Shown here one piece after another: positions 1-64,000 of a DNA stretch of 64,000 nt; within the stretch, counting starts at the first letter, position 1; each line of letters begins with the position of its first letter. Both the position numbers and the translations under genes were made by a program. This stretch comes from Odontesthes bonariensis. Its lineage: Eukaryota > Chordata > Actinopteri > Atheriniformes > Atherinopsidae. Under the pieces are notes generated by a model, which worked only from the letters and a program-made list of their open reading frames with translations, was not told the DNA's origin and did no database searches. Where the stretch lies: NCBI RefSeq assembly GCF_027942865.1, contig NC_134507.1:34215711-34279710 (forward strand), written 5' to 3'.

Positions 1-37
1 TAGCCTGATGCACTGCTCCCGCAGTGTCAAATACTCG

Positions 38-62
38 TACTCTGGTTTCTCTTCATAACGTA
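38..62 (+). pseudogene. 5' fragment of U5 snRNA at the left edge of the U1 array
   Basis: The stretch tactctggtttctcttca matches nucleotides 2-19 of vertebrate U5 snRNA exactly, and the next seven bases match at five positions (23 of 25 overall). The match stops where the U1 repeat unit begins (cacccacccacactggg). It covers only the 5' stem strand, without loop 1 or the Sm site, so it cannot be a working U5 gene. Its orientation is opposite to the U1 genes. Bases 1-37 would be U5 upstream flank, but too little is visible to test for a promoter. The identification rests on the remembered U5 sequence. Confidence 0.6.
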
Positions 63-376
63 CACCCACCCACACTGGGAAAATTCTTAGTTGAGGCAAA
101 CCCTCACGGCTTAATATCTCCAGTGCAGAAATGCTGCCGTATTCTCATCTCGTTGTTGCCATCACTAAGGCGACGCCCACCTGCCTGGGGTGACTGCACC
201 GTATGACCTCACCTGACAACTGCGCAGCTGCATATCAGCTGTGCAGACCTGCCGCAGCATTCAGCAAACCTTGCAAAACATGGGTTTTAAAGATGGAAAG
301 GTGTCGTTAAAGCAGAACCGCCAGGACAAAAACCAAGGTAGAGTTGCCCAGGGATATTCACGTTATACAGTCAAAT

Positions 377-540
377 CAGGGGAGAGCGCGAACGCAGTCC
401 CCCACTACCAGAAATTATGCAGTCGAGATTCCCACATTTAGGGAATTCGCAAGGGTCAGTACAGCCAGTGTGCAATGGCTGAGTCTCGTCCTGGGTGAAC
501 CACCTTCTTGATCATGGTATCTCCCCTGCCAGGTAAGTAT
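377..540 (-). ncRNA. rnu1: U1 snRNA, copy 1 (divergent, array edge)
   Basis: The minus strand begins ATACTTACCTGGCAGGGGAG, the universal U1 5' end whose ACUUACCUG pairs with 5' splice sites. The gene ends CGCTCTCCCCTG, giving exactly 164 nt. It contains the U1-70K loop (GATCAAGAAGG), the U1A loop (ATTGCAC), the Sm site AATTTCTGG and the stem-loop 4 TTCG tetraloop. U1 RNA with its proteins recognises 5' splice sites in the nucleus. This first copy differs from the array majority at three positions (near 440, 460 and 473), so it may be a pseudogene decaying at the edge. Confidence 0.85.
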
Positions 541-581
541 GAGTTGGAACTGTCAGAGGCTGACACCTCTTTTCCAGGTGC

Positions 582-601
582 CTCACTCGGCCGGACGGTG
601 C
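582..601 (-). promoter_or_regulatory. Candidate proximal sequence element (PSE) of U1, one per unit
   Basis: Read on the minus strand this is GCACCGTCCGGCCGAGTGAG, lying at -42 to -61 from the U1 start. That is where vertebrate snRNA genes carry the PSE bound by SNAPc, and the ACCGT...GAGTGAG ends resemble the human U1 PSE as I remember it. The same block recurs 42-61 bp upstream of every U1 copy, with changes in a few units (for example near 5570). A second AG-rich block at 564-580 is closer than usual. No convincing octamer or 3' box was found. Confidence 0.5.
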
Positions 602-1088
602 AGCAAATTCAACTGTCTGCAGTGCCATGCCAGCAGCTAACCTGAATCTGAAAAGCTTGCAGATTAAAACAGTCCGGCTTTTCTTCATCTTTCTGATCAG
701 TTCTTGTTTCAACAACCAAGGAATTTGGAGCACAAATTGATTTAGTTTTTCCACTCTCCCCGTCTCTAGAGCCACACCCACCCACACTGGGAAAATTCTT
801 AGTTGATGCAAACCCTCACGGCTTAATATCTCCAGTGCAGAAATGCTGCCGTATTCTCATCTCGTTGTTGCCATCACTAAGGCAACGCCCACCTGCCTGG
901 GGTGACTGCACCGTATGACCTCACCTGACAACTGCGCAGCTGCATATCAGCTGTGCAGACCTGCCGCAGCATTCAGCAAACCTTGCAAAACATGGGTTTT
1001 AAAGATGGAAAGGTGTCGTTAAAGCAGCAACGCCAGGACAAAAACCAAGGTAGAGTTGCCCAGGGATATTCACGTTATACAGTCAAAT

Positions 1089-1252
1089 CAGGGGAGAGCG
1101 CGAACGCAGTCCCCCACTACCAGAAATTATTTAGTCGAGATTCCCACATTTGGGGAATTCGCAAGGGTCAGTACAGCCGGTGTGCAATGGCTGAGCCTCG
1201 TCCTGGGTGAACCACCTTCTTGATCATGGTATCTCCCCTGCCAGGTAAGTAT
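1089..1252 (-). ncRNA. rnu1: U1 snRNA, copy 2
   Basis: Full-length 164-nt U1. It differs from the majority at two adjacent bases just before the Sm site: the RNA reads GACTAAATAATTTC instead of GACTGCATAATTTC. The splice-site-pairing 5' end is intact. Confidence 0.9.
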
Positions 1253-1800
1253 GAGTTGGAACTGTCAGAGGCTGACACCTCTTTTCCAGGTGCCTCACTC
1301 GGCCGGACGGTGCAGCAAATTCAACTGTCTGCAGTGCCATGCCAGCAGCTAACCTGAATCTGAAAAGCTTGCAGATTAAAACAGTCCGGCTTTTCTTCAT
1401 CTTTCTGATCAGTTTTTGTTTCAACAACCAAGGAACTTGGAGCACAAATTGATTTAGTTTTTCCACTCTCCCCGTCTCTAGAGCCACACCCACCCACACT
1501 GGGAAAATTCTTAGTTGAGCCAAACCTTCACGGCTTAATATCTCCAGTGCAGAAATGCTGACGTATTCTCATCTCGTTGTTGCCATCACTAAGGCAACGC
1601 CCACCTGCCTGGGGTGACTGCACCGTATGACCTCACCTGACAACTGCGCAGCTGCATATCAGCTGTGCAGACCTGCCGCAGCATTCAGCAAACCTTGCAA
1701 AACATGGGTTTTAAAGATGGAAAGGTGTCGTTAAAGCAGCAACGCCAGGACAAAAACCAAGGTAGAGTTGCCCAGGGATATTCACGTTATACAGTCAAAT

Positions 1801-1964
1801 CAGGGGAGAGCGCGAACGCAGTCCCCCACTACCAGAAATTATTTAGTCGAGATTCCCACATTTGGGGAATTCGCAAGGGTCAGTACAGCCGGTGTGCAAT
1901 GGCTGAGCCTCGTCCTGGGTGAACCACCTTCTTGATCATGGTATCTCCCCTGCCAGGTAAGTAT
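1801..1964 (-). ncRNA. rnu1: U1 snRNA, copy 3
   Basis: Full-length U1 with the same two-base change before the Sm site as its left neighbour. The two units are almost identical, so this is a recent local duplication. Confidence 0.9.
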
Positions 1965-2512
1965 GAGTTGGAACTGTCAGAGGCTGACACCTCTTTTCCA
2001 GGTGCCTCACTCGGCCGGACGGTGCAGCAAATTCAACTGTCTGCAGTGCCATGCCAGCAGCTAACCTGAATCTGAAAAGCTTGCAGATTAAAACAGTCCG
2101 GCTTTTCTTCATCTTTCTGATCAGTTTTTGTTTCAACAACCAAGGAACTTGGAGCACAAATTGATTTAGTTTTTCCACTCTCCCCGTCTCTAGAGCCACA
2201 CCCACCCACACTGGGAAAATTCTTAGTTGAGCCAAACCTTCAAGGCTTAATATCTCCAGTGCAGAAATGCTGCCGTATTCTCATCTCGTTGTTGCCATCA
2301 CTAAGGCAACGCCCACCTGCCTGGGGTGACTGCACCGTATGACCTCACCTGACAACTGCGCAGCTGCATATCAGCTGTGCAGACCTGCCGCAGCATTCAG
2401 CAAACCTTGCAAAACATGGGTTTTAAAGATGGAAAGGTGTCGTTAAAGCAGCAACGCCATGACAAAAACCAAGGTAGAGTTGCCCAGGAATATTTACGTT
2501 ATACAGTCAAAT

Positions 2513-2676
2513 CAGGGGAGAGCGCGAACGCAGTACCCCACTACCAGAAATTATGCAGTCGAGATTCCCACATTTGGGGAATTCGCAAGGGTCAGTACAG
2601 CCGGTGTGCAATGGCTGAGCCTCGTCCTGGGTGAACCACCTTCTTGATCATGGTATCTCCCCTGCCAGGTAAGTAT
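2513..2676 (-). ncRNA. rnu1: U1 snRNA, copy 4
   Basis: Full-length U1 with one change near 2534, in the G-run between the Sm site and stem-loop 4 (GGGGTACTG for GGGGGACTG). Confidence 0.91.
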
Positions 2677-3224
2677 GAGTTGGAACTGTCAGAGGCTGAC
2701 ACCTCTTTTCCAGGTGCCTCACTCGGCCGGACGGTGCAGCAAATTCAACTGTCTGCAGTGCCATGCCAGCAGCTAACCTGAATCTGAAAAGCTTGCAGAT
2801 TAAAACAGTCCGGCTTTTCTTCATCTTTCTGATCAGTTCTTGTTTCAACAACCAAGGAATTTGGAGCACAAATTGATTTAGTTTTTCCACTCTCCCCGTC
2901 TCTAGAGCCAAACCCACCCACACTGGGAAAATTCTTAGTTGAGGCAAAACCTCACGGCTTAATATCTCCAGTGCAGAAATGCTGCCGTATTCTCATCTCG
3001 TTGTTGCCATCACTAAGGCAACGCCCACCTGCCTGGGGTGACTGCACCGTATGACCTCACCTGACAACTGCGCAGCTGCATATCAGCTGTGCAGACCTGC
3101 CGCAGCATTCAGCAAACCTTGCAAAACATGGGTTTTAAAGATGGAAAGGTGTCGTTAAAGCAGCAACGCCAGGACAAAAACTAAGGTAGAGTTGCCCAGG
3201 GATATTTACGTTATACAGTCAAAT

Positions 3225-3388
3225 CAGGGGAGAGCGCGAACGCAGTCCCCCACAACCAGAAATTATGCAGTCGAGATTCCCACATTTGGGGAATTCGCAA
3301 GGGTCAGTACAGCCGGTGTGCAATGGCTGAGCCTCGTCCTGGGTGAACCACCTTCTTGATCATGGTATCTCCCCTGCCAGGTAAGTAT
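3225..3388 (-). ncRNA. rnu1: U1 snRNA, copy 5
   Basis: Full-length U1 with one change just 3' of the Sm site (GGTTGTGGG for GGTAGTGGG). The unit is nearly the same as the one two units further on, suggesting a two-unit duplication. Confidence 0.91.
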
Positions 3389-3936
3389 GAGTTGGAACTG
3401 TCAGAGGCTGACACCTCTTTTCCAGGTGCCTCACTCGGCCGGACGGTGCAGCAAATTCAACTGTCTGCATTGCTATGCCAGCAGCTAACCTGAATCTGAA
3501 AAGCTTGCAGATTAAAACAGTCCGGCTTTTCTTCATCTTTCTGATCAGTTCTTGTTTCAACAACCAAGGAATTTGGAGCACAAATTGATTTAGTTTTTCC
3601 TCTCTCCCCGTCTCTAGAGCCACACCCACCCACACTGGGAAAATTCTTAGTTGAGGCGAACCCTCACGGCTTAATATCTCCAGTGCAGAAATGCTGCCGT
3701 ATTCTCATCTCGTTGTTGCCATCACTAAGGCAACGCCCACCTGCCTGGGGTGACTGCACTGTATGACCTCACCTGACAACTGCGCAGCTGCATATCAGCT
3801 GTGCAGACCTGCCGCAGCATTCAGCAAACCTTGCAAAACATGGGTTTTAAAGATGGAAAGGTGTCATTAAAGCAGCAACGTCAGAACAAAAACCAAGGTA
3901 GAGTTGCCCAGGGATATTCACATTATACAGTCAAAT

Positions 3937-4100
3937 CAGGGGAGAGCGCGAACGCAGTCCCCCACTACCAGAAATTATGCAGTCGAGATTCCCACATTTG
4001 GGGAATTCGCAAGGGTCAGTACAGCCGGTGTGCAATGGCTGAGCCTCGTCCTGGGTGAACCACCTTCTTGATCATGGTATCTCCCCTGCCAGGTAAGTAT
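3937..4100 (-). ncRNA. rnu1: U1 snRNA, copy 6 (majority sequence)
   Basis: Full-length 164-nt U1 identical to the array majority sequence, with all protein-binding loops and the Sm site present. Confidence 0.94.
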
Positions 4101-4648
4101 GAGTTGGAACTGTCAGAGGCTGACACCTCTTTTCCAGGTGCCTCACTCGGCCGGACGGTGCAGCAAATTCAACTGTCTGCAGTGCCATGCCAGCAGCTAA
4201 CCTGAATCTGAAAAGCTTGCAGATTAAAACAGTCCGGCTTTTCTTCATCTTTCTGATCAGTTCTTGTTTCAACAACCAAGGAATTTGGAGCACAAATTGA
4301 TTTAGTTTTTCCACTCTCCCCGTCTCTAGAGCCACACCCACCCACACTGGGAAAATTCTTAGTTGAGGCAAACCCTCACGGCTTAATATCTCCAGTGCAG
4401 AAATGCTGCCGTATTCTCATCTCGTTGTTGCCATCACTAAGGCAACGCCCACCTGCCTGGGGTGACTGCACTGTATGACCTCACCTGACAACTGCGCAGC
4501 TGCATATCAGCTGTGCAGACCTGCCGCAGCATTCAGCAAACCTTGCAAAACATGGGTTTTAAAGATGGAAAGGTGTCGTTAAAGCAGCAACGCCAGGACA
4601 AAAACTAAGGTAGAGTTGCCCAGGGATATTTACGTTATACAGTCAAAT

Positions 4649-4812
4649 CAGGGGAGAGCGCGAACGCAGTCCCCCACTACCAGAAATTATGCAGTCGAGA
4701 TTCCCACATTTGGGGAATTCGCAAGGGTCAGTACAGCCGGTGTGCAATGGCTGAGCCTCGTCCTGGGTGAACCACCTTCTTGATCATGGTATCTCCCCTG
4801 CCAGGTAAGTAT
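4649..4812 (-). ncRNA. rnu1: U1 snRNA, copy 7 (majority sequence)
   Basis: Full-length U1 identical to the array majority. Its spacer shares the GIAM-type promoter variants with copy 5, two units to the left. Confidence 0.94.
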
Positions 4813-5360
4813 GAGTTGGAACTGTCAGAGGCTGACACCTCTTTTCCAGGTGCCTCACTCGGCCGGACGGTGCAGCAAATTCAACTGTCTGCATTGCTAT
4901 GCCAGCAGCTAACCTGAATCTGAAAAGCTTGCAGATTAAAACAGTCCGGCTTTTCTTCATCTTTCTGATCAGTTCTTGTTTCAACAACCAAGGAATTTGG
5001 AGCACAAATTGATTTAGTTTTTCCTCTCTCCCCATCTCTAGAGCCACACCCACCCACACTGGGAAAATTCTTAGTTGAGGCGAACCCTCACGGCTTAATA
5101 TCTCCAGTGCAGAAATGCTGCCGTATTCTCATCTCGTTGTTGCCATCACTAAGGCAACGCCCACCTGCCTGGGGTGACTGCACTGTATGACCTCACCTGA
5201 CAACTGCGCAGCTGCATATCAGCTGTGCAGACCTGCCGCAGCATTCAGCAAACCTTGCAAAACATGGGTTTTAAAGATGGAAAGGTGTCGTTAAAGCAGC
5301 AACGCCAGAACAAAAACCAAGGTAGAGTTGCCCAGGGATAATCACGTTATACAGTCAAAT

Positions 5361-5524
5361 CAGGGGAGAGCACGAACGCAGTCCCCCACTACCAGAAATT
5401 ATGCAGTTGAGATTCCCACATTTGGGGAATTCGCAAGGGTCAGTACAGCCGGTGTGCAATGGCTGAGCCTCGTCCTGGGTGAACCACCTTCTTGATCATG
5501 GTATCTCCCCTGCCAGGTAAGTAT
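5361..5524 (-). ncRNA. rnu1: U1 snRNA, copy 8 (variant)
   Basis: Full-length U1 with two changes: one in the stem-loop 4 stem next to the tetraloop (TTCGTGC for TTCGCGC) and one before the Sm site (CTCAACTG for CTCGACTG). Its PSE region is also altered, so activity is less certain. Confidence 0.87.
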
Positions 5525-6071
5525 GAGTTGGAACTGTCAGAGGCTGACACCTCTTTTCCAGGTGCCTCACTAGGCCAGACGGTGCAGCAAATTCAACTGT
5601 CTGCAGTGCCATGCCAGCAGCTAACCTGAATCTGAAAAGCTTGCAGATTAAAACAGTCCGGCTTTTCTTCATCTTTCTGATCAGTTCTTGTTTCAACAAC
5701 CAAGGAACTTGGAGCACAAATTGATTTAGTTTTTCCACGCTCCCCATCTCTAGAGCCACACCCACCCACACTGGGAAAATTCTTAGTTGAGGCAAACCCT
5801 CACGGCTTAATATCTCCAGTGCAGAAATGCTGCCGTATTCTCATCTCGTTGTTGCCATCACTAAGGCAACGCCCACCTGCCTGGGGTGACTGCACCGTAT
5901 GACCTCACCTGACAACTGCGCAGCTGCATATCAGCTGTGCAGACCTGCCGCAGCATTCAGCAAACCTTGCAAAACTTGGGTTTTAAAGATGGAAAGGTGT
6001 CATTAAAGCAGCAACGTCAGAACAAAACCAAGGTAGAGTTGCCCAGGGATATTCACATTATACAGTCAAAT

Positions 6072-6235
6072 CAGGGGAGAGCGCGAACGCAGTCCCCCAC
6101 TACCAGAAATTATGCAGTCGAGATTCCCACATTTGGGGAATTCGCAAGGGTCAGTACAGCCGGTGTGCAATGGCTGAGCCTCGTCCTGGGTGAACCACCT
6201 TCTTGATCATGGTATCTCCCCTGCCAGGTAAGTAT
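6072..6235 (-). ncRNA. rnu1: U1 snRNA, copy 9 (majority sequence)
   Basis: Full-length U1 identical to the majority. The unit is 711 bp because of a one-base deletion in the spacer near 6028, outside the gene. Confidence 0.94.
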
Positions 6236-6783
6236 GAGTTGGAACTGTCAGAGGCTGACACCTCTTTTCCAGGTGCCTCACTCGGCCGGACGGTGCAGCA
6301 AATTCAACTGTCTGCAGTGCCATGCCAGCAGCTAACCTGAATCTGAAAAGCTTGCAGATTAAAACAGTCCGGCTTTTCTTCATCTTTCTGATCAGTTCTT
6401 GTTTCAACAACCAAGGAATTTGGAGCACAAATTGATTTAGTTTTTCCACTCTCCCCGTCTCTAGAGCCACACCCACCCACACTGGGAAAATTCTTAGTTG
6501 AGGCAAACCCTCACGGCTTAATATCTCCAGTGCAGAAATGCTGCCATATTCTCATCTCGTTGTTGCCATCACTAAGGCAACGCCCACCTGCCTGGGGTGA
6601 CTGCACTGTATGACCTCACCTGACAACTGCGCAGCTGCATATCAGCTGTGCAGACCTGCCGCAGCATTCAGCAAACCTTGCAAAACATGGGTTTTAAAGA
6701 TGGAAAGGTGTCGTTAAAGCAGCAACGCCAGGACAAAAACCAAGGTAGAGTTGCCCAGGGATATTTACGTTATACAGTCAAAT

Positions 6784-6947
6784 CAGGGGAGAGCGCGAAC
6801 GCAGTCCCCCACTACCAGAAATTATTTAGTCGAGATTCCCACATTTGGGGAATTCGCAAGGGTCAATACAGCCGGTGTGCAATGGCTGAGCCTCGTCCTG
6901 GGTGAACCACCTTCTTGATCATGGTATCTCCCCTGCCAGGTAAGTAT
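6784..6947 (-). ncRNA. rnu1: U1 snRNA, copy 10 (variant)
   Basis: Full-length U1 with the two-base change before the Sm site also seen in copies 2 and 3, plus one change near 6866 in the stem 2-3 region. Sharing with distant copies points to gene conversion or older shared ancestry. Confidence 0.88.
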
Positions 6948-7495
6948 GAGTTGGAACTGTCAGAGGCTGACACCTCTTTTCCAGGTGCCTCACTCGGCCG
7001 GACGGTGCATCAAATTCAACTGTCTGCAGTGCCATGCCAGCAGCTAACCTGAATCTGAAAAGCTTGCAGATTAAAACAGTCCGGCTTTTCTTCATCTTTC
7101 TGATCAGTTCTTGTTTCAACAACCAAGGAATTTGGAGCACAAATTGATTTAGTTTTTCCACTCTCCCCATCTCTAGAGCCACACCCACCCACACTGGGAA
7201 AATTCTTAGTTGAGGCAAACCCTCACGGCTTAATATCTCCAGTGCAGAAATGCTGCCGTATTCTCATCTCGTTGTTGCCATCACTAAGGCAACGCCCACC
7301 TGCCTGGGGTGACTGCACCGTATGACCTCACCTGACAACTGCGCAGCTGCATATCAGCTGTGCAGACCTGCCGCAGCATTCAGCAAACCTTGCAAAACAT
7401 GGGTTTTAAAGATGGAAAGGTGTCGTTAAAGCAGCAACGCCATGACAAAAACCAAGGTAGAGTTGCCCAGGGATATTTACGTTATACAGTCAAAT

Positions 7496-7659
7496 CAGGG
7501 GAGAGCGCGAACGCAGTCCCCCACTACCAGAAATTATGCAGTCGAGATTCCCACATTTGGGGAATTCGCAAGGGTCAGTACAGCCGGTGTGCAATGGCTG
7601 AGCCTCGTCCTGGGTGAACCACCTTCTTGATCATGGTATCTCCCCTGCCAGGTAAGTAT
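7496..7659 (-). ncRNA. rnu1: U1 snRNA, copy 11 (majority sequence)
   Basis: Full-length U1 identical to the majority. Its promoter lies in the first unit of the seven-unit higher-order repeat. Confidence 0.94.
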
Positions 7660-8207
7660 GAGTTGGAACTGTCAGAGGCTGACACCTCTTTTCCAGGTGC
7701 CTCACTCGGCCGGACGGTGCAGCAAATTCAACTGTCTGCAGTGCCATGCCAGCAGCTAACCTGAATCTGAAAAGCTTGCAGATTAAAACAGTCCGGCTTT
7801 TCTTCATCTTTCTGATCAGTTTTTGTTTCAACAACCAAGGAACTTGGAGCACAAATTGATTTAGTTTTTCCACTCTCCCCATCTCTAGAGCCACACCCAC
7901 CCACACTGGGAAAATTCTTAGTTGAGGCAAACCCTCACGGCTTAATATCTCCAGTGCAGAAATGCTGCCGTATTCTCATCTCGTTGTTGCCATCACTAAG
8001 GCAACGCCCACATGCCTGGGGTGACTGCACCGTATGACCTCACCTGACAACTGCGCAGCTGCATATCAGCTGTGCAGACCTGCCGCAGCATTCAGCAAAC
8101 CTTGCAAAACATGGGTTTTAAAGATGGAAAGGTGTCGTTAAAGCAGCAACGCCAGAACAAAAACCAAGGTAGAGTTGCCCAGGGATAGTCACGTTATACA
8201 GTCAAAT

Positions 8208-8371
8208 CAGGGGAGAGCGCAAACGCAGTCCCCCACTACCAGAAATTATGCAGTCGAGATTCCCACATTTGGGGAATTCGCAAGGGTCAGTACAGCCGGT
8301 GTGCAATGGCTGAGCCTCGTCCTGGGTGAACCACCTTCTTGATCATGGTATCTCCCCTGCCAGGTAAGTAT
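8208..8371 (-). ncRNA. rnu1: U1 snRNA, copy 12 (UUUG tetraloop variant)
   Basis: Full-length U1 with one change: the stem-loop 4 tetraloop reads TTTG instead of TTCG. The same variant sits 4984 bp away in copies 19 and 26, and in copy 22. Confidence 0.92.
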
Positions 8372-8919
8372 GAATTGGAACTGTCAGAGGCTGACACCTC
8401 TTTTCCAGGTGCCTCACTCGGCCGGACGGTGCAGCAAATTCAACTGTCAGCAGTGCCATGCCAGCAGCTAACCTGAATCTGAAAAGCTTGCAGATTAAAA
8501 CAGTCCGGCTTTTCTTCATCTTTCTGATCAGTTTTTGTTTCAACAACCAAGGAACTTGGAGCACAAATTGATTTAGTTTTTCCACTCTCCCCATCTCTAG
8601 AGCCACACCCACCCACACTGGGAAAATTCTTAGTTGAGGCAAACCCTCACGGCTTAATATCTCCAGTGCAGAAATGCTGCCGTATTCTCATCTCGTTGTT
8701 GCCATCACTAAGGCAACGCCCACCTGCCTGGGGTGACTGCACCGTATGACCTCACCTGACAACTGCGCAGCTGCATATCAGCTGTGCAGACCTGCCGCAG
8801 CATTCAGCAAACCTTGCAAAACATGGGTTTTAAAGATGGAAAGGTGTCGTTAAAGCAGCAACGCCAGGACAAAAACCAAGGTAGAGTTGCCCAGGGATAT
8901 TCACGTTATACAGTCAAAT

Positions 8920-9083
8920 CAGGGGAGAGCGCGAACGCAGTCCCCCACTACCAGAAATTATGCAGTCGAGATTCCCACATTTGGGGAATTCGCAAGGGTC
9001 AGTACAGCCGGTGTGCAATGGCTGAGCCTCGTCCTGGGTGAACCACCTTCTTGATCATGGTATCTCCCCTGCCAGGTAAGTAT
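8920..9083 (-). ncRNA. rnu1: U1 snRNA, copy 13 (majority sequence)
   Basis: Full-length U1 identical to the majority sequence. Confidence 0.94.
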
Positions 9084-9631
9084 GAGTTGGAACTGTCAGA
9101 GGCTGACAACTCTTTTCCAGGTGCCTCACTCGGCCGGACGGTGCAGCAAATTCAACTGTCTGCAGTGCCATGCCAGCAGCTAACCTGAATCTGAAAAGCT
9201 TGCAGATTAAAACAGTCCGGCTTTTCTTCATCTTTCTGATCAGTTCTTGTTTCAACAACCAAGGAATTTGGAGCACAAATTGATTTAGTTTTTCCACTCT
9301 CCCCGTCTCTAGAGCCACACCCACCCACACTGGGAAAATTCTTAGTTGAGGCAAACCGTCACGGCTTAATATCTCCAGTGCAGAAATGCTGCCGTATTCT
9401 CATCTCGTTGTTGCCATCACTAAGGCAACGCCCACCTCCCTGGGGTGACTGCACCGTATGACCTCACCTGACAACTGCGCAGCTGCATATCAGCTGTGCA
9501 GACCTGCCGCAGCATTCAGCAAACCTTGCAAAACATGGGTTTTAAAGATGGAAAGGTGTCGTTAAAGCAGCAACGCCAGAACAAAAACCAAGGTAGAGTT
9601 GCCCAGGGATATTCACGTTATACAGTCAAAT

Positions 9632-9795
9632 CAGGGGAGAGCGCGAACGCAGTCCCCCACTACCAGAAATTATGCAGTCGAGATTCCCACATTTGGGGAA
9701 TTCGCAAGGGTCAGTACAGCCGGTGTGCAATGGCTGAGCCTCGTCCTGGGTGAACCACCTTCTTGATCATGGTATCTCCCCTGCCAGGTAAGTAT
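9632..9795 (-). ncRNA. rnu1: U1 snRNA, copy 14 (majority sequence)
   Basis: Full-length U1 identical to the majority. A promoter variant near 9814 (gaggatgac) is shared with copy 21, one higher-order period away. Confidence 0.94.
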
Positions 9796-10343
9796 GAGTT
9801 GGAACTGTCAGAGGATGACACCTCTTTTCCAGGTGCCTCACTCGGCCGGACGGTGCAGCAAATTCAACTGTCAGCAGTGCCATGCCAGCAGCTAACCTGA
9901 ATCTGAAAAGCTTGCAGATTAAAACAGTCCGGCTTTTCTTCATCTTTCTGATCAGTTTTTGTTTCAACAACCAAGGAACTTGGAGCACAAATTGATTTAG
10001 TTTTTCCACTCTCCCCGTCTCTAGAGCCACACCCACCCACACTGGGAAAATTCTTAGTTGAGGCAAACCCTCACGGCTTAATATCTCCAGTGCAGAAATG
10101 CTGCCGTATTCTCATCTCGTTGTTGCCATCACTAAGGCAACGCCCACCTGCCTGGGGTGACTGCACCGTATGACCTCACCTGACAACTGCGCAGCTGCAT
10201 ATCAGCTGTGCAGACCTGCCGCAGCATTCAGCAAACCTTGCAAAACATGAGTTTTAAAGATGGAAAGGTGTCGTTAAAGCAGCAACGCCAGGACAAAAAC
10301 CAAGGTAGAGTTGCCCAGGGATATTTACGTTATACAGTCAAAT

Positions 10344-10507
10344 CAGGGGAGAGCGCGAACGCAGTCCCCCACTACCAGAAATTATGCAGTCGAGATTCCC
10401 ACATTTGGGGAATTCGCAAGGGTCAGTACAGCCGGTGTGCAATGGCTGAGCCTCGTCCTGGGTGAACCACCTTCTTGATCATGGTATCTCCCCTGCCAGG
10501 TAAGTAT
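10344..10507 (-). ncRNA. rnu1: U1 snRNA, copy 15 (majority sequence)
   Basis: Full-length U1 identical to the majority. The upstream variant ttttccatgtg is shared only with copy 23. Confidence 0.94.
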
Positions 10508-11055
10508 GAGTTGGAACTGTCAGAGGCTGACACCTCTTTTCCATGTGCCTCACTCGGCCGGACGGTGCAGCAAATTCAACTTTCTGCAGTGCCATGCCAG
10601 CAGCTAACCTGAATCTGAAAAGCTTGCAGATTAAAACAGTCCGGCTTTTCTTCATCTTTCTGATCAGTTCTTGTTTCAACAACCAAGGAATTTGGAGCAC
10701 AAATTGATTTAGTTTTTCCACTCTCCCCATCTCTAGAGCCACACCCACCCACACTGGGAAAATTCTTAGTTGAGCCAAACCCTCACGGCTTAATATCTCC
10801 AGTGCAGAAATGCTGCCGTATTCTCATCTCGTTGTTGCCATCACTAAGGCAACGCCCACCTGCCTGGGGTGACTGCACCGTATGACCTCACCTGACAACT
10901 GCGCAGCTGCATATCAGCTGTGCAGACCTGCCGCAGCATTCAGCAAACCTTGCAAAACATGGGTTTTAAAGATGGAAAGGTGTCGTTAAAGCAGCAACGT
11001 CAGAACAAAAACCAAGGTAGAGTTGCCCAGGGATATTCACATTATACAGTCAAAT

Positions 11056-11219
11056 CAGGGGAGAGCGCGAACGCAGTCCCCCACTACCAGAAATTATGCA
11101 GTCGAGATTCCCACATTTGGGGAATTCGCAAGGGTCAGTACAGCCGGTGTGCAATGGCTGAGCCTCGTCCTGGGTGAACCACCTTCTTGATCATGGTATC
11201 TCCCCTGCCAGGTAAGTAT
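11056..11219 (-). ncRNA. rnu1: U1 snRNA, copy 16 (majority sequence)
   Basis: Full-length U1 identical to the majority sequence. Confidence 0.94.
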
Positions 11220-11767
11220 GAGTTGGAACTGTCAGAGGCTGACAACTCTTTTCCAGGTGCCTCACTCGGCCGGACGGTGCAGCAAATTCAACTGTCTGCA
11301 GTGCCATGCCAGCAGCTAACCTGAATCTGAAAAGCTTGCAGATTAAAACAGTCCGGCTTTTCTTCATCTTTCTGATCAGTTCTTGTTTCAACAACCAAGG
11401 AATTTGGAGCACAAATTGATTTAGTTTTTCCACTCTCCCCGTCTCTAGAGCCACACCCACCCACACTGGGAAAATTCTTAGTTGAGGCAAACCCTCACGG
11501 CTTAATATCTCCAGTGCAGAAATGCTGCCGTATTCTCATCTCGTTGTTGCCATCACTAAGGCAACGCCCACCTCCCTGGGGTGACTGCACCGTATGACCT
11601 CACCTGACAACTGCGCAGCTGCATATCAGCTGTGCAGACCTGCCGCAGCATTCAGCAAACCTTGCAAAACATGAGTTTTAAAGATGGAAAGGTGTCGTTA
11701 AAGCAGCAACGTCAGAACAAAAACCAAGGTAGAGTTGCCCAGGGATATTCACATTATACAGTCAAAT

Positions 11768-11931
11768 CAGGGGAGAGCGCGAACGCAGTCCCCCACTACC
11801 AGAAATTATGCAGTCGAGATTCCCACATTTGGGGAATTCGCAAGGGTCAGTACAGCCGGTGTGCAATGGCTGAGCCTCGTCCTGGGTGAACCACCTTCTT
11901 GATCATGGTATCTCCCCTGCCAGGTAAGTAT
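11768..11931 (-). ncRNA. rnu1: U1 snRNA, copy 17 (majority sequence)
   Basis: Full-length U1 identical to the majority. Its spacer mixes variants of the two preceding units, which suggests conversion. Confidence 0.94.
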
Positions 11932-12479
11932 GAGTTGGAACTGTCAGAGGCTGACAACTCTTTTCCAGGTGCCTCACTCGGCCGGACGGTGCAGCAAATT
12001 CAACTGTCTGCAGTGCCATGCCAGCAGCTAACCTGAATCTGAAAAGCTTGCAGATTAAAACAGTCCGGCTTTTCTTCATCTTTCTGATCAGTTCTTGTTT
12101 CAACAACCAAGGAATTTGGAGCACAAATTGATTTAGTTTTTCCACTCTCCCCGTCTCTAGAGCCACACCCACCCACACTGGGAAAATTCTTAGTTGAGGC
12201 AAACCGTCACGGCTTAATATCTCCAGTGCAGAAATGCTGCCGTATTCTCATCTCGTTGTTGCCATCACTAAGGCAACGCCCACCTCCCTGGGGTGACTGC
12301 ACCGTATGACCTCACCTGACAACTGCGCAGCTGCATATCAGCTGTGCAGACCTGCCGCAGCATTCAGCAAACCTTGCAAAACATGGGTTTTAAAGATGGA
12401 AAGGTGTCGTTAAAGCAGCAACGCCAGAACAAAAACCAAGGTAGAGTTGCCCAGGGATATTCACGTTATACAGTCAAAT

Positions 12480-12643
12480 CAGGGGAGAGCGCGAACGCAG
12501 TCCCCCACTACCAGAAATTATGCAGTCGAGATTCCCACATTTGGGGAATTCGCAAGGGTCAGTACAGCCGGTGTGCAATGGCTGAGCCTCGTCCTGGGTG
12601 AACCACCTTCTTGATCATGGTATCTCCCCTGCCAGGTAAGTAT
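12480..12643 (-). ncRNA. rnu1: U1 snRNA, copy 18 (majority sequence)
   Basis: Full-length U1 identical to the majority. Its promoter opens the second higher-order block. Confidence 0.94.
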
Positions 12644-13191
12644 GAGTTGGAACTGTCAGAGGCTGACACCTCTTTTCCAGGTGCCTCACTCGGCCGGACG
12701 GTGCAGCAAATTCAACTGTCTGCAGTGCCATGCCAGCAGCTAACCTGAATCTGAAAAGCTTGCAGATTAAAACAGTCCGGCTTTTCTTCATCTTTCTGAT
12801 CAGTTTTTGTTTCAACAACCAAGGAACTTGGAGCACAAATTGATTTAGTTTTTCCACTCTCCCCATCTCTAGAGCCACACCCACCCACACTGGGAAAATT
12901 CTTAGTTGAGGCAAACCCTCACGGCTTAATATCTCCAGTGCAGAAATGCTGCCGTATTCTCATCTCGTTGTTGCCATCACTAAGGCAACGCCCACATGCC
13001 TGGGGTGACTGCACCGTATGACCTCACCTGACAACTGCGCAGCTGCATATCAGCTGTGCAGACCTGCCGCAGCATTCAGCAAACCTTGCAAAACATGGGT
13101 TTTAAAGATGGAAAGGTGTCGTTAAAGCAGCAACGCCAGAACAAAAACCAAGGTAGAGTTGCCCAGGGATAGTCACGTTATACAGTCAAAT

Positions 13192-13355
13192 CAGGGGAGA
13201 GCGCAAACGCAGTCCCCCACTACCAGAAATTATGCAGTCGAGATTCCCACATTTGGGGAATTCGCAAGGGTCAGTACAGCCGGTGTGCAATGGCTGAGCC
13301 TCGTCCTGGGTGAACCACCTTCTTGATCATGGTATCTCCCCTGCCAGGTAAGTAT
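13192..13355 (-). ncRNA. rnu1: U1 snRNA, copy 19 (UUUG tetraloop variant)
   Basis: Full-length U1 with the stem-loop 4 TTTG variant, exactly 4984 bp from copy 12. Confidence 0.92.
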
Positions 13356-13903
13356 GAATTGGAACTGTCAGAGGCTGACACCTCTTTTCCAGGTGCCTCA
13401 CTCGGCCGGACGGTGCAGCAAATTCAACTGTCAGCAGTGCCATGCCAGCAGCTAACCTGAATCTGAAAAGCTTGCAGATTAAAACAGTCCGGCTTTTCTT
13501 CATCTTTCTGATCAGTTTTTGTTTCAACAACCAAGGAACTTGGAGCACAAATTGATTTAGTTTTTCCACTCTCCCCATCTCTAGAGCCACACCCACCCAC
13601 ACTGGGAAAATTCTTAGTTGAGGCAAACCCTCACGGCTTAATATCTCCAGTGCAGAAATGCTGCCGTATTCTCATCTCGTTGTTGCCATCACTAAGGCAA
13701 CGCCCACCTGCCTGGGGTGACTGCACCGTATGACCTCACCTGACAACTGCGCAGCTGCATATCAGCTGTGCAGACCTGCCGCAGCATTCAGCAAACCTTG
13801 CAAAACATGGGTTTTAAAGATGGAAAGGTGTCGTTAAAGCAGCAACGCCAGGACAAAAACCAAGGTAGAGTTGCCCAGGGATATTCACGTTATACAGTCA
13901 AAT

Positions 13904-14067
13904 CAGGGGAGAGCGCGAACGCAGTCCCCCACTACCAGAAATTATGCAGTCGAGATTCCCACATTTGGGGAATTCGCAAGGGTCAGTACAGCCGGTGTGC
14001 AATGGCTGAGCCTCGTCCTGGGTGAACCACCTTCTTGATCATGGTATCTCCCCTGCCAGGTAAGTAT
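13904..14067 (-). ncRNA. rnu1: U1 snRNA, copy 20 (majority sequence)
   Basis: Full-length U1 identical to the majority sequence. Confidence 0.94.
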
Positions 14068-14615
14068 GAGTTGGAACTGTCAGAGGCTGACAACTCTTTT
14101 CCAGGTGCCTCACTCGGCCGGACGGTGCAGCAAATTCAACTGTCTGCAGTGCCATGCCAGCAGCTAACCTGAATCTGAAAAGCTTGCAGATTAAAACAGT
14201 CCGGCTTTTCTTCATCTTTCTGATCAGTTCTTGTTTCAACAACCAAGGAATTTGGAGCACAAATTGATTTAGTTTTTCCACTCTCCCCGTCTCTAGAGCC
14301 ACACCCACCCACACTGGGAAAATTCTTAGTTGAGGCAAACCGTCACGGCTTAATATCTCCAGTGCAGAAATGCTGCCGTATTCTCATCTCGTTGTTGCCA
14401 TCACTAAGGCAACGCCCACCTCCCTGGGGTGACTGCACCGTATGACCTCACCTGACAACTGCGCAGCTGCATATCAGCTGTGCAGACCTGCCGCAGCATT
14501 CAGCAAACCTTGCAAAACATGGGTTTTAAAGATGGAAAGGTGTCGTTAAAGCAGCAACGCCAGAACAAAAACCAAGGTAGAGTTGCCCAGGGATATTCAC
14601 GTTATACAGTCAAAT

Positions 14616-14779
14616 CAGGGGAGAGCGCGAACGCAGTCCCCCACTACCAGAAATTATGCAGTCGAGATTCCCACATTTGGGGAATTCGCAAGGGTCAGTA
14701 CAGCCGGTGTGCAATGGCTGAGCCTCGTCCTGGGTGAACCACCTTCTTGATCATGGTATCTCCCCTGCCAGGTAAGTAT
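14616..14779 (-). ncRNA. rnu1: U1 snRNA, copy 21 (majority sequence)
   Basis: Full-length U1 identical to the majority. The unit upstream of it changes from fourth-unit to first-unit variants, marking an exchange point. Confidence 0.94.
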
Positions 14780-15327
14780 GAGTTGGAACTGTCAGAGGAT
14801 GACACCTCTTTTCCAGGTGCCTCACTCGGCCGGACGGTGCAGCAAATTCAACTGTCTGCAGTGCCATGCCAGCAGCTAACCTGAATCTGAAAAGCTTGCA
14901 GATTAAAACAGTCCGGCTTTTCTTCATCTTTCTGATCAGTTTTTGTTTCAACAACCAAGGAACTTGGAGCACAAATTGATTTAGTTTTTCCACTCTCCCC
15001 ATCTCTAGAGCCACACCCACCCACACTGGGAAAATTCTTAGTTGAGGCAAACCCTCACGGCTTAATATCTCCAGTGCAGAAATGCTGCCGTATTCTCATC
15101 TCGTTGTTGCCATCACTAAGGCAACGCCCACATGCCTGGGGTGACTGCACCGTATGACCTCACCTGACAACTGCGCAGCTGCATATCAGCTGTGCAGACC
15201 TGCCGCAGCATTCAGCAAACCTTGCAAAACATGGGTTTTAAAGATGGAAAGGTGTCGTTAAAGCAGCAACGCCAGAACAAAAACCAAGGTAGAGTTGCCC
15301 AGGGATAGTCACGTTATACAGTCAAAT

Positions 15328-15491
15328 CAGGGGAGAGCGCAAACGCAGTCCCCCACTACCAGAAATTATGCAGTCGAGATTCCCACATTTGGGGAATTCG
15401 CAAGGGTCAGTACAGCCGGTGTGCAATGGCTGAGCCTCGTCCTGGGTGAACCACCTTCTTGATCATGGTATCTCCCCTGCCAGGTAAGTAT
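15328..15491 (-). ncRNA. rnu1: U1 snRNA, copy 22 (UUUG tetraloop variant)
   Basis: Full-length U1 with the TTTG tetraloop. It is an extra copy of this type outside the 4984-bp register, produced by the internal exchange in block 2. Confidence 0.92.
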
Positions 15492-16039
15492 GAGTTGGAA
15501 CTGTCAGAGGCTGACACCTCTTTTCCAGGTGCCTCACTCGGCCGGACGGTGCAGCAAATTCAACTGTCAGCAGTGCCATGCCAGCAGCTAACCTGAATCT
15601 GAAAAGCTTGCAGATTAAAACAGTCCGGCTTTTCTTCATCTTTCTGATCAGTTTTTGTTTCAACAACCAAGGAACTTGGAGCACAAATTGATTTAGTTTT
15701 TCCACTCTCCCCGTCTCTAGAGCCACACCCACCCACACTGGGAAAATTCTTAGTTGAGGCAAACCCTCACGGCTTAATATCTCCAGTGCAGAAATGCTGC
15801 CGTATTCTCATCTCGTTGTTGCCATCACTAAGGCAACGCCCACCTGCCTGGGGTGACTGCACCGTATGACCTCACCTGACAACTGCGCAGCTGCATATCA
15901 GCTGTGCAGACCTGCCGCAGCATTCAGCAAACCTTGCAAAACATGAGTTTTAAAGATGGAAAGGTGTCGTTAAAGCAGCAACGCCAGGACAAAAACCAAG
16001 GTAGAGTTGCCCAGGGATATTTACGTTATACAGTCAAAT

Positions 16040-16203
16040 CAGGGGAGAGCGCGAACGCAGTCCCCCACTACCAGAAATTATGCAGTCGAGATTCCCACAT
16101 TTGGGGAATTCGCAAGGGTCAGTACAGCCGGTGTGCAATGGCTGAGCCTCGTCCTGGGTGAACCACCTTCTTGATCATGGTATCTCCCCTGCCAGGTAAG
16201 TAT
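16040..16203 (-). ncRNA. rnu1: U1 snRNA, copy 23 (majority sequence)
   Basis: Full-length U1 identical to the majority. It shares its upstream variants with copy 15, eight units away. Confidence 0.94.
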
Positions 16204-16751
16204 GAGTTGGAACTGTCAGAGGCTGACACCTCTTTTCCATGTGCCTCACTCGGCCGGACGGTGCAGCAAATTCAACTGTCTGCAGTGCCATGCCAGCAGC
16301 TAACCTGAATCTGAAAAGCTTGCAGATTAAAACAGTCCGGCTTTTCTTCATCTTTCTGATCAGTTCTTGTTTCAACAACCAAGGAATTTGGAGCACAAAT
16401 TGATTTAGTTTTTCCACTCTCCCCATCTCTAGAGCCACACCCACCCACACTGGGAAAATTCTTAGTTGAGCCAAACCCTCACGGCTTAATATCTCCAGTG
16501 CAGAAATGCTGCCGTATTCTCATCTCGTTGTTGCCATCACTAAGGCAACGCCCACCTGCCTGGGGTGACTGCACCGTATGACCTCACCTGACAACTGCGC
16601 AGCTGCATATCAGCTGTGCAGACCTGCCGCAGCATTCAGCAAACCTTGCAAAACATGGGTTTTAAAGATGGAAAGGTGTCGTTAAAGCAGCAACGTCAGA
16701 ACAAAAACCAAGGTAGAGTTGCCCAGGGATATTCACATTATACAGTCAAAT

Positions 16752-16915
16752 CAGGGGAGAGCGCGAACGCAGTCCCCCACTACCAGAAATTATGCAGTCG
16801 AGATTCCCACATTTGGGGAATTCGCAAGGGTCAGTACAGCCGGTGTGCAATGGCTGAGCCTCGTCCTGGGTGAACCACCTTCTTGATCATGGTATCTCCC
16901 CTGCCAGGTAAGTAT
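16752..16915 (-). ncRNA. rnu1: U1 snRNA, copy 24 (majority sequence)
   Basis: Full-length U1 identical to the majority sequence. Confidence 0.94.
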
Positions 16916-17463
16916 GAGTTGGAACTGTCAGAGGCTGACAACTCTTTTCCAGGTGCCTCACTCGGCCGGACGGTGCAGCAAATTCAACTGTCTGCAGTGC
17001 CATGCCAGCAGCTAACCTGAATCTGAAAAGCTTGCAGATTAAAACAGTCCGGCTTTTCTTCATCTTTCTGATCAGTTCTTGTTTCAACAACCAAGGAATT
17101 TGGAGCACAAATTGATTTAGTTTTTCCACTCTCCCCGTCTCTAGAGCCACACCCACCCACACTGGGAAAATTCTTAGTTGAGGCAAACCGTCACGGCTTA
17201 ATATCTCCAGTGCAGAAATGCTGCCGTATTCTCATCTCGTTGTTGCCATCACTAAGGCAACGCCCACCTCCCTGGGGTGACTGCACCGTATGACCTCACC
17301 TGACAACTGCGCAGCTGCATATCAGCTGTGCAGACCTGCCGCAGCATTCAGCAAACCTTGCAAAACATGGGTTTTAAAGATGGAAAGGTGTCGTTAAAGC
17401 AGCAACGCCAGAACAAAAACCAAGGTAGAGTTGCCCAGGGATATTCACGTTATACAGTCAAAT

Positions 17464-17627
17464 CAGGGGAGAGCGCGAACGCAGTCCCCCACTACCAGAA
17501 ATTATGCAGTCGAGATTCCCACATTTGGGGAATTCGCAAGGGTCAGTACAGCCGGTGTGCAATGGCTGAGCCTCGTCCTGGGTGAACCACCTTCTTGATC
17601 ATGGTATCTCCCCTGCCAGGTAAGTAT
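17464..17627 (-). ncRNA. rnu1: U1 snRNA, copy 25 (majority sequence)
   Basis: Full-length U1 identical to the majority. Its promoter opens the third, partial higher-order block. Confidence 0.94.
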
Positions 17628-18175
17628 GAGTTGGAACTGTCAGAGGCTGACACCTCTTTTCCAGGTGCCTCACTCGGCCGGACGGTGCAGCAAATTCAAC
17701 TGTCTGCAGTGCCATGCCAGCAGCTAACCTGAATCTGAAAAGCTTGCAGATTAAAACAGTCCGGCTTTTCTTCATCTTTCTGATCAGTTTTTGTTTCAAC
17801 AACCAAGGAACTTGGAGCACAAATTGATTTAGTTTTTCCACTCTCCCCATCTCTAGAGCCACACCCACCCACACTGGGAAAATTCTTAGTTGAGGCAAAC
17901 CCTCACGGCTTAATATCTCCAGTGCAGAAATGCTGCCGTATTCTCATCTCGTTGTTGCCATCACTAAGGCAACGCCCACATGCCTGGGGTGACTGCACCG
18001 TATGACCTCACCTGACAACTGCGCAGCTGCATATCAGCTGTGCAGACCTGCCGCAGCATTCAGCAAACCTTGCAAAACATGGGTTTTAAAGATGGAAAGG
18101 TGTCGTTAAAGCAGCAACGCCAGAACAAAAACCAAGGTAGAGTTGCCCAGGGATAGTCACGTTATACAGTCAAAT

Positions 18176-18339
18176 CAGGGGAGAGCGCAAACGCAGTCCC
18201 CCACTACCAGAAATTATGCAGTCGAGATTCCCACATTTGGGGAATTCGCAAGGGTCAGTACAGCCGGTGTGCAATGGCTGAGCCTCGTCCTGGGTGAACC
18301 ACCTTCTTGATCATGGTATCTCCCCTGCCAGGTAAGTAT
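18176..18339 (-). ncRNA. rnu1: U1 snRNA, copy 26 (UUUG tetraloop variant)
   Basis: Full-length U1 with the TTTG tetraloop, 4984 bp from copy 19. Confidence 0.92.
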
Positions 18340-18887
18340 GAATTGGAACTGTCAGAGGCTGACACCTCTTTTCCAGGTGCCTCACTCGGCCGGACGGTGC
18401 AGCAAATTCAACTGTCAGCAGTGCCATGCCAGCAGCTAACCTGAATCTGAAAAGCTTGCAGATTAAAACAGTCCGGCTTTTCTTCATCTTTCTGATCAGT
18501 TTTTGTTTCAACAACCAAGGAACTTGGAGCACAAATTGATTTAGTTTATCCACTCTCCCCGTCTCTAGAGCCACACCCACCCACACTGGGAAAATTCTTA
18601 GTTGAGGCAAACCCTCACGGCTTAATATCTCCAGTGCAGAAATGCTGCCGTATTCTCATCTCGTTGTTGCCATCACTAAGGCAACAACCACCTGCCTGGG
18701 GTGACTGCACTGTATGACCTCACCTGACAACTGCGCAGCTGCATATCAGCTGTGCAGACCTGCCGCAGCATTCAGCAAACCTTGCAAAACATGGGTTTTA
18801 AAGATGGAAAGGTGTCGTTAAAGCAGCAACGCCAGGACAAAAACCAAGGTAGAGTTGCCCAGGGATATTCACGTTATACAGTCAAAT

Positions 18888-19051
18888 CAGGGGAGAGCGC
18901 GAACGCAGTCCCCCACTACCAGAAATTACGCAGTCGAGATTCCCACATTTGGGGAATTCGCAAGGGTCAGTACAGCCGGTGTGCAATGGCTGAGCCTCGT
19001 CCTGGGTGAACCACCTTCTTGATCATGATATCTCCCCTGCCAGGTAAGTAT
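18888..19051 (-). ncRNA. rnu1: U1 snRNA, copy 27 (last copy, variant)
   Basis: Full-length U1 with two changes: GAGATATCATG for GAGATACCATG in stem-loop 1, and one base in the segment before the Sm site (CTGCGTAATTTC for CTGCATAATTTC). About 312 bp of its upstream spacer remain before the array ends at the LINE. Confidence 0.88.
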
Positions 19052-19441
19052 GAGTTGGAACTGTCAGAGGCTGACACCTCTTTTCCAGGTGCCTCACTCG
19101 GCCGGACGGTGCAGCAAATTCAACTGTCTGCAGTGCCATGCCAGCAGCTAACCTGAATCTGAAAAGCTTGCAGATTAAAACAGTCCGGCTTTTCTTCATC
19201 TTTCTGATCAGTTCTTGTTTCAACAACCAAGGAATTTGGAGCACAAATTGATTTAGTTTTTCCACTCTCCCCGTCTCTAGAGCCACACCCACCCACACTG
19301 GGAAAATTCTTAGTTGAGGCAAACCCTCACGGCTTAATATCTCCAGTGCAGACATGCTGCCGTATTCAGCAAAACTTGCTAAACATCCACTTCATTGTTC
19401 ACATGTGCTCTTTTTTTTCATCTTTTTGCTGCCATCTCTAA

Positions 19442-19906
19442 TAGTGATGTGTCGGTCGCGAACGATCCGGCTCTAAGAGCCGGCTCTTTGAAGTGAACGA
19501 CAGGAACCGGCTCCATAATGGGAGCCATTTTGGGATCCTATTTGGGAGACGTTTTTTTTCTTTCAGTATCTCGCTGTCTCTCTGCCTCCCTGTCAGTGCC
19601 ACAGAGCCGACAGTTTTTTTCCCACGTCATTTTTTTTGTCCTTCGGACCGGTGCCTCGCTGTCTCTCCCATCTCCCTCCCCCTCCCTCTCCCTCTCCCTC
19701 TCCCTCTCCCTCTCCCTCTCCCTCTCCCTCTCCCTCTCCCTCTCCCTCTCCCTCACTCTCCCTCTCCTTGCGCGTTTTGCTCTGCTTCTGCCAGTGCTAG
19801 ACGGGGATATATGGGGAGCCGTTGTGGAGCCGAAAGAGACGGCTCTCCACAGTAAGTCGAGCCATTAGAGCCGCATCTGGAAAAAGACCCGAAAATCCCA
19901 TCACTA
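19442..19906 (+). mobile_element. hAT MITE inside the LINE
   Basis: The ends are tagtgatgtg and catcacta, giving TIRs that start TAGTGATG. The flanks carry a perfect 8-bp duplication, atctctaa (19434-19441 and 19907-19914), the hAT hallmark. The inside holds the fish hAT-type segment with ccggctct and agagccggctctttgaag, and a CCCTCT microsatellite. No transposase is encoded. The identical target duplication argues for a fairly young insertion. Confidence 0.88.
19675..19757 (+). repeat. (CCCTCT)n microsatellite
   Basis: About 14 copies of the hexamer lie inside the hAT MITE. They produce long but meaningless leucine-proline and arginine-glutamate open frames on both strands. Confidence 0.95.
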
Positions 19907-20572
19907 ATCTCTAAGATCCCAGAGCAGGTGCCTCACCGACTCGGGCGCGCCACAACCAGGTCGCGGGCAGGTTGAGATCGCTGACATGCCCCGGGAGTGC
20001 ATAACGGACCTGACTGGCAGGATCTCATGAGCCACCATCCACGACAGGTCCCGGAGTCTGTTTGGGAGAGCGGAATGGTTGACGTTGTACCAAACTGTTT
20101 AGTGCTCGCCAAACGCGAGCCCACGCACTGGACTCACTGGTTCCCGCTCCTGCACAACAGAGATCAGAGAGCGGTGGTTTGTTAAAACATGCAACTCCTC
20201 TGCCTCCAAGTTAAAATGCTTTTAGAACGTCTGGATAAAAGCATAGGATGGTGGCAGGCTAAAAGACACAGGCACTTTTAGGTCGGTGGGTAAAATCTTC
20301 AGTCTTCTGAGGTAAGAACCCATCCAGAATCGTGTCATTGCTTTAGTTTTGGGGTTTCCGGATGGGTCTGTGGCCTGTAGGATGTGCAGTGTAGTGTATC
20401 TGCTTCCTAAAAACAAATAAAAATCAGGCACTCCCTTTCCTCCTTTCTCTGTTTGTTTCTTCATTACATCTCTCCTCAGTCTATCCCACTTGGAGCCCCA
20501 CAGAAAATAAAAAATGGCTCGGTCCAGGTCTAAAAGCACTTTCCTAGGTGGGATTAAAACAGAACTGATTAG

Positions 20573-21017
20573 TGTCACAGCCCCTGGGGCTTGTGCTGGG
20601 CATGTCTCTCTCCTCCCTCTTTCTTTGTCTCCTCCCTGAGACCAGGAAGCTGATTGGAGTGTGCAGCAGTGATTCCGGCAGCTCGTACACCTGGCCGTCT
20701 GTGGGAGTGGTTTTAAGCCGCCTTATTTTGTTAATTCTTCCCTTTTGGTTCCTGGCTGGGTTTGTGAGAACAGCATTGTGTTTTGGGTTTGTTTGGTTTA
20801 TCCTTTTGTTATGTTTCGCACCATACAACACCTTTGCCGTACATTTATGCTCCATAACACCATTACACTACTGATGACTGATTGCCACATCCCATTGTTT
20901 TACTTTTGTTGAATTCGTAGCTTAAGTTCGAATTGTTTAAATAAATTTGATTTCCTTATAACTTACAAACCGCGTGCTTCCTCCTTTTTGATAAGGCTTT
21001 TGAGCCAGGTCGTGTCA
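20573..21017 (+). repeat. 5' LTR (445 bp)
   Basis: Begins TGTCACAG and ends GTCGTGTCA, with a polyadenylation-like aataaa near 20940. The primer-binding site follows within a few bases. Confidence 0.92.
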
Positions 21018-21773
21018 AATTGGGGGCTCGTCCTTGTTCTATTTGCTAAAGTTTATTGGGTAGTTTCTGAGCTTGGGGTTGTTGGTGGTGGGTTGATTGC
21101 TGCGCACCTGAGTGCTGATTACCCGCTGCCCTGCTGGGGGAGGGGTTGTTGGAAGTTTGCATGGCTTCAGTGGTTAGGTGAGGAGTTTCTCCTGGTGGTA
21201 CTATTGTTGGGGGTAGGTTGAAACTCTGACCTGGTTGTTTTGAGGAAGTGCATGGTTTGGTATTGAAGTTGATTTGGTTCTAGTTTGAAGGTAGTTTGTG
21301 TTGTGGTAATTTAGTTTATGCGCGCTGTTTGTTAATGTTTTGGGCTGGTTGTCAGGGTAAATGTTGGTTGGTGTGTCACATTGGACCGTGTGTTCCCTCT
21401 GTTAGGCTAAGTGCATTTTCCCTTTGGTATCTGCTCATCTGTCCGTAGTGTGGGGTGACGGCGGTTAGAGCAGTTGTCTCGGGGGCATGTCCATGGTTTT
21501 GGTGGTGTTGCCAGATGACTGGTCGCATCACCACACCAGTGGGTTTCAGTGCATAAATACCCGCTGCCAGATCCCCTGAAGACTAGGGTTGAGTTGGTTT
21601 AGGTTAGTTTTGGTTAGGCAGTTTAGTTAGTGGGGGGACACACACTGAGTAGGGGTCAGTGATGACCTTTGGCACACTGGCTACACTTGCTTTGTGACGC
21701 AGCACAGGTCTGGTTAGAGCGCCTGAGTGTTTTTCCTTTCACTGCTCTTTTTCTTAATTAGTATTGACCTGGC

Positions 21774-23090
21774 TTGTATGTTGGGAACTTTTCTAGCTTA
21801 GAGATGGCTAGCATTGCTGAGTTTGTGGAAGCTCCGAGTTTAGAGTTATTGAATAGATTCACCAAAAACCAGTTACTCCGAGTAGCAGACCACTACAAGA
21901 TAGGGATTAATGATAAAAAGTCAAATAAGGAGGTACTGAAGTCTGAGATTAAAGCCTTCTTGAGTGATTTAGGAATCCTGACCCTGACTGAGGAGGAGCC
22001 TCATCCGGATCCAGAGGAGAAGTGGCCTGGTGAATCTGGTGATGGTTTGGGCCAGCATTTTAATAAAGGAACTGGTAATTTAACATTTGAGCAGCAGAGG
22101 GAGCTGTTTTTTTTAAAGTCCCAAGAGAGAATTGAGGTGGAGAGGTTGCGGATTGAGCAGTCCAGACTTGACATTGAGAAAACTAAACTGGAACTGATAA
22201 AACAGGGGAAACTTGCAGCTGGGGAGGCTGGGGTAACTGGTGGTCGGTCAGGGGTTTCAGGGTCGAATGATCAGGACTTTGACATTTTTCGCAATCTGCA
22301 CCTGGTACCAAAGTTCAATGAAAAAGATCCAGAAACATTCTTTTCTCTTTTTGAATGCGTTGCTGAGGTCCGGAATTGGCCGGAGTCTGTGCGCACATTG
22401 ATGTTGCAGTGCGTATTTACTGGAAGAGCTCAAGAGGCCTATGCAAGTTTAAATTCAGAGGATAGTAAGCAGTACGCCTTAGTTAAAAAGGCAGTGTTAA
22501 GAGCTTTTGAGTTGGTGCCTGAGGCGTAACACAAACGTTTTCGTACGTGGCGGAAAAACGAGAAGCAAACCCATTTGGAATTGGCGGGTGATTTGGCGAG
22601 GCATTTTGACCGTTGGGTTGCTGCGCTGGAAGTCAGTGATTATGAGGGGTTGTGTGAACTTATAGTTCTCGAGCAATTTAAGAACACGTTACCTGAACAT
22701 ATTGCTAATTACATCAGTGACCAGAAAGTGAAAACAGTTGCGAACGCTGCGGCATTAGCAGATGAATATGTGCTCAGGCACAGACGTGGGTTTAGTGAGC
22801 GGCGTCTGTTTAGCCGGCACCCACCTGTCTGGTGGTAATGGTCATGGAAACGGGGCACGTTCCGATTTATATGCAGTGGGTAGCTCAGTTAAAGTTGTTG
22901 CTACAGAGGATCATGGTGTTCGTAGCCGTGAGGAAAGAACCTGTAATTACTGTCATAAAAAGGGCTATTTACAAGCTGACTGTTATGCTCTTAAGGCTAA
23001 GTCAAACTCTAACCAGTCTGTCTCTCAACCTAGGGCTAGAGGGGTGTCTATGGCTGTCTCAGTGCCACCTTCGCTGCCTTTGGTGGTGAA
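21774..23090 (+). pseudogene. gag region of the Gmr1-type element (fossil)
   Basis: A coiled-coil, glutamate-rich N-terminal part is followed by a capsid-like segment and then a zinc-knuckle-like C-x2-C...C motif near 22940. Capsids of Gmr1-like elements are the accepted source of the vertebrate SCAN domain. The region is broken. Confidence 0.75.
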
Positions 23091-23099
23091 GGGGGGGTT

Positions 23100-26000
23100 T
23101 CAGGTTGGGACTCATCAAAGTCCGGAACTGGAAAGTTAGACATTTTGTTAGTGATGGTTTTGTGTCTTTGGTGGGGAGTGACAAAAAAGTACCAGTAAAG
23201 ATATTGCGTGACACTGCTGCTTATGATACTTTTATCAAAGCATCAGTTTTGCCATTCAGCAGTGAGAGTGATACTGGGTCTTGTATTCCTGTGTTGGGTA
23301 TGGGTTTAAATGTACTTCAAGTTCCCGTGCATAACATCATGTTGTACTCCGATCTTTTCCAGGGACAAGCAGTTGTGGGGGTGCGTCCTGCTTTCCCAGT
23401 GGAGGGTGTCAATGTGCTTTTGGGTAATGGCCTGGCTGGTGCCTGTGCGTGGGTTGACGTGCCGCCACAGTTAGAGGTGGACACGGTGCCAGTGGTAAGA
23501 CAACAGCCTGATGATAGTCAATCAGCATTCCCTGAAGAGTTCACAGCATGTGCTGTAACGCGTGCTATGACAGGGGATAAGTTTAATTCCAGCCTGTGTG
23601 AATCAAATAAAAATGTGGGGTCGTTATCTATGTTTTCTTTGTCTGACTATCCCTTGTCAGTTTTGCAGGAAGAGTTGAAGGCGGAGCAAGAGGCTGATTG
23701 TTCCCTGCAAGGTTTGTTTGACCAGGTGGTAACCGGTGCCCAGATAGAGAGCAGTGCTCGGGGCTATTTCCTTAAAGACTACCTGTTGGTAAGGAAATGG
23801 GTCCCGCATGGTCAGAGTTTTGTGGGTGATCCGATTATCCAAATCGTGTTGCCTGAGAGGTTTTGTGAACCTGTTTTAAAACTAGCTCATGAGGGGTCGG
23901 GGCATCTTGGTGTTCGGAAGACATACGACCGGATTCTGAGGCATTTTTTCTGGCCTCGGTTGAAACATGACGTATCGGTACACATAAAAACTTGCCACAC
24001 ATAGGTGGTGAGAGCGTTGTCACAATTCATCTCTATATTTGGCATTCCAAAAATCATTCAAAGTGACCAGGGTTCGAATTTCTCCTCACACCTTTTCTCT
24101 CAAGTGTTGAAGCAGCTTAACATCAAGCATAACAAAGCATCTGCGTATCATGCACAAAGTCAGGGAGCATTAGAACGTTTCCATCAAACGTTGAAGTCAT
24201 TGCTACGTTCTTATTGCATTCAAATGGAAGGTGACTGGGAGGAGGGTTTGCCCTGGTTAATGCTTGCAGCTAGGGAAGTAGTTCAAGAGAGTACAGGGTT
24301 TAGCCCAAATGACTTGGTGTTCGGCCATACTGTACGAGGTCCGTTAGCCATTTTGAGGGACCAGTGGATGGGGGAGGACCCCTCCCCGGAACCTGTTAGA
24401 CTATGTGAATGGTTTTCGGCGTAGACTTTATGCAGCTGGCGAACTGGCCAGGGAGAAAATGGAGCATGTGCAGGGAAAAATGAAAAAGCTCTATGATAGA
24501 CGTACGGAACGGTGGGTTTTCAGTCCTGGTGATCGAGTACTGGCGCTGTTGCCCATCATAGGCTCGCCATTTCAAGCCAAATTTAATGGCTCACACACAG
24601 TTTTAAGGAAGCTTTCTGATTTAAATTATTTGATTTCGACTCCAGAGCGCAGGAAAACCACCCAATTGTGTCATGTGAACCTGTTAAAACCATATTATGA
24701 GCGTGCGTCAAAATCACCTGGGTATGGTGCACAGGTTATCGCGGCGATTTTCTCATCCAGCATATTTAGCGACTAGAGCATCAGCGGTCACTACACCTTT
24801 GTTGGTGAGTGAGGTGGAGGCGGATGGGTTACCAGCTGTTGATCAAGCATTAACACATGGGCGGTTGAAAAACTCTGAGGCTCTCTGTAACCTTGAGGCA
24901 TTGTTGCAACATCTGCCAGAGTTAGAAAGGGCAGAGTTGGCAGAGTTGATTAGGTCTTTTCCATGTTTGTTTGGTGATACGCCTACTCAGACCCTCCTTA
25001 TTGAACACGATATTGAGGTGGGAGATGTTCAGCCTATTCGTCAACGTTTTTTTCGTGTCAATGCTGAAAAACGCAGGTATCTGGATGCCGAAATCAAGTA
25101 TGTTGGAGAATGACATAGCTGAGCCATCCTCCTCAAGCTGGGCATCGCCTTGCATCACGGTACCCAAAGCAGACGGCACACCAAGGTTTTGCACTGACTT
25201 CAGGAAAGTTAATGCTGTCACCAGACCTGACTCGTTCCCACTTCCTCGTATGGAAGATTGTGTAGATGAGGTTGGTCATGCTAAGTTTGTAAGTAAGTTT
25301 GATCTATTGAAAGGGTACTGGCAGGTCCCTTTAACTCAGCGGGCCCATGAAATTTCTGTATTTGTGACACCGAACGGTTTGTTTTCTTACAAGGTTATGC
25401 CTTTTGGCTTGAGAAATGCGCCAGCGACATTTCAACGCCTTATGACTCGTGTTCTGGGGGACCTGGAGGGTTGCGCTGTCTATTTGGATGACGTGGTGGT
25501 GTTTTCTGACTCTTGGCCTCAGCATGTCGAGCGCATCAGGGTGCTGTTCGGTCGCTTGGCTGAGGCCTGTCTCACCATTAACCTCTCAAAATGTGAGTTT
25601 GCCAAGGCGACAGTGACTTATCTTGGCCGAGTTGTGGGTCAGGGGTGCGTCCGTCCTGTGGCTGCTAAAGTGAGCCCGGTTAGAAAATTATCCGGTACCA
25701 ACCACGAAAAAGGAACTGTTGCGGTTTCTTGGATTAGTGGGTTACTACAGGTGTTTTTGTCGCAATTTTTCCACTGTTGCATCGCCACTCACTAACCTTT
25801 TGAAGGCAAAGGCAGTGTATATATGGACCCCTGAATGTCAACAGGCTTTTGAGAACATTAAAGCCTTGTTATGTACAGCTCCTGTTCTTGAGGCACCACG
25901 GTTTGACCGCCCTTTTTCACTGCAGGTAGATGCGAGTCACGTGGGTGCAGGTGCTGTTCTATTGCAAGCTGATGATCTGGGTGTTGATAAGCCAGTGAGT

Positions 26001-26289
26001 TTTTTTTCCCAAAAAGTTTAACTCCTACCAACTAAATTATTCAACCATCGAAAAGGAGGCACTAGCTTTGATATGGGCTTTGAAACATTTTGACGTGTAT
26101 GTAGTTTCAGGCACTACACCCGTGGTGGTCTACACGGATCACAATCCACTAACCTTTTTGAACTCCTTGCAGTGTCCAAACCAGAGACTGATACGATGGT
26201 CTCTGATGTTGCAGTCTTATGGGTTGGACATCCGATTCATAAAAGGATCAGAGAATGTGGTGGCGGATGCCCTCTCTCGGGCCCATTAG
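23100..26289 (+). pseudogene. pol region of the Gmr1-type element (fossil): protease, integrase, RT, RNase H
   Basis: In order, the sequence shows a retroviral-type aspartic protease segment, an integrase with an N-terminal HH-CC finger and part of the core and C-terminal domain, then a reverse transcriptase with a YLDD-type centre and an RNase H with its tether. The order integrase-RT is reversed relative to ordinary Gypsy elements. The region has several breaks and is not functional. Confidence 0.8.
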
Positions 26290-26631
26290 AAGTATGGGTT
26301 GGCGAGGGACCTGGTGTGTTAGGACAACTTTGATCGGTTGATGTCCCCTTCCAGTTCCGCTTGCGGTGTCTGTTCCTGCCTCCTGTCTTTCTCCTCTTAA
26401 ATGCTCACAGAAATCCTAGGCAAATCTCTGTTGCTGAGGAGCAAGAGTTTGGTGTGCTGGGGGCAGATGGCAGTGGTTGGACTTTAAACTCCTAATGGGG
26501 CAAGTGTTTTTTTTTCTGATTTGTTTTTTTTGATAACTTTTCATTGAGCATTTAATAGTGGTGGTTGTGTGTTGTACCTACTAGGTTTTAAACATATTTC
26601 GGTTCCCTATATTGAACCTCTTTTTAGGGGG

Positions 26632-27621
26632 TGTCACAGCCCCTGGGGCTTGTGCTGGGCATGTCTCTCTCCTCCCTCTTTCTTTGGCTGTGTTCGAAAC
26701 CGCCTACTACATACTTGAAAACGGCATACTCATCGATCTGACAGTATGCAGAGCGTTTACACACAGTGCACTTCACTCCTGCCCGAGCCGAAATCAGCCG
26801 GCCTGAAAAGCTGATTTCGCTTAAGCTATAAACTCTGTAAATATATAACTTTAGCAACATTTGAAACATTTTCAGGCGAGAAAGTAGTCATTTAGACCCC
26901 CAAGGTGTTGAAAATCTGACAAAATACCAGCTATTTACAATTTTGTTCCCACGAATTCGGCGCTACTAAAGCTAGCCGCAGTGAGCAACGCACTTCCGGT
27001 TATGCCGTTTTGACTGCTCTCGTCCCGTTAACGGAATTTGACCGTTCAAATGGCGATGGGCGACGTCACGTTACGTTGCATCTTGGGTAGTTTGAGTGTG
27101 ACAAGTAACCTCATGATGAATACTCAACATTTCGGCGAATCTAGTATGTATCTAGTGTACATCCGGGAACTTAAAAAAGTATGACTAGTAGGAATAGTAG
27201 GAGAAGTAGGCGGTTTCGAACACAGCCTTTGTCTCCTCCCTCAGACTAGGAAGCTGATTGGAGTGTGCAGCAGTGATTGCGGCAGCTCGTACAACTGGCC
27301 GTCTGTGGGAGTGGATTTAAGCCGCCTTATTTTGTTAATTATTCCCTTTTGGTTCCTGGCTGGGTTTGTGAGAACAGCATTGTGTTTTGGGATTGTTTGC
27401 TTTATCCTTTTGTTACGTTTAGCACCATACAACACCTTTGCCGCACATTTATGCTCCATAACACCACTACACTACTGATGACTGATTGCCACATCCCATT
27501 GTTTTACTTTTGTTGAATTCGTAGCTTAAGTTCGAATTGTTTAAATAAATTTGATTTCCTTATAACTTACAAACCGTGTGCTTCCTCCTTTTTGATACGG
27601 CTTTTGAGCCAGGTCGTGTCA
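26632..27621 (+). repeat. 3' LTR (445 bp plus a 545-bp insertion)
   Basis: Same ends as the 5' LTR. It is lengthened by a MITE at 26686-27227 with its 3-bp target duplication. Without the MITE both LTRs have the same length. Confidence 0.92.
26686..27227 (+). mobile_element. PIF/Harbinger-like MITE inside the 3' LTR
   Basis: The terminal inverted repeats start ggctgtgttcgaaaccgcct and are near-perfect over about 23 bp. The flanks carry TTT on both sides, and the 5' LTR keeps the empty site (ctttctttgtctcc), which proves the insertion. A 3-bp duplication fits PIF/Harbinger; a 5-bp CTTTG reading is possible. No coding sequence. Confidence 0.8.
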
Positions 27622-27887
27622 TTAGTAAAAGCAAAGGTAAAATCACGGCTTTGATGATTAAAACCTTTCCTTCAATGGTCAGTCCTCTAAGTCCCCAGTA
27701 TCCTAGTCTTTGCTTGACTTTCCCTACCACGTCTGGCCAATTTGATGTCCCTCCTCCTTCCCTGTCAAACATAATCCCCAGTATTTTCTGATTGGTCTGG
27801 GTTATAGTCACGGGGAGTCCTGTTGTCTCGGTCGCTGTCCATGGCCCATAAAATTGGGCTCAGGTCTTGTTTCTGTTTAGTTTTGCC
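27622..27887 (-). pseudogene. LINE ORF2, segment after the RT core
   Basis: This continues ORF2 between the hAT MITE and the LTR element. Recognisable text includes NQKILGIMF, GYWGLRGLTIEGKV and IIKAVILPLLLL, typical of the thumb and connection region of Tx1/L1 reverse transcriptases. One in-frame stop (TGA near 27860, in K-T-stop-A-Q-F) is seen. The next codons continue beyond the LTR element at 20572. Confidence 0.7.
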
Positions 27888-28162
27888 CAGTGTTCAAACT
27901 ATTCCGAGATTTTCGGAGGTCACTTTTTCTCTGGCGGGGGGGGGGGTGTTGCTTGCTTGCTTGCGCTTGACTCCAATTACGCACACAGGCTCCACACCTC
28001 CACACACGCATCGTGTCTGCAATCATAACTCATCAGGGGAAATCACATTTTGCCAATATTTTAGAGACCCCCCAACATTTCCCAAATCATGTTTTCGGGG
28101 GGGTCTCGTGTCAGTTTCAGGGGGTCTCGGATCCCCCGAGTCCCCCCGTAGTTCGAACACTG
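27888..28162 (+). mobile_element. hAT MITE in LINE ORF2
   Basis: Ends cagtgttcaaac and gttcgaacactg, with an 8-bp target duplication gttttgcc (27880-27887 and 28163-28170). It contains a G-run and fills the LINE ORF2 just after the RT core. ORF2 reads on in the same frame across the insertion if the MITE is ignored. Confidence 0.85.
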
Positions 28163-28170
28163 GTTTTGCC

Positions 28171-30323
28171 CCAGAGGCCCGTCCAAACCAGTCAGTCAAG
28201 TCCAGAGTCCTATTGATGGATATTAGGTCTGTACATAAAATGTTCACATCGTCCATATATAAAACATACTTTGTCGATTGTCCCCCGCTCCCCGGGACTC
28301 TCACCCCATTGATTCGGTGGTCCCTTCTCAAGCTCTGTGCCAGTGGTTCCACACAGATGATGTAGCGGAGGGCAGATAACGGACAACCCTGACGGACACC
28401 GCAGTGGATGTTTACTGCTTTTGTCAGATGCCTGTTAACAAGGAATTTGCTGGTAATGCCCGGGTACAGCAGACCCACCCAAGCTATAAACCTTTCTGGG
28501 AACCCCATTTTTTGCAGTACCTGGAAAAGGTACTGGTGCGAGACCCGATCAAAGGCTTTCTCAAAGTCTAAATTTAGGACTGCTAGCCGAATGTTTCTGT
28601 CTCTCGCATAACAGATGGTGTCTCGGATCAGTACGAGGCTGTCGGTTATCTTCCTCCCCGGGATGGCACAGGCTTGATCCGGGTGAATCAGTTCTTCTAA
28701 AAACAAGGACATACGTGAGGCTAAAAGTTTACTAAAAAGTTTACAGTCAAAGTTTAAAAGTGTAATCGGTCTCCAATTCTTCAAGTCAGTCTTGTCTTTT
28801 TTTTTGTGAAGAAGAGTCACTATCCCTGCTCTAAAACTGTCAGGAAGTCGCTCAAGTTGCTCAAATTCCATAAAAACAGTAAACAAGTCAGGTGCTAAAA
28901 TATCCCAAAAGGTCAAATAAAATTCCAAGGGAAGTCCATCTTGTCCTGGGGACTTCCCTTTCTTAAAATTTGTAAAACATTTATTTAACTCTGAAATTGT
29001 AAAATCTTGGGTTAAAAGCACACTGTCTTTTACTGTTTTTTCTATGAAATTTAAAACTTCTGTCATGGTGTCCATTTCAACAGGTTTTTGTTCGTACAGT
29101 TCACGATAAAATTGTTCAACAGCTTGTTTAATTTCTTCCATTGTATCAACTGTGCACCCGTTTTCTTTTGTTAGCTTTAAAATGGCCCCCCCTTTATTTA
29201 CAATTTTCTTAAAAAAATACCTTGTGCACTTCTCTCCTTCCTCTATTTCTCGTTCCCTGCTTCTTAAAATGACTCCCTTACTTTTAATGTCTGCTAAAAC
29301 CGACATCTCTGTTTTCACTTGTTTAATTTCATCATTAAAATCCATCCCTTGTTGGTTTAATTTAAAATAGCGCTGTAGTCGCTTCTGCAGTCCCATCATG
29401 CGTCTGTTTTCCCTATTCTTTTTTCTCCTACCTGCCTGTCTAAAGAAAGTCTGGGTCTTTTCCTTCACCATTTCCCACCAGTGTGCACGTGTATCGTAAA
29501 AGTCTTGAAGGGTCTGCCACTCGTGGTACTGCTCCCGGTACTGACTAACTATTTCATCTTCTTTTAAAAGGGAGCAGTTTAGTTTCCACAGACCACTTCC
29601 GGAAGTCACACCCGAAGAGAGTGATAGGGTGCAGGAAAGCATTAGGTGATCGGAAAAGAAAACGGGGGTCAATCTAGCATCGGTTGGTGGGCAGTCCCGT
29701 GTAAAAAGGTAGTCTATACGAGAGGCTCTGGTGCCATCACCACTGAACCAGGTGAAGCCCTCCTCTCTGGGATGCATGGTTTTAAAACAGTCCTGAAGTT
29801 TAAAATCCTTGCATATGCCCTGTAATAAAACCGATGTTTTGTCAACTTTAAAAAATTCCCCTGCTCTTTTTCTGTCACTCCTGCTTAAAATACAGTTAAA
29901 ATCACCCCCTAAAACTAGTGGTGCCCTACCTAGCATGTGGGACTGCAGGTCTTCTAAAAGGTCATACCGGTCATTTTTTTCGTTAAAGCCATAAATATTT
30001 AAGAGGTTAAAATCTTGTCCCATAAAAGTCAAATGTGCTAAAAGTGCCCGTCCGTCTCTCACCACAGTGCTGCCCTTCACCAGAACCTGAGGGTTTTTGA
30101 TTAAAATGGCCACTCCATCATTTTTGTTTTGGTTGGATCCACTCCACAATGATGTCTGTGGCCACATCTCCTCCCACTGTCTGTAGTGCTTTAAAAACGG
30201 TAGGCCGCATTCCTGTATTAAAAGAACATCTGACTTAAAAGAACTAAGAAAGGATAAAACACTCTGGGCTCTAACTTTTGACTTTACACTTCTCACATTA
30301 ATATTTGAGAGAGTGAGTGTCAT
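28171..30323 (-). CDS. LINE ORF2: endonuclease and reverse transcriptase, N-terminal and central part
   Basis: About 718 codons from ATG at 30323 to the border of an inserted hAT MITE. The APE-type endonuclease occupies residues 1-235, with NINVRS near the start, catalytic E38 in LLIQE, GGDFN at 139-143, SRIDYLF near 201 and SDH at 224-226. A linker rich in lysine and arginine follows. The reverse transcriptase spans about 440-720, with RPITLLN, LNLDFEKAFDRVSH, GVRQGCPLSAL and the catalytic YMDD at about 689-692. The protein nicks target DNA and reverse-transcribes the element RNA there. The frame is open across this whole part, so the copy is not very old. The reading frame runs on to 28023, but those last codons are MITE sequence. 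Confidence 0.85.
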
Positions 30324-30401
30324 GAGTATGGTTAAAACAACAGGTATGACATCTTAAAAGACTAAAAGAGGGTTAAAACATTTAAAATGTCTTAAAAGCA
30401 G

Positions 30402-31105
30402 TTATGTAATTTCTTGTGAATGGAGCTCTTCCTTCACTTCTACAGGTGAGAGGCGAGGGTGTTGAGCTCTATTCCCCGGTCGGACTCTGGGGGTTGGCCT
30501 CTGTTGCAAGGTTTTGTTAAACTTTGAGTCTCTAGGGGTTGATTGCAGAACTACATTTAAAAAAGAGACCTCATTTGGTGAATTGGAGGGGAAGACTCTG
30601 GGCTCCTCCACAGATGAACTGTCTGAGGTAGTCCCAGCTCTTCCCCTCTTCTCTGAGACTATAGGAGAATCAGAGGACAATTCTGATGCAAGCCTCTTTG
30701 TTTGCTGGGCATCTGGGAGGGAGGCATCCTCGCTATCATCGTGTGATTGGACTTCTTCACATTCTGAACTAGCTCCGCCTTCTGCCTGCACCACCTCCTC
30801 CTCTCCAGAACTCTCCATTGGTGGGGGTGTAGCAGGCCCCTCCCCTTCCTCGGCCTCACCTGACTGCTGTCCACCATTCAGGGATTTTGGCGGGAAGTTT
30901 GAATTTTCCAGCCCAGCTGTTTCAAGTAGCTCGTTAACTGCCTCGGTCTGCCCTCCATTTCCTTCCCGCGTTTTTTTTGGATTTCAATTTGTTGGCAAAG
31001 GATTTTGGGCAATCTCTGGTGGTTTGATTCTCCACAGAGATTGCACTTTCTGTCATGAGTACACTCTTCGAAGGTGTGACCGATTCCTCTACATTTGCTC
31101 TACAT
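30402..31105 (-). pseudogene. LINE ORF1 tail with CCHC zinc knuckles
   Basis: From about 31090 downward the minus strand reads [11 protein letters not shown] followed by CNLCGESNH, two knuckles like those of Tx1 ORF1 nucleic-acid-binding proteins. A serine- and glutamate-rich acidic tail follows (about 139 codons, from 30818 to the stop at 30402). At least one frame change separates the knuckles from the tail. ORF1 is incomplete at its N-terminus because the element stops near 31105. Confidence 0.6.
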
Positions 31106-31110
31106 TTGTA

Positions 31111-31174
31111 CAAGTATTTAAAACATTACAACAATACATGCCCAGTAATATTGTTGTAATGTTTTAAATACTTG
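31111..31174. repeat. Perfect 26-bp inverted repeat with 12-nt loop
   Basis: Positions 31111-31136 are the exact reverse complement of 31149-31174; the loop is catgcccagtaa. It abuts the 5' break of the LINE. It may be a tiny palindromic MITE or a scar of the LINE's 5' end joining. No known family recognised. Confidence 0.85.
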
Positions 31175-31690
31175 AGCGCAGTTTTTCTAGAGAAGATAAT
31201 TGTTTTGTTTATGAGATTATCGTCCATCGACTCTTTTGGGCTTTCACATGCGCGAGCCTACCAACAAGAGGTAAGTGACATGCTGTTTATAAAGTTGTTT
31301 TGTAACGTCCCCATGCCAGTAATGTGAGAACCATGCATATGGTTTTGATGGTAAGGCTTGTGACTTTATTGTCGGATGGTTTATAAAGTGGTGTGACGTT
31401 TCTGCAGTGTGCAAGTTGTTGTTTTACGTGGAAGGGTTGGCTCTTGCCCCTTAGCCACCACGTATTAGCCTCGCATGACAGGGTGTCCGAACAGCGCGAT
31501 CTCCACACAGGGAGCGCAGATTTGCACCTCTCTGTGTCCTACTATCAGTATTTGACAACCTGGACCTCGGCAGCCAGTGCAGGATTACCCACTTAAAGTC
31601 CAACATGGATGCAGGAGGGGACTTCCTGCACACAACACCCTACAGCAATGTAGAAGTAAAAAGCATTCTAATTCATCTAATCTAAAAACA
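31175..31690. other. Unassigned sequence
   Basis: I see no gene here. Short open frames occur on both strands without splice-site or codon support. Confidence 0.5.
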
Positions 31691-31766
31691 CATTCTAATC
31701 AGAATCAGAATGAGCTTTATTTGCCAAGTCGGTAGGCACATACAAGGAGTTGTTTTCTCTGGTTTA
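31691..31766. repeat. Fragment of a dispersed fish repeat (LINE 3' tail-like)
   Basis: The text aatcagaatgagctttattt with a cacatacaaggag continuation resembles 3' tails of fish LINEs and their SINEs. It abuts the Tc1 relic. Family assignment uncertain. Confidence 0.4.
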
Positions 31767-32204
31767 AACATGTAAAAGGCCACATGAAGTTTGGAGGTCT
31801 GCAGCAATTGACTCTGCAGAAAGGTCGCCAACCTTCTGCAGAGTCCATTGCTACAGACCTCCAAACCCGCTCTGTCATTTTACGTGGCCGACCACTTGGT
31901 GGCTGAGCTGCTGGCGTTCCCAGTCGCTTCCACTTTGTTCTAACACCACTGACAGCTGACTGTGGGATATTTAGGAGCGAGGAAATGTCTCCACTGGACT
32001 TGTTGCACAGGTGGCATCCTATCATGGCACCACGCTGGAACCCACTGAGCTCCTGAGAGCGAGCCGTTCTTTCACAGATGCTTGTAGAAGCAGTCTGCAT
32101 GCCGAGGGGCTTGAATTTCTACACCTGTGGCCATGGAAGTGATGGGAACCCCTGAATTTAATTATCTGGATGAGTGAGTGAATACTTTTGGCCATCTAGT
32201 GTAT
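31767..32204 (-). mobile_element. Tc1/mariner transposon relic with a fold-back end
   Basis: The minus strand starts tacactagatggccaaaagta, a Tc1-type terminal repeat. It then codes for the transposase N-terminus: from 32100, ELSGFQRGAMIGCHLCNKSS and NIPQSAVSG, the paired-type HTH region, then KWKRLGTPAAQPPSGRPRKMTE. After that an inverted duplicate of about 33 bp (31793-31865) folds back on itself, so the transposase breaks off. The catalytic domain and the other terminal repeat are missing. Confidence 0.75.
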
Positions 32205-32930
32205 ATTATACAGACATAAAATGGCAAATGATCTGACACAATTGAGAAAGAGATTAAAGAAATAAACAAGGAGTAAGAAAGGGGTTTAATATCTAGCTGC
32301 AAGGTATTATGGGACATAGGTGCTGTTTGTTTTGGCAGGTGCTGATTGTGACTGATGAGGCAGCTGGAGTGGAGGTGATGGGCGTGATGGAGAGCAGCAC
32401 AAGGGGGGTGCTGGAGCTCATCATGTCCAGCACCGAAGTCTTTTATATTTCCCAGGACTTGTGGGAGCCCTTGAAAAGGGTAAAGTCTTTCTAAATATAA
32501 AATATATTGGGAAAAAAATCATTAACATTGAGGCAGTGGAAAGACCCTGCCCTCTGGCAGAATAAATTTCATATATATGTATATAATTTACACATAGTTA
32601 ATATTGTTTTATGTTCTATTTTTATTAATGACGTTTCTTTGAAAATATAATAAAAATGAATTTAAATCCAGCATTCGGCTCAGTTGTATTGCTGTGGTAA
32701 TATAGTCTGTGAAGATGAAGTGAAGATAAAAACTCTCCCAACCAAGGCTCAGTTCTGAAATACTACTGACAGGAATTTCAGATGTGAGATGGTGACAGAG
32801 GGAGGACACCTGGAAGAAACCCTGGACACAATCAGACTTCAGATTTATTCATCTATTCAATAAAGATATATTTCAGTACTCTGTTTTAACGTAACATATA
32901 ACAGTACAGATGTACATGTTCATTTATTTG
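32205..32930. other. Unassigned sequence
   Basis: No gene recognised. The stretch 32337-32480 is open and bounded by acceptor-like ttttggcag and donor-like aaaagggtaaag, so an exon cannot be excluded, but the peptide (LIVTDEAAGVEVMGVMESS) matches nothing I know. The rest is AT-rich. Confidence 0.4.
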
Positions 32931-33520
32931 TCATTTCAGTTCAGTTTTATTAACACAGACACAATTAAAAGAAGTAGCTTAGCTAAGGAATCCTACAAAA
33001 TGCACCGTAACTTCTGTTCAATCCCGAGCATGCACAGAAGTGTGGGAACAAAAAACTGAGTTTTAACAGGAAGAAAGCTCCATCAGAACCAGAACCAGGA
33101 AGGGCGGCCATCTGCCTGGAGCAGCTGGGGCTGAGAGGACAGAAAAGAGGGGACAACAAGCAGCGTAACACCAGGCCAGGGACACCTGCTGAGAGAGGAA
33201 CAAGTTAATGACAACAATGATGTCACATGTACATGGAGAGGAGAGGTGCATCATGGGAGCTCCCCCAGCAGGCTGGGCCTATAGCAGCAGAACTATGGGA
33301 TGTTTCAGGCTCACCTGAGCCATCCCTAACTATAAGCTTCATCAGAAAGGAAAGTTTTAAGCCTGATCTTAAAAGTAGAGAGGGTGTCTGCTTCCTGAAG
33401 CCAAACTGGCAGCTGGTTCCACAGAGAGGGGCCTGATAACGGAAGGCTCTGCTCTGCCATTTACACAAAAGGGGGAGATTAACATTATGCAGGACAGGTC
33501 CGATCCCTTGGTCAGTATAT
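32931..33520 (-). repeat. Dispersed teleost repeat, family unassigned
   Basis: The segment around 33300-33460 (aactggcagctggttccaca, gaggggcctgataacggaag) is of a kind scattered widely in fish genomes. A diverged relative appears near 45100-45175. No coding sequence. Confidence 0.45.
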
Positions 33521-34076
33521 ATCTCATGCAAATTTGACTGTATCCATTGAACTTATGATAGAATCATGCACCGTATTAGTCATTTTGGGGAACTCTGATT
33601 AAAGTTTTAATAATGTCTCTTGCTGAGATTACATTTTATAACATTTAAGTCTAACACACCATGTTATTGTGATAAAATTAAAGGTTACGACTCTTAAATA
33701 ACAGTACAACAGCTACAAGACGTCCAGGTTACACATATAACAGGGCTCAAATTGACAGGATTTCAGGTGAAAAACACTTTGAAAGATGGAAGTTGTAATA
33801 ATCCTAAACCTGTCACTTGATTTCATTGTAAGACACAATTTTTTTTTGTTCTATTAACAAAATTTCAACAAACTTCTATAACTGCTTAACTTGACGGATA
33901 AACATACATTTATATTTATACATAAATATCTGTTGTTGTAATATAATGTAAATGTAATATAAATATCGCAAGTGTTTCCAGTTAAAGCGAGTCTGCCATG
34001 TCAGCAGAAAGTATTACCTTATTGCTGAATATACTGTCCTGTTCCTGTGGGCAGTGTCAGTGATTGACAGATAAAG
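33521..34076. other. AT-rich unassigned sequence
   Basis: AT-rich with no open frame of note; it leads up to the Helitron fragment. Confidence 0.5.
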
Positions 34077-34191
34077 CAGCCAATCAGCACATGATGTTCA
34101 CTGCAGGGCAGCTGCTTACTCATGTGTACAGTCTCTGACTAAATACATCCCAAAGAAGGAAAGTGGTCTGTCAGAGTACCTGCAAACTGTC

Positions 34192-34824
34192 ATGGAGAAT
34201 TCCAACATGGACAGAGTTAATGAGTGTGATGAGATGAGAGCTGTCATGCAGGCTTACTCCAGAAAGAGAGAGATCAGTGCTCAGGAGTGTGTGACTCGTG
34301 CATGTGGAATAAAGATGAAGAAGTGCTCACGCAGTGTTGTGTTCATTCCTACTGATGACAGTCCAGTGAAAATGAGTCGCCCCATGTCATTCTTGGAGGA
34401 CACCCCGTCAGAGTCTTGTAATGTCTGGATGACGAGTTTGAGTGACAAATACAAAGCCAGACCCGAGACCCCAGAGTATGAGGAGATGTGCTCGGCTGAT
34501 TTTGCTGCTAGCTGCAGGTTTGTCAGTGCAGACCACTCAAAGCGTGATGGTGTTTCACCACTTCTGAATGAGCTGGGATTTGTCCAAAGGCGGAAAAATG
34601 ATAAGCCCTCTGTCATCAGATATTACCAATGTTCCAAGGAGAAGCACCCCGAGCAGTTTTATGCCAGATTACTGAGACTGTACCTTCCTCACCGATCCGA
34701 GTATGAAATACCAAGTGCCCATCTTCCAACCTACGAGTCTTTGTACAACTCTGGCTGGGTGCAGCTGCCAGGCTCAAACCGTCCTGAGAGCGTGAAAAAC
34801 ATTATACAAACACACAGAGACTAA
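34192..34824 (+). pseudogene. Helitron protein, segment between Rep and helicase
   Basis: A frame of 210 codons. The same frame extends upstream past this ATG (CVQSLTKYIPKKESGLSEYL precedes it), so the ATG is internal and the copy is truncated at its 5' end. The text YYQCSKEKHPEQFYARLLRLYLPHR is typical of the spacer before the helicase in fish Helitrons. The frame ends in a stop after THRD and continues for about 37 codons to ESEV, after which a frame change is needed to reach the helicase. Confidence 0.75.
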
Positions 34825-34976
34825 TATGAGAAACACACTGAGGAGATTGAGAATGCACTTGTAGAGTTTGAGGAGAGCAGAGAGCATGTGATGGATGAAT
34901 GGTGGAATCTGGCTCCTGAATCTGAAGTTGTGATGATGAGCTGCAGCAAAGAGAGCCAGACGATGAGCAGGAACAT

Positions 34977-35951
34977 GTGCCCGACTATTGTCCTCAGTCT
35001 GCTGCTGTGACAGAAATGAGAGCCATCAGAGAACCCCCAGCTGTGGATCCAGCTGTGCTGCGGCAGATGTATCAGAACCTGAAGCAGAAGCAGGCCTGTG
35101 TGTTCCATGCTATCAGAGACTGCTGCATTAAACTTGTGTGTGGCCTAAATCCAGAGCAGTTTTTCTTTTATGTCAACGGTGGTGCAGGAACAGGAAAGTC
35201 CTACCTGATGAAATGCATTTACTCAGAGGCATCTAAGATACTGAGCAAACTGCAGCTACATGCAGAGGAGTTTGACATATCAAAGTCAACTGTTTTACTC
35301 TCTTCTTTCACTGGAACTGCAGCTTTCAGCATCTGTGGCACAACACTGCACTCTCTGCTGAAGCTTCCACGCAGTCTGAAAGCACCAATCCAAGGACTCG
35401 CTAACCAACTGGATGAACTCACATCTGAACCTTTTAATGCTCAAATCATCATTATCGATGAGATCTCCATGGTTTCAAAGCCTCTTTTTGCTTATGTGGA
35501 CGCAGGACTGAAACAGATCAAAGGCAATCAGAGAGCGTTTGGTGGAATGTCAGTTTTAGCTGTTGGAGATTTCTATCAGCTGCCGCCTGTGCGCCAGTCT
35601 AAACCTCTGTGTGTACACGACCCAGCAGATACTGACCTGTGGCAGGAACATTTTCAGATGATCACTCTGACTGAGATCATGAGACAGAAGGATGATGTTG
35701 CCTTTGCAGACGTGCTGAACAGGATTGGGGTGAAACCAAAGGCAGATGAGCTGTCTCAGGCTGACAGAGATTTGTTGTCACAGGCCATCACTGAACCAGC
35801 TCTTTGTCCCACTGAGCTTCTGCACATTTTCCCACCAATAAGTTGGTTGATGAACACAACTCAGCAACACTGGCTTTGTTCCATTCCAACATTATCACGA
35901 TGGGTGCAGATGACTTCCAGAAAGATCCCGAACAGGCAGAATGGCCCGTAA
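34977..35951 (+). pseudogene. Helitron Pif1-like DNA helicase, N-terminal half
   Basis: About 324 codons. Walker [13 protein letters not shown] lies at about residues 69-80, Walker [11 protein letters not shown] near 158-167 and motif [12 protein letters not shown] near 198-206. [10 protein letters not shown] follows. Pif1-type helicases unwind the strand during rolling-circle-like transposition. The frame shifts near 35840 (after LLHIFP), where the Helitron text [20 protein letters not shown] continues in another frame. The C-terminal motifs are missing, so it is a relic. Confidence 0.85.
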
Positions 35952-35960
35952 AGACACACC

Positions 35961-36845
35961 ATGTAAGGGAGGCCGAAACTTTCTGCAGGGACACCACGTC
36001 CATATTTCTAGAAATGAGAGCTGCTCCTTCCAAAGTGGGATGGATGCCGTCTCTCCAGGTTTTCTCCAGAAAGATTGCCAATTATCTATGTAGCCCACGT
36101 TGTTTGCTGGACACCATCAAGACAACCAGCGGTTGAAGGAGGACATGCGGCTAAACATGTCATCACTGGTCAGATTTGGCAGGGGTCCAGAGAAAACTAC
36201 GGAGTCCCACATTGTTTTGGCAAAATTACACACCGATGCAACATTAATTTTAGTGACCTCCGATTGGCGTAACCGGGTGTCATTAACGCCGACGTGAATA
36301 ACAGTTTCACCGTATTTACGTTTATCCTTAGCCAGCAGTTTTAAATAGGATTCTACGTCGCCCGCTCTGGCCCCTGGAATGCATTTGACTATGGCCGCTG
36401 GTGCCTCTAATGCCACGTTTCTGACTATAGAGCTGCCAGTTACCAGGGTTTTGTCCTCAGTGGGTGTGTCACTGAGTGGGGAAAATCTATTTGAAGCATG
36501 GACAGGTCGATGGTGAACAACGGGCTTGACTTTAGAGCTATGCCTCTTCCTGACAGTCACCCAGCCACCCTGTAATCCTGGCTGCTCAGGTTCTGCTAGG
36601 GGGAGGCTAATTGAGCTAGCTACGCTAGGTGGCTCCGCATTGACTAAAGGGACCTTGCTCGCTATCGGTTGATTTTCAACAGTGCAGAGCCGAGCTTCCA
36701 ATTAAGATAACCTCGCCTCCAAAACTACAAAAAGACTACATTTGTTACATGTAGCATTATCGCTAAAGGAGGCCGAGGAGTAACTAAACATCTGACACAC
36801 GGAGCAGGTGAAAGCAGGAGATGGAGGGAGAGAACTGGTAGCCAT
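35961..36845 (-). pseudogene. LINE ORF1 with SGNH/GDSL esterase domain
   Basis: The minus strand starts MATSSLPPSPAFTCSVCQMF with two C-x2-C pairs, then a short coiled coil. An SGNH hydrolase domain follows: GSSIVRNV (block I), HVGVNDTR (block III) and a final [15 protein letters not shown] (block V). This ORF1 type is common in fish CR1/L2-group LINEs. There is one in-frame stop (TAA, 36703-36705) between the finger and the coiled coil, and at least one frame change before block V. ORF2 is absent; Helitron sequence follows instead. Confidence 0.7.
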
Positions 36846-37121
36846 GCTAAGCTAGAGAACCAGACACACCGCTAAAAAGTGAGAATAAAGATTAAAGATC
36901 TGTAGGAGTGTGTTAGAAAAGAATGGTAAGCTATAGAGTTAACTATGCAAAATTGTGTAAGTTATAGGTAGAAATAAAGTGATTATCAGTAGTCCAAGAG
37001 GAGAAAGAAATTCCACAGTACACAAGCAAGGTAACAGGAAGTGATGCAATACGTCTTACTGCAAAGCAAAGCGTCACAGCGTCAATCAACCACCACTTCA
37101 CCACTGGGCCAAGACTCCTTT
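36846..37121 (-). mobile_element. Probable 5' UTR of the esterase-type LINE
   Basis: About 270 bp lie upstream of ORF1. No coding sequence is seen; the exact 5' end cannot be set. Confidence 0.35.
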
Positions 37122-37250
37122 AATGTTGGGGATGTTCAGTCTATGTCCTCAATAACTTCACTCATGTTGAGTGAAGGGAGAGCCAGCTGCTACAGCTCCA
37201 AACAATATAGTAAGACAGGACATTTTTGCAATTGTTATCAGCACTCTTAA

Positions 37251-37608
37251 AGCTGCCGTCGGCAGGTTTTCAAAATTCCGAGTCTAAAGTCGGAAAATTT
37301 GAACTGATACAACTTTCAGGTCCCTCCCCCTCTGTGGACGAGGTTGTGCACGTGAGTTCACACCAATGTGTGCGCACACAAGCTGGGGGCAGACTCACGC
37401 TCAGCATGGAAGACGTGGTTGGTGACTGTTCTGCTCAGATAATAGATAAATAATAAACCTAACGTGATTGGTTAAAAACAGCCGGGAGCGCTCCATTTTT
37501 GCAAGCACGATTACAGGCTACAGAATTCGGGATTTTTCCTAAACAGCCTATTTAATATTCTACTTCCAGAATCAGAATATGACTAAAAAAAAGTTGCAGA
37601 CGGCAGCT
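37251..37608. mobile_element. TTAA-site MITE with a paralogous empty site
   Basis: Ends agctgccgtcggca and tgcagacggcagct, flanked by TTAA on both sides (37247-37250 and 37609-37612). The second tRNA-Pro unit has cactcttaattaacaa at this point, the empty site. The TTAA target fits piggyBac or Kolobok superfamilies; the ends beginning AGCT favour neither decisively. No coding sequence. Confidence 0.85.
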
Positions 37609-37709
37609 TTAATGAACAATTTGGGTGAGCAAAGAGAGACACATTTAAGATCAAGGAAGGTACCCAAAGTTAACCATCAAGCTTTCCGTATAGGTTTCTT
37701 AAAGCAGGA

Positions 37710-37781
37710 GGGCTCGTCCGGGATTTGAACCCAGGACCTCTTGCACCCAAAGCGAGAATCATACCCCTAGACCAACGAACC
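37710..37781 (-). tRNA. tRNA-Pro (anticodon TGG)
   Basis: 72 nt. The anticodon loop is TTTGGGT; the T arm reads GGTTCAAATCC, the D arm GGTCTAGGGGTATGAT. The acceptor GGTTCGT pairs with ACGAGCC with one G-T pair. The T and anticodon stems contain A-for-G changes (CCTGGGTTC, GCAAG) compared with the usual gene, so it may be slightly decayed, but it folds. Confidence 0.85.
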
Positions 37782-37840
37782 AAAAGGTGGTCTTTTTGTG
37801 TTTCGTGAGAGCGCGCGGACAGCTGACGTAGCCATGGAAT

Positions 37841-38635
37841 CCTGGGAATTTGTGATTGCTTTCTTTCTTCTTTGACTTTTCCAGAGCAATGAGCCTATAT
37901 TGTTTGGAGTTGGCTCTCCCTTCACTCAACATGAGTGAAGTTATTAGGCACATACACTGAACAGCCCACAAAAACTCCTGAGACCAATGAGTCAATACTC
38001 ACCGCCAGGTTCCACCAATTCACTTCACATTTTATCAAGAAGCCCAACTTTAAGATAGAACAGGTCTATATCTCCATTTCTCTACCATTGACTTGAAGTG
38101 TTTCAATCTGGATTTATAGAACAAATACCAAAAATGCTTTAGATAATACTGCAGAGGGTGTGCTTACATGATACAGGTACTTATGAGTGGATCTGTCTTT
38201 CAAATTCCAGATAAGAAATTCATTTAAGAAGGACTTGAAGCAACTTCAGAATGAGTGGTGGAGGTTTGAGCTGTATTTCCATATTTGGGGCTTTGATTCC
38301 AAATGCATTCAATGTTATAGTCAAAACGATACCCTCGGAAGGTACGTTCGATCATCGAATAGAAACATCCTACAACTTTCAGTTCAGCTCACTCAATGTC
38401 AGTGTTGCTTCCATCTTGTTTATTTTTTTTATTTCAAAGTTCTCTTATTCTAAAGTGGAGATTAGTTGCCAAAAGTATGTGTAAATGAATCTGTAACACT
38501 ACAAATCCCTGCTGTGAGTGTAAACTTGTGGAGGGTCAACGTAAACCCCAAGTAAAAGCCGGGATAACGGTTTGTCTAGCTAAAAATTGCATTGTAAAAA
38601 AAAGAAGAGTTGTTCACTTAACTGTCAGTGGCTTC
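37841..38635. other. Unassigned sequence with an inverted partial copy of the tRNA-Pro unit
   Basis: 37895-37972 is an inverted copy of 37129-37211. The remainder has no recognised gene. Confidence 0.5.
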
Positions 38636-38972
38636 AATGTTGGGGATGTTCAGTCTATGTCCTCAATAACTTCACTCATGTTGAGTGAAGGGAGAGCCAG
38701 CTGCTACAGCTCCAAACAATATAGTAAGACAAGACATTTTTGCAATTGTTATCAGCACTCTTAATTAACAATTTGGGTGAGATCAAGGAAGGTACCCAAA
38801 GTTAACCATCAAGCTTTCCGTAAGCTTTTCTTAGAGTAGGAGGGCTCGTCCGGGATTTGAACCCGGGACCTCTCGCACCCGAAGTGAGAATCATACCCCT
38901 AGACCAACTAGCCAGAAGGTGGACATTTTGCGCTTCGTGAGAGTGCACGGACAGCTGACGTAGCCATGGAAT
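38636..38972 (-). repeat. tRNA-Pro repeat unit, copy B
   Basis: Homologous to 37122-37840 without the MITE. The similarity stops where a TIR element (cagtggcgtg) begins. Confidence 0.8.
38842..38913 (-). tRNA. tRNA-Pro (anticodon CGG)
   Basis: 72 nt. The anticodon loop is TTCGGGT; T arm CCCGGGTTCAAATCCCGG is perfect. One mismatch lies in the acceptor stem (GGCTAGT with ACGAGCC) and one in the anticodon stem (CTCAC with GCGAG). It may be a pseudogene or tolerate these. Confidence 0.75.
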
Positions 38973-39833
38973 CAGTGGCGTGCATACATAGACATCAGGG
39001 GCCTCATGTACAAAGCGTGCGTACGCACAAAATAGTGGCGTACGTTTTCACGTCAACGATCAGATCAAGAACGAAAAGACCGTGGAAATGTGCGGTGCCT
39101 CACGGCAGCTTCAGGGCTGGCGTACGCACGTTTCTACAGCTGTTGATTCTTTGGCGACACCTAAGGTGATGTTGGGAAACTGTTATAATAAATAAATGTG
39201 AAAACAATTAGTCCTCAGACAGTGATGTGCACATTTGAGATGGATGAACAATTAATACTGATCAACAATTAACACACCCATGTGTCTCCATTTACACGAG
39301 CGGATATAAAAACAGCGCAAAGTGGTGCAATGCATACCATTAAAAACAATGGCTGCTTAAATTAGAAGACTTTGCAAATGGTGCAATTCGAAGAGAGCGT
39401 GTGTTCACTACAACAGAGAGGATTAGCTGGCATATGATGGCGACTGACTCATTAGCCGTTTTGAGGGAAATCCTCCTGGAACTGTGCGCAGAGCTGCGGC
39501 CGGCGTTGGAGCGCAACACAGCGAGGAGCCATGCGCTGCCTGTGCTCACAGGTGATGTGCACACTGGGGTTCCAACCGGAGCATTCCAGAGGCAGGTCGC
39601 CAACCGATTGGGACTGTGCCAGCCGAGCCATGCCAGCAGTGTGGGACAGAATTATCCGCATCTCAGCCACGTATATCAAATTCCCAACAGGCCAACATTA
39701 AAGACCTCATGACACCTGGAGACGACTTTTTTTTGTTTAGTCTGAAATAACTATTATTTTCGAGTTGAAATACATTTTTGTGATAAATATGCCCGGTTCT
39801 CTGTTATTTTCTAAATTTGAACGCACGCCACTG
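38973..39833 (+). mobile_element. TIR element with Harbinger remains inside
   Basis: Outer ends cagtggcgtgcatac and gaacgcacgccactg are inverted repeats. Near 38990 ggggcctcatgtacaaag and gcgtgcgtacgcacaaaa are the start of a fish PIF/Harbinger element, so one element may lie inside another. No clear target duplication for the outer pair. Confidence 0.5.
39390..39712 (+). pseudogene. PIF/Harbinger transposase N-terminal fragment
   Basis: The frame from 39401 includes LCAELRPALERNTARSHALP, then GAFQRQVANRLGLCQPSHAS and YPHLSHVYQIPNRPTLK, matching the start of HARBI1-like transposases (HTH region). The DDE catalytic part is missing, and frame changes are likely near 39545-39640. Confidence 0.6.
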
Positions 39834-40003
39834 AAATCCACAGGCCAGTGTCCCGCCAACGTTCCAACATAAAAATGACGTATGCTCCGGAACGTCTGCT
39901 CCCTCCTCCTCTCTCCTCTCCGCACACTTTAGACTGTTCGCGGCAGCACACCGACTCATCTACTACTGGCATTGGCTCACACCTCCCACAAGTACACCTA
40001 AAG

Positions 40004-40390
40004 CAGGGGTGGCCAACCGGTCAGAGACTAAGAGCCGCATTTTTTACTGTGTTACCACAAAGAGCCACATTATTTGGAAAAATGACCGAATTCTCTCCGT
40101 TCCATCCGTCTGTTCTTGACTCGCTCTCTCGTCTCGGTCACATCAGCGCTGATATTAAACCCACGAACCGAGCAAAATGAGTCAAAAACAGGCGTGTTTG
40201 GAAAGCTTCTTCCCACTGAGGAGACGGAAGAAGAGGCTAAGAAAAAGAAAGCTGCATTTTGAAGACATGTTTCAGCGTTACCATAGCGACCAGAGAGCGT
40301 TAGGAGGCAGAGAGGATGTCAGGAGGACGCTGCTAATAAAGTTAAATCCAAGTACACAGTGGATTCAAGTTTATTATTATATTTACTAAA
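40004..40390 (+). mobile_element. hAT transposon relic (Charlie/ZBED-like), 5' end and first codons
   Basis: Begins caggggtggccaaccgg with agagccgcatttttta and agagccacatt, typical of a fish hAT group. At 40177 it encodes MSQKQACLESFFPLRRRKKR, the usual opening of this transposase type. The catalytic region is absent. Confidence 0.6.
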
Positions 40391-41792
40391 TACCACAGAG
40401 TCTGTGATTGTTTCATTTAATTTGTAGTATTTATCCGCCACACCTGAAAGGCCGGTCCGTGAAAATATTGTCTGACATTAAAAGAAAAAGAATAAAATTA
40501 TATCCAAGACTTGTGGAAAGAAGTAAAATGATTTAAAAGCAAATAAAGCAATAAGCAGCAGGAGGAAGCAGAGACACGTCTGCACTCTTCAGAAGCAGGA
40601 AGCAAAGTCTTTAGAGGTCAAGTTAGCGACTGAAAAACTTACCTGTCCTGTGCAGGTCGTCCACTTTTGTGTAACACCCCATCTTTGAATGTATAAGCAG
40701 TCATAAAGTTGAGACTTCTTCAGAGCTGCAGCCAGCGCTGTTTCTCTCCTTCAGGAAGTCAAATGAAACTGAAACGTTGATGCGGTCTCACTGAGCTTTG
40801 TTAACAGAAGTTTCCTCCACAGAGGACAAGCTGCTGATCCTGGATCTGCTGAGATGTCCCAGGCCATTGTTGGCTTTGGTCCTCATACATTTAACTTTGT
40901 CCTGAGAAAGGAGAAGTTCCAAAAAGGGAAACAGGGACTGTTTCTGCATTTGACATAGACTATATCATGCTGACGTTGATCTGGGGCTGCAGTTTTTCAT
41001 TTAGTTTCAGACTTGTTGGATTGAAATGTTGATGAGTTTCTGTGGCAGATAGGCTCCAGTCCCCCTGAAACCAGGTAAAGCAAATGGAAGGATGGAGAGT
41101 TTGCTCCATTGAATGTAAAGTTATCCTGAAGATAACGGGCAGGATTTGAACCAGCTGTTGCACCACTGGCAAGTTATGGTCTCTGTGAAACTCACCAAGC
41201 CACCTTCACACTTGGAGATGTCTCTGGAGTGTTTTTCAATTTGTATTTTTAGTGTTTGGAGCTGAAACTTCACTGAGTCATAAGTTTTGATCCCAGAACC
41301 TCTGAGGTTGAAAACATTCACCAAACAGTCTGAGCTATTCTTCCAGACACTCAGATGTGCTGTCCTACAGCTCTTCTCTCTGGACTTTGACCTATAAAAT
41401 ACAGAAACACATCACCTTACATTCATGATTTTTGACCTTTACTTGTTATTGAACTCAGTCAGGAACCTTTCTGTGCAGAAAAACTGTTCCACTGAACCCT
41501 TTGCTCTGATTTCTGCACAGGCAGCAGTTCCATAATGAATCAGTCGGGGTGTTGAAAGGAATGTTCACGTGACATCGAACACAGAACCGTCTCCATTCAC
41601 CTCAACAGTAAATATCATCTTCTCCCGTCCACACCAGCTCTGTGAAGAATGTTAGCTGCAGTTCTTCATTCACCATCCCGTCTTCTGTGTCACACAGAAC
41701 AGCAAATGAAGAAGTAAAGGAAGTAAATCAGATCTTCTATGTGTCCAATGAGTGTGATCCTGACCGTATCCAAGCCAGTCAAACTTCTGTTT
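40391..41792. other. Unassigned sequence
   Basis: No gene recognised. ggctccagtccccctgaaac near 41050 resembles tails of dispersed fish repeats. No open frame above about 70 codons that looks coding. Confidence 0.5.
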
Positions 41793-42149
41793 AGTTCAGT
41801 TCAGTTCAGTTTACTTTATTGGTACCCGTAGGTAAACTGGTTTTGCAGTTTAAGAGAGAGATGGGTGTCCTTACATACAAGCTACAAGACACATGACACA
41901 TATAAACATGGAATCTAAAAAACACATATAGGCTACACAAGAATAAATAATACAAGGACAGTGCTGACATATAACATACAACATATATGTACGCAAGAAG
42001 CAGAACTGCAGTGGGATGACCATAAGGCTTCATGCAGTTATTGAAGAACTATGGCAGTTAAAATGCAATTTAAGTGCAAAAGCATTGCTACAAGTAAATA
42101 CATAACCTGCAAGTGCATTGGAAACATAATAATCCACAGGAAATTTGTC

Positions 42150-44420
42150 TTACATCTTATGTAGCAGAATAACTGCAGCTGGGACAAAACTGTTTTTGAA
42201 TCTGTTGGTTCTGCAACCAGGAACTCCCAGCCTCCGTCCAGAGGGGAGGTACTGGAATTCATTATTCAAGGGGTGTCGGCTATCATCCAGGATACCCATT
42301 GCTATCCGCTGTAGTTGTCTTGTGTATAGGGAAGAAGGGTGCAGCTGTGTCTCCCCAATTAGTTTGCTTGACCACTTGACAATTTGGTATAGGCGGTTCT
42401 TGTGTGTAAGGGGAATATTGCCAAACCATGATGCTAAAGAAAAAGATATAATTGATTCAATAAAAGAGTGATAAAACAAAATCATCATGGTCTTGTCAAC
42501 ATTAAACTGGTAAAGCTTCCTCAAACAGTGTAACCGCTGTTGTCCTTTTTTGCATATAGCCTCACAATTCTCCTGGAGATTTAGTTTGGCGTCGATGATT
42601 GTCCCTAAGCATTTATAGGATTTAACTTGTTCCACTATTTGACCTTTCATAGTGGTGGCCTCATGCCTAGGATTGTTTCCAAAATCAATGTGCATATCCT
42701 TTGTTTTTGCTATGTTCAGTTGAAGATATGATTCCTCACACCACTGTACAAAATCTTCTACTATTGGTCCATGACCTCGTTCGTTCTTCTGTAGCAAGCT
42801 TACAATGACAGAGTCATCTGCATATTTAATTATGGTCCTATTAGCAAAAGTACTCTGACACATGTTTGTATACAGGATGAACAGGAGGGGTGAGAGTGCG
42901 CACCCTTGTGGCGAGCCTGTGGAGGAGCAAAGTTGACTGGACATGACTCCATTCACCCTGACTTCCTGTGTCCTATTAATTAAAAAGTCTAAAATCCAAC
43001 CAACAAGATTAAAACTTAAAGAAAATTGTGTAAGAAGACGGTTTATTAAAATGTGTGGTTGGATGGTGTTAAAAGCTGATGAAAAGTCAATAAATAAAAC
43101 TTGTGCATGTGACCCACTTCCTTCAAGATGTTTAAGAAGCTGATGGAGTAGGGTGATGGTAGCATCTTCCACTCCTCTGTTCGGCCTGTAGGCAAACTGC
43201 ATGGGGTCCAATGCATTTTCTGTGTGCCTTAAGATGTGTGACCTTATCAATTTTTCAAAATTTTTCATTACAATTGAGGTTAGGGCAATGGGTCTAAAAT
43301 CGTTCAAAGTACTTGGCCTGCCACATTTCGGGACAGGGACCACAACAGCGTGTTTCCATACCTTGGGTACATGTTGTGTCTGCAGAGATTTATTAAAAAT
43401 GAGCTGGAATATTGAGCTCAACTCTTTTGCACATGTCTTAATTACACGCCCACAGATATTGTCTGGTCCATAACTTTTATTAACCTTTGTCTTGAAGAAG
43501 ACATTTTCAACATCTCTACATGTGATGCTGGTGTGCTGACCATCTTTGAGTTTGCACTGGAGTTTTCCAATTTCCTGGCTGAAATCAAACTTATCAAAAC
43601 GGTTATAAAAACAATTCAAGGCACTTGCAAGCTCATCATCAGATTTAAAACCTTCAAGGGATATATGGTTACTTTTACTCTGGTTCTGGATACCAGCCAT
43701 AGTTTTCATACAGGACCAGGCAGAGCCAAGGTTATTCTCAGCCATTCTTTGTTCGAGTTTGGACTTATATCTTTGTTTGGCTTTAGATATCTCAGTTTTC
43801 AGTTCTCTGGTGGCTACATGTAGATCAGTAGCAGTACCCTGCTTGTGAGCCTGCCTTTTTCTCTGTAAACAGCTTTTAATAGTCCCATTTACCCATGGCT
43901 TGTTGTTTGGGTAAATCTTGATCTGTTTACATGGGATAATCATATCCCTACAAAAAGCCACATATGAACACATCACATCAGTGAGTTCATCCAAATCATT
44001 ACAGGAGTCTGTAAAAGTGTCCCAGTCTGTGCAGTCATAACATTCCTGAAGGCACATAACTGAATCCTCAGTCCATTCCTTTACTTCCTTGATTTGCACT
44101 TGTTCCCTTCTCAAGACAGATCTGTACTTGGGAATGAGTTGAACACAGTTATGGTCTGCAGAGCCCAGCGGGGGCAGTGGAATCGATTTGTAGGCGTCCT
44201 TCACTGTACCATAACAGAGATCCAGTGTCTTTCCCCGCCTGGTTGGACAGGTGACATACTGATAAAAGTCTCTCACGGAATGTTTTAACGTCACATGATT
44301 GAAGTCACCTAGGATAAAGTTCTTAGCGTCGGGATAGGTGATCCAAAACCGTCGATCCACAGTTCTCGGTCCTGGTCGTGCCCAGACAACCAGGTCTCCG
44401 TGAAGGCCAAGACGCAGCAT
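42150..44420 (-). CDS. LINE ORF2, endonuclease remnant and complete reverse transcriptase
   Basis: About 756 codons without a stop. GDFN (38-41) and GSADHN (about 86-91) are the last endonuclease motifs; the first third of the endonuclease is missing because of an internal deletion. The RT includes SYGPDNI, RPIALTSIVMKNFEKL, LFIDFSSAFNTI, GSPQGCALSPLLF and the catalytic YADD at about 527-530. The C-terminal end reads CRTNRFKNSFVPAA, typical of this LINE group. With the endonuclease incomplete the copy should not move by itself, yet the RT is intact, which points to a young insertion. The ATG taken is simply the first in the frame and lies in out-of-frame endonuclease sequence. Confidence 0.8.
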   Translation of the reverse strand: MLRLGLHGDLVVWARPGPRTVDRRFWITYPDAKNFILGDFNHVTLKHSVRDFYQYVTCPTRRGKTLDLCYGTVKDAYKSIPLPPLGSADHNCVQLIPKYRSVLRREQVQIKEVKEWTEDSVMCLQECYDCTDWDTFTDSCNDLDELTDVMCSYVAFCRDMIIPCKQIKIYPNNKPWVNGTIKSCLQRKRQAHKQGTATDLHVATRELKTEISKAKQRYKSKLEQRMAENNLGSAWSCMKTMAGIQNQSKSNHISLEGFKSDDELASALNCFYNRFDKFDFSQEIGKLQCKLKDGQHTSITCRDVENVFFKTKVNKSYGPDNICGRVIKTCAKELSSIFQLIFNKSLQTQHVPKVWKHAVVVPVPKCGRPSTLNDFRPIALTSIVMKNFEKLIRSHILRHTENALDPMQFAYRPNRGVEDATITLLHQLLKHLEGSGSHAQVLFIDFSSAFNTIQPHILINRLLTQFSLSFNLVGWILDFLINRTQEVRVNGVMSSQLCSSTGSPQGCALSPLLFILYTNMCQSTFANRTIIKYADDSVIVSLLQKNERGHGPIVEDFVQWCEESYLQLNIAKTKDMHIDFGNNPRHEATTMKGQIVEQVKSYKCLGTIIDAKLNLQENCEAICKKGQQRLHCLRKLYQFNVDKTMMILFYHSFIESIISFSLASWFGNIPLTHKNRLYQIVKWSSKLIGETQLHPSSLYTRQLQRIAMGILDDSRHPLNNEFQYLPSGRRLGVPGCRTNRFKNSFVPAAVILLHKM

Positions 44421-44789
44421 TCCCCAAAATCCTTCTGCAGCTGGACGTTTCCCTGCAGCTCATCGAGTTTATTCCTAAGGGATTGTACATTTCCTAAAAT
44501 CATGGTGGGGAGGGGGATCCGTTTCAGACACCGCTTCCTCCGGCGTAAACGAACACCTCCGCTTCCTCTTTTTTCCCTGCCATGCCGAGTGTTCGGGCTT
44601 GTGATCTTTTCTTATACAGTCTGGTAAGTTTAAAACCGCATCTGGTGTGTTGTGCGCGCCCTCAAAGCGAAGTGGAAGCAACTGGTCTCTGCTGTACACA
44701 GTTCTTGCTTGGGCGGCCTGCATTGTGTCTCGGGCAAGCAGCAGGCATGACACCAGAATCGAAGTTACAACCAGATAGAAAAGTTCCAT
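44309..44789 (-). pseudogene. 5' part of the LINE ORF: leader and endonuclease start
   Basis: From 44789 the frame reads TVYSRDQLLPLRFEGAHNT, usual near the start of this LINE's protein. It must change frame near 44500 to continue with MILGNVQSLRNKLDEL and CCVLAFTETWLSG, the first endonuclease motifs. It then runs into the deletion noted for the main ORF. Confidence 0.6.
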
Positions 44790-44960
44790 TTTTGTTTTGT
44801 ATCGTCAGTTCAGGGTGAAATGACGTGGACAAACTTTAAACAGACTTCAGACAAACGTCAGGACTCTTAAGACTTATACAACCAATTAAAACAAACATAT
44901 CGGACGCCAAACTCTCCCTGCCAGTCGCTGCGTGTGCAAGCGCCTGTGGCTCTTGCTCAC

Positions 44961-46030
44961 AGTTCAGGTTCAGTTGAAGGTTTAGTCAGTGGTGTTATTT
45001 ATTTAGTCATTTACAAATCCTCTGTAAAGTAGATCATAAAGCAACTGAAGTTTGGTGGATTAAAGCCTGCTCTTTAAAGCACAGAGCAACGTCACCTCCC
45101 AAAGCCAACCCTGTCACTGGCTCTAAAGGAGAGGAGCCTGTTAGCGGAGGGCCCTGCTCAGAGTCCTGCTTTAGTGAACTACAGCAACCAAGTAAACCTG
45201 CGAGACTTCTGTTGGGATCAGACTGATCTATGAGGGCTTAAAGATTCAATAAAGAGAAACATGCAGCTGAACCCAAATGAAACTTGAACAGAGAACTTAC
45301 AGGAGAGCTTTTTAATGCTTTTATGCATCAATCTTTACTTCATTGGCTCCCTCCATGGGATAAAATTTGGAACATTTTCCTAATAAAAGAAAAAGATGTC
45401 AAGGCTCAGAAAGCACCTTTATCATTGTTTTACTGTGTAATATGTAGGATCCATGAACTCATTTATTACCAGCTCTATCAGCATGGAGAGAATCCCCTTT
45501 TCTCCCAAAAGATCCCAGGTGCTGCTCCTGAGGTGTTTCTGTGAGTTTATCACACCAGCTGGTGAAATGATATGAGTCCCTCTACAGTTGTTGTAGATAT
45601 CAGCTGAGATTCAAACTAAAAGACACATTTTGTGTCTGAAACTGTGAGAGACTGTTCAAGTGGGACTGAAAGCAGATTCAGAGGGTTGTGATGTATGTTT
45701 TTCCACCCAAATGATCTGATAACTGTCAGAGATGCAGCAGTGCTATGAAATCCACTTTAGAAGCTGCAGTTATTGGCCACAATGAGAGCTGACCATCTCT
45801 GTGGCTCAGAGGAAAACTGAGCAACAATATATTTTAGATAACTTATATATTTATATATTATATATATATTATTCATATATTTCTATAACTTACAAATGAG
45901 GATATAATGATGCAGCTAACAGCAAAGCTAACAATAAGCTACATAGAAGGAAAAGCATCAGCCAGGCTCTGTCAGAGGTGACAGTGTAGAAACAGAGTGC
46001 AGGCATAGAGGGAAGTACAGGTTAAGTGGG
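44961..46030. other. Unassigned sequence with a diverged repeat copy
   Basis: 45070-45180 is a diverged relative of the repeat at 33400. 45840-45890 is an AT-rich run. No gene recognised. Confidence 0.5.
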
Positions 46031-46044
46031 AGATTACATTTCTA

Positions 46045-46117
46045 CACCTGAACAGGGACTTGAACCCTGGACCCTCAGATTAAAAGTCTGATGCTCTACC
46101 AGCTGAGCTATCCAGGC
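46045..46117 (-). tRNA. tRNA-Lys (anticodon TTT)
   Basis: 73 nt. The D arm TAGCTCAGCTGGTAGAGCA, anticodon arm CAGACTTTTAATCTG and T arm CAGGGTTCAAGTCCCTG are all regular. The acceptor GCCTGGA pairs with TTCAGGT using G-T pairs at the first and sixth positions. It resembles standard vertebrate tRNA-Lys(TTT) apart from the acceptor stem. Confidence 0.88.
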
Positions 46118-46529
46118 CCTATGAAAGTGTGTCTGAGTGACAGCTGACATCTGAAACACTTCCTGAGTCCAAAGCTGTGACGCTGTTTTCTGAACAAATG
46201 CCTGGTTGATGTGAACTTGTGTTGCAGCCACTGAGCATAAAGAAGAAGGCCTTCATGGAGGGAAACAGGGAGTTAAGGAGGAGTGTGAAGAAAAAAGGAA
46301 GAGAGCAAGTCGGTGGGAAACTATCTGCAGCAGAACAGTGTGAGGGATGTGTGGTCAGGAATGGAAAAGCTCACAGGCTTTGGGATAATGTGGGATCAGA
46401 CAGATGGAAGAGTTCAGACAAACTCAGCATGCTGCTGCCTCCTGCTACAGACCTCACATCCTCCATGTACCAACAGCTTCCCTGTCACACCTCAGCACAT
46501 CTACATGAAACTATCACATCTATAGGAAA

Positions 46530-46725
46530 ATAAACTATGGCCTCATCTGGAATACAAACAAAAGAGATGATTGTGGATTTTAGGAGGAGCAGCAGTCAGC
46601 TGAACACCGTCTCCATCCTCGGTGAAGAGGTGGTTGAGGATTACAGATACCTGAGGGTTCACCTGGACAGCAGACTGGACTGGAAATGCAACACTGAGGC
46701 TGTCTACAAGATGGGACATTCAGTA
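46530..46725 (+). pseudogene. LINE RT fragment (CR1/Rex1-like), C-terminal to the catalytic core
   Basis: TKEMIVDFRRSSSQLNTVSI and VVEDYRYLRVHLDSRLDWKC match the region after YADD in fish CR1-group LINEs. It is only about 65 codons long, with both ends lost. Confidence 0.7.
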
Positions 46726-46759
46726 AACTATTCCTATAACTGTATGTATGCTAACTGAG

Positions 46760-48200
46760 CTGGCATGGGTTGGTGCACTAAACACATGTTACAGAGTTTA
46801 ATATTTCTGCATCTTTTAGTAAAAACAGTAAAGAATGAGTGTATATTTCCAGCCAAATTCCCAGTAAAGCTGCTCTCATCCACATATTTTTCTGTTTCTT
46901 CTGTCAGACGGCTAAACTGAAAATCAGCCCATTAAGACTACGTGTCAACTCGTGGTCACTTAAAGCATGTCCAGACTGTCGCTCTGCTCTAATAAAATCC
47001 TGATTTTGTAACCGCAGCCTCATGTAAGAAAATCACCCTTCAGGTGACTTAAAGACAACATGTTGGCAGCGATTTCAGCTGTGCTTACATGCAGCGTGAT
47101 GTCCCACAGAGAAAGTTAGAGGCAGCAGAATGTCAGGAAGGTTTTCTGCACAGTCTATCCCGTGCATGTACGTTGGGACAACATGGTGGTCCAGTTAAAT
47201 GGACGAGTACACCTGGAACTGAAGCTGGACTTACCTGTGCATGCAAGCGTTCTGAATGTCCTGATCAAGATAAAAATATGTAACATACAGAACAAAAAGC
47301 ATACATCTCCAGCTGAAAACATGAAACCTGCATCCTACAAATAAAATGTTCCACTGGGGAGACCCACCCAAGTTGGTTATTAGGAGGAAATTTCAGAAAT
47401 ATCCTCAAAACCAGTTTTTCTCAGTGTGCAGACTTCAGCTTTTTGTTTTAAGTTTTGAACAAAGAAAATAGACTCAAATGTAACCTCTCTTCTATGCATA
47501 TTCAGAACTTATTTAAATCTCTTCCAGAAAAACTCTTGTTTTGATCGTTTTCTTTAAAATGAAGATTTTTAAAAAGCTAATTGACCATGTGCTCTGTTTT
47601 ACATATAACACCAGTTATAGAGGTAAACACGCAAAGTTAACATATTGGCAGGTTTCAAATATATGTTTCAGTGGCGGCCGTGCTTTGGCTCACTGGGCCT
47701 TCAGTGCGGGTTTACCGTCCATTCAGAGTCGCTATTTAAATCCGTCCTGAGTGCCCACATGGATCTGGATCTCACTAACCGTGCTGTATGCCAATAAACA
47801 CAGAGAGACAGCTGCTAGAAGACTTTCTTCTGCAGGTTTCCTTCTGATTTATTTATTTTTAAACACATATTCAGCAGCAGGATGTTTATTCATCAATTAG
47901 CCTACTAATAATGAACTATGAGAGGCATTTCACGTGTTGAGAGCGACTTCCATTGTTATTGTTATTATTATCACGTATATCAGCAGTTCAGAATATTTGA
48001 TCATTTATATTTATAATTTAATATTTATACATGTAAATAAAATACATTATTCTCACAAGAGGTCCTGATTATTATCTATTTATTGACATAACACTGAGAT
48101 GCTCCACATGTGAGTCCATTGTTGCCAGTTAACTGCAGCCTTGCAGCTTTCAGCAGCAGCTGTTACCGCTGAGCAATCAGTTCCCTCTGCACTGAGGATC
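46760..48200. other. Unassigned sequence upstream of the first secreted-protein gene
   Basis: No gene recognised. 47880-48080 is AT-rich. Confidence 0.5.
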
Positions 48201-48312
48201 ATATGAAAGCAGCTCCTGCAGCTTCAGGTTAGTGTCACAGGGCTCTGAACTTTGTGTTAGTGCAGTTTGGCAGCAGCAGGTCCCAGGCAAGCTTTAATTA
48301 TATTGCAGCAGA

Positions 48313-49040
48313 ATGAGGTGAGTAACTTCTAGTCTATCCCACTGCTTCTAAGTGGTGGCACTGAACCTCTGCTGCCTTAAATGTCTGAGGCAAGCAGAAC
48401 CTCATTTGGTCGCAGCATTACACTATGAATATACAGTTAAGCTCAACAGGACTGGGCATGTTAAGGGGAGGTGGTGGTTGGACCCCACTGGTCTCTAAAT
48501 GTACTCAGAACTTCATATGAGATGTCCCTGTTTCTGCAGGGTTTTGTGGATTTCTTGTGTGCTGATTGGAAGCATCGCCTGCATTCCTGCACAAAGCGGT
48601 AAGCTGATCCCAATCAAAGCTCAGCAACTAAAAGCAGTTTAAATTGACTGTGTAAATTGAAGGCTGATCTTAATTCTGTTTCCTCACCCATGTATTCAGT
48701 TTATGGACAAGATCTATCTAAGCCAACATATCAGAAACCAGCTGGAACCAGTGGTTCTGGAGCACAGCAGCATGGTGCTCAGGGAGGTCAGTCTGGAGCT
48801 CCTGGCAGCAATTACCAGTTTGAAGATGGGAGCTGGAGCCTTTCATCTGACACCAGCGGCGAGGACGAGCCAGTCTTCACTCCTGTGGCCGACGAGGATC
48901 AAGTCTACGCTTACAAATCTCGGTCCCGCTACAACAAGAAGCGTGTGCTGTTCAGCCAGTTCCGCTACACCCCAACAGAATCTGAGCCAGACCACGGCAA
49001 AACATCTCAGCACAAGGTTCAAGTTCAGAGCGGCTTCTGA
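48313..49040 (+). CDS. Small secreted low-complexity protein, gene 1 (134 aa)
   Basis: Inferred exons: 48313-48317 (ATGAG, phase 2), 48540-48598 (59 nt, phase 1) and 48700-49040. Donors gtgagt and gtaagc and acceptors ttctgcag and tgtattcag are good. The start gives a clear signal peptide, MRVLWISCVLIGSIACIPA, then a Q/G/S-rich segment, an acidic stretch (SSDTSGEDEPVFTPVADEDQ) and a basic end with RSRYNKKRVLF. A further 3' UTR exon (from 49125) follows an intron right after the stop (gtgagg...cttgcag), with aataaa at 49164-49169. Exon sizes and phases match gene 2 at 52669, so the two are paralogues. No known domain; role unknown, probably an extracellular matrix, egg-coat or mucus component, which is a guess. 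Confidence 0.75.
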
Positions 49041-49163
49041 GCATCTTTCTGGTGAGGCTCATTTTACTCTGCATGTGTGCTCTCTGTAGCTGCTGGTAGG
49101 TGACTGACTTTCTTTGTCTTGCAGATCTGCATATTCTAGAGGCATCGCTGCTGCTACCGCTTG

Positions 49164-49169
49164 AATAAA
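49164..49169 (+). terminator. Polyadenylation signal of gene 1
   Basis: AATAAA about 40 bases into the predicted last exon. Confidence 0.6.
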
Positions 49170-49204
49170 TGGCTTTAACTTGAATACCTCGTTGCTCCAT
49201 CAAA

Positions 49205-49685
49205 TGGCTCCTAGCTGTCTCTGGGTCATCCAGTTGTGGGTTGGAGGGGATAGTTGAGGGCCTGACAGGTTGACATGACTTAATCCTATAAATAAGGTGT
49301 TGGCATTAACTTAAGGACAGTATCTGCTCAAAGGTGAGCTTGTGAAGGTCTTCGGCTTCAGCTTGGAATGCATTCCCAACTAAAACTGGCTGAAAAGCCA
49401 ACTGCAGCTCTCTGACAGCAGTGGGTAAAGGTGTGGCCTTGAGCTCTATCAGAAGATTCCACTGCTGCATATTGTGCTGAGGGGGAAACCTTTCCACTCT
49501 GTAGCAGTCCTCACCCTACAGCTCTGGGTAAGGGCAGACCCATCAGATGCTGGGGCCATGTGAAACCTGGACAGTAGTTTCTGCAAGTCCATGACAGAGA
49601 TTGACTTCATAACATTATATTGTGTGGTTGCAAAGGTCTTCTTTGAATGCTTTTGCCACACAAATCAAAAGATGTGGCAGCTACT
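49205..49685. other. Unassigned sequence
   Basis: The minus strand has two adjacent open stretches (49661-49449 and 49497-49306) that look mildly coding (NMQQWNLLIELKATPLPTAV), but nothing is recognised. Confidence 0.4.
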
Positions 49686-49689
49686 TTAA

Positions 49690-50101
49690 AGCAATATAAT
49701 GTAACTTCTCAAAAAGCCCACTATGGAGCTCCCCCTACAGGCTTGGAGGTAATTTACGGTAACACTGTCGTAAATGCAACACCCTTTCGCTTTCACGTTT
49801 GACGAACCGGCGAGGAGTCAGAAGGTGCAAGCTATGTCGACCGAGAAGGTAAGAATAATCAAATGTACCTAGGAGCGTGAGAGGGGTCTATTTGTTTTTG
49901 CGGTAGGTGTGCCAGAAAGCAAGTCGAAGTACTTCCACTCAGCTCCCAGGCCGGTCCAGCAAAGTTACATAGCGCAGTTATTCCAACTCAGACCCCCGAA
50001 GGGCATAGGAGACAGGCCAATCGTAATATTAAAACTCATTCTAGCTGCACTTTTTTTTTTTTTTCAAGCTGTTATTTTAAGGTAGAAATGTTACATAGTA
50101 A
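49690..50101. mobile_element. Probable TTAA-site MITE
   Basis: TTAA lies at 49686-49689 and 50102-50105. The ends share inverted text (atgtaacttct and agaaatgttacat). The TIRs are imperfect, so this is weaker than the other TTAA elements. No coding sequence. Confidence 0.5.
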
Positions 50102-50105
50102 TTAA

Positions 50106-52500
50106 GTGAAGTGACTTGGGAACAAAATTTATATACTCAATGTTGTCACTTACTCACTACCTGGAAGTAAGTTGGATCAGGTGGTGGGGCAAACATCTAG
50201 TGGAGGACCCTGTTCAAGATATCTGAAACACAAAGCTGAGTATTTTTGTTAAATCTATACATTACTATTGAGGTTGGGTCATGGAAACTGAAAGGAGCCT
50301 CTCAGCCTCAATTACAGAGGTGTGGCCAGAACGTCATCGTTGCCTATCAGGACAGTAGCATAGGACCTGCTTGTGAATATTAGCATGTAGGGAAAAATTC
50401 AAGCTGAAGAAAAAGGCCTTTTGTGTTGGGTTGTTCAGGAGGTTGACCTGAAGCAGGTACCAGGTGGCCAAAAGGGCTGCATCATCAGTAGCTGCTCAAG
50501 CTAAAATTCAGGGATGGGAAGAATCTGCTCCCATGTCTTTGGTTGCATCTATAAAATATAAGTTTGACATGCATGAAATAGCATTTTTGCAGAAATTCCC
50601 TGAGAGATGCATCTGGACCTTCAGCTGTTCAAAGAAGCCTCATCAGAAATGGTCTCCATGGAAGGGTGGCTGTCAAGAAGCCGTTCTTAAGGAGGAGAAA
50701 CGGGGAGAAAAGGCTGAGCTATGCTAAATGAAACAAGAAGTGGACTGAAAATCAGTGGCAACAAGTCTGGAGGGATGAATCCTCCCCAGAGCCCGGGGAG
50801 GGTTAGAATAAATGAATAAATCCAACAACTCTCAGGGATTCTGTTCATTACATCAGATTTTACAGATCAAACATCTATTTTGTTCTACATTTGGATGCAA
50901 GAAGACGAGCCAGGTGTTGGAATATATTCAGTTAAGTCGTGAGCTGTACAACCACACAGTGGACTGTGCACAAAAGCATTCACTATCCTGTCTGGAACAT
51001 GAACAAACATGTCTGATTAATACTGGGCATAATGCAACATCAAATGTTCCATCTATATGTGAGAATCAGATGTCTTACCTGGTCGTCCCTGCAGCAAGCA
51101 CACTGCCTGTGGGGACTACTTGCAGATAGTCGACATATACTGACTAATAATTAAAAGAAAAGCTTCTGTGGACTTGTTTCCACACTTTAAGTCACTCACA
51201 CCTGTTAACCTGCAGGTTGCAGTTTAAATATTAACATGATAAAGTCTGGTCTTTGTTGGATTTTATGAAAGTAATTATGAGGACAGATGATGTGAACTAC
51301 TGTAACAAATGTTAGTTTTCAGAATTAAAACAATCTGGGGATATAAATATTCTCATTTTCATAAATAAATATGAAGTTCAGGTGTGACAGTCAACATTTT
51401 ACAGTAAAAAAGACTTTCTCAGAAACTTAGACCCATATTAAAAAAGAGCATTATTCAAATAGACGCATTTTCCCTTTTAAATGAGTTAAAAATGTAACTT
51501 TAACTTCAGTGTATTTTCAGTACAGTTCCACCTCACTGATGGCTGCTAAAGCCTCCACAGTACAAAGAACAGAAAACAGTCGCCTACAGACTATAAAGTG
51601 CTCAAATGTCACATTTCCCATGTTGGAAGTTTGCTGTGTCACAGGGAGTCTGTGGGAGTCTGTGGTTGTTCTCACAAGGCAACAAGTTTTCAGGAGGAAT
51701 GATGGAAATCCACAGAAATCGTCAAGACAAATTTGAGAAACACTTCCAGATATGAACAAAATGAAGGCACAAGGTGCTTTAAACATTTAACCTCCGTTAT
51801 GTCCTGTTTAATCAAGTTCATCTGAAATAAATCTAAGATCTCCTCCATATCACTTAATAAAAGAGCAGCTCTGCATCATGTTGTCTCACGTTTCTACATC
51901 TCAGCTCAGATATTAATCTGAGCTTTAAACATCTCAGAGGGCGCATAAGGCAGTTAGCGTGACTTTAGTAAGAATCCACCCTCTGCTATGTTCCAAACAC
52001 ATCCATGCTTCTAGATCCTCTGGATGAGAGAGCTGCAGAGCTCCTTATTCCTGCCAAGGAGTCAACATTATTTTAGAGTTATTTCCAGAACTCAGCAGGT
52101 TAACTTACTAAGACTCCAGTCTTATGTCACGCTGAGCTCACTTTTTTCCCTTTGAAACCCAACTAGCAGCTCCCACTAGTGAAGTGGACATGTGATGTGT
52201 TGGACCCCAATTTCATGACTGTGGCGTGTTTGTGACGTATTAGAACCGAGGTTATAACCTGGAGTCCTTCAGACCAAATCTCTGTCACTCCCCTCACACT
52301 CCCCAGCCAGAGATTAGGGGCCCACAGTGATCTGCAGGACTTTGGTCCAGATGTTTAACACCGTATCTGACCAAGCGGAATTCACCTTCTTTAAAACATC
52401 CCATGTTCATTCCTCACATGTTGCAACAAACCTTTTTAAATGGGATGTCAGAAGTGTTCATTTTCAGAGCTGAATTGAATGCAGCACGATCTGACTGGGT
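50106..52500. other. Unassigned sequence upstream of gene 2
   Basis: No gene recognised in 2.4 kb. Scattered open frames lack splice or codon support. Confidence 0.5.
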
Positions 52501-52545
52501 CCCAGGTGAGGTTTATGAGTGTAATTAGAGCAGGTAGAGCACCAA

Positions 52546-52552
52546 TATAAAG
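52546..52552 (+). promoter_or_regulatory. TATA box of gene 2
   Basis: TATAAAG in accaatataaagtcagctgc, 117 bp before the ATG. The gene 1 upstream region has a similar but weaker text (atatgaaagcagctcctgcagc near 48200). Confidence 0.6.
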
Positions 52553-52668
52553 TCAGCTGCAGCCTCAGATGAGTTACAGCACAAATCTTCTCTCAACAGC
52601 AGTCACTAGGTTGCTGTTTTGGACCAGTTTTATCTGAATTGTGTTGCTTCTGTTTTGTCTTGTTCAAC

Positions 52669-53653
52669 ATGTTGTTTAAGGTTTTCTTCAGGTGAGTCTT
52701 CATGCTTAATGGTTTAGGTTTTTGTTCTCCCATATACTAAAGTTTCTTTATTTTCTTTTGAAATCCAAACAGGATTTCCTGGCTTTGTGTCCTGCTTTTC
52801 AGCATTGGAACATGTTATCCCCCCCAGAAAAGCAAGTATATCAACATTTAGGTGCAGTTTATATAAAGGCAGCCAACATGGGAAGTTGTTTAGTCTGGAC
52901 ATGCTCAACCCATGATGTTGGTAGGAATGAGAGGGAAGAGGGTCTGCAACTGTATTAATCATGCAGCAATATATATACAATATATTAGACTTCAGGTTTA
53001 ATGACTCACTTGAACTGCAGATACTCCTTTAGCTTTGTTTTTTTGTTACTAAACATATTGGCAGTGAGGCTACTGACAGCATGACTAACCATGCTGTCAT
53101 ACTTTGCTTCAACTAATTTCTGGGCTCAGGTCAAAACAGTGGATCCTCTGGCTCTGGTAGTAGCACGTCTGGGTCTGGCTACGGCAGCGGCTCCTCTGGC
53201 TCTGGCTACGGCAGCGTCTCCTCTGGCTCTGGCTACGGCTACGGCGGCGGCTCCTCTGGGTCTGGCTACGGCAGCGGCTCCTCTGGGTCTGGCTACGGCA
53301 GCAGCGGCTCCTCTGGCTCTGGCTACGGCAGCGTCTCCTCTGGGTCTGGCTACGGTAGCGGCTCCTCTGGGTCTAATGCTGGCTTTACTGCGCAGGACGC
53401 AGACTTTGCTCGTTTCCTTGCTGCCCTAATGAACTTGAAGATCGACCGTTCTTTCCCACAGTCTGCCTGGACCTCCGACCAGGTCCCTAAGGACACATCT
53501 GAGATGCGCACTGTATACCCTTCATCCCACGTCGTCCAGTCCAGCAATGGCTACCAACGAGCTCGCGACTCCAGTTCGTACGCCAAATACTCCCAGGATG
53601 CCTTTGACCACGTTGATGCCAAGACTGGGTCTAAAGGGCAGAAGTTGTACTGA
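52669..53653 (+). CDS. Secreted Gly/Ser/Tyr-repeat protein, gene 2 (201 aa)
   Basis: Inferred exons: 52669-52691 (23 nt, phase 2), 52773-52831 (59 nt, phase 1) and 53130-53653. The start encodes MLFKVFFR and then ISWLCVLLFSIGTCYPP, a signal peptide. Residues about 31-109 are a silk-like repeat of GSSGSGYGSG units of 8-10 residues. The C-terminal 90 residues are non-repetitive and polar, ending GSKGQKLY. The second intron appears to begin with GC (AAAA|gcaagt): this gives the same 59-nt exon and phase as gene 1, while no usable GT site does. A 3' UTR exon starts at 53721, and aataaa is at 53776-53781. Function unknown; a structural extracellular protein is likely. Confidence 0.75.
53155..53372 (+). 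repeat. Coding minisatellite of gene 2
   Basis: Units of about 24-30 bp (ggctcctctgggtctggcta) encode the G/S/Y repeats. Unit number is likely to vary between individuals. Confidence 0.85.
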
Positions 53654-53775
53654 GGTAAAGCTGGACTAGTGTCTGTATTGAGACTCCTGTATCAATACTG
53701 ACCCCTTCTGTTTTCTGCAGGTGACTCTCATGGACACTTCCATGGAGATTCCAACATGTGGCTGAGCTCTGGCAA

Positions 53776-53781
53776 AATAAA
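53776..53781 (+). terminator. Polyadenylation signal of gene 2
   Basis: AATAAA in the predicted last exon, about 55 bases after its acceptor. Confidence 0.6.
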
Positions 53782-53789
53782 CTTGACCA

Positions 53790-54585
53790 ATAATACGTGG
53801 TCTGTGTATTGAATACTTGATCTCGAGGTTTGTTTTCACTTCATAGAAGATTTGAGTCTTCACCACACTCACTGAGGCTGACTCTGCTTTTGAAGGGCAA
53901 ACTGAATACTTCTGCTTTAAATTCTACCACTACATGTTTCCTTCTCCTCATGGTTGAATTGCATTACACAAACCCAGACCAAAATAACTTGATGAAGCTC
54001 AATACAGTGGCCCTGCTTGCCCTTGCACAATGAAGGTGCCTCAGTTAAATCTGCACTCGCTGGCCTTTTCCAAGCTTTAATTGCATGTGACTCATTAGCC
54101 TATGCTACGTAGCTTTGCCCCTCCTGCTTGGTGTCTTCTGTGTGCCTCAACAGAGCCATACATCCCTCTTAACCAACTTTGTCTCGACTTACCTTCTGTG
54201 TGTGAGGCCACTGCTTCATAGAGACTCGGTCCTTAACGTGGCATTGCACATCTTCCCATGTTGGTTTTCATCCTACACAAGACTTAAATATCTCCTCTGC
54301 TTTTGTTTTCCTGATTCTACCACATGTGGAAGATGCATTTTCGAATTCCATCGAGCGCAAAGCTACATGATCAATTTCCAAAATATTTTCTAACTTAGTT
54401 TCAGATCACTTTCAAAGTACTCTCCCACACTAGGCTCTCCGATACGGCTCTTTAGAAAAGGTCTCCAAACAGTTCTAGCAGAGTCCCAGTGAATGGAAGT
54501 GTGAAAATCATTAGACCTTTTGCTGAGTGGACTGGAGAGCTGTCCAGGGTGTACCCTGACTCTCTTTCAATTGGCAGCAGGGATA
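53790..54585. other. Unassigned sequence
   Basis: No gene or repeat recognised. Confidence 0.5.
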
Positions 54586-54593
54586 GGCTAAAG

Positions 54594-55721
54594 CAGAGCT
54601 ACTCATTATGCGGCTCCTGAAACCTTTAATTGGCGGCTCGCACTCGCATAGTAGCTTATAACAATATGGTAACAATAACAAATTTTTTCAAATAACATAC
54701 GGCGAATACTGCACAGTACTAAGTATGAATTAAGGCTTAAAGGTTGGGTAGGGGTTCTTTTTCTGGAGCATTTTTTACATATTGCTTGAAATACTCTTCA
54801 CACCCCCATTGCAACCAATTAATTAAAAGTTTTGACAAAAATGGAAAGTTTTAGTGGCCTCTAGAACGAACAATCCAGGAAAAACACTATCCAATCATAC
54901 TGAACGGACTGTTAACGATGATTGGATTCTGATGCGTCTATCAAACCGCAATCTGCTCCTCCCTCCCCCTCCTTCCCCCTGTGCGCGTACCCTTCTTCGT
55001 GAACGAATTACGCGTCCAGAAGCTTGGCAGGAAGCTAAACAAGAGCCAGCTTGGCTAGCACCTAGCATTATTAAATGTATAGTTAGCATATACTAAAGTA
55101 TATATAAAGTTAGCAAAAGTTAGTCAAACCAATCGATGCTTGCTGTTAGAACAGCGCTCGTGCACCTTCGTGCTCGTGCGCGTTCATGTACTCTAAAGGC
55201 GTGACTTTGGGGGGAAGTCTGAAGAAAGGTGTTGGGACTTTTGACCTGTGTATTTTCAAAATCCAGGATCTCCTACCCTACCTTTAATGGTGTTTCCTAA
55301 AGGGGGCTCTGTTAAACCTGGCAACGCAGCCCGCTTAAACCACCGTCACACTTGACCGCAGTGCACGCTAGCTCCTTTAGCCAGCGCGAGATGCAGGCAC
55401 AATGGGTCGGTTTTTAAATTAAAAAAAGGACAAAAACCATGCTCATCTTGAATGTCTCACTATGATTACAACAAACTACAAATACAACATGAAGAAAGTC
55501 AAGGACATGCATGCCGGCCTCCAGTATTGAGTATTAAGTATTCCAGTATTAAGGTAAATGTGGTCTTAATTGAAAATGTATTGGCTGCGTTTCTTTTTTT
55601 GTGGGAGGTTTTATATGTAGCAATGCATATTTGCAAAAGGGGACTTAGTATGTTGTCATAAAAGTGGCTCTTCCCTTGATTTTGCTGCCAATGTGGCTCT
55701 TGTGAAAAAATACTATCACTG
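54594..55721 (+). mobile_element. hAT transposon, non-autonomous, with a MITE inside
   Basis: A perfect 8-bp target duplication ggctaaag flanks it (54586-54593 and 55722-55729). The ends cagagctactc and actatcactg are only weakly inverted. Internal tgcggctcct and atgtggctcttgtg resemble the hAT type at 40004. No transposase domain remains. Confidence 0.75.
54741..55283. mobile_element. TTAA-site MITE (TTAAAGG ends), nested in the hAT
   Basis: TTAA at 54737-54740 and 55284-55287. Ends aggttgggtaggggttct and atctcctaccctacct are inverted repeats. TTAAAGG ends are known from Kolobok/T2-type elements of vertebrates. Confidence 0.8.
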
Positions 55722-55789
55722 GGCTAAAGGCTTCCACTACCCTAAACTGGATACACTGAGTAAAGTAAATGGATGGTAAGATAGTTCTA

Positions 55790-56150
55790 CAGTGAGGAAC
55801 CTTGGAGTTATTTTTGACCAGAATTAATCATTCAATGCACATATAAAACAGGTTTCTAGGACTGCCTTCTTTCACCTTCATAATATTGTTAAAATCAGGA
55901 ACGTCCTGTCTCAGTGATGCAGTAAAACTGCTCCATGCATCTGTTACTTCAGGATTTGACTACTGTAATTCTTTATTATTGCACTTTCACACATATTCTC
56001 TGAAAAGCCTCCAGGTGATCCAAAATGCTGCAGCCAGAGTTCAGATGAGATCTAACAGGAGAGATAATTTTTCTCCAGTTTTAGCTTGATTGGCTCCCTG
56101 TTAAATTCAGAATAAAATTTAAGATTCTTCTCACATAAAGCTCTGAAGAC
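55790..56150 (+). pseudogene. L2-like LINE RT fragment
   Basis: Text such as RNLGVIFDQN, SFNAHIKQVSRTAFFHLHNI, VTSGFDYCNSLL and SLKSLQVIQNAAARV is the L2/CR1 RT thumb region. It has several in-frame stops and both ends are lost. Confidence 0.75.
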
Positions 56151-56159
56151 TTCAGACAG

Positions 56160-56940
56160 CCAAATCATGCTCTAAAAGCACAGGCGGGAAAAACAAAAAG
56201 TTATTTTTCCATATATGTCCAATTTAAGATTTTCTCTGAGCATCTCAGGGATTTGCAGGGCTTGTGACTTTATAGAGCATTTTTCAAGCAAAATGTAACT
56301 CAATGTTTGATATAGCAATTAAAAAGGACAAACATGGAATGAAACAAAATACAAGGATTGTAAAATGACCACACTAATAAAAGCATTTGCAGAAAACAGT
56401 AAAATATTAACTCAGCAATAAAAGCAAACCGTGTACAAGACATGAAAAGAGCAAATTAAAACAAGGCCAACGGGCCAATTGAGGAATCTATGGAGGCTTA
56501 AAATTCAAAAGATAGTTTCTATATTTTCATAGACAAACCAGTCTTCAAATCAACTTTATTTTTCTTAAATGGCATCAGCAACACATCCTCTCGCTTAGAG
56601 TTTCTCCAACATCTTTCCTGGACCACTTATGAGCAAAAACTGCTGGATAGAAATTTGAAAGCTGGATGAGGAGCTGGGTACTGGGAGAGCACCATTAGTT
56701 CTACCAATACTTTGCTCAGTGAGTTAGAGCAGAATAGCAAATGAAAGATTTCACGTTTACTCAGTAAACCATGTACACTTCCAACTGTACAAGGACTGGA
56801 TAAAGCTTACCCAGGATACCAACTAGGAAATCTGACTTCCCATCTAGAAGTTGTAAATTCAGAGGATGCAACATCAATAGGCATGTTCTGGCACAACTGC
56901 AGAAGCTGCCATTACAGAGTGGAAAGGCAACAAGTTGCCT
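56160..56940. other. Unassigned sequence
   Basis: No gene recognised. Confidence 0.5.
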
Positions 56941-56945
56941 ATTAA

Positions 56946-57382
56946 AGCTATGGTTGGTAATCCTGTTCAGAAACACATTTTGTAATACTGGGTGAAATGG
57001 TCCGTCAATCCTGAGAGAAATCTATACAAGATGTATTTAGAAAAAGGGACGAAAATAATCAGACCTCTGTGGCAGCTGCAGGACTGAGAAAAAGCTGACC
57101 AATCCGAGATCAGCGGGGTGCTGATCTCGGATTGGGGAGCTACAAAAAACCAATCAGATGCCTCTGCGCTTTCTGCCTACGCCCCCCTCTGTCGGCTCCC
57201 TCATCCGCGCGAGTGGGACATGTCGGCAGAGTCCCAGCGTCAGATGCGCGTTCAAGTTTGTGGGGGCGTGGCTTTGGATGAAGCACTGACGGAATGGGGA
57301 GGGGGGGTGGAGCTTAGAGGAGGGGCCACTTTCGAATCTTGCGAGCTCTCTTGCTAGCTCACTAGGATTACCTACCATAGCT
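56946..57382. mobile_element. TTAA-site MITE
   Basis: TTAA at 56942-56945 and 57383-57386. Ends agctatggttggtaatcct and aggattacctaccatagct are near-perfect inverted repeats. The internal part has a local dyad (gctgatctcggattgg and ccaatccgagatcagc). No coding sequence. Confidence 0.85.
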
Positions 57383-57411
57383 TTAAAGCACAATAGTAGA
57401 GTGGTACAGGG

Positions 57412-58036
57412 TAGGGTTGTCAAAGAATATTCTAAATTCAAATAGGTTTTAAAAACAGACAAAGTTGAAAATTAATATTCAAATGTGGAAAAACATCTGT
57501 GCAGCCGCTGTCTGCCTTGAGTCGGCACACTGCATGACGGGGTCAGGGACAGGTCACAGGAGTCACTGTCTGGCACAGCGTCACTGCTGAAAGTTGACTT
57601 ATGTAAAGATGGCAGAAAGTTCAGGGCCCAACTCGACTGCAGGCACAGAGAAAGTGATTTTAACCCCCAAAAATGTGAAAAGTTCTTTCTGGAAATACTT
57701 CTGAATTTGGTCTGTTGACAGAAATTGTGGAGCCTCGAGACAAAGTTGTATGGAAGCTACGGTTAGCTTATCATTCGACCACCAGCATGAGGATATTGAA
57801 AATATGCACCCAAATGAACATGGTATAATATTAAACTCAAATACATTGTCAAATATGTTTAAACTACCTATACAAGTAGTCATGTCTCGTAGTTTGTCTT
57901 GCTATTGACACAATGCTGTTGTCGCCTGGCTGATTGAAAGCCCCCAGATGCGTATATGCGTCAGACATGATGCGCAAATACAGATGTTTTTTTTTTTAGA
58001 GGGAATATTTGAACATAAGCAATTTTGACAGTCCTA
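57412..58036 (+). mobile_element. hAT element relic with BED-finger start
   Basis: Ends tagggttgtcaaa and ttttgacagtccta are inverted. From 57609 it encodes MAESSGPNSTAGTEK, then LTPKNVKSSFWKYF and stop, and later HPNEHG in another frame, which are pieces of a ZBED-type BED zinc finger at the start of a hAT transposase. The core is deleted. Confidence 0.65.
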
Positions 58037-58039
58037 GTA

Positions 58040-58715
58040 CAGTGGAAACCGCTTATAGTGGTCACGGATATAGTAATCAACCGCTTACATAGATCAAAAG
58101 GCTTGGGACAGAATCATTTCAATGCAAATGCTGTTTAAATAATTCGTTTATAGTAATCAAGAAATCCGCTTATGTTCATTTTTGGCCATTTTATGAATGT
58201 AAACATGTGCAAAAATCATTTTAAAACTACGTGTAGCTATTTTATTTTTTACTCCCTTGATTCCTTTCTGGACGTCTGCTTCTGCCTCGCTAGCTAACGT
58301 AACGAGTTGACACCGGGCGCACGAATCATGGCTGGAAAAAGGAAGTCATTTTCTCTGAATGAAAACCGTAGTCTCCTCAAGGCGTATGACAAATTACCAA
58401 AAACGAGCCAATGAGATGCTGCGGCAAAGCCTCAGGTGCTTTTCCCGGGCGCCGTCGTTAGCATTCATGACGGTCTCTCGTTGCTTAGACAACACAAGGT
58501 AGCCTGGGGAATGCCAAGCGTCGCCGCAGCATCTCGGCTTGCTGCCCAGTGTCAACTCGTTACGTTAGCTAGCGAGGCAGAAGCAGACGTCCAGAAAGGA
58601 ATCAAGGGAGTAAAAAAATAAAATAGGAAAAAAAACAAATTCGGTTTTAGTTATCAACTGCTTATTGTGTTCAAATTGGCTCTGGACCAACGTGATCACT
58701 AAGCAGTTTCCACTG
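58040..58715 (+). mobile_element. Tigger/pogo-type element with internal fold-back
   Basis: Ends cagtggaaaccgcttatagt and aagcagtttccactg, flanked by TA. From 58329 it encodes MAGKRKSFSLNENRSLLKAY then DKLPKTSQ and stop, the CENP-B-type HTH start of a Tigger transposase. About 60 bp upstream of that (from about 58250) are repeated in inverted orientation at about 58550-58612. No catalytic domain. Confidence 0.8.
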
Positions 58716-58772
58716 TATATGGATATCCAGAGACAAAAGTAGAAATCATGTTCATTATCCACTGGCTTGCGA

Positions 58773-60436
58773 TTACTTTAGCATTCCATCTGCAGGGAAT
58801 GGGGGAAAAAACCCAGACAAGGTCATATGACAAGACTGCCGAAGACATAGCACTGGCTTAACTGCAGAAGAATATAGGAGTATCCAGCCAAGTATTTCAA
58901 GCACAATGTTTGGCAAGCCTTCAGGTTGGATCAAAGTTGTACCAATTTGAAGCATGCGCTGCATAGAAGGGGTTGTGTCTGGCTGCCATCTACAGGTGTA
59001 GAGAAATGGCTGTAAAGGATGCTGTAGCTGATCGCTATAGTCAATTGAGCAACTATTTAACACCTTCATAGCAATTCCTCTCAAGATGCAGAGCTTTGAG
59101 AAGCCATGTTTGAATCCATGCTGCTGGCTGAAGGTGCTGTAGGTTCCAGAGGGGTACAAGCCATACAAAAGCCTGTAGTCAAAGTCAGGAGATCCACCCA
59201 CACCAAAGCGTGGCACCAGTACGGTTGCGGATCCCGGTCCAGACCCTTGGCGGTCATCCGGGTAGCCGAATTCCTCCGTCTGCTGCTGGTAATTCCCGAG
59301 TTCAGCTTCCTTCGTGACACTGGAGGTCTCCCCTGACTGGAGGACAGGGCCAGGTGGTGACAGAGGTGCTGCAGGGAGAACGTCAGTGAGGCTGAGGGCT
59401 TGGGCTGACGCATCCTCAAAGACTGAGGGGGCAATAGCCCACTGGGTTTCTGTGTGGAGACATTTCACAATTAGTCCTTTTCACAGCAGAAGCTCTGATA
59501 GCACAGAGTCTTGACATCGAAACACGGCAGGTTTCTGCTTCATAATAGAGCTCGGCAAGATTGAAAACACCTTTAGGCTTCCAAACATATTTTTGGCCAT
59601 CTACACTCCAAGCAGAAGATTTACCTTGTGGTCCAGGTTGGGCAGCTCCAGGTTGCAGAGCGCCAGCGCCAGATCCTACGTCAACAGGCACATAAGTGAC
59701 AGTAGAGTATCCTGTTGCAGGCAGGCCAGAGCTCAAGCTGCTCAATGCTGGACCCGTCTGAACAGCCTGTGGGACACCAGAAGCTTGCACAGCCATTTGC
59801 ACGGGCACAACGGAGCCAGAGCTGCTGAATCTTGGGTCTGCCTGAAGAGCACCTTGGACAAGGCCAGGAGCTTGGACAAAACCGGGAGCTTGGACAAGGC
59901 CAGGAGCTTGGACAAAACCGGGAGCTTGGACAAGGCCAGGAGCTTGGACAAAACCGGGAGCTTGGACAACCAGTTGCGTTGGCACAAGTGAGCCATAGCT
60001 GCTGAGTCCTGGGTCTGCCTGAAGAACAGGTTGACTTACACCAGAGACCAGCACAGGTGTCGCCATATAAGTGTTACTGGAAGCAGTGTTGGGCACGGTC
60101 ACCGGGCGGCCAGCGGCTGCTCCCTGGTAAGAGCCAAAATGACCTGCAGCTCTTGTGCCGCTGCTGCCCTGGCCTGCTGATTTTGAACCTGGGTGTATGA
60201 GAACAAGTTTAGCAGAAGCTGATTCAAGCAAGCATGTAATGTTTTACCACAACAGATGATAGCACACCTTTAGTGGGAAAACCCCATGTAGCAGCAGTCA
60301 ACAAGGCAAAGAGGGAAACCCTGAAATTATGTACAACAAAGAGTAAGAATGCAGTATTAACCAATGTTTCCAATCAATCAAAAACTGTAAAAGGCAGCTT
60401 GTGCTTATACCTCAGGAAGAACCCAGCAGCTGTCAT
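58773..60436 (-). CDS. Secreted low-complexity protein, gene 3 (about 457 aa as modelled)
   Basis: Inferred exons on minus: 60436-60411 (26 nt, phase 2), 60320-60268 (53 nt, phase 1), 60188-59571 (phase 1) and 59449-58773. Splice sites are good (ctgag|gtataag, tttcag|ggtttc, aaag|gtgtgc, acccag|gttc, aaag|gtgttt, cacacag|aaac). The start MTAAGFFLRVSLFALLTAAT is a signal peptide. The mature part has a 12-residue repeat (QAPGFVQAPGLV, 36 bp, about three copies), is rich in P, G, S, V and Q, and ends with GSPDFDYRLLYGLYP. The last 100 residues look less protein-like, so the true end may lie earlier. Tiny first exon, signal exon and phases match genes 1 and 2. Function unknown. Confidence 0.65.
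59865..59975 (-). repeat. 36-bp coding minisatellite of gene 3
   Basis: About three copies of a 36-bp unit containing aaaaccgggagcttggacaa encode alternating QAPGFV and QAPGLV. Confidence 0.85.
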
Positions 60437-60476
60437 GGTGAAAACAAGCTATGAGAGGAAACAGCAAGGGTGAAGG

Positions 60477-60484
60477 TTTATAAA
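60477..60484 (-). promoter_or_regulatory. TATA box of gene 3
   Basis: TTTATAAA in both readings, about 40 bp upstream of the ATG on the minus strand, implying a very short 5' UTR. Confidence 0.55.
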
Positions 60485-60489
60485 TAATG

Positions 60490-61245
60490 CCACAGAGCAG
60501 CCCAGACCAATCAAAGCTTAACGTGCTAACAACAGACAGCTGCTTGTGAGGGACTATCAGGACAGGTGGATGCTGGAGGCTCATCTGGTTGGTCTGGTAT
60601 CAGCCTCATTGTCTCCTCTCACCTCCACCCTCCTGTCTATGATAAAGGAACTTAGTCACTGCCAAATATTTTACTGTCGTAAAATAGCTCTACCCAAATT
60701 TGTCGTAATTCTCAGATTTTCTATTTCAGTTAAACGTAGAAGCTGGAAATAACTTCCTAGATGTTGAGTTTTCACACCGACCCACTCACACATTTAACAA
60801 GTTAACTGAGGCCTGTAGAGTCTGAGATGTAGCTCTTATTGGACCTTTAAAGGAGACATGTTTTGCCCTTTTTGGTACAATTTCCCGAGGTCTTACTGAA
60901 ATGTATGAGACAGGTCAGGAGCTCCTGGTCTTATTGGCCAAGTTTTTCCCCCTAAAGTGTATTTTATTTCCTAAACATGATGCTTTTCTAACTTTAACCC
61001 AGTACTTTTAATGTTTTACACCTTTCGACCAAGTAGTTTTGGAAAAAAAGGTGAAAAACGAATGAAGGAAACAACGGTCTCACAGCAGTTCAAAGACTGG
61101 TCTCAAACACAAGTCCCGTGTTTAGGAGATGGTTGACTATCCTCTGCATCCTTTTTAATCTCCTGACTTGGTCAGTATTACTTGTTGATAATCCAGCGGT
61201 GCAGGATGATGTTTCCTGTTAGTTTTGGCAGAACTGGTGCTCAGC
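60490..61245. other. Unassigned sequence with a possible TTAA-element end
   Basis: ctttaaaggagacatgtttt near 60846 resembles the start of a common fish TTAA MITE, but no matching right end was found. Confidence 0.4.
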
Positions 61246-61249
61246 TGCT

Positions 61250-61620
61250 GGCACAGAGGAATAACTGGCCCAGCAAAGAGCCTCCAACAAATAACCAACC
61301 GGATGATCCAGAACTTCCTGCAGCTAAACAAAGATAAAACAGAGGTCATTGTCAGCTGTTAAAAATCTGAGCTCAGCTTCAGGCTGTGATGTTAAAAACC
61401 ACAAACCAAGCAGGAATCTGGGTGTTATTATGGACTCAGAGCTGAACTTCAGCAGCCAGATCAGCTCAGTTAGGAAGTCAGCCGACTATCACCTGGAGAA
61501 TACTTCCAGGATTAAAGAACTTCCTTCCCTGGTTACCTGTCAGATTTTATAAATCATTTTAAAAGCTTTGAATAGTTGGACGGTTGCCTCTGTCTATGAT
61601 CTGTGAACTCCTTACTCCCC
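61250..61620 (+). pseudogene. L2-like LINE RT fragment
   Basis: LNKDKTEVIVS, then CDVKNHKPSRNLGVIMDSEL and NFSSQISSVRKSADYHLENT are the post-catalytic region of L2-type RTs. It has in-frame stops. Confidence 0.7.
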
Positions 61621-61624
61621 TGAT

Positions 61625-62270
61625 TGCTGCTCACACGGCCCACTGTTTAATATAACTGACCTGTTCATTAGATGGAAATGAATCCCTGCATACTCCTAAA
61701 AATCACTTTATTTTGAGGCTTTTTCTTCAAATTAAAACCCCACTTTCATAATTACTCGGGTAAAATGCAAATAAAACCAGAAAGATATGATCTTAGAACT
61801 ATTAAAAAGTTCTATCTAATTAGAAATAGTGCCAGTTCGGTGCCATCTGTTGGTTTCCTTAGCTAGGAAATAGTTTTTCAATTGCTCTGTATGAATTAAT
61901 TGGATTCATTCTGAATTAATTGGATCATAATTTCAATGAATTGAACTCCAATTGGCCTGAATTGGACTTTATTACTGAAGTGCCCTGAGATGACATTTGT
62001 TGTAATTGTAATAGTTTATTTTGGCAACATTTTAAACAAACTGACATTATTCTGTCTTGGAAAACACTGCTGGTGGAAAACATGATACTGGCTGCTGAAA
62101 AACTGGCAGAAGTGGACCTTCCAACGTGACAGTGACAGGAAGTAATCAGCTGAAGTCGTCCAGAGATTAACGGAGAACACAAATCAACATTCTGGAATCC
62201 GGACTTCAGTTCCATCCAGAATCTGTGGTTGGAACCACAGACCAGAAGAGACAGAACAGAAGCCTTCACA
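61625..62270. other. Unassigned sequence
   Basis: No gene recognised. Confidence 0.5.
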
Positions 62271-62276
62271 AAGTTG

Positions 62277-62349
62277 TGATGTCATCACTGTGGTGACATC
62301 ACAATCGATGTCTCTCTGATCTTGTTTGACATCACAAAGTTTATAAAGG
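62277..62349 (+). promoter_or_regulatory. Promoter-like cluster: three CRE-like boxes and a TATA box
   Basis: TGATGTCA (62277-62284), TGACATCA (62294-62301) and TGACATCA (62327-62334) are one-base variants of the CRE palindrome, bound by CREB/CREM/ATF proteins. TATAAAGG follows at 62342-62349, about 104 bp before the ATG at 62453. CRE plus TATA or compact promoters are common in testis-expressed genes; that use here is inference. Confidence 0.6.
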
Positions 62350-62452
62350 CCAGACATTTTCACTGCTTTTTCACAGTTGGTCAGGAGTTTATCTGAAGAA
62401 ACACGTCCAGTGTTCAACCAAGAAATCATCTCCTCCACTTCAGTGGTGTGAC

Positions 62453-63244
62453 ATGGCAGACGACGATTTGCCCGAGGGTTTCTACACGTGTCCCATTACT
62501 TTTGGCAGTAAGGAAAGTTATGAGGAGCCCCCCAACCTGTTGGAAAAAGAACAATCCCAGGTCTCTGCTGCAGCTGGGACTCCTCACTCAGAGGATGTCC
62601 AGCTCCTGCAGGATCATCTCCAGGCCTCCGTAGTTCCTCGCGTCAAGTGGAAGTTTCCAGTTTCACAAACCGAGGGGATTCCCTCTAACGCCTCTGCTGC
62701 CGACCGAGATTATGGATCAGAGAAATGACAGAACTCTTACCCACAGAAGAATGACTAGATCAGCTATTTATAGCATGGGATGGATATTCTCAGGACAAAG
62801 CTGCTGAAGAAACATTTCTTTCTGACAGGAGAAACAGACAGAAGAGTGGCAGCAGAGAGCGGCTGCTCCATGACTGAGGAAAAACTAAAGAAGGTGGAAA
62901 ACTGTTTGACGTGTGAGCGTCATCTCCGTCAAAAGTGTGAGCAGGAGCTCAAGCAGTGCAACCGAGTCCCTGCAGGATTGTGTGAAACTCTGAAAGCAGC
63001 AGAAACTGAATATCAGTCAGTTCTGAAAGAGGCAGAGAGCTGGAAAGAGCAACTGAAAGAAAAGACTGCCGCCGATATTAATCTGGCCTCCAGACTAACA
63101 GCACAGGAGGAGGCAACAAAGACACAAGAAAAGAAGGTGGCAGATCTCATGAAGGCTTTATTTCTATCCGTCATCATCGAGCCAGAAGAGAACAAAGTGC
63201 TGTCAGTGTTCAGCTCTCAGACAGTTCACCTTCAGTTCCACTGA
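62453..63244 (+). pseudogene. Unknown gene or decayed gene, coiled-coil C-terminal part
   Basis: The first frame (62453-62728, 91 codons) starts MADDDLPEGFYTCPITFG and is acidic. The second (62780-63244, same phase) is rich in E, K and Q and likely coiled-coil, with SMTEEKLKKVENCLTCERHL. Between them lie three stops in that frame, while another frame reads well across the gap (ELLPTEE and LDQLFIAWDGYSQDKAAEET), so a frameshift is more likely than an intron; no good donor is visible. It may be an intronless decayed gene or retrocopy. No family recognised. Confidence 0.45.
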
Positions 63245-64000
63245 CACACTGATGCTGGGAATTCATTTTTATCAGTGCTGCAGTCTGTCCTTCACTCACA
63301 TGGTGGGGACATGAGATTTCCTCTGACTCACAAACACAACTACATTGCTGTCACTGTGCTGCTTATTGGGCTGTGAATGTTGTCAGAACAGCTTTTCAGC
63401 AACAAGCTGCAGATGTGGCTGTTGTGCTGCTTCTGATTCACAGTCAGTGTGGACAATATGGAAAGTGGAGCTCAGGAGGAGCAGCTGAAGCTTCTGCTTC
63501 TTCCATCATTACTTAGAGAGATGACACTGGAATGACACTGAGATGCTTTGGGATTCAGAGCTTTTATTGATTCTTTAAGGCTGGCAGCTTCATGACACTT
63601 TCTCCAGTCTGACCCTCACTGGGAACACAATCAGACATACTGGGACATGTGGGAAAGGATCACAGTGTTCATACTGTACATATCTGAGAACATCCACAGG
63701 AAGACACTTTATCATTTACATGTTGATTCTGCCTTTCAAAGTCAGATTCTTACTAGAATCCATGTTATACACTGTATGCTGACACGTAGAAATAATCCTA
63801 TGCTGCTTGTAAGCAGCTCTTAATAGAAACCAGCATGACTACACTGTTATTACTGTATTATGTTGATGCATGAAAACAGCTGAATGATTGTGCTGTAAAC
63901 ACTGAGAACAAGCTGCAGATGTGGCTGTTGTGTTACTTTTGCTTCACAGTCAGTGGAGACAACATACAAAACAGCTTCAAAGATACTTCCAGGTGAGGCG
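63245..64000. other. Unassigned sequence with a direct repeat
   Basis: 63401-63459 and 63906-63963 are related copies of about 58 bp (aacaagctgcagatgtggct at the start of each). Both contain acceptor-like ttcacag. No gene model could be built. Confidence 0.5.

Follow-up and report, generated by a model that had tools for sequence, protein, structure and literature searches.

A tandem array of 27 U1 snRNA genes with a uniform core and a more divergent left end

Near-identical genes for U1 snRNA, which recognises intron starts, repeated head to tail at one end of a 64-kb window, i.e. the whole stretch of DNA that was analysed, raise the question whether such a locus supplies U1 and at which stage, or whether it consists of silent copies. 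With considerable confidence, we regard it as a tandem U1 snRNA gene array, probably from a teleost, that combines a more uniform core with a more divergent, probably decaying left end and serves as a putative source of U1. It is a further example of an already known type of gene cluster, since U1 clusters of fish and frog as well as maternal U1 genes are described in earlier papers (PMC4696792, PMC10361878, PMC11075544).

Extent and edges of the array

The initial annotation had proposed a 27-copy array with a 712-bp unit and had anticipated 27 minus-strand matches in an Infernal scan with the Rfam U1 model RF00003. Exactly this number was obtained with cmscan at gathering thresholds. The matches extend from 377 to 19051, are all on the minus strand and each span model positions 1-166 of 166, with scores of 143.2-158.2 bits (E 2e-36 to 9.1e-41) that exceed the gathering cut-off of 69.5 bits in all 27 copies. 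Every gene is 164 nt long and all are read from right to left, head to tail, with a start-to-start period of 712 bp and a single 711-bp step from copy 8 to copy 9. The 27 full units span 63 to 19285 and the BLAST-aligned part of a truncated unit ends at 19367, so that the coordinates given at the outset were correct within a few bases. These data support the assignment of 63..19367 as a large tandem array of complete U1 genes. It is absent from the Tandem Repeats Finder output because the maximum period in that run was 500. The array and its edges are as follows:

63..19367, minus strand: tandem array of 712-bp units with 27 complete U1 genes, followed on the right by a truncated unit (cmscan, unit comparison, BLAST)
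1..62, no strand: left flank of non-unit sequence (comparison with the unit)
19286..19386, no strand: truncated unit and degenerate remnant at the right edge (BLAST match to 19367; 85% identity across the 41 bp of 19346-19386)

A continuation of the array beyond the left end of the window, which had been considered possible, is unsupported and was rejected because positions 1-62 differ from the unit sequence. Hence, the array appears to stop at its left edge, with the reservation that 62 bases are too short to exclude an interruption. A 20-residue open frame on the minus strand of the left flank (1-60) is without Pfam or PDB match. To the right, an Rfam scan of 19052-64000 at E up to 1 found no further U1; the eight matches at E<=1 in this region comprise three tRNAs above and five matches below the gathering thresholds, none of them an snRNA. 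Together with the scan at gathering thresholds, this gave no U6 or 5S match in the 64-kb window, and searches for the exact U1 pattern in a viral contig and a genome contig collection returned 0 matches each.

The U1 sequence and its variants

The individual U1 copies located by cmscan, with bit scores in brackets for those that were listed with one, are:

377..540, minus: copy 1; G57A, C74T, C101T; pair 57-82 broken (151.7 bits)
1089..1252, minus: copy 2; G121A, C122A; two helix H pairs broken (145.1 bits)
1801..1964, minus: copy 3; G121A, C122A; two helix H pairs broken (145.1 bits)
2513..2676, minus: copy 4; G142T; stem-loop 4 pair broken (154.9 bits)
3225..3388, minus: copy 5; A135T, an unpaired position (157 bits)
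3937..4100, minus: copy 6; major sequence (158.2 bits)
4649..4812, minus: copy 7; major sequence
5361..5524, minus: copy 8; G117A, C153T; pair 92-117 broken; candidate PSE stretch with two differences (149.9 bits)
6072..6235, minus: copy 9; major sequence; 711-bp step from copy 8
6784..6947, minus: copy 10; C82T, G121A, C122A; two helix H pairs broken (143.2 bits)
7496..7659, minus: copy 11; major sequence
8208..8371, minus: copy 12; C151T, stem-loop 4 tetraloop UUCG to UUUG (157.3 bits)
8920..9083, minus: copy 13; major sequence
9632..9795, minus: copy 14; major sequence
10344..10507, minus: copy 15; major sequence
11056..11219, minus: copy 16; major sequence
11768..11931, minus: copy 17; major sequence
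12480..12643, minus: copy 18; major sequence
13192..13355, minus: copy 19; C151T
13904..14067, minus: copy 20; major sequence
14616..14779, minus: copy 21; major sequence
15328..15491, minus: copy 22; C151T
16040..16203, minus: copy 23; major sequence
16752..16915, minus: copy 24; major sequence
17464..17627, minus: copy 25; major sequence
18176..18339, minus: copy 26; C151T
18888..19051, minus: copy 27; C24T, A123G; no pair broken (154.6 bits)

Nine U1 haplotypes occur in total, and the major one is shared by 15 of the 27 genes, the number of identical copies that had been counted before. All 27 copies retain the 5' end ATACTTACCTG, the GATCAAGAAG loop, CATTGCAC and the Sm-type AATTTCTGG, motifs whose partners are well established (5' splice site, U1-70K, U1A and Sm). 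None of the 13 variable U1 positions lies within the 5' end, the U1-70K loop, the U1A loop or the Sm site, which together make up 38 of 164 positions (P = 0.028). The major sequence is a standard 164-nt U1 with all binding motifs; the initial description of a complete U1 gene is thus borne out by the invariant motifs and the full-length RF00003 matches.

Compared with the Rfam RF00003 consensus, the major sequence keeps 42 of 46 consensus pairs and has lost four. Of the 42, 28 have the consensus bases, whereas 11 differ on both sides and three on one side, with pairing retained. One or two more helix pairs are broken in each of six of the 27 copies, all of which are among the left ten units. 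Two variant types recur: the UUUG tetraloop of stem-loop 4 (C151T) is present in four copies, and G121A/C122A, which opens helix H, in three. The minimum-energy fold of the single-strand major U1 did not recover the Rfam structure and is without significance (z -1.25; an equally good fold in 19 of 200 shuffles).

Core, left end and duplicated blocks

Two long blocks recur exactly within the array:

7479..9872, no strand: block of 2,394 bp, repeated exactly 7 units apart at 12463-14856
11675..13563, no strand: second exact block, 1,889 bp, recurring at 16659-18547

The first is the longest exact duplicated run (2,397 alignment columns), and none of 2,000 shuffled unit orders matched this 7-unit duplication. 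Four pairs of units are identical (12 and 19, 13 and 20, 16 and 24, 18 and 25). Since identical units and long exact repeats are places where assemblers err, copy number or order might be an artefact of collapsed or falsely repeated units; yet 23 of the 27 unit sequences are distinct, with 58 variable columns, and both array edges are distinct as well, which makes such an artefact very unlikely.

Variation is distributed unevenly along the tandem array. With gaps counted, 30 of 32 private variants are located in units 1-10 and 27, and two in units 11-26; unit 27 differs from the other units at 6-14 positions. In the core (units 11-26), diversity is 0.0024 for U1 versus 0.0133 for the spacer, a contrast drawn after seeing the data, and one of 164 U1 sites is variable versus 21 of 549 spacer sites. 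In units 1-10, U1 is hardly less diverse than the spacer (0.0155 versus 0.0178). Hence, the core is more uniform and carries multi-unit block duplications, while the low-coordinate units 1-10 are more divergent. Over all 27 copies, U1 diversity is modestly lower (0.0086 versus 0.0157), but at rank 79 of 713 circular windows this value was set aside as proof of selection. Variants within U1 are shared by fewer copies than those within the spacer (Mann-Whitney P = 0.031; comparison of singletons with all others, Fisher P = 0.056).

Near-identical units arranged head to tail, together with blocks that were probably exchanged, place the locus among concerted tandem snRNA arrays. Presumably, the uniformity of the core is due to homogenisation by unequal exchange and gene conversion, which the left end escapes so that it decays. 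A related case is the primate RNU2 array, which consists of U2 instead of U1 genes and has a unit larger than the 712-bp U1 unit. Its concerted evolution and remodelled junctions are named in titles cited in PMC4291461, and in this respect it resembles the present array, in which tandem snRNA genes are likewise kept similar with altered edges.

Transcription, methylation and possible role

Each unit would be expected to possess an RNA polymerase II snRNA promoter and a signal for 3' end formation of its own. The initial annotation had stated that all copies keep a candidate PSE at the right distance. The distance holds, and the stretch from -61 to -44 is unchanged in 26 of 27 copies; copy 8 differs, however, and the motif is not above chance. 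At -61, it matches seven of 12 positions of the human consensus, from which a fish PSE may differ, and 545 of 1000 shuffles are as good; on the sense strand of the unit, at least eight other sites outscore it (8 versus 7 of 12). With published human consensus sequences, the 3' box matches at eight of 12 positions (472 of 1000 shuffles as good), and in the DSE region from -330 to -151 shuffles are as good in 443 (octamer), 388 (Staf) and 449 (Sp1) of 500 cases. All these human-type elements were consequently rejected as support. A scan with simple motif strings detected no octamer at up to one mismatch, no GC box and no sense-strand PSE at up to three mismatches near -61; its best 3'-box match is on the strand opposite the gene. 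Because the promoter motifs are at chance level and the candidate PSE is outscored elsewhere, transcription of the units is only putative. If transcribed, the units may give rise to a capped U1 RNA for incorporation into the normal U1 snRNP and base-pairing with 5' splice sites, with the dosage supplied by copy number.

Variants of the C>T/G>A type affect 11 of 44 CpG positions versus 14 of 311 other C/G positions (odds ratio 7; P = 4e-5). This excess suggests germline methylation, and the array may be methylated in part of the germline. Such a signal would also fit once-active U1 genes that are now methylated and propagated like a satellite through unequal exchange, with the cell drawing its U1 from other loci, as would the chance-level promoter matches to human consensus sequences, the broken helix pairs confined to units 1-10 and the near-equal variability of U1 and spacer in these units. 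We consider this improbable given the single variable U1 site in the core, the four binding motifs devoid of variable sites and the 15 identical genes; moreover, methylation in sperm only would produce the same CpG signal in an array that is active in oocytes.

For the preferred reading, a functional U1 array, supply of U1 to the oocyte or early embryo is a plausible main role by analogy with zebrafish and Xenopus. In zebrafish, maternal-specific U1 genes are located in Chr4 Region-2 and somatic ones elsewhere (Pagano, Dekker et al. 2020, via PMC11075544). Like the present locus, that region concentrates many U1 genes of a teleost among repetitive elements; it additionally contains maternal U6 and 5S genes (PMC11075544), whereas the present window has no U6 or 5S match. 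Alternatively, the array might be the main somatic U1 source at all stages, lacking developmental specialisation. The standard sequence of its major form and the single U1 cluster detected by FISH in 19 cichlid species (PMC4696792) fit this possibility, which we nevertheless hold to be somewhat doubtful, as the zebrafish precedent separates maternal from somatic U1 (PMC11075544) and the CpG excess would argue against constantly open germline chromatin.

The recurrent variants also permit a far more specific proposal. Stem-loop 4 of U1 is contacted by SF3A1, and a locus for maternal U1 that carries methylation except during oogenesis could express the UUUG and G121A/C122A forms, giving egg U1 snRNPs with altered junction or SF3A1 contacts; we rate this as highly improbable. 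Irrespective of this, the C151T and G121A/C122A tags would render small-RNA reads assignable to parts of the array, which would make maternal versus somatic U1 supply in this animal directly testable. Variants that distinguish copies, a block structure and a probably decaying end make the array suitable for studying which members of a multicopy snRNA locus are transcribed and what maintains the uniformity of such a locus.

With regard to size, the embryonic U1 array of X. laevis, with several hundred copies of a roughly 1.8-kb unit, has a longer unit and more copies than the present 27 copies of 712 bp. Clustered U1 in teleosts is a likeness to U1 snDNA clusters located by FISH, which, unlike the present one, are known cytogenetically; these occur in five Astyanax species and hake (PMC4696792) and in Carassius (PMC11079324), in addition to the cichlids. 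Linkage of some U1 copies to U2 is described for hake and a small number of other fish, while the Rfam scans found no other snRNA gene in the present window. In Xenopus, the literature reports U1 isoforms of oocytes and embryos that differ from adult ones (PMC4291461) and, for X. tropicalis, about 20 U1 copies on chromosome 1 (PMC10361878), so that clustering of many U1 genes is common to the frog arrays and the present one.

The U1 array and its limits

The tandem array of U1 snRNA genes proposed in the initial annotation is real and lies far above chance. In a cmscan search of the whole window, the Rfam U1 model RF00003 matched all 27 claimed genes at full length and on the minus strand between 377 and 19051 (E 2e-36 to 9.1e-41), and no U1 match with E up to 1 was found to the right of the array (19052–64000). 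Each gene comprises 164 nt, with a gene-to-gene spacing of 712 bp and a single exception of 711 bp from copy 8 to copy 9 (copies and units are numbered from left to right). An identical U1 sequence, hereafter the major sequence, is shared by 15 of the 27 copies. The array is thus genuine and largely intact, with a more uniform core (units 11–26) and one more divergent end.

A continuation of the array beyond the left of the window, which had also been considered, was not borne out: bases 1–62 do not match the unit, and 1–60 hold a 20-residue open frame on the minus strand without match. At the right edge, a truncated unit can be aligned by BLAST up to 19367, followed by an 85% identical remnant that extends to 19386. 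Since the first 62 bases are non-unit sequence and the right unit is truncated, both array limits would lie within the window, to the extent that 62 bases suffice for this judgement on the left. Right next to the degenerate right edge, a further element is inserted:

19442–19906, 465-bp element, termini TAGTGATG, perfect 8-bp target duplication ATCTCTAA

Its ends share 15 matches among the first 30 terminal bases, and by the usual criteria we take it to be hAT-like. It also harbors a CTCTCC microsatellite.

RNA structure and gene signals

All 27 copies agree in the 5′ end (ATACTTACCTG), in the loop GATCAAGAAG and in CATTGCAC and AATTTCTGG. It is established that these elements serve, respectively, in pairing with the 5′ splice site, as the binding sites of U1-70K and U1A, and as the Sm site. 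Together they span 38 positions, and the 13 variable positions of U1 all lie outside them (P = 0.028). The major sequence retains 42 of the 46 pairs of the Rfam consensus and loses four; of those kept, 28 are unchanged, three altered on one side and 11 on both sides, the latter being expected if structure is maintained during sequence drift. Among the variants, C151T (copies 12, 19, 22 and 26) converts the stem-loop 4 tetraloop from UUCG to UUUG, while G121A and C122A, shared by copies 2, 3 and 10, break two pairs in the helix joining the 5′ and 3′ cloverleaf parts. Copies 1, 4 and 8 carry a single broken pair apiece, which leaves 21 of the 27 copies without an additional broken pair. All six pair-breaking copies are located within units 1–10. 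They do not represent six independent events, because copies 2 and 3 are identical in U1 (their full units differ at four positions).

For the candidate PSE noted initially in every copy, the position is right, but the motif is not established. The stretch from −61 to −44 upstream of the gene is unchanged in 26 of the 27 copies, with two changes in copy 8; copy 10 has one change just beyond it, at −63. Scored against a published consensus (PMC5493778), which is human and from which the fish PSE may differ, the candidate agrees at 7 of 12 positions, a score equalled by 545 of 1000 shuffles and exceeded by at least eight other sense-strand sites in the unit, which score 8. Against published human consensus sequences, the best 3′ box match was equalled by 472 of 1000 shuffles, and the octamer, Staf and Sp1 matches by 443, 388 and 449 of 500. 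A study that identified the PSE elements of fish U2 and U5 by fish-to-fish gene alignment reports no octamer at the expected distance (PMC3464664).

Diversity and homogenization

Over all units, diversity amounts to 0.0086 in U1 and 0.0157 in the spacer. The U1 value is unexceptional, with 79 of 713 circular windows equally low or lower. A given U1 variant tends to be shared by fewer copies than a variant in the spacer (Mann-Whitney P = 0.031), and a comparison of singletons gave P = 0.056 (Fisher). In units 11–26, diversity is 0.0024 in U1 versus 0.0133 in the spacer (variable sites 1/164 versus 21/549); the corresponding values for units 1–10 are 0.0155 and 0.0178 (10/164 versus 33/549). Taken at face value, these figures suggest constraint in the core but not in the left part, although this split was chosen after the unit differences were known and is therefore a lead rather than a test.

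Several units recur identically (12 and 19, 13 and 20, 16 and 24, 18 and 25). The longest exact duplicated run covers 2,394 bp seven units apart (7479–9872 and 12463–14856), and another, of 1,889 bp, is likewise repeated at a distance of seven units. When the unit order was shuffled 2,000 times, no run reached the observed 2,397 alignment columns (longest run: mean 1,044, maximum 2,151). Units 1–10 differ pairwise by 12.7 on average and units 11–26 by 7.7, and units 1–10 plus 27 hold 30 of the 32 private variants, gaps counted. This pattern of variants and blocks is as expected for unequal exchange favoring the array interior, which we infer to be the underlying mechanism.

C>T/G>A variants occur at 11 of 44 CpG positions versus 14 of 311 other C/G positions (odds ratio 7, P = 4e-5), and the CpG observed/expected ratio of the array, 0.49, compares with 0.44 for the remaining window. 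The simplest reading would be methylation of the array in the germline, or at least in part of it.

Precedents and neighboring elements

U1 clusters have been located by FISH in many fish (PMC4696792, PMC11079324), zebrafish Chr4 Region-2 contains maternal-specific U1 and U6 genes (PMC11075544), the U1 isoforms of Xenopus differ between oocytes or embryos and adults (PMC4291461), and X. tropicalis chromosome 1 carries about 20 U1 copies (PMC10361878). Both the array and its proposed developmental role therefore have precedent. The array is a further case of an already known kind of locus, and by analogy a role in egg or embryo is plausible.

Features to the right of the array:
20623–27621, LTR retrotransposon (395-bp stretch 20623–21017 repeated at 27227–27621, 96.5% identity)
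28023–30353, minus strand, long reverse transcriptase frame, also with an endonuclease domain (LINE-type)
31720–32118, frame with a Sleeping Beauty transposase HTH match (25 bits, below the cut-off of 43)
34075–35951, PIF1-type helicase frame
37648–37841 and 38780–38973, 194-bp repeats (90% identical), each with a tRNA-Pro-like gene
42150–44459, minus strand, long reverse transcriptase frame, also matching Pfam ALKBH8_N
46045–46117, minus strand, tRNA-Lys (TTT), strong match (70 bits)
48648–49040, DUF1373 frame (98.9 bits)
53117–53653, Ser-Gly-Tyr-rich frame downstream of the DUF1373 frame, without Pfam match (27-bp repeat, 7.3 copies)

In the LTR element, the integrase matches H2C2 (54.8 bits, 23090–24001) and rve (32.0 bits, slightly below the cut-off of 32.6, 24005–24421) lie upstream of the reverse transcriptase (24950–25792), presumably the reversed order of Gmr1-like fish elements. 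The ALKBH8_N match probably reflects a retroelement stretch within that Pfam model, and the frame at 31720–32118 is likely a Tc1-type remnant. The helicase region, whose upstream frame gave no Pfam match, we assume to be Helitron-like. Together with the DUF1373 gene, the kinds of mobile element in the window point to a probable fish origin. The tRNA-Pro-like genes differ in their anticodons (TGG and CGG), and the two repeats could be either a tRNA-derived repeat or a true tRNA pair.
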